Below are positions 1 to 32,329 of a stretch of 32,329 nt of DNA, piece after piece. Position 1 is the first letter of the stretch, and every line of letters starts with the position of its first letter. The DNA comes from a virus, in IMG/VR virus record IMGVR_UViG_3300030101_002926, positions 1-32,329 of that record; one strand, written 5' to 3'. The position numbers were made by a program, and so were the translations under genes. The notes below the pieces were generated by a model. It had not been told where the DNA came from and did no database searches. It saw only the letters and a program-made list of their open reading frames with translations.

Positions 1-546
1 GCGGGTGATACGGTGCGTTGGAGAGATCCGGCGGGGGTTAATTGGCTAAATGAGTCAGTAACTAACACCGATTACGCCTGTAAATATTATCTTCGGTGTA
101 ATGCTTCAGTTGCAAGTGAGACGATTACAGGAACAGATTATGGGCAGGGGTGGGAATTTGTAATACCAGCCGCAACATCTGGGGCCATGAACTCTGGTTT
201 ATGGTTTTTTCAGGCTATCGCAACTAAAAGCGGTGATGAGGTTACGTTATATGAGGGTCAATTTGAGATTAAGAAAAAGCTTAGTTATACGGGTACTCCC
301 AGTAGTGATTTTGAGGGCAGGACTCAAGCGGAAATAGACTTACAAGCTGTTACCGCTGCAATAAGAGCGATTATTAGTGATAAGGCTGCAAGTTATACAA
401 TCGGCAATCGGACGTTTACAAGATTGAATCTTAATGATTTAAGGATAAGAGAAAGCCAATTAAAAGCTGAAGTAGTAAGAGAGCGTAAAGCCAACATGAT
501 TGCTAATGGTTTAGGCAATCCACATAACCTCTTTGTTCGTTTCTAG
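1..546 (+). CDS. Head-tail connector with C-terminal gpW-like domain (5' truncated)
   Basis: The reading frame is open from base 1, so the true start lies left of the window; the GTG at 13 is only an internal candidate. The first ~95 residues look like a beta-rich domain of the kind found upstream of gpW modules in proteobacterial phages. The last ~75 residues resemble lambda gpW: helix, a YTIGNRTF beta hairpin, then a basic helix with LRIRESQLKAEV. gpW seals the portal after DNA packaging and takes part in head-tail joining. Position directly before portal fits this. The stop (544-546) is 2 nt before the portal ATG. The fusion of a beta domain to a gpW domain is seen in the sequence; the role is inferred from resemblance and synteny. 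Confidence 0.65.
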   Translation, partial: AGDTVRWRDPAGVNWLNESVTNTDYACKYYLRCNASVASETITGTDYGQGWEFVIPAATSGAMNSGLWFFQAIATKSGDEVTLYEGQFEIKKKLSYTGTPSSDFEGRTQAEIDLQAVTAAIRAIISDKAASYTIGNRTFTRLNLNDLRIRESQLKAEVVRERKANMIANGLGNPHNLFVRF

Positions 547-548
547 TC

Positions 549-2090
549 ATGGCATTTTTAGGACTCCCACTTTCTGACGTTTTAAAGTCAACTCCTGAGC
601 AAGAAGTCAAGCCACTACCTAAAAAAGGGCGGCGTATGTATGCAGGGGCGCAAACGTCGAGATTAACTTCTAATTGGATTGCTGGTAATTCATCGGCTGA
701 TGCTGAAATAAAAGGAAGCCTTAAACAACTAAGACAAAGATCACGTCAAGTTTGCAGAGATAACCCATACGGAAGGCAAGCCATACGGTCGATTGTCTCC
801 AATGTCGTTGGTCCTGTTGGGTTTAAAATTCAATCACAAATTAAACAGCAAAGAGGTAAAAAACTAGATCAAAAATTAAATGATGTTGTTGAAACTAGAT
901 TTAAGCGTTGGGGTCGTGCGGATTCATGCGACGTAGCGGGGCGGCTTAGTTGGGTAGAGATGCAAAAGCTTATTGTTAATTCTCTTGTTGTTGATGGAGA
1001 GGTATTTATAAGAATTATTCGTAAACCTTTCGGGCGTTCATCTATACCTTTTTCTTTGCAGGTGATGGAGGCAGATTTATTAGATACTGATTACACGGGT
1101 AAGAGTAGTAATGGAAATATTTACAGGATGGGGATAGAAATTGATGAGTTTAATAGGGCTGTTAATTATTGCTTTTTAACAAAACACCCCGGTGATACTT
1201 TATTCCCTGCGAGAACTGGAGAGAAAAGACATTTAATTATTCCCGCTGATGAAATCATTCATCTATTCCAACAAGAAAGACCGTCACAAAGTCGCGGTGT
1301 TCCAGCAATGGCAAGCTGCTTAAAAGCTTTGCATGACTTAAACGGATTTCAAGAGGCAAGCGTTATAAGAGCAAGGGCGGCAAGTTCGTTAATGGGATTC
1401 ATTACAAGTCCAGAGGGTGAACTAGACGCAGGCGGGGAAGTTTACGAAGAGGAAAGAGTTACACAATTCGAGCCGGGTGTCTTTAAGTACCTCGAAAATG
1501 GGCAGCAAATCTCTGTCCCTGACTTTGATTCACCGAATGGGGAGTTCCCCGAATTTATGGCTGCAATGCTGCGTTCTTGTGCCGCTGGCGTAGGGGTCAG
1601 TTATGAGTCAGTTTCCCGCGACTTTTCAAAAACTAATTATTCTTCTAGCCGTCTTTCATTGTTAGAGGATCGTTCACAATATCGCTCTATTCAAAACTAT
1701 TTAATAGATAACTTTCATACAAGAGTGTTTGAAGCGTGGTTAGAAATGGCGGTGTTAAGTGGCAATTTAAATTTGCCTAATTATGAGAGTGACCCAGATA
1801 GATATAGACGTGTACGTTTTGTTCCTAGAGGTTGGGAATGGGTAGACCCACAGAAAGAGATAACAGCAAATAAAGAGGCAGTAAAAGCAGGATTTAAAAC
1901 TGTTGCAATGGTCGTTGCAGAACAAGGCGGCGATTTAGAAGAACTTCTACCAGCTAGAGCCGACGAGGTAGAAAAATTTAATCAGTTAGGTCTTATTTTT
2001 GATACTGATCTTTCGTCAGGTGTTACTACGTCAGCAAAGCAGACTATTATAGATGAAAATCAAAACGAAACTAATGGAAAAGAAACGTGA
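549..2090 (+). CDS. Portal protein, lambda gpB-like
   Basis: 513 aa, the normal length for lambda-type portals. Early segments with SLKQLRQRSRQVCRDNPYGRQAI are the typical family start: an arginine-rich helix followed by an xNPYxxxA motif. The centre contains the VDGEVFIRI and DEIIHLFQQERPSQSRGVP signatures (the 'H.f...RpgQ.RGvp' motif of this family). A C-terminal wing follows. The product forms the dodecameric ring at the capsid vertex through which DNA is packaged, and it docks terminase and connectors. The next gene begins inside its last codons (2053 or 2074), so the two are translationally linked. Family assignment is secure; exact oligomeric behaviour is family knowledge. Confidence 0.92.
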   Translation: MAFLGLPLSDVLKSTPEQEVKPLPKKGRRMYAGAQTSRLTSNWIAGNSSADAEIKGSLKQLRQRSRQVCRDNPYGRQAIRSIVSNVVGPVGFKIQSQIKQQRGKKLDQKLNDVVETRFKRWGRADSCDVAGRLSWVEMQKLIVNSLVVDGEVFIRIIRKPFGRSSIPFSLQVMEADLLDTDYTGKSSNGNIYRMGIEIDEFNRAVNYCFLTKHPGDTLFPARTGEKRHLIIPADEIIHLFQQERPSQSRGVPAMASCLKALHDLNGFQEASVIRARAASSLMGFITSPEGELDAGGEVYEEERVTQFEPGVFKYLENGQQISVPDFDSPNGEFPEFMAAMLRSCAAGVGVSYESVSRDFSKTNYSSSRLSLLEDRSQYRSIQNYLIDNFHTRVFEAWLEMAVLSGNLNLPNYESDPDRYRRVRFVPRGWEWVDPQKEITANKEAVKAGFKTVAMVVAEQGGDLEELLPARADEVEKFNQLGLIFDTDLSSGVTTSAKQTIIDENQNETNGKET

Positions 2091-4053
2091 TTTTGAAGGT
2101 AAGACGTTAACTCGTGAATTTTCCGGGTCATTAGTTGACAGAAAGTTAAACGAAGAAGATAGGACTATCACTTTTCCCTTTTCTTCCGAGGCTCCCGTGT
2201 CACGCGGCTATCTAGGAAATGAAACGCTAGACCATAGCGAAGGTGCTATTAATTTTGAAAGACTTAATAAATCAGCCCCTCTACTTTTCAATCACAATCC
2301 AGATGTTGTCATAGGAGTTGTCGAAAAAGGTTGGCTTGATTCAGGTGAACGCCGAGGAATGGCGACAGTTAGATTTGCCACTAACGCCGCTGGTAATGAA
2401 GCGTTTGAAATGGTCCGCACTGGTATCTACTCAAACGTAAGTTTCGGTTATTCAGTGGGTAAAACTAAAGAAATAGACGAAAATAATTATCGTGTTTTAG
2501 AATTTTTTCCGCACGAATTAAGCTTGGTTTCTATCCCTGCTGATTATGAAAAAGTTGGAATAGGAAGAGCAAAAGAAGCGGAAGAAAAGATAGATAATAA
2601 TATTGCTATGCCTGCAAAGCAAGAATCAAGTAATATGGATGCACAACGTATTAACGACGTTCAAAAAGCGGCTTCCGTCGCATCACAAACTCAAACTCTA
2701 CCTAAAGAGAAAATGACTGACACCCCTGATTTAAGTGTGGTGCGTTCTGAAGAGCGCAAGAAGGCTCAACAAGAAGAGCGTTCCAGAATCACAAACATTA
2801 GTGCATTAGGAGCAAAACATGGTTGCGAAGATTTAGCAACATCATTAGTAGAAAGCGGTGCGTCAATTGACGAAGCAAGAGCAGCCGTATTAGAGCGCAT
2901 CGGTGCAAAGCCTGTTGAAACTGTTTCTCAGGTTGATATGACCCAAGAGAAAAATATTGATTACAAGTTAACAACTGGTATTCGTGCCGCGTTAACAGGT
3001 GATTGGTCATCTAAAGAAGCTGGTTATGTTCGCGAGCTTTCACAAGAGGTAGAGAGATCAGGTGTTAAGAAGACAACTGAAAGGTCTTTCTTGGTTCCTT
3101 ACACTGCTTTAACTTCTAGGGCAACTTACGCAACTTCGGGCGCAACGACTGGGGGCAACCTAGTTCAAACAGACCTTATGGCTGATGACTTCATCGAAGC
3201 TTTGAGAAATTCAAGCGTCATGATGTCTCTAGGTGTTAAGGCACTTCCCGGTTTGGTTGGTGACGTTGCAATTCCTAGAAGATCAGGTGTAGCTGCTACT
3301 TATTATCTTTCAAGTCAAACTACAGCAATCACACAGGCAGAAAGCACCTTCGATCAGGTGACAATGACACCTAAGAACTTGGCTGCTTTAAGTAAGTATT
3401 CAAGACAGACTCTTTTACAAGCAACACCCGGAATTGAAGAGCTAATTAGAACAGATTTAACTGATGGTTTAAATACTGCTGTTGATCTTGGCATCCTTAA
3501 CGGTTCTGGTTCATCAGGTCAACCAACAGGGATCCTAAATACAAGTGGAATCGGTTCTGTTGCTATCGGCACAAACGGCGGAGCAATCACAATTGAAACT
3601 CTTGTAGATCTTGAAGAGCAAATCTTAATTGATAACGGAAATGTCTCCGACTCTATGGCTTATGTAACTAATGCGAAAGTATTAGCTGAGCTTAAGAAAC
3701 TTCGTGCGGGTGGTTCTGCATCTGGCGACGGTTCATTCTTGTTCAACACAGACATAAGCGGTATTGGACGCGGCCCAACTCCGGGTGCTGTTAATGGCTA
3801 TCCTTTAGCTGTTACAAACCAAGTACCTAGCAACTTAACTAAGGGTTCTAGTTCTAGCGTTTGTTCTGCTGTTTTAATGGGTGACTTTAGTCAAGCAACA
3901 GTTGGTTTCTACGGTAACGGTCTTGAAATAACTGTAGGAGAAGAGTCAGACGACTTTGCGAAAGCTCTTACATCTGTTCGTGGAATTATTTCCTACGACG
4001 TAGCAGTAAGACACGCTGAAAGCTTCGCGGCTTGCCTAGACGTAACTACTTAA
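2053..4053 (+). CDS. Prohead protease fused to HK97-fold major capsid protein
   Basis: 666 aa. Residues ~25-175 match the HK97 prohead protease family (peptidase S78): a candidate catalytic His81 in LLFNHNPD, Ser130 in the NVSFGY motif, and the HELSLVSIPAD strand. Residues ~180-300 are polar, helical and charge-rich, like the scaffolding (delta) region that the protease removes. Residues ~310-666 are an HK97-fold capsid protein, with ATTGGNLVQTDL, DVAIPRR and the E-loop/spine region. Protease, scaffold and coat are thus made as one polyprotein. Two starts are possible, ATG 2053 and ATG 2074 (both overlap portal); neither has a convincing ribosome site. A strong terminator follows the stop, as is usual after a capsid gene. 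Confidence 0.93.
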   Translation: MKIKTKLMEKKRDFEGKTLTREFSGSLVDRKLNEEDRTITFPFSSEAPVSRGYLGNETLDHSEGAINFERLNKSAPLLFNHNPDVVIGVVEKGWLDSGERRGMATVRFATNAAGNEAFEMVRTGIYSNVSFGYSVGKTKEIDENNYRVLEFFPHELSLVSIPADYEKVGIGRAKEAEEKIDNNIAMPAKQESSNMDAQRINDVQKAASVASQTQTLPKEKMTDTPDLSVVRSEERKKAQQEERSRITNISALGAKHGCEDLATSLVESGASIDEARAAVLERIGAKPVETVSQVDMTQEKNIDYKLTTGIRAALTGDWSSKEAGYVRELSQEVERSGVKKTTERSFLVPYTALTSRATYATSGATTGGNLVQTDLMADDFIEALRNSSVMMSLGVKALPGLVGDVAIPRRSGVAATYYLSSQTTAITQAESTFDQVTMTPKNLAALSKYSRQTLLQATPGIEELIRTDLTDGLNTAVDLGILNGSGSSGQPTGILNTSGIGSVAIGTNGGAITIETLVDLEEQILIDNGNVSDSMAYVTNAKVLAELKKLRAGGSASGDGSFLFNTDISGIGRGPTPGAVNGYPLAVTNQVPSNLTKGSSSSVCSAVLMGDFSQATVGFYGNGLEITVGEESDDFAKALTSVRGIISYDVAVRHAESFAACLDVTT

Positions 4054-4068
4054 TATTCTTCTTTAACT

Positions 4069-4098
4069 GGGGGGTCTAAATGGCCCCCTTCTTTTTTT
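4069..4098 (+). terminator. Rho-independent terminator after the capsid gene
   Basis: A GGGGGTC stem (4070-4076) pairs with GGCCCCC (4082-4088), with one G-T wobble and a 5-nt loop. It is followed by a T-rich tract TTCTTTTTTT (4089-4098). It lies 16 nt after the capsid stop. It probably sets capsid-protein output relative to downstream tail genes. Confidence 0.9.
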
Positions 4099-4104
4099 AT
4101 AACA

Positions 4105-4338
4105 ATGAAAATTTTTACTACTCGCGGTGTGATTGCTAGCGGTCAAGCTTTAGAAGCTGGCTCGGTTTATGACGTTAGTGAAAAAGATGCTTCTACATTA
4201 ATTGCAATGGGAAAGGCAAGAGAAGCAACAGCAGAGGATGAGGCAGCCTCCGCATGTCCTCCAACTTCACCCGCTGCAAAAACAAAAGCTAAAAAAGTGA
4301 AGCCAATTTTAGAAGAAATAAAAGATGGCGTTGAGTGA
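4105..4338 (+). CDS. Small structural-cluster protein
   Basis: 77 aa. The first ~40 residues (ending near LIAMGKARE) form the 'beta hairpin, AGSVYDVSEKDA, helix' pattern seen in small proteins placed just after phage capsid genes. The C-terminal half is Ala/Pro/Lys-rich and probably disordered. It starts right after the capsid terminator and overlaps the next gene by 14 nt. A head-completion or decoration role is possible from position only. I do not recognise a named family with certainty. Confidence 0.6.
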   Translation: MKIFTTRGVIASGQALEAGSVYDVSEKDASTLIAMGKAREATAEDEAASACPPTSPAAKTKAKKVKPILEEIKDGVE

Positions 4339-4603
4339 CGACCTAACAGGATTTTTTAGTGACTTTGCTGTTAGTGCTACAGCAGGGGACGTAACAGGCG
4401 ACGTGATCCTTAATCAACCCTCTTCAATTGCATTTGATGGGCAAGTTATATTTACTGATTATGTCGCAATTGCTAAAACCTCTGACTTTGGTTCTTTAGT
4501 TGCTGGGGATGCTATTGCAGTTAATTCTGTTAATTATGTTGTGAGAGATAATCAAGCGGATTTAGATAACCTTACTTGTGAAATTTCATTATCTAAAGTG
4601 TGA
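4325..4603 (+). CDS. Head-tail joining protein, gpFII-like
   Basis: 92 aa, all-beta. The order of segments matches lambda gpFII-type joining proteins: an amphipathic N-terminus, IAFDGQVIFTDYVAIAKTSD, then LVAGDAIAVNSVNYVVRD and a final strand. The 'GD.i.v....Y.V' motif is typical of this fold. gpFII-type proteins attach to the filled head and create the tail-docking surface. The start overlaps the previous gene, and the stop TGA (4601-4603) shares one base with the next ATG. Assignment rests on fold pattern and synteny. Confidence 0.6.
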   Translation: MALSDDLTGFFSDFAVSATAGDVTGDVILNQPSSIAFDGQVIFTDYVAIAKTSDFGSLVAGDAIAVNSVNYVVRDNQADLDNLTCEISLSKV

Positions 4604-4707
4604 TGACTGAAACAAAAAAAACCAAAAAAAAAGAAGAAAAAGAAGTTTACACTAACCCTGAAACAGGGTCTAAAACATATAAAGACGGCTCGCCTTGGGA
4701 TCAATGA
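4603..4707 (+). CDS. 34-aa lysine-rich microprotein
   Basis: ATG at 4603 overlaps the TGA of the upstream gene (TGATG), and its own TGA overlaps the ATG of the downstream gene (ATGA). It is therefore chained by translational coupling on both sides, which is the main support for it being real. Residues 1-14 are almost all Lys/Glu/Thr. The rest reads VYTNPETGSKTYKDGSPWDQ. Function unknown; it sits among connector genes and may simply maintain coupling. Confidence 0.5.
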   Translation: MTETKKTKKKEEKEVYTNPETGSKTYKDGSPWDQ

Positions 4708-5141
4708 CAACGATAAGGGAAAACATATTAGATCAAATCAAAACAGCCTTAACAGGGACAACGGGCGTTTCTTCGAGGATCTACAGAGAGCGTGTCACGC
4801 CGTTAACGAATAGGTCACAACTTCCAGCTCTTGTCATTGAGCCTCTTTCTGATAACGCTAGTTTTGCAACTACGCTTCCTAAAATTGAGTGGTCTTTACA
4901 GGTCAGAATTGTTTGCCTAGTTAACGGCAGTGCCAGCAGTACACCCTATGAAGCCGCTGACCCAACAATTGAATCACTTCATTCAAATTTAACCTCAGAT
5001 TTAACGCTAAACGGGAACGCTATTGATATACAAATTCAGAGTGTAGATTTTGAGCTTATTGATGCTGATCAGGCATTAGGCGCGATTAGTTCAACGTATG
5101 AAATCAGATATAGAACAAGTCAAACAGATCTTTCTGCATAA
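4704..5141 (+). CDS. Tail terminator protein, gpU-like (probable)
   Basis: 145 aa from ATG 4704, which overlaps the previous stop as ATGA; a TTG nine bases upstream is less likely. The layout is an N-terminal helix (IRENILDQIKTAL), a short 'RIYRERVTPL...LPALVIEP' segment, beta strands SLQVRIVCLV, then a long helix and a final YEIRYRT strand. This is the pattern of gpU/tail terminator proteins, which cap the tail tube and join it to the head. Placement between the joining protein and the tail tube agrees. Confidence 0.65.
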   Translation: MTTIRENILDQIKTALTGTTGVSSRIYRERVTPLTNRSQLPALVIEPLSDNASFATTLPKIEWSLQVRIVCLVNGSASSTPYEAADPTIESLHSNLTSDLTLNGNAIDIQIQSVDFELIDADQALGAISSTYEIRYRTSQTDLSA

Positions 5142-5212
5142 TAAATATGTAGACGTAGCAAATAGTATTAATATAGAAGCAACATTAATTTGAGCGTTTG
5201 AGGTTTTAACAA

Positions 5213-6376
5213 ATGGCATTGCTGAGTAAATCACGCTTTTTAGCCGTGAAGATTGAAAGCACCTATGGAACTTCGAGCAACCCAGCGGGAACAGATGCGG
5301 TTTTGTGTAGGACAATTGATGTTACGCCAATTGAATCGGAAACTATTTCTAGAGATTTAATTAGAAGTTATTTAGGAAATTCTGAACAGCTATTAGCGAA
5401 TACAAGGGTTGCTATTACCGCTGAAATTGAATATGCAGGGTCAGGTACAGCAGCAACTGCCTCTAAAATTGACGCGCTTTTAAGAAGTTGTGGAATGAAT
5501 GTTCAGGCTTTAGGAAGTGCGGTGACTGGTAGCAGTCAGGCTGGAAGTGCAAATAGTATTACTCTTGCAGCATCAGGACCAAGCGCAACAGATGGTTATT
5601 ACGTCGGTCATAGAATTGAAATTACATCAGGTACAGGTAACGGACATAGTGGATTAATTACCGCGTATAACGGCACAACAAAAGTCGCAACAGTTGTAGC
5701 AAGTACAGCTACATTCGTACCCGGTTCATCATCAGGTTATTCAATATCAGCAGGTAACAAATACGCCCCTGTAAGTTCGTCTTTTGAGAGTTGTACTATT
5801 AAGTTCTATAACTCTGGTGTTCAGCATTTATGTACAGGTTGTCGCGGTAGTTTTTCGATTTCCCTTTCTACTGATGCGGTGCCGACGATAACTTTTAACA
5901 TGACGGGGACATATAACAGTCCCACAGATACAGCCTTAAGCGCAACATATACCAACCAAACAACACCCGTACTCTTTAAGCAAGGAAACACAACAGCGTC
6001 AGCCGTTCTTGATTACACATCAGCAGCGATTCAGTCGATAAGTTTTGATATGAATAATGACATCACATCTAGGGAATTAGTAGGAGCTGATAAGAGCGTG
6101 ATTCTTACAAACCGTGCCCCCGCTGGCGAAATAGTGATAGAGGCACCCACCATTGCAAGTAAAGATTATTTCACGATTGCTAATGACAACACGACCGGCC
6201 TAGTTTCTTGCTTACACGGCACAACAGCAGGCAACAGAATTGGTTTGGTAATGCCTATCTGTGACATTGGAAACCCAACTTATTCAGATAGCGACGGTAT
6301 CCAAATGTTAAACCTACCGTTTGTACCAACACCCGGCTCAACTGGTGATGATGAGGTTCAAATAGTAACGATGTAA
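5213..6376 (+). CDS. Major tail tube protein
   Basis: 387 aa, larger than lambda gpV (~246). The N-terminal ~95 residues match the tail tube fold of siphoviruses: KSRFLAVKIESTYGTS, 'ISRDLIRSYLGN', then VAITAEIEYAGSG. Residues ~115-180 hold a GYYVGHRIEITSGTG...TKVATVV segment, a motif repeated in many phage structural proteins, which reads as an inserted beta domain. Tube-like strands resume afterwards (SCTIKFYNSG, GSFSISLSTD). Its own 71-bp leader and a GAGG ribosome site 9 nt before ATG fit high expression. Confidence 0.8.
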   Translation: MALLSKSRFLAVKIESTYGTSSNPAGTDAVLCRTIDVTPIESETISRDLIRSYLGNSEQLLANTRVAITAEIEYAGSGTAATASKIDALLRSCGMNVQALGSAVTGSSQAGSANSITLAASGPSATDGYYVGHRIEITSGTGNGHSGLITAYNGTTKVATVVASTATFVPGSSSGYSISAGNKYAPVSSSFESCTIKFYNSGVQHLCTGCRGSFSISLSTDAVPTITFNMTGTYNSPTDTALSATYTNQTTPVLFKQGNTTASAVLDYTSAAIQSISFDMNNDITSRELVGADKSVILTNRAPAGEIVIEAPTIASKDYFTIANDNTTGLVSCLHGTTAGNRIGLVMPICDIGNPTYSDSDGIQMLNLPFVPTPGSTGDDEVQIVTM

Positions 6377-6427
6377 ACTTGCGAATTAAATAAAGTTGCT
6401 TAGGCTACGTATGGCTATTGTTTTCGC

Positions 6428-6805
6428 ATGTCATTTATTTTAAAAAGTTCAAGTTCTTATAGCTGGCCCGTTACATTTTACCAACCAGAAAACGGCACAA
6501 GGAAGGAGCAATCATTCGACGCTCAGTTTAAACAGCTCCCACAAACGCGGATTAATGAGATTCAAGTCTTAGTACAAAAGCGCGTAAAGTCAATCCAAGA
6601 GGGGGAAGAGGACACCAGCGGTATCACTGACCAATCAATTGCCAATGAAGTTCTTGTCGGTTGGGAAGGTATAGAAGACGGTGAAGGCGTACCCGTTCCA
6701 TTCTCTAACAAGACTAAAAAGCAAATCCTAGATATACCAATGCTTGCCAGTGCAATTATTGAATCTTATTTTGAATCGTTAGTAGAGGCAAAAGCAAAAA
6801 ACTAA
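6428..6805 (+). CDS. Tail assembly chaperone, gpG-like (zero-frame product)
   Basis: 125 aa. It lies between tail tube and tape measure, the invariant place of the gpG chaperone. It contains the usual conserved elements: a beta strand with WPVTFYQPENG, FDAQFKQLPQ, a helix, then ANEVLVGWEGI followed by VPFSNKTKKQIL. This 'l.gW.gi.d..g.pvpfs...' sequence is typical of tail chaperones. It ends EAKAKN at a canonical slippery heptamer (6796-6802), so a fraction of ribosomes should continue into the -1 frame. It chaperones the tape measure protein during tail assembly and is not expected in the virion. Confidence 0.82.
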   Translation: MSFILKSSSSYSWPVTFYQPENGTRKEQSFDAQFKQLPQTRINEIQVLVQKRVKSIQEGEEDTSGITDQSIANEVLVGWEGIEDGEGVPVPFSNKTKKQILDIPMLASAIIESYFESLVEAKAKN

Positions 6806-7131
6806 CTGAGGCGGCTGAGTATTGGTGTAATGGCCCACCGTCAAAAGATGGATTAGCCGAGGAAGCCGCCGCCTTTGGTTTGACGTTGCCTGATGAAATG
6901 ACACAATCAGATGATTTTGAAATTATCCCGCAAGCTTTAGAGGCAATAACTTTCTTTTTGAAAATTCAGACGCAATGGAGAACAGATCAAGGTGTTTTAC
7001 TTGGTCTTGATTACAACGTGCTATTTAAGCTTATGGATATTGAAAAAGTTAAAAATCCTTTAGAGATTTTGTCGGACGTTCAGCTAATAGAAGCTAAAGT
7101 AGTGGAAATACTAAGCGAGCGTAGTAAATAG
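6428..7131 (+). CDS. Tail assembly chaperone fusion, gpGT-like, by -1 frameshift
   Basis: Shifting -1 on A AAA AAC at 6796-6802 joins the 125-aa gpG-like protein to 109 further codons (6802-7131), giving about 234 aa. The -1 frame has no stop between the slip site and 7131. It encodes a plausible gpT domain: KLTEAAEYWCNGPPSKDG, then 'LEAITFFLKIQTQW' and a C-terminal helix. No good start codon with a ribosome site serves the gpT part alone, which supports expression by frameshift. Its stop is 2 nt before the tape measure ATG. Confidence 0.8.
6796..6870 (+). promoter_or_regulatory. Programmed -1 frameshift signal
   Basis: The heptamer A AAA AAC (6796-6802) is in the zero frame as GCA AAA AAC TAA, so the zero-frame stop follows immediately. 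Seven nt later GGCGGCT (6810-6816) can pair with AGCCGCC (6864-6870), a 7-bp GC-rich stem around a 47-nt loop that may fold further. Spacer and stem are in the usual range for a stimulatory element. Confidence 0.8.
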
Positions 7132-7133
7132 AA

Positions 7134-8906
7134 ATGGCTCTTGATATGACGACAGCCTTAACGATTAAGGCAAATGTAAAAGGGGAAGAAGAACTTAGAG
7201 GATTGCAGAAAGGTTTAAATCAGTTATCAGGTCAATCAAAGAAAACAGCGGGCGCAATGGATCGCCTAAAGAATGCTTCTAAAGGTGCGTTAGGAGCATT
7301 AAGAACGCTTTTACCTGTTTTAGGTGTGGCGGCGTTTGCAAAGATGGGTAATGACGTATTACAGCTAGGCGACCAATTAGAAAAAATGTCTCGTTCTACG
7401 GGGCTTACTGTTCCTTTGTTAGACAAGTTAAGACAATCGGCGGCGTTAGCGGGAACAGATTTTAAGGCATTGCAAAGAGCGTTTCCAACTCTTGCTAAAA
7501 ATATGCAAGATGCAAGCGACGGGATCGGAACAGCTAAAGATGCTTTTGATCGTTTGGGTTTCTCTGTTACTGATAATCAAGGAAATTTAAAAGATTTAGA
7601 TACAGCATTTTTAGAATTAACAGACAAGTTTAAGGGGATGCAAGACGGAACAATGAAGGCGGCGAACGCGGCTGAGATCTTTGGTACTGGATTAGGTAGG
7701 AAATTAATACCTTTGTTAAATCAAGGATCAGAAGCAATTAATGGATTAGAAACAGGCTTTACACAGTTAAGTGCGGAAAGAATGGCGGCGTTTAATGACT
7801 CAATGGCGCAGTTAGGGGAGAAATTTAGGATTGTTGCAATTCAAGTAATGGAAGCCTTATTACCAGCTCTTCAGACTTTGGTGCATTTATTAGATGGGTT
7901 GGCAAAAATCTTTAATGCAATACCCGGACCGATAAAACAATTAGCGGTAACTTTTGGAGTCTTAACAATTGCGGTTAAAGCTTTAGGTCTTGCGGCTGTT
8001 CTTACTCAAGGTGCATTACAAGGTATAGCGGCAACAAAACTACCTGCATTGTTAGGCGGTTGGATTGGCTCTATGGGTCCAGTTATTGCAGGTTTTGTAA
8101 AGATTGGAGGACTTATAAAAATACTTGGTGTAACTGTCGCGGCTGTATTTACTGGTCCTGCAGCTCCGTTTATTCTTGGTGCGGTTGCCGTTGGTGGTTT
8201 GATTGCTGCGTTATTAAAATTTGAAGGGTTTAGAGAAGTCTTTGTAAATATTGGTAAGGGAGTTTTGGAACTAACAAAAACGATAGGCGGCGCAGTAGGT
8301 AATTTTATAAAAGATGCTTTCCAAGGTATTGGAGATGTAGCGGGTAAGTTCGTACAGGTATTTAAAACAAAGTGGTCACAGGTTAAAGATATTATTATTG
8401 CTCCATTTAAAGCGGCGGTTGAATTTATACCAAAGCAAATTAAAAGGATGATTGATTCAGTAACTAAAGCTATTCAAAGTTGGTGGAATAGGATCATGAA
8501 AATTATTGGTAGAGGTCGAAAAGCTGCAAGCGGTGGTTCAAGTTCTAGCGGCGGTAGTGTTCGAGGTTATGCAGAGGGTGGATATGTTCAAGGGCCACAA
8601 TTAGCAGTCGTAGGAGAGGGTAAAAGCTCTGAATATATTTTGCCTAGCCACAAGGTTGGAGGCTTTATTAATAACTACCTTTCAGGTTTAAGAGGCAACG
8701 CAGCTATTCCACGTTTTGCGGAGGGTGGTTTTGTTTCTGGAGGTAGTCCAAACATCAACATCAAAACAGGTCCAGTAATGCAAATGAGCAACGGGCAGCA
8801 ATATGTGACGGTTAATGATCTTCAATCTGCTTTAACTAGTTTCTCTGCTTCTGTCTTTAGTAATTCAAGGACAGCGGGCGGTCGTCGTTTTCAGGGGATT
8901 AGCTAA
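7134..8906 (+). CDS. Tail tape measure protein
   Basis: 590 aa, moderately short for a tape measure, suggesting a tail on the order of 90 nm by the usual ~1.5 angstrom per residue rule. The N-terminal part is helical (EEELRGLQKGLNQL), followed by the 'RSTGLTVPLLDKLRQSA' and FGTGLGRKLIPLL segments typical of lambda-type tape measures. Residues ~265-380 are strongly hydrophobic and predicted membrane-active. A Gly/Ser stretch (~465-480) precedes a 'GYAEGGYVQGP' and 'FAEGGFVSGG' pair of repeats common at tape measure C-termini. The stop overlaps the next ATG (TAATG). Confidence 0.93.
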   Translation: MALDMTTALTIKANVKGEEELRGLQKGLNQLSGQSKKTAGAMDRLKNASKGALGALRTLLPVLGVAAFAKMGNDVLQLGDQLEKMSRSTGLTVPLLDKLRQSAALAGTDFKALQRAFPTLAKNMQDASDGIGTAKDAFDRLGFSVTDNQGNLKDLDTAFLELTDKFKGMQDGTMKAANAAEIFGTGLGRKLIPLLNQGSEAINGLETGFTQLSAERMAAFNDSMAQLGEKFRIVAIQVMEALLPALQTLVHLLDGLAKIFNAIPGPIKQLAVTFGVLTIAVKALGLAAVLTQGALQGIAATKLPALLGGWIGSMGPVIAGFVKIGGLIKILGVTVAAVFTGPAAPFILGAVAVGGLIAALLKFEGFREVFVNIGKGVLELTKTIGGAVGNFIKDAFQGIGDVAGKFVQVFKTKWSQVKDIIIAPFKAAVEFIPKQIKRMIDSVTKAIQSWWNRIMKIIGRGRKAASGGSSSSGGSVRGYAEGGYVQGPQLAVVGEGKSSEYILPSHKVGGFINNYLSGLRGNAAIPRFAEGGFVSGGSPNINIKTGPVMQMSNGQQYVTVNDLQSALTSFSASVFSNSRTAGGRRFQGIS

Positions 8907-9370
8907 TGAGCAACAGAGCCCAAGCGCAGTATCTAAGGATTTACACGGGGGGAACTGATAAGCAGTTATGGCAGTCTTATTACGTCAATTCAACTATTTC
9001 TTTAAGCTCGAAGAGTTGGTCTTATTTTCCGTTTACCGCGGACGGGTTAATGTCATCTAGTGCAAGCGGAGGTAATACAGTTTCTTTAACTTGTCCAGCA
9101 ACTACAACCGCTATTTCTACTTTGACAGAAGCGTTAAATAATCAATACTTAGTCGAATTAAAAGTATATGAATTTGATTCAAGATTAAGCAATGTTGCTC
9201 CACAATCTAATCAATCTTTAATTGTTAATTTCTTAGGAGTGATAACAAGTATTGGGGGAAGTTTTGAAACGTTAAACGTAAATATTGGTTCGAGTATTAG
9301 CCCAGTGGGGGCCTCATGTCCTCCGAGGTCATTTACTACTGATTTAATAGGGAACCCCATACGATTATGA
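8906..9370 (+). CDS. Minor tail protein following tape measure
   Basis: 154 aa, beta-rich with no signal peptide. Two paired-strand segments (LWQSYYVNSTISL, LVELKVYEFD) and a conserved-looking tail CPPRSFTTDLIGNPIRL are visible. By position, it corresponds to the lambda gpM/gpL zone, that is a distal tail or tail-tip protein. Its stop TGA overlaps the next ATG (9367), so it is coupled to the large tail tip protein. Exact family uncertain. Confidence 0.6.
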   Translation: MSNRAQAQYLRIYTGGTDKQLWQSYYVNSTISLSSKSWSYFPFTADGLMSSSASGGNTVSLTCPATTTAISTLTEALNNQYLVELKVYEFDSRLSNVAPQSNQSLIVNFLGVITSIGGSFETLNVNIGSSISPVGASCPPRSFTTDLIGNPIRL

Positions 9371-11823
9371 ATATACAAGTATCTGATCCTCTTTCATTGT
9401 TGCCTTATCAATCAGGCTTAACAGGTGACGAATTAAAAGAAGAAGCAGCTAAGGGGAATACATCATTAGATACTCGGCAAAGGGCTATTTCGATAGGCGA
9501 GCCAGTGCCCATAATATTCGGGCGGCGGGTGACAGTAGGTAGTGATGACATTGGCGGGGTATTTGTAGCACCGGGATGTACTAGCGGTCGGTTTGTTAAT
9601 GATGGAACTACAAACGCTTTAACCGTTAATTTGCAATTAATTCTTAGTCAAGGCGAGATAGGAGATATAAAAGAAAATCAACTTTATCAATGGAGCTGTC
9701 GCGTTGGAACATGGAAGAGAGCGTATAACGAAAGGGCTAGCAATTGGACCCCAGCAACTACAATTACTAATGTTGCTAATAAAACGACGTGGGACAATAT
9801 CCCCAGTTATCCGGGCACTGATGCAGTATTTACTGATCTAACGGCTCTGAGCTATACAAACACTTTCGCCGATGGTGATAGGACATGGGACAGACAAGTT
9901 TATGTCTTTGTTGAGAATGGTTTAAAGGTCACAAGAATATTAGATAGTCAATTAGGCAGTAGTAATAATTTTATCGATTTAGCTATTTATTTAATCAAAC
10001 AATCGAAGCGGCTTCCAGACGATTTAATCGATACAACTTCCATGACGGCGGCGGCAAACTTTTTAAATACAAATAATTTCTTGTGTAATGGTGTTGTTTC
10101 TCAATCGCAGAATTTAGAAGATTTTCTCACTCAAACAGGTAATCAATTTTTACTTCGCTTATCTGAAAAAGATGGAAAAAAATGCTTTAAATCTCGGTTG
10201 CCTCTTAATAATGATTATTCTATTAATTCAACTAATGCTGTTAGTCCGGTTTATGGATTTACTGAGGACCATATATTAGAAGGTAGTTTTGAAATTGAAT
10301 ATATCCCGATCACTGAACGGCAAGATGCAAAAGCCTTAGTGATGTGGAAACAGCAAAATGATAATGACTTACCAATTATTAGGACATCAGAAGTTCAACA
10401 AACGGGGGTAAGTAATCCCGTTATTATTCAATATGATTTATCGCAATGGTGTTGTAGTGAATCTCACGCTGTTAAATATGGCGCGTATCAAATAGCAAAG
10501 CGTAAATATATAACGCATACTCTCAGGATTTCTGTAAGGCCCTCAACTTTTAATAGCACCCTTGCATTAGGCGATATTGTCAGAGTGAGATTAAGAAGAG
10601 AAACCAACGCAGGCACAATTGATCATCATGATTATTTATATGAAGTAGAGCGCATACAAAAAGCAACAACGGGAGTGATTGAACTTGATTTAATTCATTT
10701 CCCAGTCGATGCAAATAAAAAGTCTATTGTTGCTCAAGCAGTTGTAGCAGCTACCCCCGTCGGGACAGTAATTCCTACATCAAGAACAGATATTACTTGC
10801 CATTCAAATACAGGAACTTCAAATATTGCAGATGACGGCGTAACGTGGCCGTCTCTTGGTGCTACAAGTTACACCTTGGGAGGTTTTACAGAAGGTTTCT
10901 TTACGGAAGAAATAGAAAATATAGAAGATCCTTTTGAAGCTGACTTTGTTACTGGTATTACTGATGATCGGACAACTTCTGACCCTCTTAAAGTAGGTGA
11001 CACAATAACCGCGCAAGGACCGTCTTGCGTTGGTGGTCGGGTGTGTTTTTATCGTAGAAATAAAATAGGTAGTCATACGCCGTCTCCTACGTGGGGAGTT
11101 AAGACGTTAGTTAAATGTGAAGATACAGATATAGGACGCGGAACGATGGAATTTACAACTGCTGATATGGATCATTGGTATATCGTAGAGGGGTCTTGCC
11201 CGGATCCCGGTTCAGAAAGTGGATATGGTACACCTACTTTAATTGGAGAAGTTGGCCCAATTGAGCCGGATGTTAGTTCATACAGTTATGTTCGATGGGT
11301 CGGAAAAATTACAGTTTTTAGAGCATATCAGCCAGAAATGCCTGACGGTTTTGGTGGAACTAATTCAGCACAACCTGCAGTGGGGCCAACTGTTACGGAA
11401 CTAGAAACAACTTGGAGAGCTTTTAATGATTTTGCAATGATAGGGGGCGGGTATGGTTGCGCATCTCCAAGCGGTAATCCCATTCCACAGGCCGGTGGTT
11501 GTCCAACCGATTTTTTAAGCCCGTCATGGTGTTTCCCTGATAGTGGTGTTCAAAAATGGAGAGCTAACGTAAAAACTATTCAAAAAACATCGTGCGGCGG
11601 CGGCAATGTTTCAATGGGTGGTTTAGGTATTGATGGAGAAGGGCTTGGATGTTCATCTACAAATCAACCTATGACAAGTTGGGGATGTTCGCCTGTTGGT
11701 TCTTATTGGAAAATAGAAGGCCATTGGGAATTTGCAAATAATAATCAAATATCAACAACACCAGAAGCAACATGGAACGGAAGAATTAGACAGGGTGATG
11801 GATTTAATAACGAAGAAGAGTAA
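9367..11823 (+). CDS. Tail tip/central fibre protein, gpJ-like
   Basis: 818 aa. The N-terminal region has a 'VPIIFGRRVTVGSDDIGGVFVAPG' type segment common to tail tip proteins of gram-negative phages. The central region (~200-450) contains SMTAAANFL, 'LEDFLTQTGNQFLLRLSEKDGK' and ITERQDAKALVMW, matching the phage tail-protein-III portion of gpJ, the part that forms the tail-tip cone. The C-terminal third (~480-818) is Cys-, Gly- and Trp-rich and looks lineage-specific, so it may contact the host or fibres. Family call is from pattern and position. Confidence 0.75.
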   Translation: MNIQVSDPLSLLPYQSGLTGDELKEEAAKGNTSLDTRQRAISIGEPVPIIFGRRVTVGSDDIGGVFVAPGCTSGRFVNDGTTNALTVNLQLILSQGEIGDIKENQLYQWSCRVGTWKRAYNERASNWTPATTITNVANKTTWDNIPSYPGTDAVFTDLTALSYTNTFADGDRTWDRQVYVFVENGLKVTRILDSQLGSSNNFIDLAIYLIKQSKRLPDDLIDTTSMTAAANFLNTNNFLCNGVVSQSQNLEDFLTQTGNQFLLRLSEKDGKKCFKSRLPLNNDYSINSTNAVSPVYGFTEDHILEGSFEIEYIPITERQDAKALVMWKQQNDNDLPIIRTSEVQQTGVSNPVIIQYDLSQWCCSESHAVKYGAYQIAKRKYITHTLRISVRPSTFNSTLALGDIVRVRLRRETNAGTIDHHDYLYEVERIQKATTGVIELDLIHFPVDANKKSIVAQAVVAATPVGTVIPTSRTDITCHSNTGTSNIADDGVTWPSLGATSYTLGGFTEGFFTEEIENIEDPFEADFVTGITDDRTTSDPLKVGDTITAQGPSCVGGRVCFYRRNKIGSHTPSPTWGVKTLVKCEDTDIGRGTMEFTTADMDHWYIVEGSCPDPGSESGYGTPTLIGEVGPIEPDVSSYSYVRWVGKITVFRAYQPEMPDGFGGTNSAQPAVGPTVTELETTWRAFNDFAMIGGGYGCASPSGNPIPQAGGCPTDFLSPSWCFPDSGVQKWRANVKTIQKTSCGGGNVSMGGLGIDGEGLGCSSTNQPMTSWGCSPVGSYWKIEGHWEFANNNQISTTPEATWNGRIRQGDGFNNEEE

Positions 11824-11828
11824 TAATT

Positions 11829-12200
11829 ATGGCAGCTAATTTCCCATCATTAACGCCAAGCACCAGAGTTTACACTCCCGGTTCTGTTGCTAGTAGTAAT
11901 CTTGGTCATTTATCGGGAGAACAAACAGCGGTTAGACATTCAAGCGTTTCTTATGGTCATAGATTAACAATGACGTTTGTTTCTGTTACAAGAGCTCAAC
12001 AACAAAGCCTCGTAAACCATTTTGCATTTCATGGCAGTTTCGAGCCTTTCGACCTTTCCACAGAAACATTAGTTGCAACGAATTTAAGTTTCCCGACTGG
12101 TTATAAATGGAGATATTCAGAAAGTCCTACGATTGAAGAAATAGACGGTCAAATTAATATCTCTGTAAGTCTTGAATTGTTGCCACCATATACAATTTAA
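11829..12200 (+). CDS. Minor tail protein, paralogue A
   Basis: 123 aa, beta-rich. Pattern: FPSLTPSTRVYTPG, then HRLTMTFVSVTRAQQQSLVNHF, then LLPPYTI at the end. The central 'H.(L/I)T..(F)..(V/L).(R/Q)AQ...' stretch recurs in the next gene, so the two are paralogues. Such short proteins lie next to gpJ in marine and proteobacterial siphoviruses and are presumed tail-tip components. ATG follows the previous stop by 5 nt. Confidence 0.6.
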   Translation: MAANFPSLTPSTRVYTPGSVASSNLGHLSGEQTAVRHSSVSYGHRLTMTFVSVTRAQQQSLVNHFAFHGSFEPFDLSTETLVATNLSFPTGYKWRYSESPTIEEIDGQINISVSLELLPPYTI

Positions 12201-12203
12201 AAA

Positions 12204-12743
12204 ATGCTTGATTATCCTGACACAAGGTATCCAAACTCAATAAGTTACGACGTAGGTCGTTTAAATGTAAGTGAATCAAGCACTTTATCTAGTGGCCCGA
12301 TCAGGTTTAAACGATCAAATGTTTTAACGTCACATACGATAACTTTTAGATACTTAGATTTAACGCAAGCTCAGGTATCAGAATTTAGGCAACACTATTT
12401 AGACGCCGCAGGGACACATTCAAAATTTAAAATTCCACAAACTGTTTTTGGTGCTGCTGGTATAACCTCTTCTAACTCTTTTTATAGATACGCCTCAACA
12501 CCAAATGAAAACCAAAAGGGTGTTTTTCATGATATAGACATTGAAGTAGTTGTATTAACAGGGGTAGACCTTACAGCGAATTTAAGCAGCGGCGGGGGTG
12601 CTGATACTTCAAGCTCAACTACTAGCGGGTTTGCAATATTTGCGGGCACATCTCCTTTTTATTTATTTTGTAAGGACGCGGCGGGACATTCAAGTTCTGA
12701 CCTAGAATATACGTTAAAAGGCGGGAACGCGGCGGGATTATGA
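12204..12743 (+). CDS. Minor tail protein, paralogue B
   Basis: 179 aa. The N-terminal ~120 residues parallel the upstream gene: YPDTRYPNSISYDVG, HTITFRYLDLTQAQVSEFRQHY, then a VFHDIDIEVVVL strand. The C-terminal ~55 residues are a Ser/Gly linker and a short domain not present in paralogue A. The stop overlaps the next ATG (12740). Probably a tail-tip protein that links to the fibre encoded next; this is inferred from position. Confidence 0.6.
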   Translation: MLDYPDTRYPNSISYDVGRLNVSESSTLSSGPIRFKRSNVLTSHTITFRYLDLTQAQVSEFRQHYLDAAGTHSKFKIPQTVFGAAGITSSNSFYRYASTPNENQKGVFHDIDIEVVVLTGVDLTANLSSGGGADTSSSTTSGFAIFAGTSPFYLFCKDAAGHSSSDLEYTLKGGNAAGL

Positions 12744-13930
12744 GCACAACAGTTAAAGTCCAGATTCAGCAACGTGTTGATACCGCCTCGGCATGGACAA
12801 CCGCAAACCCAACACTTTTAAGTGGTGAAATAGGCTGGGAAAGTGACACTAAAAAATATAAGATTGGGGATGGTTCAACGGCATGGACTTCGCTGGCGTA
12901 TGCCCCCGGATCGGGAGGATATACAGCAGGAACAGGCGTTTCAATATCTGCATCAAATGTAATAACAGCTAGCGCGGTAGCTTTAACTCAGGTTTTCACG
13001 GCTGCCAACCAAACGGCTCATTTAGCTTTAACAACGCAAGAGGGTGATGTTGTTGTTAGATCAGACGAGAATAAAAGCTATGTAAGAAATAGTGGAACGG
13101 CTGGCAGTATGGCAGATTTTACCCTGCTTGCTACCCCGACCGATGCGGTACTTTCTGTTAATGGAAATACTGGGGCAATAACGGCTGATCAACTCGCGGC
13201 TGCAATAGAAAGCGCAACAGATTCAAATACTTTTACCGATGCTGATCATACAAAGTTAAATAGTGCTCTTACAACTTCTGATCTATTAGATGAGGATAAT
13301 TTTGCAACTAATAGCGATTCAAAAGCAGCTAGTCAACAATCAATAAAAGCTTATGTTGACGCAAACGCAGCAAATACAACTTATTCAATTTCTTGTGTAG
13401 ACGGTGATAACTCAGACGAAGAAAAAATAAGATTAACTGATAGCGGTTCAGGTACTGATGACATTGTTTTAGAAGCTGGTACGGGTTTATCTATTGCAAG
13501 ATCAAGCGACAAAATAACTTTCACAAATACAGTTTCTAATACTGATACGCAACTAACACAAGAGCAGGTCGAAGATTTTGTTGGTGGAATGTTGACGGGC
13601 AATACAGAAACAGGGATTACTGTTACTTATCAAGACGCTGATGGAACGATTGATTTTGAAGTTGATTTATTAGATGAGGATGATTTTGCAAGTAATTCCG
13701 ATACTAAGCCAGCATCGCAACAATCTATTAAGGCGTATATAGCAGCTAATACAAGTGCAGGTGGCGGCACGACTGGAGGCGGGAGTGATCAGCATTTTCT
13801 TGAAATGGATCAGGTTATTACGACTTCGTATCAACTAACTGCTAATAAAAATGCAATGTCTGTTAGTCCTTCGCTAAACTCAGGGGTAGTTATAACTGTC
13901 CCTTCTGGGGCGACTTGGGTAGTTCATTAA
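12740..13930 (+). CDS. Tail fibre protein with tropism-determinant-type N-terminus
   Basis: 396 aa. The N-terminal ~55 residues carry the motif VQIQQRVDTASAWTTANPTL, then LSGEIGWESDTKKYKIGDG and a W, the attachment module found at the start of many phage fibres. A 30-residue element beginning LLDEDNFATNSDSK and ending SIKAY occurs twice, near residues 182 and 312 (13280 and 13661 in DNA), and is common in marine phage fibres. The end (SGATWVVH) stops short of an obvious receptor domain, so the fibre may be completed by the next two proteins. Receptor unknown. Confidence 0.75.
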   Translation: MSTTVKVQIQQRVDTASAWTTANPTLLSGEIGWESDTKKYKIGDGSTAWTSLAYAPGSGGYTAGTGVSISASNVITASAVALTQVFTAANQTAHLALTTQEGDVVVRSDENKSYVRNSGTAGSMADFTLLATPTDAVLSVNGNTGAITADQLAAAIESATDSNTFTDADHTKLNSALTTSDLLDEDNFATNSDSKAASQQSIKAYVDANAANTTYSISCVDGDNSDEEKIRLTDSGSGTDDIVLEAGTGLSIARSSDKITFTNTVSNTDTQLTQEQVEDFVGGMLTGNTETGITVTYQDADGTIDFEVDLLDEDDFASNSDTKPASQQSIKAYIAANTSAGGGTTGGGSDQHFLEMDQVITTSYQLTANKNAMSVSPSLNSGVVITVPSGATWVVH

Positions 13931-13939
13931 TTTTTTGCT

Positions 13940-14455
13940 ATGTCTCCATATGGTTCTGTAAAAGTTAATACGATTGTCTTTGATGATAGCGGCGATCAGT
14001 CCTTAGCTTTGACAAATGTAGCCCCAAAAAATAGCCCTTCATTCAGTGGCACGATTACAAGTACGGCGACTATTAATCAAACTGGTGAATTTGATATTAA
14101 CGGGCAATATAACCAGACGATCCCAACAGGATTAGCAACAACAGGGGCCGTAACGGTCGATGCATCTTTAGGCAATTATTTTACTTTAGGCCCAATGACA
14201 GGAAACATTACGGGTTTTACTTTTACTAATTTACCTGCAAGTGGAAAAGCTTATTCATTCACTATTGAGTTAACTCCAAGCGCAACACCTCATACTGTTA
14301 CATGGACTCCTACTGTTGGAGGTGCAACGAAAAACTGGTATTGGTCTGGAAGTGCCCCAACATTAGAAGCAAATAAACCGATCTTAGTAAATGTTGTTAC
14401 AGATGACGGTGGTGAAAAATTTAGAGCGATAGCAAGTAAAGGGTTTACCGCTTAA
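13940..14455 (+). CDS. Fibre-associated protein
   Basis: 171 aa, beta-rich, Thr/Ser/Gly-heavy. Opening MSPYGSVKVNTIVFDDSG is followed by SPSFSGTITSTATI, a repeat-like strand motif of fibre shafts ('P.F.GT.t..'). The C-terminal ~90 residues read as a jelly-roll-like beta domain, with GKAYSFTIELTPS and NWYWSGSAPTLEANKP. It lies between two fibre genes 10 nt and 2 nt away. Likely a fibre shaft or tip subunit. Confidence 0.6.
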   Translation: MSPYGSVKVNTIVFDDSGDQSLALTNVAPKNSPSFSGTITSTATINQTGEFDINGQYNQTIPTGLATTGAVTVDASLGNYFTLGPMTGNITGFTFTNLPASGKAYSFTIELTPSATPHTVTWTPTVGGATKNWYWSGSAPTLEANKPILVNVVTDDGGEKFRAIASKGFTA

Positions 14456-14457
14456 TT

Positions 14458-15558
14458 ATGGACCCCATAACTCAAAGAATCTGGATGCCCGGCGGCGACA
14501 GTAAGACTGATGCCGTTTGGTTTACAGATGCCGAAACAAATTCTACAGCGGCAAGCTTAAATGTTTTAGATCTATATAATCCATCAGCTACTGAGACGGC
14601 TTGGAACGTTCCGGCAGGGGTTACAAGTATTTCTGTTGCTGTTATGGGTTGTGGTGGTGGCGGTCAGCAAAAAGGGGCAGGGACTGCAAAACCTTTTGCA
14701 TGTGGGGGAGGTGAAATGGTTTGGAGAAATAATATAAGTGTTACGGGTGGTCAGACTTTATACGTTCATGCAGGCTGTGCTCATGGTAGAAGTGCAACAG
14801 CTACATCATTAACAGGTTTTACAACTAATTATTTAAAATATATAAGTGATATGAATGGTAATTTAAGCGATTGGACTGATTCTGCTGTTACTGATTATTC
14901 ACGAGCTTCTTATATAAGGGCTTGGGTTAGCGGATATAATAAATTTTTAGTTTATGCAGCGGGTGCCAAATTAAATGAAAAAGATGGGGCTGATGATCAA
15001 GCGTCAATAATGCAGCAATCCATTTATGGAACATTAGGCACTGAAAATACTGATTGGAGACATAACCCCGGTGGGGATGGTGGAGGTACAAGTAATGAAA
15101 ATACTTGGTGGCTTAACAGACCTAGAGGTTCAGGTGGCGCAGCAGGTTATACGGGTTCAGGGGGAGATGGCGCTAATTCTACGGGAGGCGACGGAAACGC
15201 CGGTTCTGGTGGTGGTTCTGGTGGTGGTTCATCTGGACCACTGCAAGGTAATCCAAATACTCAATCTCGAGGTGGACATACTTTTATGTGGGGTGAGGGC
15301 AACAATGGGGCTGCTGGTGATTTTATACAAAATGATGCTTTTGAAGCAGAGTCTAACGGTGGAGACGGATCAAAAACAGGAACAGGGGCCACTAATAATC
15401 CTCCTGACGGTTTAGGGCAAGGTGGCGGCGGTGGTTCTGAAGGTTGGGCAGGCATGAACGGTACAAAACCCGAGTTTGACGGTTGGGTTCGTATTGTTTG
15501 GTCTACAGACGGAACTACAAGAAACTTCCCTTCAACAAATGTTGCCTATCCCGGGTAA
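14458..15558 (+). CDS. Glycine-rich tail fibre/adhesin tip protein
   Basis: 366 aa. N-terminal residues ~1-60 resemble other fibre-tip proteins (WNVPAGVTSISVAVMGCGGGG, the start of the 'glycine-rich' fold). Residues ~195-330 hold long Gly/Ser/Asn runs like the polyglycine-II sandwich of T4-type gp38 adhesins, with loops that would carry specificity. It ends with a WVRIVWS strand, usual for this fold. It is thus the best candidate for receptor-binding tip. Low-complexity Gly codons give spurious long frames on both strands here. Confidence 0.65.
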   Translation: MDPITQRIWMPGGDSKTDAVWFTDAETNSTAASLNVLDLYNPSATETAWNVPAGVTSISVAVMGCGGGGQQKGAGTAKPFACGGGEMVWRNNISVTGGQTLYVHAGCAHGRSATATSLTGFTTNYLKYISDMNGNLSDWTDSAVTDYSRASYIRAWVSGYNKFLVYAAGAKLNEKDGADDQASIMQQSIYGTLGTENTDWRHNPGGDGGGTSNENTWWLNRPRGSGGAAGYTGSGGDGANSTGGDGNAGSGGGSGGGSSGPLQGNPNTQSRGGHTFMWGEGNNGAAGDFIQNDAFEAESNGGDGSKTGTGATNNPPDGLGQGGGGGSEGWAGMNGTKPEFDGWVRIVWSTDGTTRNFPSTNVAYPG

Positions 15559-15583
15559 CGTCTACAATTTATGAAAAAAGCTA

Positions 15584-16039
15584 ATGACTGAGTACAGAAA
15601 AAGAGCTGACGGAACGGTTGTTAATTCAACTGATCTTTTTAAAGCTGCTAATAAAAACACTTCTTTTCCTGCAATACCAACAGATGATAATTGTGATTCT
15701 GTAGGTTGGGATATTGTACAAACAACAACACCTCCCACTATTACACCCCCTTATGAAATATTTGAACGTGATGGAGTAGAAGAATCTGGGGGAAAATGGG
15801 TTGAAAAATACAAAGTAACGACAAGAGATACATCTACTGTTGACGCAGAAAACGCAAAGACAGTCAGATCAGATAGAGATAAACTTCTTTCTGAGAGTGA
15901 TTGGACACATACTTCTGATACAAAGTTATCAACAAGCAAGCTTGCAGAATGGGCAACATATAGACAAGCATTGAGAGATATAACAAGCGATTCTAATTTT
16001 CCTAGTGGTGATATTACTTGGCCTACAAAACCGTCTTAG
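15584..16039 (+). CDS. Tail fibre assembly chaperone
   Basis: 151 aa. The C-terminal ~55 residues carry the well-known chaperone signature: RDKLLSESDWTHTSDTKLS, then LAEWATYRQALRD and NFPSGDITWPTKPS. This pattern (R..LL..SDW....D......W..YR..LRD.......WP..P) is found in fibre assembly chaperones and XkdW-type proteins of many phages, especially cyanophages. The N-terminal part is variable. Position directly after the fibre genes fits. Confidence 0.8.
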   Translation: MTEYRKRADGTVVNSTDLFKAANKNTSFPAIPTDDNCDSVGWDIVQTTTPPTITPPYEIFERDGVEESGGKWVEKYKVTTRDTSTVDAENAKTVRSDRDKLLSESDWTHTSDTKLSTSKLAEWATYRQALRDITSDSNFPSGDITWPTKPS

Positions 16040-16092
16040 GTTGCTAAGCATAAGCAGACACATTAAAGTATGACTGCAAGGCTTACTTTTTA

Positions 16093-16293
16093 ATGGTAAG
16101 AAAAATTTTAGATGGCATTAGCGTTGCATCTTTCGCTATGTCTTTAACCTTAATTTTGGGCGGGGGTTATATCTATTTCAAACGGGCTGATTTTGTTAAT
16201 GGAATGATGCTAACGATTCAAGATCAAATGATTGATGTAATACAAAATCAAATAAAAATACCTGGCAAAACTGGCCCAGCTCTACCTTTCTAA
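16093..16293 (+). CDS. Small single-pass membrane protein
   Basis: 66 aa. A basic start (MVRKILDG) leads to a hydrophobic segment (~9-27, containing ASFAMSLTLILGGGYIYF), then an amphipathic helix and a Pro/Gly-rich C-terminus. Its stop overlaps the next ATG (TAATG at 16291-16295). Small proteins of this build are frequent at the ends of cyanophage late regions; the function is unknown. A lysis accessory or membrane-anchored assembly role is possible but not shown. Confidence 0.6.
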   Translation: MVRKILDGISVASFAMSLTLILGGGYIYFKRADFVNGMMLTIQDQMIDVIQNQIKIPGKTGPALPF

Positions 16294-16808
16294 TGAAAGA
16301 ATATTTTCTACCTGGACTGCTAGGAATAGGGCTGATTTCTAGTAACTTGATGTCCTTAACTTTGCTATCTAATTCAAATAAAGATGGCATCCCTGATCTG
16401 GCTCGATTACAGACGACTGAGAACTCGGCAAGTCAACTGCGATACAACCGATCTGAGTCTGGTGATTTAGAGGTAGTAGTTACACATAACATGCATTCTC
16501 CTCGCACAACCCTTCACTCTGAAGAACGTTCTCGGTGGAATGGAAAAACTGACTATATAAGAAAAGAATATATTGCTCATCATCCTGTAGATAGTGCAAG
16601 GCTTACATCTGAATACCTTGCCTGCATTAAAAACAAAGGAAGTGCTGAATCCCAGGGAGAGATAGTTGGAACTTCGCTAGTTTCTGCAACTCCAGTAGGT
16701 AGCACATTGTCTGGAATCCCAATAGTAGGCTGGATTGCGAATGCAGTAGCAATTAGGAAATCTTCTCAATTCGGTAAAGAGATTGGCGGTAGTTTTGTAG
16801 ATTGCTAA
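16293..16808 (+). CDS. Protein with N-terminal hydrophobic segment, unknown
   Basis: 171 aa. Residues ~3-26 are hydrophobic (FLPGLLGIGLISSNLMSLTLL), a membrane anchor or uncleaved signal. The body is polar with a His-rich part (THNMHSP, IAHHPVDSARL), and near the C-terminus a second hydrophobic patch (GIPIVGWIANAVAI). Starts by stop/start overlap with the previous gene and is directly followed by a GTG-initiated gene. Not recognised; the trio 16093-17429 looks like one functional set. Confidence 0.55.
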   Translation: MKEYFLPGLLGIGLISSNLMSLTLLSNSNKDGIPDLARLQTTENSASQLRYNRSESGDLEVVVTHNMHSPRTTLHSEERSRWNGKTDYIRKEYIAHHPVDSARLTSEYLACIKNKGSAESQGEIVGTSLVSATPVGSTLSGIPIVGWIANAVAIRKSSQFGKEIGGSFVDC

Positions 16809-17429
16809 GTGAAGATTGAAAAGATAGAAGTAGATAAAGTTGGAATACCAAAAATTAATAGTCTGCCTACTACTAAACAAGTAACAAGAACTTTAAATGT
16901 AGAAAAGCCAGGGTTTGATTTTATCTTTCCGTTCTTTGAACCGATGAGATATAACCCTGTAAAAATGCAAACTTTAAAAAAACCTCCTACCCCAACACCC
17001 CCTGACGACGAAACAAAACCACAAAAAAACAAGAAAAATAATACAGATTTAGATACAGGTTTACCTGATATAGGAGAACTAGAAATTGAATGTCCTGCGA
17101 AAGATCAACAGTATCGGTTGGGGGATATAAGAAATGCAAAGGCAAAAGAGAAGGTAATCGGGTTCGAGCTGGTCGGGGATAAGTGCCTTGAGATATGGGG
17201 GCCAACCAATATTGCAGACAAGTATCTCCCTAGTTCGAGCGTCGCTGCAACCACATTCGGAATAACTGTTGTGGCTACAACTGCCGCTACATTGACACCC
17301 ATATTAACCAAAGCTCTTAAACCAATATTTAAAAAATTAATAGCTAAAGTTAAAAAAATGATTGGTAAAAAACAAAAAGTATTATCTACTTTTGAGCGTC
17401 GGAAGTTACAGAGAGATCGGAAGAAATAG
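16809..17429 (+). CDS. Protein with C-terminal membrane anchor, unknown
   Basis: 206 aa, GTG start at 16809 immediately after the previous TAA. The N-terminal half is Pro/Lys-rich and charged (PPTPTPPDDETKPQKNKKNN). A middle domain has two Cys (ECPAKDQQYRLG, GDKCLEIWGP). Near the C-terminus a hydrophobic stretch (~150-170, TFGITVVATTAATLTPIL) is followed by a very basic tail. This is a plausible C-tail anchor. The final 44 nt overlap the end of a convergent gene on the other strand, so the transcripts of the two genome arms meet here. Confidence 0.55.
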   Translation: MKIEKIEVDKVGIPKINSLPTTKQVTRTLNVEKPGFDFIFPFFEPMRYNPVKMQTLKKPPTPTPPDDETKPQKNKKNNTDLDTGLPDIGELEIECPAKDQQYRLGDIRNAKAKEKVIGFELVGDKCLEIWGPTNIADKYLPSSSVAATTFGITVVATTAATLTPILTKALKPIFKKLIAKVKKMIGKKQKVLSTFERRKLQRDRKK

Positions 17430-18066
17430 CGTGGGTATGTTCAACATTAGGTGGTGAAACTACTTTTACATCTGCACATATCTTTGCCATTTCTCCAACA
17501 AAAATATTTCCTAGCCTGATGTGTTTTGAGCAGGTCGCCAATCTCGACATTTCGTAATTTAATCTTTTTGATGCTAAAGAGGCCTCATATAATTCGACTT
17601 GTCTTTCTAATCCCTTGCGGCAAAGCTTCTGGTATCTGAAAGATAATGGAATACTGAATGTAGCGGTTATGCCGCCGTTTAAACTTGTGTTCGACTCTTG
17701 CATCCCTGTTCTCACTGACTCTGTTCTAATTATTTTTGTTGGCTCATCTGGTTCTCCATCTCCAATTGGATTGTTATCTGCATCAAAAGCACCCTCTATA
17801 TCTTTCGTTGAATAGACAGGTCTAGAATAATACGGCTGATAAGGCGACCCAAAACTATTAGTATGACTGAGGAATGGTGATATATTTAATGTCGCTCCTT
17901 GACAGACTTGGTTTGCTCCTAGTTGGTATTGGAACTGGCGAGAAGGCACAACTTGTACTGCCTGGTTGACCACTGACCCGGTAGATTGTGATGATGTGTT
18001 AATACTTTGTGCGAAGGATTTAACAGGTAAAGTAATAAATAAGAGAGCTAAGTATAGATGCTTCAT
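17386..18066 (-). CDS. Exported protein with signal peptide, unknown
   Basis: 226 aa. A clear Sec signal peptide (MKHLYLALLFITLPVKSFAQ, cleavage likely after AQ). The mature part has QCQ-type Cys in NQVCQGATLNISPF, and more Cys in a C-terminal region (KLCRKG, ATCSKHI, KICADV), so disulfides in the periplasm or outside are plausible. The middle is Pro/Asp-rich. Proteins with a 'CQGAT.N..P' segment are, to my recollection, recurrent in marine cyanophages, without a known job. Start ATG overlaps the upstream stop (ATGA). Last gene of the minus-strand arm. Confidence 0.65.
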   Translation of the reverse strand: MKHLYLALLFITLPVKSFAQSINTSSQSTGSVVNQAVQVVPSRQFQYQLGANQVCQGATLNISPFLSHTNSFGSPYQPYYSRPVYSTKDIEGAFDADNNPIGDGEPDEPTKIIRTESVRTGMQESNTSLNGGITATFSIPLSFRYQKLCRKGLERQVELYEASLASKRLNYEMSRLATCSKHIRLGNIFVGEMAKICADVKVVSPPNVEHTHAISSDLSVTSDAQK

Positions 18067-18500
18067 TGAAACGTACTTGTACTGTCGCTGATACTTTCTA
18101 TAGTTTGCTCCTCAATTATTTTTGTCATAGATTTTATCCCTGGTGTTTCTAGCGTTTCATAGTAACTAAAGGATGCACCCTCATTGACGATTGAATATTG
18201 AGGCTTAGTTGTTAGATCTGGCATAACATAAGTTGTAGCTGTTCCTGATACTGTTCCTGCTGTTTTAACAAAACCAGATGGTGCAATATTATTAGTAGAA
18301 GGCTTGACATTATGACCACCAAAAGTTAGCTCATACCCATTCCTAAATTCAAACACGGTCAGGTCGCGTTTTAAAATTGTCTTCGTCTCGGTGTGATTTT
18401 GTAAAACTCCCTGCTGAAAATTTGGCACTATTTTTTCTGCCCTAACTTGTGGGGCAAAAGTAATAAATAAAAGTGCAATCTTAGTCCACTTTGATTTCAT
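18063..18500 (-). CDS. Exported protein with signal peptide, unknown
   Basis: 145 aa. Basic N-terminus MKSKWTK, hydrophobic core IALLFITFAP and a probable cleavage after VRA. The mature protein is Thr/Ser/Gly-rich, likely beta. It includes DLTVFEFRNGYELTFGG and SFSYYETLETPG. Start overlaps the previous gene by 20 nt and its stop overlaps the next start by 4 nt. Not recognised; its arrangement in a chain of exported proteins implies a shared role at the envelope. Confidence 0.6.
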   Translation of the reverse strand: MKSKWTKIALLFITFAPQVRAEKIVPNFQQGVLQNHTETKTILKRDLTVFEFRNGYELTFGGHNVKPSTNNIAPSGFVKTAGTVSGTATTYVMPDLTTKPQYSIVNEGASFSYYETLETPGIKSMTKIIEEQTIESISDSTSTFQ

Positions 18501-18957
18501 TAATAATTTGCCCTAAAGCAACCGTATTTGCTCCTCCAGCCGTCAAAGTTATTGCGGTATCTGTGATCGTGCCAGCGAGCGACCCTGCTGTGCCTGAAGC
18601 TGTGGTCACAATGTCTGAGAAGTTAGGTGTGGCTCCTGTGGTAACTGCACTCGTAGGCAAAGTATCGCCTGTATTTAGAGAAGCACTAAAACTAAATGCT
18701 GCACCTGGAACATCTTGTGTCGCTGCAATGGCCCCTGGAGTATAAATCCCTGAAGTCACTGTGCCAGCACTAACAGTATTAGCCGTGGTGCCATCGGTTG
18801 TATCTACCCCTGAACCTGAAATAGCAAACGATGTACCTATACGTTTTGCGTGAGTCGCTGCCGCCCCCACGGTCAAAGAAGTTGATTTAGTAATGCTGTG
18901 CGTAAGATCGGCGTTAGCTGGAGCTGCTAATAGCAAAAGAAGAAATAGTTTTTTCAT
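18481..18957 (-). CDS. Exported Thr/Ala/Gly-rich protein, unknown
   Basis: 158 aa. Signal peptide MKKLFLLLLLAAPANA. The mature part is very low in charge and rich in Thr, Ala, Gly and Ser, with alternating hydrophobic/polar residues (SFSASLNTGDTLPTS, TITDTAITLTAGG). This is the composition of extracellular beta-structured or fibre-like proteins. ATG overlaps the preceding stop (GCATGA). Possible surface or envelope component; function unknown. No catalytic motif is visible, so it is not an evident endolysin. Confidence 0.6.
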   Translation of the reverse strand: MKKLFLLLLLAAPANADLTHSITKSTSLTVGAAATHAKRIGTSFAISGSGVDTTDGTTANTVSAGTVTSGIYTPGAIAATQDVPGAAFSFSASLNTGDTLPTSAVTTGATPNFSDIVTTASGTAGSLAGTITDTAITLTAGGANTVALGQIINEIKVD

Positions 18958-19352
18958 GCGTTATTTGGATCAGGTTTTTTAGTAATGACTTGCACCTCAG
19001 TTGGAGGATATTTAACAAGGATAGTGTGTGTATTACCTCCTCCACCATCGCCGTTTTTCTTTTTAGCCGTTGCACCCTTCGATACATTTAGTCCATAACT
19101 TGTCAGGACCGTTCCTAACATCGCACTCGCAAAACTGGTGTCGGGTCGTTGGTCAGGCATCTCAAATTCTATATTTCCTATTTTAATTACTGGTGGAAAT
19201 GAGATATAGGCTAGGCTTAAAATACTCAATGACCACACTAGGACAAGCGTTTTGACCCCATTACTTAAATAAAATAGGATCATATCTTGATACTCAGGCA
19301 TATCATCTTCGTCTTTTACTTCTATGCTTTGAGTTTGGTTTTTGTCAGCCAT
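18954..19352 (-). CDS. Membrane protein, possible holin-like
   Basis: 132 aa. An acidic N-terminus (~1-28), a hydrophobic helix ~33-55 (GVKTLVLVWSLSILSLAYISF), a short loop, an amphipathic/hydrophobic segment ~73-90 (FASAMLGTVLTSYGLNVSKG), then a basic and glycine-rich C-terminus. Holins often have this size and layout, but no family is recognised. It is the first of four genes coupled by overlaps down to 17386, and follows the exonuclease by 31 nt. Confidence 0.55.
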   Translation of the reverse strand: MADKNQTQSIEVKDEDDMPEYQDMILFYLSNGVKTLVLVWSLSILSLAYISFPPVIKIGNIEFEMPDQRPDTSFASAMLGTVLTSYGLNVSKGATAKKKNGDGGGGNTHTILVKYPPTEVQVITKKPDPNNA

Positions 19353-19383
19353 AAGCTAAGTCTGCGGGGTCGTTGATGATATT

Positions 19384-20166
19384 TTAATCATGTAATGTCG
19401 GAATAAACACCCCCTCAATAGACGTTGGTGGTTCCCATTCAACTGGTTTCTCAGCCGTAAAGTCATATTCATTCTGTCTTAAAATCCTTGCACACCTAGC
19501 TTGAGAAAGAATATCTGGTATATCAGGATCTTTTGCTGCTGCCTTTAAATAAGCAGCTCTAACCTTCTCCCACATCTGCAACTCGCTAGTACAGTCGGCA
19601 AGTAACTTCTTTGCTGTAACGGGGCCGTAGCCTTTTAATCCAGGGAATCCATCAGTTGCATCACCCGTTAAAATCGTTTGATAAAAAGATTGATCAGCAT
19701 CAAACTGTTGAATCCTTTGGATCTTGCCTTCAGCGTTTAAATGATTACCTGGAATAGTTTTTAAATCTTTATCCCTTGAGTAGATAACATCTCCACTCTC
19801 TTGATCTGCAAGGATGCCAACAACATCATCGGCCTCCGTTAATGGAAGCGTGATGACTTCAAATGTGTCACGTAACCATTGGCGTAATACTGAATACCCT
19901 GCTGGCTTTCTAAATTTACGTCTGTTCGATTTGTAATTTGAATAGACACCGTACCTGAAGTTACTGGAGTCACCCAAGGCCAAGAGTATTTTGTGGTCTG
20001 GGCATAGCTTTTGTATGCGTTCAATCTCTGCGGTAACAGCATGTTTAGCCTCATCTAGGTTTGTTTGATAAGTCCATACTTCTGGACTCCACTCGCATTC
20101 ATATTCTGCGGATGTCATAGCCCGATAAGCATCAGGCTCAATGTCATAAAAAAGTTTTTTTTCCAT
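19384..20166 (-). CDS. 5'-3' exonuclease, T7 gp6-like (FEN/RNase H family)
   Basis: 260 aa, close to T7 gp6 (300). Metal-binding acidic residues occur in FYDIEPDAY, in EADDVVGILAD (paired D) and in SRDKDLKTIPG. The helix-3-turn-helix is GDATDGFPGLKGYGPVTAKKLL-like (in two parts, DATDGFPGLKGYGP and VTAKKLL). The C-terminal 'ARILRQNEYDF' stretch closely mirrors gp6. It removes RNA primers and degrades DNA during replication and recombination. It lies last in the replication block, after the primase-helicase and three small genes. Confidence 0.92.
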   Translation of the reverse strand: MEKKLFYDIEPDAYRAMTSAEYECEWSPEVWTYQTNLDEAKHAVTAEIERIQKLCPDHKILLALGDSSNFRYGVYSNYKSNRRKFRKPAGYSVLRQWLRDTFEVITLPLTEADDVVGILADQESGDVIYSRDKDLKTIPGNHLNAEGKIQRIQQFDADQSFYQTILTGDATDGFPGLKGYGPVTAKKLLADCTSELQMWEKVRAAYLKAAAKDPDIPDILSQARCARILRQNEYDFTAEKPVEWEPPTSIEGVFIPTLHD

Positions 20167-20245
20167 TGTTTTTCCAATGTTTGATTAAAAGTTTGAGTTG
20201 ACGTATTCGCTCCTCTGCATGGGCGATTTTCTCATCGGGAGTCAT
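20144..20245 (-). CDS. 33-aa coupled microprotein
   Basis: ATG (20245) overlaps the TGA of the 70-aa gene (ATGA), and its own stop lies 23 nt inside the exonuclease gene. It encodes a basic helix: MTPDEKIAHAEERIRQLKLL then IKHWKNNGKKTFL. Chained overlaps make translation likely even if the peptide only maintains coupling to the exonuclease start. Function unknown. Confidence 0.4.
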   Translation of the reverse strand: MTPDEKIAHAEERIRQLKLLIKHWKNNGKKTFL

Positions 20246-20454
20246 CCGTAATTGTCCAAGAGGTGAAGGAGAGCTGTTACATAGCCGTCGTTCCAAATCT
20301 CTTGAACCTTGTTTCCTTCTTCATGTGCTTCTTTGTAAGCTTCTTCAGCTTTCAGCTTCAGAGTTTTGACGTAAATCATTTGATTCTGGGTCAACCTCCC
20401 TGACGCTTCTAATGTTTTCGAGGTCAACGATTCTTGATGAGTGATCTCTGTCAT
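20242..20454 (-). CDS. Small hypothetical helical protein
   Basis: 70 aa. Predicted mostly helical: QNQMIYVKTLKLKAEEAYKE then EIWNDGYVTALLHLL. It overlaps the preceding small gene by 110 nt in another frame, which is unusual; one of the two may be spurious, or both are used. Of the two, this one has the better helical pattern and is coupled to the 33-aa peptide downstream. Confidence 0.5.
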   Translation of the reverse strand: MTEITHQESLTSKTLEASGRLTQNQMIYVKTLKLKAEEAYKEAHEEGNKVQEIWNDGYVTALLHLLDNYG

Positions 20455-20599
20455 TTTCTTGGTAGATAACGGTGCATGATGTTGGATAAGTTTCAGTAAC
20501 CATTGCTTGTTTCCAATGTGATGCTCGGAAAAAGATGAATACTGCTTGGGCTCGATTGAGCTGATTCCAGTTCAGAACTGGGTGTCCTGGTCGTGCCAT
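20345..20599 (-). CDS. Small hypothetical protein, beta-rich
   Basis: 84 aa from ATG 20599 (MARPGHPVLNWNQLN), which lies 28 nt inside the end of the primase-helicase gene. The frame remains open further upstream inside the primase, but that part is only a shadow of it. Strands such as AQAVFIFFRASHW and SCTVIYQEN suggest a small beta domain. Shares 110 nt with the next gene in a different frame. Function unknown. Confidence 0.45.
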   Translation of the reverse strand: MARPGHPVLNWNQLNRAQAVFIFFRASHWKQAMVTETYPTSCTVIYQENDRDHSSRIVDLENIRSVREVDPESNDLRQNSEAES

Positions 20600-22155
20600 T
20601 TGTGAGCTAGTTGTTGAGTTGTTTCGTCGAACTCGAAAGAGCCTGCATAACCACATCGGCCCAACATGCGGTTTTTTAAGCATTTCGAGTGAGTGAGGTT
20701 TGATCCTCTCGATCTGTTTAAGGCCCATATCGTGTCGGCAAGTTGAACAATTGAATGTGAGTTCCTTATGTTGTGCAGCTCTGGGGCAGCTCCGTTCTCA
20801 AAGTTCTCTCCAGAAGAGGAGCGATTAAGATGACTAATAGCAAATACTGTGCATTTAGTAGCCGCAATAAAGCTTCTTATCTTTGTAACGAGAGCGTCTA
20901 ACTGCCTTGTGTCTTGTGCTAATCCACTTCCTAAGATCGTTAAATGATCTAAGTAAATGTGTTGGCAACCAAGACTTCTGACCATGTAATTCATCCGCTG
21001 GAGGATGACCTTTTCATCGAGTGATCCAAAGTGATCAAATAACTCAAGCCTTCCAGAACCAGTGACAAACTTGTCAGCTTGGGCAATGTTTTGTACTTGC
21101 TCATCAGTTAGCCCTGCATAGTTTTCCCTGGCATGAATTTGAACGCCTGCTGCCTGACCAACAAAGCGGAAGACCGCTTCTTCGGCTGTTTCTTCAAGGC
21201 CAATCCACCCCACTTTTATTCCATTTTCCATATCGCCAATAGCTAATTTTCTGGCAAAGGTTGTCTTACCCACGCCTGAACCCGCTATTAGGATGATGAG
21301 TTGATTGTCGTAAAAAGGAGTTTTGTCATTCCAAAACGGAAAAGCACAATTAGTAGCCTTTCTCTCTGGTGGTTTGTTAACTAAGCCTGCATAAGTAGAT
21401 GCAGATTTAATGCCATCAGGTCGGATCTCCTTGGCTGCTTTGATCGCTTCATTAACTGCATGACTTCCTAGTTCTTGCAGCGTGTCGTTGGCATCTTTCT
21501 TGGGAAAGACAACACGCCTAACTTTGCCTGCTTCAAAAAGACTAACGAGATCACTCGCTGCATTTTCTCCAGGCTCATCCATATCTGTGGCGATATAGAC
21601 AGTTTTAAAAGCACTAAAGAAATCAATGTTTTTCTTGACAAAATTTGCTGCATTTTGAGCCCCATTTGGAACCGAAATTCCTACGACTGTTCCTCTGGTG
21701 GAGTGGTAGATGCTTGGTGCATCCATTTCTCCTTCGCAAATAGCGATTGCGTCGTGGTGGCTAGGATTTGCGAGATGTGAACCAAACCCTGCGACTTTCT
21801 TTGCGTCTCCTCTCCAAGAAGTTTTTCCATTTCTAATTTTTTGTGCAATGTTTACGCCTTTTTTATCCCTGTATTGGAAGGCCACTCCATCGGCGTATTT
21901 GTAAACGCCGTATTGATCTAAAACTTTTTTAGGTATTCCTCTGTAGTGATCTGCATCCCAAGGAACGGTTAGATCAACGTCGATCATTGGCCGAATAGGT
22001 TTCGGTTTGGAAGTTTTTTCAACTTCTTCTCCTTCGCCTTTCGTGTATTTTTGGCAGACGAAACAGTACGAGTGGTCTGTGTAGACCGCCAAAGCATCAC
22101 TGCTATCGCAGTCGGGGCAAGGATCGTGCCGAAGAAAACGGGATTCACCCATCAC
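20572..22155 (-). CDS. Primase-helicase, T7 gp4-like
   Basis: 527 aa (T7 gp4 is 566). An N-terminal zinc-binding domain has Cys13, Cys16, Cys31, Cys34. The TOPRIM primase core has EGEMDA (Glu141) and a DMDEPGE motif (Asp191, Asp193). The RecA-like helicase has a Walker A GSGVGKTT (~292-299), Walker B YLDHL (Asp403) and the SHLNR sensor. The C-terminus ends in an acidic-then-Phe tail (DQDTQF); in T7 the terminal aromatic residue contacts the DNA polymerase. It primes and unwinds DNA at the fork. Its start overlaps the zinc-ribbon gene by 11 nt. Confidence 0.95.
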   Translation of the reverse strand: MMGESRFLRHDPCPDCDSSDALAVYTDHSYCFVCQKYTKGEGEEVEKTSKPKPIRPMIDVDLTVPWDADHYRGIPKKVLDQYGVYKYADGVAFQYRDKKGVNIAQKIRNGKTSWRGDAKKVAGFGSHLANPSHHDAIAICEGEMDAPSIYHSTRGTVVGISVPNGAQNAANFVKKNIDFFSAFKTVYIATDMDEPGENAASDLVSLFEAGKVRRVVFPKKDANDTLQELGSHAVNEAIKAAKEIRPDGIKSASTYAGLVNKPPERKATNCAFPFWNDKTPFYDNQLIILIAGSGVGKTTFARKLAIGDMENGIKVGWIGLEETAEEAVFRFVGQAAGVQIHARENYAGLTDEQVQNIAQADKFVTGSGRLELFDHFGSLDEKVILQRMNYMVRSLGCQHIYLDHLTILGSGLAQDTRQLDALVTKIRSFIAATKCTVFAISHLNRSSSGENFENGAAPELHNIRNSHSIVQLADTIWALNRSRGSNLTHSKCLKNRMLGRCGYAGSFEFDETTQQLAHKWHDQDTQF

Positions 22156-22342
22156 CCCCCCTAATCGGAATATCAGGAACTAAACCTCTTGTTTTGCCAG
22201 CATTAACAGCTAAGTATTCAAGAGTGGTAAATGTTTTGTGGCACTTTTTACAAATCCGATAACGCCTAATTTCACCATTGGAACTTTTAGGCTGACTATC
22301 GACTTTTGATTCTTCATGTCCACAGTTAGGACATTTAATCAT
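22145..22342 (-). CDS. Small zinc-ribbon protein, NrdR-N-terminus-like
   Basis: 65 aa from ATG 22342. It has a GGGAGG ribosome site 6 nt upstream; a TTG two codons earlier is less likely. Two CxxC pairs (Cys4/Cys7 in CPNCGHEESKV, Cys31/Cys34 in CKKC) are separated by a basic segment ending RRYRICKKCHKTFTTLEY. This is the zinc ribbon of NrdR repressors, without the ATP-cone domain. It could bind nucleic acid or regulate. It overlaps RusA upstream by 8 nt and the primase downstream by 11 nt, so it belongs to the replication operon. Confidence 0.7.
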   Translation of the reverse strand: MIKCPNCGHEESKVDSQPKSSNGEIRRYRICKKCHKTFTTLEYLAVNAGKTRGLVPDIPIRGGDG

Positions 22343-22709
22343 CGTCAACCTCCCAAGTAATTTGAATGATGATGTGAGAGTCTTTAATTTTCACTTTTGT
22401 AAAAGATAAATTGAGATTTGGAATAACTTTTACGCTGTCATCCGTCCACAGAATGTTTTTAGCTGCGTCCATAACTGAGCCAGATTTATTATCAAGATCT
22501 CCCATTTCTGCCCCACGAAAAAACATGTCTAGTCGGTGTACTTTTGTAAGTGGTTCAAGTTTCCATTGTTCTTTTAAATGAACCTTGGCTTCTTTTAACC
22601 AACTCTTGTACTGAGGTGGATTGTATGGACGCTTTTGGCCCATAAATGATCTTGGTCTTGGCTTAGATATTGGACGTATAGGTAAATCAATCTGCTTAAA
22701 CTTCAGCAT
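22335..22709 (-). CDS. Holliday junction resolvase, RusA-like
   Basis: 124 aa, the family length. N-terminal PISKPRPR and the RPYNPPQYKSW loop, then the catalytic motif MGDLDNKSGSVMDAAK with Asp71 and Asp73, followed by WTDDS (Asp90/91). These positions nearly coincide with Asp70, Asp72 and Asp91 of E. coli RusA. It resolves branched DNA from recombination or before packaging, the role played by gp3 endonuclease I in T7. Overlaps SSB by one base. Confidence 0.9.
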   Translation of the reverse strand: MLKFKQIDLPIRPISKPRPRSFMGQKRPYNPPQYKSWLKEAKVHLKEQWKLEPLTKVHRLDMFFRGAEMGDLDNKSGSVMDAAKNILWTDDSVKVIPNLNLSFTKVKIKDSHIIIQITWEVDDD

Positions 22710-23269
22710 TAAAAGGACTTTTCAGCGTCTTCCTTTAATGAATAGCCGCCTTGAACACTGCCAAAGACATCATCATCAGAAGGAACAGAGCCGCCTGAAT
22801 ACTCCACATAATCAATAATCATTACCTTCATTGGATCAAGAGTCATGCCTGAGCCTGACTTCGCAGACCAAGGAACAATCTTAAAAGCAATAATGCCTTT
22901 TGATCCGTTGCCTATTTCTTTACTAACAGGCCACTTTTCTAAACGTGAATCAATAACATTTGGGCCTTGAGTTTTAGTTCCATTGTTGTCAATAAAACAT
23001 CTTTTTTTAAATTTTACGCAAAGTTTACTTGGGTCTTCTTTGTCTGGGTTGCAGTTAAACCACCAAGTATTTTTCTTGGCATCTTTTCCATGTATTTCTT
23101 CGAACTTATTCTCCATTAACATTGTCCATTCAATAGTTTTTGGATCTTTGCTATCTAAAAGCAATTCCATTGTCCATTCATCAGGCTTACCGTCTTCGTA
23201 TGCCTTTCTTGCTTCTCCTAATCCTTTAAACCAGCGAAGTTCTCCTGGTGGTGTTTTAACAAGTTCCAA
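22709..23269 (-). CDS. Single-stranded DNA-binding protein, T7 gp2.5-like
   Basis: 186 aa. An OB-fold type beta protein, with DEWTMELLLDSKDP and WWFNCNPD segments, then GIIAFKIVPWSA and KVMIIDYVEY strands. The C-terminus is acidic and ends in an aromatic residue (KEDAEKSF), the hallmark by which gp2.5 contacts other replisome parts. Start is uncertain: TTG at 23269 has GGGGG 7 nt upstream, and an ATT at 23287, preceded by AAGG, could add six residues (DGGIN before LELV). Coats ssDNA at the fork. First gene after the RNA polymerase, 84 nt away. Confidence 0.85.
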   Translation of the reverse strand: MELVKTPPGELRWFKGLGEARKAYEDGKPDEWTMELLLDSKDPKTIEWTMLMENKFEEIHGKDAKKNTWWFNCNPDKEDPSKLCVKFKKRCFIDNNGTKTQGPNVIDSRLEKWPVSKEIGNGSKGIIAFKIVPWSAKSGSGMTLDPMKVMIIDYVEYSGGSVPSDDDVFGSVQGGYSLKEDAEKSF

Positions 23270-23353
23270 GTTGATGCCCCCATCAATAAGTTTGCCTTAT
23301 GAACATACAGCACTCTTCACCCCCTGTCGTGTCGTATGAACAATATTTTCATT

Positions 23354-25972
23354 TCAAGAAAATAAGTAAGGATTTGTTCCAATTAGTCTTGGGTCGAGAC
23401 TGCCTTGTTTCGGTAGTTCAGGCAATAACACCCCTGTAGACAACTGGATTTCGTCAACAAAGCCTATTAACCAATTAGGGGCGTAAAGCTCGTTAAAAGT
23501 ATCGTGAAGTGTCTCATGAGCCTTGCCAGCATTGGCCGCATGTACCGCAAAACAATCGTGATTTGTCAGGACTTGTATGTTTTGCTCCACGGCCTTGTAA
23601 ACGAAGTTAATACAAAAAGCAGAATCCCAACTATGTGTAAAGTTCGCGGCTATTCCTTTATTGGCTTGTGTCGCACATAGAGGTGCATCTGTGGGTTGAT
23701 CTTTAATATTCATCGTTGCATGTTTGCCAAATAACATTGTCTGAATCCTTTTAATCTGTGGTTCTCTATCTGCAATTCTCATGGGCCATCCGCTTTGAGT
23801 TGTCCACTCCAGGGCGTAACCCTTCGACATTACTTTTCTTGTTACTTTGTGGAGCCATTTCTTAAACTCAAGGCAAGGTTTAATTCTCTGTTTCGTTTCA
23901 TCCCATAAATGACTCGCTAAATATTTTGCAGGGATCGCTACCTCGTATGTGAAATTTTCAAGCGGTACATATCCCAGATGTTCATCTAATCGCTCAACCA
24001 AGGAATCACATAAGGACATATATGAGCCGCCATACGGAGCTGCAAGAATTGGTTGCTTACATAAAGACCTGTTGATTCCTTTTTTTAGCCATATTTGTGC
24101 TAACGCTTTGTCTCTTTCTTCTCCGAACTGAAGATCGTGAACCAATCTTTCTGTGACTTTTTCAGCGACAAGGGTGTAAAGATCCCTTCGTTCGTCACCA
24201 AATAAATTACACTCCTTACCAACCTTTTCTGACCTCAACAAGGCCGCAAGTATCCCGCACCCTGAAGTAGTCTGATCGAAGCGAACTGGGCATCCTGTTT
24301 TACCTGTTTCGAGTACCTCTTTTACCCCCTTGCAAGCCTGTAAAAATTGCCAGGGATCGTTAGCGTTTCGCCACAATTCAAGTTTTCCAAGTGGGTCTTC
24401 TGCCGCTGCCTTCATCAAATCAATATTCTTTTTCCCCCAGTTCAGACGTTCATCCCATGATTTTCTCCCGTATCCATAATGTCCGGCAGCTCCTTTCAAT
24501 AACCAATCAAAAGCCTCGTCGTTAACTGGCAGCTTTTCAGCAAAGTCCAGCATGGCCTTTTCGTAGTCTGGGCCTTGATGAGATACATATTTGTTAGATG
24601 TATAAAGTCTTGATCTATGGTCAGCGTGGTAAGCCTGATAAACAGTCCTATCTGCTAATCCTTCAGCCTCTTGTAACGCACGTTCAATCTTGATTCTTCT
24701 GGGTCTGTTTTGTTCTCTGTCTCTATGAGCCATCGAAGCAAGACGATTCCTAATCTTTAAGTCCTCTGGAGCTGGATCTTGCCCTAACCGTTCAGGAACA
24801 TCTAAGGGAACCTTTGCACAAGGCCACAAGCCCTCTGTTCCGTTCTCCCATGTATTTCTTTGGCATTCGATTATGCCCCGCTTAACGTGAAGTGGAGTCG
24901 CTTGGAGGTGGTTTGTCGCTACAAATGTTTTTGTTAGCTCTGCTTTTCTGTAATGCTCTATTGCTGTGGTGTCTTTTTCTTCAGCGTCGTGAATTGGAAC
25001 TCTGACAAAACATTCTTCGTTGCCTAATCTTCCTCCTCCATACAATCCAGGCCAAGGAGCTGGTGGAGATACCATTGCCGAATAAGCAACCTTATAAGTA
25101 GAAGGTGGGCAGCTCTTGATTACTTTTTCAGCGTGATCTGTAGGAACTACAAATTTGGGAGTAGTACGACCAATCTTTCTTGTAATAACTTGAATTAAGC
25201 CTGTATGTATCAAATGATCTAAAAGGAACTGACCAATATGAAGGCGACTTAAATCATTAAAAGGAAGAACAGGACAACCCATCTTCCTCATTATTTCCAT
25301 TGTGCTGATCTTGTTACGGCTCAAGCCTTGCTTCATTAAGTGCCGCAGCTCCACCGGACTTTTATCTGCCAGCCTCATTAATCGGATCTCTTTTTCAACC
25401 GCAGCTCCTAAGCCTTGACAGAAAGTGGCGATCCTTTGCCTTCTACTTAATTGATCGAGGGTCGCTACCAGGGCGATGGTTGCAACATGCTCTGGAGATT
25501 TAAAAGGATCAAAGAAAGGAATTGCAGCTCCATGAAATCTTGCTTTGTCTGGATTCTCTACAAATTCAATAAAAGTTTTATTTAATCGACTGCTTAAATC
25601 ATCAACTAATAATCCATATAATTTTCTGCCATAAATTAATGCACTTTCTTTTCCTATCTCTTTAAGTTTCCTTTCATTAGTTCTATGTGTTTCTTCAGCT
25701 CTTTTTTCTGCACGTAATTGTCGTGCTAATTGCTCTTTTTCAAGCGTCTGTATATCTTGCAACTCAGAAAAACGGGTGTTTACGACCACGTTATTCGCAA
25801 CACTCTCGCAATGCCAGCTCTTATTGGTATCAAAAGAAAGTGTATAACTTGCTCTACGAGGTCTAAGATGTTGCTTATGCGAATTATGAGTTCGCAACCA
25901 GCCCAATGATAGCAAGGGATCTGAGCATTTTGCGTTGATCGTTTTTAAGGTAGAAAAAATATGTGTTTTCAC
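23354..25972 (-). CDS. DNA-directed RNA polymerase, T7 single-subunit type
   Basis: 872 aa from GTG 25972 (T7: 883). Motif A has Asp566 in the DQTTSGCG segment; motif B has Arg635, Lys639 and Tyr647-Gly648 with exactly T7 spacing; motif C has NHDCF with Asp806. The segment NKGIAANFTHSWDS matches the T7 'ESGIAPNFVHSQD' region. The end is YLFS in place of T7 FAFA. The part between motifs A and B is shorter than in T7. T7-like similarity begins near residue 67, so a GTG at 25789 (residue 62) is a real alternative start, leaving a ~220-nt leader. It transcribes the phage genome from its own promoters. Confidence 0.95.
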   Translation of the reverse strand: MKTHIFSTLKTINAKCSDPLLSLGWLRTHNSHKQHLRPRRASYTLSFDTNKSWHCESVANNVVVNTRFSELQDIQTLEKEQLARQLRAEKRAEETHRTNERKLKEIGKESALIYGRKLYGLLVDDLSSRLNKTFIEFVENPDKARFHGAAIPFFDPFKSPEHVATIALVATLDQLSRRQRIATFCQGLGAAVEKEIRLMRLADKSPVELRHLMKQGLSRNKISTMEIMRKMGCPVLPFNDLSRLHIGQFLLDHLIHTGLIQVITRKIGRTTPKFVVPTDHAEKVIKSCPPSTYKVAYSAMVSPPAPWPGLYGGGRLGNEECFVRVPIHDAEEKDTTAIEHYRKAELTKTFVATNHLQATPLHVKRGIIECQRNTWENGTEGLWPCAKVPLDVPERLGQDPAPEDLKIRNRLASMAHRDREQNRPRRIKIERALQEAEGLADRTVYQAYHADHRSRLYTSNKYVSHQGPDYEKAMLDFAEKLPVNDEAFDWLLKGAAGHYGYGRKSWDERLNWGKKNIDLMKAAAEDPLGKLELWRNANDPWQFLQACKGVKEVLETGKTGCPVRFDQTTSGCGILAALLRSEKVGKECNLFGDERRDLYTLVAEKVTERLVHDLQFGEERDKALAQIWLKKGINRSLCKQPILAAPYGGSYMSLCDSLVERLDEHLGYVPLENFTYEVAIPAKYLASHLWDETKQRIKPCLEFKKWLHKVTRKVMSKGYALEWTTQSGWPMRIADREPQIKRIQTMLFGKHATMNIKDQPTDAPLCATQANKGIAANFTHSWDSAFCINFVYKAVEQNIQVLTNHDCFAVHAANAGKAHETLHDTFNELYAPNWLIGFVDEIQLSTGVLLPELPKQGSLDPRLIGTNPYLFS
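25874..25896 (-). other. Anticodon-arm-like site, candidate attP core
   Basis: On the minus strand TGCGAA-CTCATAA-TTCGCA (25878-25896) forms inverted 6-bp arms around 7 nt. The 7 nt equal the anticodon loop of the tRNA-Met 150 bp away. Together with flanks, 11 bp (25882-25892) are identical to 26045-26055, and a TAAG follows at the same offset in both. Tyrosine recombinases that target tRNA anticodon arms use this geometry: inverted arms and a 7-bp overlap. Its use as attP is inference. Confidence 0.4.
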
Positions 25973-25973
25973 A

Positions 25974-25990
25974 GTGCGAACGGTGCGAAC
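25974..25990. repeat. Tandem GTGCGAAC repeats upstream of RNA polymerase
   Basis: GTGCGAAC occurs at 25974-25981 and 25983-25990 (period 9). The core TGCGAA also occurs, in one or other orientation, at 25794, 25878 and 25891. These look like protein-binding sites, for integrase or a repressor. Confidence 0.55.
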
Positions 25991-26011
25991 TTACTTAAAC
26001 AAAAGTTGTAA

Positions 26012-26084
26012 TGGGGGTCGCGAGGATCGAACTCGCCTTAGCCAAATTATGAGTTTGGTGCATTCACCAGATTGCTAGACCCCC
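26012..26084 (-). tRNA. tRNA-Met (anticodon CAT)
   Basis: A complete cloverleaf read on the minus strand. The acceptor stem GGGGGTC/GACCCCC is perfect (26078-26084 with 26013-26019), with discriminator A at 26012. There is a short D arm, anticodon arm CCAAA-CTCATAA-TTTGG (CAT), variable CTAAG, and T arm GCGAG-TTCGATC-CTCGC. No CCA is encoded. An elongator-type Met tRNA is more likely than initiator, since the first pair is G-C. The integrase stop codon lies inside its 5' end. It may serve as functional tRNA, as the attachment site, or both. Confidence 0.92.
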
Positions 26085-26917
26085 ACAAGTGCATTGTAAG
26101 CATTCGCATGTTCAGATCCATCCATGTGAACATATCTATTGCACATTTGAGGATTGCTGTGACCTAACCAAGCAGCGATTTCTATGTTGGTGCAACCCTT
26201 TAGACCTAGATTTGTTGCACATGTATGTCTTGTTGCCTTGATAATAAAAGTCTTGGAAATACCACATTCATCTAGGGCTCGTCGCACCGCATGATGCAAT
26301 TCATTATCTGATAAAGGCCAAACCAGCTCTCCTCTCATATTTAAAATCTGTTCGACGGCAGCCTGTAATGCTTTAGGAGTTAAAGGAAGAGTTCTATTTC
26401 CTGTTTTGTTATCGTTATTTGCCTTAAAAAAAGAAACTAGACCTCTTTTCAAGCAGTAATCAGCTTTGGTTAGTCTTCTCATTTCTACAGGTCTGCAACC
26501 CATTTCACATAAAAAAATTAATTGCCTTGCTACATCTTTTCTATTTACTCTTCTCAAATATTCAACGCACAAATCAATTTCATTTTGAGTCCAAATAATT
26601 TGCTTGCGATTTTTAACAGGTAAATTTTTTGGAAATTGAGGTAAGTTTTTTACTCTTCCGTGAACAAGAGCCATTTCTTGAAAAACTTTTAGCTTGCTTG
26701 TCTTGTTATTAATTGTTGCAGGCAAATTATCTTTGTATTCAGCCAAGAAAACTCTGTAATCCATAAATCTTCCGGCATCAATATCTTCTACTGGAGTATT
26801 AGGCCCGAAATAATTAACTGCTTCTAAGGCATAAATTCTTGTTGTTCTAGCTCCAGATTGGTTTTTCCATTGGTGAAGCCACGCATCTTTAAACGCTTGT
26901 TTAATTGTGTAGGCCAT
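26075..26917 (-). CDS. int: Tyrosine recombinase/integrase
   Basis: 280 aa. An N-terminal SAM-like core-binding part (~1-100) and the catalytic domain. Arg142 in GCRPVEMRRLT (box I), Lys171 in the KTGNRTLPL beta hairpin, Lys227-x-x-Arg230 in IKATRHTC (box II, where His is usual), His253 in LGHSNP and the nucleophile Tyr262 in NRYVHMD. There is no obvious separate arm-binding domain, so it is a small integrase. Its last three codons and stop fall within the acceptor stem and following bases of the tRNA-Met gene. This fits site-specific integration at a host tRNA gene. A conserved nonamer ends 1 nt before its ATG. Confidence 0.93.
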   Translation of the reverse strand: MAYTIKQAFKDAWLHQWKNQSGARTTRIYALEAVNYFGPNTPVEDIDAGRFMDYRVFLAEYKDNLPATINNKTSKLKVFQEMALVHGRVKNLPQFPKNLPVKNRKQIIWTQNEIDLCVEYLRRVNRKDVARQLIFLCEMGCRPVEMRRLTKADYCLKRGLVSFFKANNDNKTGNRTLPLTPKALQAAVEQILNMRGELVWPLSDNELHHAVRRALDECGISKTFIIKATRHTCATNLGLKGCTNIEIAAWLGHSNPQMCNRYVHMDGSEHANAYNALVGV

Positions 26918-26918
26918 T

Positions 26919-26927
26919 GGTCGTGGT
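26919..26927 (-). promoter_or_regulatory. ACCACGACC motif before integrase
   Basis: Exact copy of the nonamer, read toward the integrase and 1 nt before its start. See the other copies at 29526, 30135, 30699 and 31822. This copy shares an extra upstream CATCTAACCC with the 31822 copy. Confidence 0.5.
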
Positions 26928-26934
26928 TTGTGGG

Positions 26935-27252
26935 TTAGATGCCCTCCAGCGATCTGATCTTTGCTTTGCCTTTCTTTGTGAGTCTTACTCTGTACCTTCT
27001 GCCTTCTTCAGGGTCTATATAGATCTCACAAAGGCCGAGGCAAGTTTCACGATGCCGGACAGTTTCACTGAGGGTGTGGACAATTCTTGAGGCTGATGCA
27101 TTAGTTACATCAAACCTCTCTTCTATATCTCTATACGTGCAGCTCCCTTTTTCAGCAATGTATAAAAGAACCTGTGCGTGATGCACTGGAAAATTACCTG
27201 GGGCAAGAGAGCCCAATGATTCAAGAGCAGTTGAGAGTTTAGATAAATCCAT
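26935..27252 (-). CDS. MarR-like winged-helix regulator A
   Basis: 105 aa. The winged-helix core is VHHAQVLLYIAEKGSCTYRDI, recognition helix 'VTNASASRIVHTLSE', and wing EGRRYRVRLTKKGKAKIRSL ending 'LTkkG...', as in MarR/DtxR-type small regulators. It lacks the flanking dimerisation helices of full MarR proteins. It stops 17 nt before the integrase start, so both probably share a transcript. Candidate lysogeny or early-gene repressor. Related in plan to the regulator at 27594. Confidence 0.7.
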   Translation of the reverse strand: MDLSKLSTALESLGSLAPGNFPVHHAQVLLYIAEKGSCTYRDIEERFDVTNASASRIVHTLSETVRHRETCLGLCEIYIDPEEGRRYRVRLTKKGKAKIRSLEGI

Positions 27253-27413
27253 TTTTCATTAGGAGGGGATCTCTTGCGACTCACGGTTCCTTCAATTCGT
27301 ATTTGCTTACGATCCTGAAGGGGATGCTTGTAAATGGCAAGATGTATCTCCCCAGTACGAAGTGGGCAAATCAGGCTAAATATACTTCTTACCTGTTCGT
27401 TATTGTGGCTCAT
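27123..27413 (-). CDS. Hypothetical protein with good ribosome site
   Basis: Up to 96 aa from ATG 27413, preceded by GAGGTGG 4 nt upstream. Its ATG overlaps the stop of the upstream small frame (ATGA). N-terminal MSHNNEQVRSIFSLICPLRT looks plausible as protein. The last 130 nt run inside the start of regulator A in another frame, which is unusual, so the gene may be decayed or the call partly wrong. Function unknown. Confidence 0.35.
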   Translation of the reverse strand: MSHNNEQVRSIFSLICPLRTGEIHLAIYKHPLQDRKQIRIEGTVSRKRSPPNEKWIYLNSQLLLNHWALLPQVIFQCITHRFFYTLLKKGAARIEI

Positions 27414-27562
27414 GCGACCACCTCATTAAGATTAAAAAATAAGTTTACAGGGTCGTGGAGTTCCCGTAGAGTTTGACAACCCAGATTGTGATCTCTGCTT
27501 CCTATGATGTGACTTGTTTTACAACGCTGTAAGATTCCTATACAAAAAGCCGTGATGAACAT
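27410..27562 (-). CDS. Very small hypothetical protein
   Basis: 50 aa from ATG 27562; a TTG at 27607 would give 65 aa and overlap the end of regulator B. Contains FCIGILQRCKTSHIIGSRDHN and no clear domain. Support is only the ATGA overlap with the next frame. Weak call. Confidence 0.25.
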   Translation of the reverse strand: MFITAFCIGILQRCKTSHIIGSRDHNLGCQTLRELHDPVNLFFNLNEVVA

Positions 27563-27593
27563 CGTTTTCGTTTCGATCTGTAAAGCAATATGA

Positions 27594-27941
27594 CTAAGCA
27601 AGGCCAACTTGCTTCATCAATTCTTCTCCAGTTTTGGATAAAGAAACTAAATAAGTTCGTGATGAAGGTTTAATTCTCCTATCAAGAAGATGTGTGTCAG
27701 GTCTAACCAGCTTTTCATTCTCAATCCTTGGAGTCATGCTTGCCACGGCTCTAGAGATCGGCCCATTAGTTGTATTGGTTAGATTTGCCAGCTCTTCATA
27801 AGTGCGTGGCTTTACAGCAACGTGCAATAAAACCTCGACCTGAAGAGCCGAGGGTTTGTTGGTATATCTTTTGCTGTTATATCTCAGCGTCTTTAATAGC
27901 TGAGAGAAAGCGGTTAAGGTTTTTTCTTTAGGCATAGCCAT
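27594..27941 (-). CDS. MarR-like winged-helix regulator B
   Basis: 115 aa. Same plan as the regulator at 26935: LQVEVLLHVAVKPRTYEEL, recognition helix 'TNTTNGPISRAVASMTP', then a wing with SSRTYLVSLSKTGEELMKQ. A loop rich in Arg/Asp (DTHLLDRRIKPSS) precedes the last strand. Start at ATG 27941 with GGAGC 9 nt upstream; a second ATG lies two codons later. The start overlaps the small membrane protein upstream by 28 nt. Likely a second DNA-binding regulator for the early region or lysogeny. Confidence 0.7.
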   Translation of the reverse strand: MAMPKEKTLTAFSQLLKTLRYNSKRYTNKPSALQVEVLLHVAVKPRTYEELANLTNTTNGPISRAVASMTPRIENEKLVRPDTHLLDRRIKPSSRTYLVSLSKTGEELMKQVGLA

Positions 27942-28084
27942 ATCAAATAAGCTCCAAGTCCAAAAACGACAAATGGTTCAATTAGAAACATCACACAATA
28001 AATAAAAGCGGGAACGATTACCACGCCCCCTGTAACTAATAATGTGTGACCTACTAATGCTTTAGGTAGATCCTTTTTTTGCAT
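27914..28084 (-). CDS. 56-aa two-helix membrane microprotein
   Basis: MQKKDLPKALVGHTLL is followed by a hydrophobic hairpin: a first segment ~9-34 (GGVVIVPAFIYCVMFLI) and a second ~36-51 (PFVVFGLGAYLIWLCL), then KKKP. The ribosome site GGAGGAGG lies 3 nt before ATG, overlapping the end of the previous gene. Basic ends on both sides suggest both termini face the cytoplasm. Function unknown; could alter host membrane or exclude other phages. Confidence 0.6.
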   Translation of the reverse strand: MQKKDLPKALVGHTLLVTGGVVIVPAFIYCVMFLIEPFVVFGLGAYLIWLCLKKKP

Positions 28085-28304
28085 CGGCCTCCTCCTGATC
28101 TATTTTTTTTAATTTTTCTAAGCAATCATCGAGATCAGCCCTTAATTTATTTTTTGCATCAGGAGTGGGTCTTTTTGGTGGCCTGAGTTCTTTTTGAAGA
28201 CAAGCACATTGCCATAAAAGACAAGTTTTTTTATAAAAGAAATTTTCTTGTTTTAATTTATTAATTTCTCTGTTGAGATCATTAACAGTTCCTTTATCAC
28301 TCAT
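28062..28304 (-). CDS. Small coiled-coil protein
   Basis: 80 aa, charged, with heptad-like stretches NDLNREINKLKQENFFYKKT and ADLDDCLEKLKKIDQEEAD. Two Cys near the middle (TCLLWQCACLQK). The ribosome site GGAGG lies about 10 nt before ATG. Overlaps the previous gene by 4 nt and the next by 23 nt. Not recognised. Confidence 0.55.
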   Translation of the reverse strand: MSDKGTVNDLNREINKLKQENFFYKKTCLLWQCACLQKELRPPKRPTPDAKNKLRADLDDCLEKLKKIDQEEADAKKGST

Positions 28305-28513
28305 TTCTTTTTAACCTCCTCCTGACGCATTATTTCCCTCATTAAATTTTCGTCAGGCTCAAGTGGCTTATATTTTTTTTCATTCTTTTTAACCTCCTTT
28401 GGATCTCTAAATTTCATAGCCAAGACTTCCTTGAGCATTTTTTCTATTCGTTCGATAGAGAGCCGCGTTAAATGCAGCTCCTTTTCGATCTCTGAGTTGT
28501 ACTGTTTAGGCAT
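28301..28513 (-). CDS. Small helical protein, duplicated gene copy 2
   Basis: 70 aa. The first 25 residues (MPKQYNSEIEKELHLTRLSI, then ERIEK) are identical to those of the gene upstream, while the rest (MLKEVLAMKFRDPKEVKKNE and on) differs. GGGAGGGGG lies 6 nt before ATG. The ATG overlaps the end of copy 1 by 8 nt. Predicted amphipathic helix; unknown role. Confidence 0.6.
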   Translation of the reverse strand: MPKQYNSEIEKELHLTRLSIERIEKMLKEVLAMKFRDPKEVKKNEKKYKPLEPDENLMREIMRQEEVKKK

Positions 28514-28682
28514 TCTTTTCCCCCTCCCGTAAAGTTACGCCAAATTCCATCATCTCTCTTTGATTAAGACCTACCTCTTTTAAATAAAGTTCAAAAGATC
28601 TTAATTGTTTTTCTATCCGTTCGATAGAGAGCCGCGTCAGGTGCAGCTCCTTTTCAATCTCTGAGTTGTACTGTTTAGGCAT
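28441..28682 (-). repeat. Tandem 73-bp direct repeat (68/73 identical)
   Basis: 28441-28513 and 28610-28682 are the two units, 169 bp apart. They cover the first ~24 codons of the two neighbouring genes. Of the five differences, most are silent, since the encoded residues are the same. Confidence 0.85.
28506..28682 (-). CDS. Small helical protein, duplicated gene copy 1
   Basis: 58 aa with the same first 25 residues as the next gene; its own end is LRSFELYLKEVGLNQREMME and then FGVTLREGEKNA. Ribosome site AAGGAG 8 nt before ATG 28682. The ATG overlaps the upstream gene's stop (TGATG). Derived by tandem duplication or recombination with the neighbour. Confidence 0.6.
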   Translation of the reverse strand: MPKQYNSEIEKELHLTRLSIERIEKQLRSFELYLKEVGLNQREMMEFGVTLREGEKNA

Positions 28683-28924
28683 CAGTTTTGCTCCTTACGA
28701 ATTTTATCCGCAGCCAAACAGACAGTAGTGCGGAAGTTTCTTTCTTCGTTCACAAGTCGTTCAGCATGCAAAACGATCTGATCTACAAAAAGTTTGAGGT
28801 CTTCAGTTTTGTATTCAAGAAAATTAGGATGTTCTAAAAATTTAGTATGAAGATCATTTGTTGCCTCAACTCTTTGATTAAAAGCTTTTGAGACTTTATC
28901 AATAATTTTTTGTTCTTTATTCAT
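28682..28924 (-). CDS. Small helical hypothetical protein
   Basis: 80 aa, likely all-helical: EQKIIDKVSKAFNQRVEATN, then EDLKLFVDQIVLHAERLVNE and a KIRKEQN end. The ATG overlaps the preceding stop (ATGA) without a visible ribosome site, so it depends on coupling. Not recognised. Confidence 0.55.
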   Translation of the reverse strand: MNKEQKIIDKVSKAFNQRVEATNDLHTKFLEHPNFLEYKTEDLKLFVDQIVLHAERLVNEERNFRTTVCLAADKIRKEQN

Positions 28925-29070
28925 TTAAGTAATAAAAAAGTGAACAGTAAAAAAGAAATACCAGCGAGCACCCTCATTTGCTGGCATTGATTAAAAATGA
29001 CTTGCTCCTGGGCCTGTAAAAGACCCAGAGCATCATCAGTTTCGGTGCTGTATTCAGTGATCTTATTCAT
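28921..29070 (-). CDS. 49-aa tail-anchored membrane microprotein
   Basis: Polar N-terminal ~32 residues (MNKITEYSTETDDALGLLQA and on) and a C-terminal hydrophobic helix (VLAGISFLLFTFLLLK). Start overlaps the upstream gene by 8 nt, and stop overlaps the next ATG. A C-tail anchor with an N-terminal cytoplasmic part is the obvious reading. Function unknown. Confidence 0.55.
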   Translation of the reverse strand: MNKITEYSTETDDALGLLQAQEQVIFNQCQQMRVLAGISFLLFTFLLLK

Positions 29071-29299
29071 GCTTATGAAAGACATAAGTTGAAAAATCAC
29101 CAGCTAATAACCAATTCAATCGCCAAGGCTTATGAAAATGAGCATCGTCTAAAACATCTACGCACTCAGCACCTTTTAGGTCTAAATGTTCCAATGTTTC
29201 GGCTATCTCTTTTTCTTCTCCCTTTTCTAAAGAATCAGCAACACCATTTACTAAATACGAAGCCCAGGGGCTCGGCAATTGTTCTTTAATTACTACCAT
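29063..29299 (-). CDS. Small hypothetical protein
   Basis: 78 aa from ATG 29299 (MVVIKEQLPSPWASYLVNG), with GAGG 7 nt upstream. Acidic middle (KGEEKEIAETLEHLD) and a Trp/His-rich end (HKPWRLNWLLAGDFSTYVFH). Overlaps the previous gene's last codons by 7 nt. Not recognised. Confidence 0.55.
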   Translation of the reverse strand: MVVIKEQLPSPWASYLVNGVADSLEKGEEKEIAETLEHLDLKGAECVDVLDDAHFHKPWRLNWLLAGDFSTYVFHKHE

Positions 29300-29508
29300 C
29301 CGCAATCCTCGGGATAATCCCCTAACGCACCCTCTGTGAGTACGTCATAACCAGCTCGCCAGTTCTCTTCGCTTGTTATGCGTTGGCTCTGGCGTTTGTT
29401 TTCTTTGATAACTTCCTTCATATTTGAAGCAACGTCATTAACTGAATTAACGTCTTTTAAATCAACTGTCTTTGAACTGTCGCCAAAAACAAAATCAATT
29501 TGAGGCAT
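29293..29508 (-). CDS. Small hypothetical protein
   Basis: 71 aa. MPQIDFVFGDSSKTVDLKDV begins with a strand-turn-strand pattern, followed by a basic helix (KEVIKENKRQSQRITSEENW). Ribosome site AGGAG about 9 nt before ATG. The gene starts a new unit after a hairpin and an ACCACGACC motif, so it may be the first gene of the 29508-to-26935 transcript. Confidence 0.55.
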   Translation of the reverse strand: MPQIDFVFGDSSKTVDLKDVNSVNDVASNMKEVIKENKRQSQRITSEENWRAGYDVLTEGALGDYPEDCGW

Positions 29509-29525
29509 GATAAAAAACTCCTAAA

Positions 29526-29534
29526 GGTCGTGGT
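29526..29534 (-). promoter_or_regulatory. ACCACGACC motif before 71-aa gene
   Basis: Exact nonamer, 17 nt before ATG 29508 and just upstream of its ribosome site. Preceded by an AGGTCT/AGGCCT hairpin on the transcribed strand. Confidence 0.5.
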
Positions 29535-29585
29535 TTAAATCAGGCCTAAGAAATAGACCTGAAGTGATGCGTGTGAGAGCATCAG

Positions 29586-29603
29586 AGAGCCCCGAAGGGC
29601 TCT
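29586..29603 (-). terminator. TTCG-loop hairpin between small genes
   Basis: The minus-strand RNA forms AGAGCCC-UUCG-GGGCUCU, a very stable 7-bp hairpin with a UUCG tetraloop. It lies just downstream of the 113-aa gene stop. No T-tract follows, so it may be an RNA-end or processing element as much as a terminator. Confidence 0.5.
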
Positions 29604-29612
29604 GGGATGCCA

Positions 29613-29954
29613 TCAGTGCAATAAATCAGCTAGGCCCAAATCTTTCCAGGCTTGCTCCTGCTTATCGTCAAGCATTGGGTCAATTTTCAGCTCGTCGTCT
29701 CTGTCCTTGTGCCATTTAGCAGTAGACCGCATAAGGTCGATAAACTCTTCCTTATTTGGTGCGGTTTGTATGGTTACATCTCCTTCGACATAGCTAACTA
29801 ATTTAAATTCGGAGGGATTAGCCCATTTTCCGTAATACGAAGCATCTTGTTCTGTATCAACTTGTGAAAATCCTTTTGAGACGCTACAGAGATTGAAATC
29901 AAATTGATATCTATCTCCGCAAACAATAAAATCGGTGGTTTTTTTAATTGTCAT
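29613..29954 (-). CDS. Hypothetical protein
   Basis: 113 aa from ATG 29954; a TTG two codons earlier is less likely. Beta-rich start (TIKKTTDFIVCGDRYQFDFN), then acidic helical end (DDELKIDPMLDDKQEQAWKD). Overlaps the upstream 58-aa gene by 11 nt. Not recognised. Confidence 0.55.
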   Translation of the reverse strand: MTIKKTTDFIVCGDRYQFDFNLCSVSKGFSQVDTEQDASYYGKWANPSEFKLVSYVEGDVTIQTAPNKEEFIDLMRSTAKWHKDRDDELKIDPMLDDKQEQAWKDLGLADLLH

Positions 29955-30120
29955 TGTCAAGCTCCCAAATAACAGACTGTTTTTGCCTCTGGACTTTGAC
30001 GAGGTTTTCTTCTTGGATTAAGCACTCGTGCCAATCATTGCCATTAGAAATACATTTATCATCAGGCCCGCCAATCAATAAATATTGACGGTTTGCAATT
30101 GGATGTTCTTCTTTAGTCAT
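29944..30120 (-). CDS. 58-aa hypothetical protein
   Basis: MTKEEHPIANRQYLLIGGPD followed by DKCISNGNDWHECLIQEENL and a short strand. AAAGG lies 9 nt before ATG. It is the first gene after the second hairpin plus ACCACGACC unit and is coupled to the 113-aa gene. Not recognised. Confidence 0.5.
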   Translation of the reverse strand: MTKEEHPIANRQYLLIGGPDDKCISNGNDWHECLIQEENLVKVQRQKQSVIWELDNDN

Positions 30121-30134
30121 TTTAAAATACCTTT

Positions 30135-30143
30135 GGTCGTGGT
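30135..30143 (-). promoter_or_regulatory. ACCACGACC motif before 58-aa gene
   Basis: Exact nonamer, 14 nt before ATG 30120. A GCTGG/CCAGC hairpin (30147-30161) directly precedes it in the direction of transcription. Confidence 0.5.
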
Positions 30144-30163
30144 AATGCTGGTGAGCCCAGCAG

Positions 30164-30181
30164 GGAACCCCGAAGGGCTCC
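30164..30181 (-). terminator. TTCG-loop hairpin, second copy
   Basis: On the minus-strand RNA, GGAGCCC-UUCG-GGGUUCC forms a 7-bp stem with a G-U pair; on the plus strand the same position would be an A-C mismatch. The fold is therefore favoured only in minus-strand transcripts. It is related in core sequence to the hairpin at 29586. Confidence 0.5.
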
Positions 30182-30191
30182 AGGCTGAGAT

Positions 30192-30362
30192 CTAACTGTG
30201 GACGTATCCATCAGATTCAATACCTAGCCATAAAGATTTTTTATCTTTTTGTTGGCTGACTGAAACCATGAAGCACTTGTTAAAAGAATCAAAGTAAGGA
30301 ACACCAACAAAGGCCCACTTGGTTTTTATTCTTTCAAGTGCTTTTGTTTGTTCTTTATTCAT
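30192..30362 (-). CDS. 56-aa hypothetical protein
   Basis: MNKEQTKALERIKTKWAFVG, then strands around NKCFMVSVSQQ and SLWLGIESDGYVHS. A small alpha-beta protein. ATG follows the previous stop directly (TAAATG). Not recognised. Confidence 0.5.
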   Translation of the reverse strand: MNKEQTKALERIKTKWAFVGVPYFDSFNKCFMVSVSQQKDKKSLWLGIESDGYVHS

Positions 30363-30683
30363 TTAAAGTCCCTTGTTCAGGTCGTCTATTTTTCGCATGA
30401 CTTGGGCGAAGTCTCTATCAGCTTTTGCTGGGTAACGGTCGTAATCTCTTATTTTTGAGTGACCGTCCTCGAAGTAATCAAACCAATCTGGTTGACTCCC
30501 CTTCTCGGCTTTCCATGCTGCGATAAACAAACTAGCGTCCATGTCCTGCTCTAAATAAACCTGTTCGTCTTTTAAATAACTAAAGCGAGAAACAAAATGT
30601 TCAATGCCTAGGTCTTTCAAGGACTGTTCAGGTACTTGCAACCAACCATGACCGCCGTCATGGTGAAAACTAAACTGTTTCAT
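30363..30683 (-). CDS. Conserved small phage/plasmid protein (HHDxGHGWLxV family)
   Basis: 106 aa. MKQFSFHHDGGHGWLQVPEQ, then 'VSRFSYLKDEQVYLEQDMDA' and an Asp/Tyr-rich end. This pattern (HHD.GHGWL.V, Y....vYLEED.D) is found in many phage and plasmid small proteins of unknown function. First gene of the minus-strand early arm, with an ACCACGACC motif upstream. Confidence 0.65.
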   Translation of the reverse strand: MKQFSFHHDGGHGWLQVPEQSLKDLGIEHFVSRFSYLKDEQVYLEQDMDASLFIAAWKAEKGSQPDWFDYFEDGHSKIRDYDRYPAKADRDFAQVMRKIDDLNKGL

Positions 30684-30698
30684 TTTTCAAGGTTCTGT

Positions 30699-30707
30699 GG
30701 TCGTGGT
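30699..30707 (-). promoter_or_regulatory. ACCACGACC motif before first early gene
   Basis: Exact nonamer, 15 nt before ATG 30683. A GTGC-TAAG-GCAC hairpin immediately precedes it on the transcribed strand. Confidence 0.5.
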
Positions 30708-31283
30708 TGTGCCTTAGCACTACCCATTAATAGCTCTTACTCTTCGGCCCTGTAGACTTTGCCTTTAAAGCTTAACACTCTGTAACTTTCACAGCTCTTC
30801 AGCTCCCGCGGCGGGCTCTCACTTGTGCGTTTGCCTGCCGGTCTCCTTTGGAGCTGGACCAGCAATAAGACCAAGAGTAAGAGCTGATGCGAATTTATTA
30901 TTCGCAGCCAAGCCAGCCCCTCACTACCCCTATGCCCATTTAATCGAAAAAAGACTGATATATTTATTTTTTTTCGTCTTTAATATCCAATCCGGAGGGG
31001 GCCAAGGGGGAAATATTTAAAAGTGATGACGACGAACCCTACTTAACCGCGAGCAACAAAATGGGAAGCGTTGCTAATGCAAGGAAAAGCGAGGCTAGGC
31101 GGTTATATATCGAGGTAACAGGTTAGGGAGTATCGGTGCGTTTCGTTAAAAACCCTGCCGTCTGTTTATATGGGCGTTCGGAATGAAAGTCAATGTTCCG
31201 AGTTTACGAATTGAAACATTCTGAGGGGTTGAGTTAGTTTAATGGGGGTTGTAAGGTACTGAAGCGACCAAGCATTAAGGATT
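30708..31283. other. Non-coding divergent region (~575 bp)
   Basis: No convincing gene lies here. It separates the minus-strand early arm from the plus-strand terminase arm. It holds a long inverted repeat (30732-30885), a GC-rich hairpin near 30801-30817, a TGCGAAT-loop-ATTCGCA hairpin (30888-30906), a TAACCGC/GCGGTTA pair (31044-31050 with 31099-31105) enclosing AGCAAC/GTTGCT (31052-31057 with 31070-31075), and CGGAA/TTCCG (31179-31200). Such a place could carry divergent promoters, a replication origin, a structured RNA or a packaging site. A weak sigma-70-like TTGAAA lies near 31212. Confidence 0.6.
30732..30885. repeat. 13-bp perfect inverted repeat with 128-nt interior
   Basis: AGCTCTTACTCTT (30732-30744) and AAGAGTAAGAGCT (30873-30885) are exact reverse complements. 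The interior has smaller hairpins, including GGTCTCC...GGA..GACC near 30840-30860. It could fold as one large structured RNA or cruciform. Confidence 0.75.
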
Positions 31284-31529
31284 ATGATTAAGAGAAAGGA
31301 AACGTATTTGATGAAGAAGATGAAGGATAGGGTAGGTATTGAGAGAGATCCAAGTGGAGGGGAATTAGCGAGAGATTTTACGAAGAGTGAGAGAGCTGCT
31401 TATGGAAGTTACATGAGAAGTTATAGAGAGAGGTATGGATTAGTGGATGGGTTAAGGACAGATAGGGAAGGGTTTAAGGAATATCTGCGGGAACGTAGAG
31501 AAAGGGATAGAAAAGCAAGGGGATATTAG
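31284..31529 (+). CDS. Small basic hypothetical protein
   Basis: 81 aa, very rich in Arg, Lys and Glu: MIKRKETYLMKKMKDRVGIE, ERAAYGSYMRSYRERYG and a final basic helix. A nucleic-acid-binding role is possible from charge. A second ATG nine codons later is an alternative start. First plus-strand gene after the divergent region. Not recognised. Confidence 0.55.
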   Translation: MIKRKETYLMKKMKDRVGIERDPSGGELARDFTKSERAAYGSYMRSYRERYGLVDGLRTDREGFKEYLRERRERDRKARGY

Positions 31530-31561
31530 TTATTGTGTAGTGGTCTTATGAATTTGTAGTC

Positions 31562-31627
31562 ATGCCAAAGGGAAAAGGAACGTATGGATCAAAAGTAGGA
31601 AGACCACCAAAGAAGGGGAAGAAGTAA
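31562..31627 (+). CDS. 21-aa AT-hook-like microprotein
   Basis: MPKGKGTYGSKVGRPPKKGK plus a final K. The GRPPKKG core with flanking Lys is AT-hook-like (the usual core is RGRP), known in minor-groove-binding proteins. Very similar short sequences (MP.GKGTYG...GRPPKK) recur, to my recollection, in marine cyanophages, though usually unannotated. Its stop overlaps the next ATG (TAATG). Confidence 0.6.
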   Translation: MPKGKGTYGSKVGRPPKKGKK

Positions 31628-31791
31628 TGTATCAAAGAGAATGGTTAGAAGAGGATCGAAGGAGGATGTTGAATATGGAGAGGTGGTATGTTTTGGATGG
31701 GAGGCATCATCAAGATCATCCGATGCATGGAATTTATACAGGACTTTCAGCTAAAGCTGATGAACTAGAGAAAGAAGAATTAGTGAGTTAA
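31627..31791 (+). CDS. 54-aa hypothetical protein
   Basis: MYQREWLEEDRRRMLNMERW, a His-rich middle (LDGRHHQDHPMHGIYTG) and an acidic helical end. Its ATG overlaps the stop of the AT-hook-like gene, indicating coupling. Not recognised. Confidence 0.5.
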   Translation: MYQREWLEEDRRRMLNMERWYVLDGRHHQDHPMHGIYTGLSAKADELEKEELVS

Positions 31792-31821
31792 AATGAAATA
31801 GCCCTACGATGCTTGCTGCTT

Positions 31822-31830
31822 GGTCGTGGT
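31822..31830 (-). promoter_or_regulatory. ACCACGACC motif, fifth copy
   Basis: Exact nonamer on the minus strand, but no minus-strand gene starts nearby; it lies between the small plus-strand genes and the terminase unit. It shares CATCTAACCC upstream with the integrase copy. Confidence 0.4.
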
Positions 31831-31849
31831 CAGCTAGGGTTAGATGAAG

Positions 31850-31880
31850 CCTCCTGACTCCTGCGTTGTTGGGGGGTTTT
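31850..31880 (+). terminator. Possible terminator before terminase operon
   Basis: CCTCC (31850-31854) may pair with GGGGG (31871-31875) with one wobble, followed by a short T run GTTTTG. Weak stem and a 16-nt loop, so tentative. It would separate the 31284-31791 genes from the 31931 gene. Confidence 0.35.
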
Positions 31881-31930
31881 GTTGTATATAGCGATAGTTA
31901 CGTCAGAATAGAGAAAGTTAAAAAAGGACT

Positions 31931-32119
31931 ATGCCTTACCTCACAAACAATCAAAGAATGGAGTTAGGTCTTGAAGGTGCAAGCTGTGTTAAGCCTGAGA
32001 CTTTAAAAAATGCTGATACGTCTAATGTTTACGTGGACGAGGAGGTTCAAGAACAGCTATTAGCTCCACCAACAAGACCAACAGCTACAGTTGAAACAAC
32101 TGAAGAGACAGAAGAGTGA
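31931..32119 (+). CDS. Small protein before terminase
   Basis: 62 aa. MPYLTNNQRMELGLEGASCV, then an acidic Thr/Pro/Glu-rich C-terminus (PTRPTATVETTEETEE). The stop overlaps the terminase GTG (GTGA). Its place invites a small-terminase reading, but it is shorter than T7 gp18 (89 aa) and has no DNA-binding helices that I can see, so it is left as hypothetical. Confidence 0.5.
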   Translation: MPYLTNNQRMELGLEGASCVKPETLKNADTSNVYVDEEVQEQLLAPPTRPTATVETTEETEE

Positions 32120-32329
32120 AAAGTTTATGGGAACCGTTACCTCCTCAATTAAGAGATAGCTTTCCTAATTTCACTTGTTATCTGCTTAGAGAGTTGGGGT
32201 TAGCTGATGCCCCAACTAAGCAGCAGATTTCTGTTTGTAAATGGATGCAAAATGGGCCAGATCGTAGTCTTACTGTTGCTTTTCGTGGATTAGGTAAGTC
32301 AATTCTTGCGTCTTTTTATGCTTTATGGA
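32116..32329 (+). CDS. terL: Terminase large subunit, T7 gp19-like (3' truncated)
   Basis: The first 71 codons of a packaging ATPase; GTG start at 32116 overlaps the previous stop by 4 nt. PTKQQISVCKWMQNGPDRSL and the Walker A FRGLGKS match T7 gp19 ('PTKCQIDMAKVL.ng', 'FRGIGKS') rather than lambda gpA. In T7 this protein packages concatemers and cuts them to leave terminal repeats. About 500 further residues would be needed, so the gene runs past the right edge. Confidence 0.88.
   Translation, partial: MKSLWEPLPPQLRDSFPNFTCYLLRELGLADAPTKQQISVCKWMQNGPDRSLTVAFRGLGKSILASFYALW

Follow-up and report, generated by a model that had tools for sequence, protein, structure and literature searches.

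A conserved seven-gene cluster of cyanophages that appears to take the place of endolysin cassettes and may serve host exit

The genes closest to those described here were reported by Sullivan et al. (2010; PMC3037559) as hypothetical genes of T4-like cyanophages that are kept together for a reason then unknown. Their cluster comprises T4-GCs 218, 219, 234, 235 and 237 together with a "plasmid stability protein", and was conserved in 15 of 16 T4-like cyanophages. From the matching description we infer that these are the genes gp161 to gp167. A survey published in 2018 lists phages that lack spanins, including P-SSP7, P-HM1/2, P-SSM2/4/7, Syn1, Syn9, Syn19, Syn33, S-SM1 and others; it considers that the outer membranes of their hosts are perhaps fragile, and its authors propose as an alternative the combination of a C-terminal-TMD protein with an OMP. 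A literature search outside subscription journals turned up no earlier functional assignment for DUF6450, DUF6322 or cyanophage spanins. When phages burst Prochlorococcus and Synechococcus, a major flux of marine carbon results; for the step at which cyanophages open the host cell, a link to lysis loci provides a testable proposal at the level of genes.

We analyzed a stretch of viral DNA of 32,329 nucleotides (IMG/VR record IMGVR_UViG_3300030101_002926; hereafter the window). ORF calling placed seven closely spaced genes at 16093-19352, three on the plus strand converging on four on the minus strand (Table 1). Hydrophobicity, Cys positions and charge were computed for the seven products, and the signal peptides of the gp165, gp166 and gp167 homologues were assigned by eye; three of the products carry a Sec signal peptide and four a membrane anchor. 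From left to right, the intergenic gaps are −1, 0, −44, −4, −20 and −4 bp. The original prediction of seven overlapping, convergent genes for membrane or exported proteins is thus confirmed. The module starts 53 bp beyond the tail-fibre assembly gene and its other end lies 31 bp beyond the exonuclease gene, so that the structural and replication gene runs both end at it. The reading as a module associated with the envelope, placed where the two runs converge, is supported.

Table 1. Positions and properties of the module genes and their neighbours in the window.
Feature	Position	Strand	Properties
Tail-fibre assembly chaperone	15584..16039	+	last structural gene; flank, outside module
gp162 homologue	16093..16293	+	66 aa; phrog_568 (label "plasmid stability"); single N-terminal TM; end ...TGPALPF
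gp163 homologue	16293..16808	+	171 aa; phrog_605; N-terminal TM anchor; Gly-rich C-terminal part
gp164 homologue	16809..17429	+	206 aa; GTG start; phrog_570; Pro-rich, Cys-bearing N-terminal domain
Antisense overlap, 3' ends of gp164/gp165 homologues	17386..17429	no strand	44 bp, convergent
gp165 homologue	17386..18066	-	226 aa; phrog_848; signal peptide; 4 Cys
gp166 homologue	18063..18500	-	145 aa; phrog_650; DUF6322; signal peptide
gp167/"OMP1" homologue	18481..18957	-	158 aa; phrog_564; signal peptide; Thr/Gly/Ala-rich
gp161 homologue	18954..19352	-	132 aa; phrog_2714/phrog_721; DUF6450; small membrane protein
Exonuclease	19384..20166	-	last replication gene; flank, outside module

All seven proteins match PHROG families (E 1e-7 to 1e-49). 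Together, the Pfam and PHROG searches returned only families of unknown function and one unsupported "plasmid stability" label; a peptidoglycan hydrolase or lysin match was found in none of the seven. Nor did these two databases connect the genes, one by one, with known virion or lysis proteins that would account for them separately. The gp161 homologue has two hydrophobic segments, of which one is strong and the other weaker, and is charged at both ends; DUF6450 is the only domain matched, and the protein is a candidate holin. The gp163 homologue ends in a Cys residue, as do 48 of 50 relatives. In the gp164 homologue, the sole hydrophobic segment lies near the C-terminus (residues 145-163), and the last 40 residues have a net charge of +15. 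The exported gp166 and gp167 homologues are distantly similar to each other. Near the signal-peptide cleavage sites of the gp165, gp166 and gp167 homologues no Cys was seen that would mark a lipoprotein o-spanin or u-spanin. AlphaFold2 models of mature gp165 (pLDDT 58, pTM 0.23) and mature gp167 (pLDDT 61, pTM 0.30) were unusable; a low-confidence model of the former suggests a beta region and a long helix, and the latter is predicted to be all-beta. VIA-align gave no match for gp167 and only helix matches for gp165 (Z ≤3.5), and PDB sequence searches with module proteins yielded no credible match.

The original prediction recognized none of these genes as a known system; on homology, however, they correspond to the gp161-gp167 cluster of T4-like cyanophages. 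HMMs built from the window proteins recovered homologues in Syn9 and S37-C6 as well as at about 70 loci. Both gp164 and gp165 are present in 70 of 76 related viral loci; the pair is convergent in 69, and their 3' ends overlap in 62 of those, a conserved arrangement far above chance. In relatives, 167-166-165 faces 164-163-162. The window shares with the T4-like cluster its homologous proteins, the convergent layout and the gp164/gp165 overlap, but it belongs to a smaller phage, whose module is flanked by a tail-fibre assembly gene on one side and an exonuclease gene on the other; here gp161 lies upstream of gp167 rather than beyond gp162. The same convergent block is shared by T4-like myoviruses, podoviruses of the Oinezvirus type and siphoviruses, the last represented by isolate MED4-117 and several contigs, and P-SSP7-type podoviruses carry a reduced version on one strand only. 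Module matches come from cyanophages, "Marine" SAG viruses and uncultured phage; for gp165, each of 408 phage records is a cyanophage, "Marine" or uncultured. Rare copies are found in freshwater Synechococcus chromosomes, where gp165 shows a marginal OEP/TolC match (E 0.04). We read the module as a self-contained unit whose products are inner-membrane or exported proteins and which passes between unrelated cyanophages.

The cluster itself was already known; the new point is its position relative to endolysin loci. In three smaller phage groups, comparison of gene order indicates that the module occupies the endolysin cassette slot of module-free sister phages. In the G9 podoviruses (S37-C6 and window-type contigs), exonuclease-161-167-166-165 converges on 164-(163)-162 and the fibre genes, and the sisters S31-C1 and S38-C3 have a GH19-type lysozyme at the module slot. 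In the T7-like phages P-SSP7, NATL1A-7 and L107/L108, 164'-161-166-165 lies between fibre and packaging genes, where P60 and S-CBP42 carry an endolysin and two small TM proteins; T7 itself has its holin and spanins in the equivalent region. In the siphovirus MED4-117 and L129-type contigs the module follows the tail genes, and S-CBS3 and KBS-S-2A have an endolysin in its place. Among T4-like phages, those with an endolysin also lack the module, but there is no single shared site: the Kyanoviridae with a P60-type endolysin (B23, S-B68, S-N03, S-H34, ME01 and S-CREM2) lack gp165, and the module copies of myoviruses are found close to regA or to psbA instead of at one fixed lysis locus.

Presence and absence across genomes follow the same pattern. 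No record among the 26 tested has both gp165 and the P60-type endolysin family (Fisher p 2e-7, uncorrected for relatedness): gp165 is found in none of the 11 phages chosen by their P60-type endolysin and is also absent from P60 and S-CREM2, and that endolysin family is found in none of 13 module-bearing records. Syn5, S-PM2 and PSS2 lack gp165 and gp161 as well as the tested endolysin family, so the module is not the sole alternative to an endolysin. Whole-genome Pfam scans covered ORFs of about 75-420 aa and a few longer ones, with most results drawn from the 25 families listed. A 200-aa ORF of module-bearing Syn9 matches PF18013, and one relative has an NlpC/P60 domain that is probably from a tail tip. 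These two matches weaken the notion that module-bearing phages lack any lysozyme; such phages may carry one.

Homology, the conserved convergent order, membrane and export signals, the cyanophage-restricted distribution and the replacement of endolysin cassettes form the basis of our reading. Since its slot is the one that related viruses use for the genes that burst the cell, the module is probably an unrecognized exit route, and we consider a cyanophage-specific system for lysis or envelope disruption the likelier account of its function, if by no means a secure one. Of the three functions originally offered (envelope modification, lysis and superinfection exclusion), lysis or exit comes first, since endolysin cassettes are what the module replaces at equivalent positions; the other two are less probable. 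In such a system, gp161 would act as a holin-like protein of the inner membrane, gp162, gp163 and gp164 would be anchored there with periplasmic domains bearing Cys residues and a Pro-rich stretch, and gp165, gp166 and gp167 would cross the inner membrane to reach the periplasm or the outer membrane. As infection ends, the seven proteins would jointly span the envelope and break through it, taking on at the outer membrane the part played elsewhere by lipoprotein spanins. Peptidoglycan may be breached by the module too, or else by another enzyme of phage or host. The module combines small membrane proteins with exported proteins that lack a lipobox Cys, and gp164 fits the C-terminal-TMD half of the published alternative to spanins.

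Like the holin-endolysin-spanin cassette, which in P60, S-CBP42, S-CBS3, KBS-S-2A, S31-C1 and S38-C3 fills the slot that the module fills elsewhere, the module pairs a small membrane protein with exported proteins; unlike it, the module has no recognizable peptidoglycan hydrolase and no lipoprotein spanin. Phage phiKT has a disruptin-type lysis peptide, which gp164 resembles, at the level of sequence, in its strongly cationic C-terminal tail; gp164 differs in being large, membrane-anchored and one of a seven-gene set. PhiKT is also on the published spanin-less list. A tentative further step, which we consider possible but rather doubtful, is that the module forms a new multi-protein lysis system without recognizable endolysin or lipoprotein spanin. 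This would account for the escape of the "spanin-less" marine cyanophages through a block swapped with ordinary endolysin cassettes among myo-, podo- and siphoviruses. Tying the cluster to the lysis slot would in addition correct the misleading "plasmid stability" and "OMP1" labels on many records.

Several observations count against a role in exit. No module protein matched a known lysis family in PHROG or Pfam, and gp165 and gp167 gave no confident structure. T4-type late-promoter octamers showed no clear enrichment upstream of the module in myoviruses. The variable position in myoviruses, the PF18013 match in Syn9 and the phages that lack gp165 and gp161 as well as the tested endolysin family weigh on the same side. 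In the window, 161-167-166-165 come after replication genes, not late genes. The N-terminal domain of gp164 would have to be exported without a signal peptide, and the rare copies on freshwater Synechococcus chromosomes sit awkwardly with a function in lysis alone.

Some of these features would suit exported proteins that cover or change the outer membrane during infection, so that other phages are kept out or transport is modified, and that cause no lysis. Three exported proteins without an enzyme match, a part of the module placed after replication genes, the name OMP1 given to gp167 beside psbA in S-RSM2, and host chromosomal copies compatible with an envelope function all agree with superinfection exclusion or envelope remodelling. 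We nevertheless regard it as unlikely, as it leaves unexplained both the repeated same-site exchange with endolysin cassettes and the near-complete conservation in T4-like cyanophages (15/16); exclusion genes are usually variable. An auxiliary set that takes over photosynthetic or thylakoid membranes and sustains host membrane function would match the cyanophage-only distribution and the fact that some myoviruses have it near psbA, hli or psbD, but Pfam revealed no similarity to photosynthesis proteins, many copies are distant from psbA, and the exchange partners are endolysins, not metabolic genes, which makes this very unlikely. That the genes encode virion components or assembly factors at the end of a late operon is suggested by their position in several phages, where fibre genes immediately precede them, and by the beta-rich character of gp166 and gp167, shared with fibre proteins; signal peptides and TM segments in the products, and the company of three unrelated virion types, render it highly improbable. 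A mobile-cassette or plasmid-maintenance function, scarcely credible in our view, draws on the phrog_568 label and on the cassette-mobility role suggested for the "plasmid stability protein" by Sullivan et al. (2010; PMC3037559), but gp162 is a small single-TM protein without a toxin, antitoxin or partition domain in Pfam and is conserved within a fixed block.

The S-CREM2 virion proteins gp174 and gp176, considered as module members, were ruled out by HMM search; as this phage lacks gp165, its virion proteome has no bearing on the virion reading. The window itself appears to be mosaic, with a structural half of siphovirus type and a replication half of podovirus type that meet at a 16.0-kb junction, either through natural recombination or through chimeric assembly, and its relatives MED4-117, S-CBS3 and Oinezvirus point to a cyanobacterial host.

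Re-examination of the open reading frames of the window confirmed the seven genes of the convergent module (16093-19352) at the positions and on the strands originally predicted: gp162, gp163 and gp164 on the plus strand face gp161, gp167, gp166 and gp165 on the minus strand. They are packed edge to edge, with intergenic gaps of -1, 0, -44, -4, -20 and -4, and the 44-bp antisense overlap between gp164 and gp165 is seen again in most relatives. Hydrophobic segments, cysteine positions and charges were computed for each protein, which placed membrane anchors on gp161 to gp164; signal peptides were read by eye on gp165, gp166 and gp167. gp164 combines a Pro-rich, Cys-bearing N-terminal part with a C-terminal hydrophobic segment and a strongly cationic tail.

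Every one of the seven proteins matched a PHROG family; these families are of unknown function, except one labelled 'plasmid stability'. tblastn searches hit 375 phage records with gp167 and 408 with gp165, nearly all of them named cyanophages, the remainder being 'Marine' SAG viruses and one uncultured phage. Syn9 and the uncultured podovirus S37-C6 encode the same proteins in the same convergent order, several of them named gp161 to gp167. Sullivan et al. 2010 (PMC3037559) reported five clustered hypothetical genes in 15 of 16 T4-like cyanophages, often with a plasmid stability protein, and proposed functional reasons for their staying together; from the matching description, we take this cluster to be the present module. 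Pfam and PDB sequence searches of the module proteins, and structure models and comparison for gp165 and gp167, identified no enzyme or fold.

A scan of viral contigs yielded 76 loci, and HMMs derived from the window proteins detected the block in essentially all; gp164 and gp165 are both present in 70 and convergent in 69. The siphovirus isolate MED4-117 also carries it. The T7-like cyanophages P-SSP7 and NATL1A-7 and related contigs have a reduced single-strand version, 164'-161-166-165, between fibre and packaging genes, in which the assignment of 164' is weak (E 3e-5 to 0.016). Three related freshwater Synechococcus genomes have, on chromosomal contigs, 167-166-165 facing a 164-like gene beside ndh and hrcA-like genes; no further chromosomal copy of 167-166-165 was found in about 400 genomes of the same family, and this rare copy is possibly domesticated.

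Among the functions originally proposed, a role in lysis is favoured by the position of the module, since in several phages without it an endolysin or lysozyme fills its slot (see table). Superinfection exclusion or host-envelope remodelling is a less probable alternative. A test for T4 late promoters upstream of the module in myoviruses gave no support for lysis. Kyanoviridae with a P60-type endolysin (S-CREM2, S-B68, S-N03, S-H34, ME01 and B23), an enzyme with no single shared genomic site in this family, all lack gp165. Overall, none of 13 endolysin-positive phages carries gp165, and none of 13 module-positive records carries the endolysin family (Fisher p 2e-7, kinship ignored); because related genomes are not independent, the recurrence in separate phage groups outweighs the p value. 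The correlation is imperfect, as some other cyanophages lack both the module and the endolysin family tested. gp161-like sequences were weakly matched in four endolysin-bearing Kyanoviridae and in S-CREM2, with matches running through stop codons; these are only suggestive, and would suit a holin usable with either partner. The PF18013-matching frame of module-bearing Syn9 could be its muralytic enzyme.

Kongari et al. 2018 failed to find a spanin in many T4-like cyanophages as well as in P-SSP7, and suggested a C-terminally membrane-anchored protein plus an outer-membrane protein as a possible substitute. gp164 and the exported gp165 to gp167 match this alternative in outline. In the proposed mechanism of lysis, gp161 to gp164, acting at the inner membrane, and gp165 to gp167, in the periplasm or outer membrane, would jointly open the envelope.

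Module slots and further features in the window and related phages
Phage or contig	Coordinates	Feature
Window	1-16039	Cyanosiphovirus head/tail genes
Window	16093-32329	Module and replication genes, close in sequence to T7-like podovirus contigs
Window	26075-27252	Tyrosine integrase adjoining MarR-like regulator, as in G9 podoviruses
S31-C1 (G9 podovirus)		Slot: GH19-type lysozyme after exonuclease, followed by small genes convergent with fibre genes
S38-C3 (G9 podovirus)		Slot: similar lysozyme, convergent with fibre-like gene
S37-C6, window-type contigs		Seven-gene block in the S31-C1/S38-C3 lysozyme place
P60, S-CBP42 (T7-like)		Slot, from fibre gene to terminase small subunit: endolysin and a pair of small membrane proteins
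Syn5 (T7-like)		Small membrane-protein pair of the P60/S-CBP42 slot retained
S-CBS3, KBS-S-2A (siphoviruses)		Endolysin at structural-gene end; small membrane proteins nearby
L129	14502-14681	Small membrane protein adjoining module
L120	16707-17239	Small membrane protein adjoining module
L107	9656-9817	Small membrane protein adjoining module
Syn9 (NC_008296)	165036-165320	200-aa ORF matching PF18013 (phage tail lysozyme)
L136 (siphovirus contig)	9159-10100	gp163 flanked by two tandem gp162 copies
L104 (freshwater Synechococcus chromosome)	159-3322	167-166-165 homologues adjoining bestrophin-like membrane gene, near ndh genes; also a convergent 164-like gene
L105 (freshwater Synechococcus chromosome)	302-2601	167-166-165 homologues adjoining bestrophin-like membrane gene, near ndh genes
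Syn9 (L003)	8842-9726	gp165 (also in relatives): annotated start gives an out-of-frame overlap of about 165 bp with gp166
P-SSP7 record GU071093 (L110)	8497-8940	gp165 apparently split between frames, 151 + 75 aa pieces

The left half of the window (structural genes, to about 16 kb) resembles cyanosiphoviruses: identity reaches 97% between its tail proteins and those of the siphovirus contig L129, and is about 33% between its major capsid protein and those of S-LBS1 and S-CBS3. For the module and right half the matches lie in the podovirus contigs G304 and G305, most of them at 60-98% identity. The window is either a natural recombinant or an assembly chimera with its breakpoint adjoining the module; no other contig crosses the junction at high identity. 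The conclusion on the module is independent of this question, given its independent siphovirus copies: contigs that have siphoviral structural genes in common with the window encode module proteins that have diverged to about 35% identity. With its tyrosine integrase (see table), the phage is possibly capable of integration.

The small membrane proteins of the P60, Syn5 and S-CBS3 slots (phrog_26178 or phrog_2738, or similar) adjoin the module in some module-bearing phages. Two bacterial-assembly contigs, L084 (Nonlabens xiamenensis, 188 kb) and L087 (Prochlorococcus SAG, 189 kb), resemble whole cyanomyoviruses in size and module, and are likely contamination or from an infected cell. Homology suggests that the true gp165 start in Syn9 and relatives would lie near the gp166 end, and the split gp165 in GU071093, a partial genome, is perhaps a sequencing frameshift.
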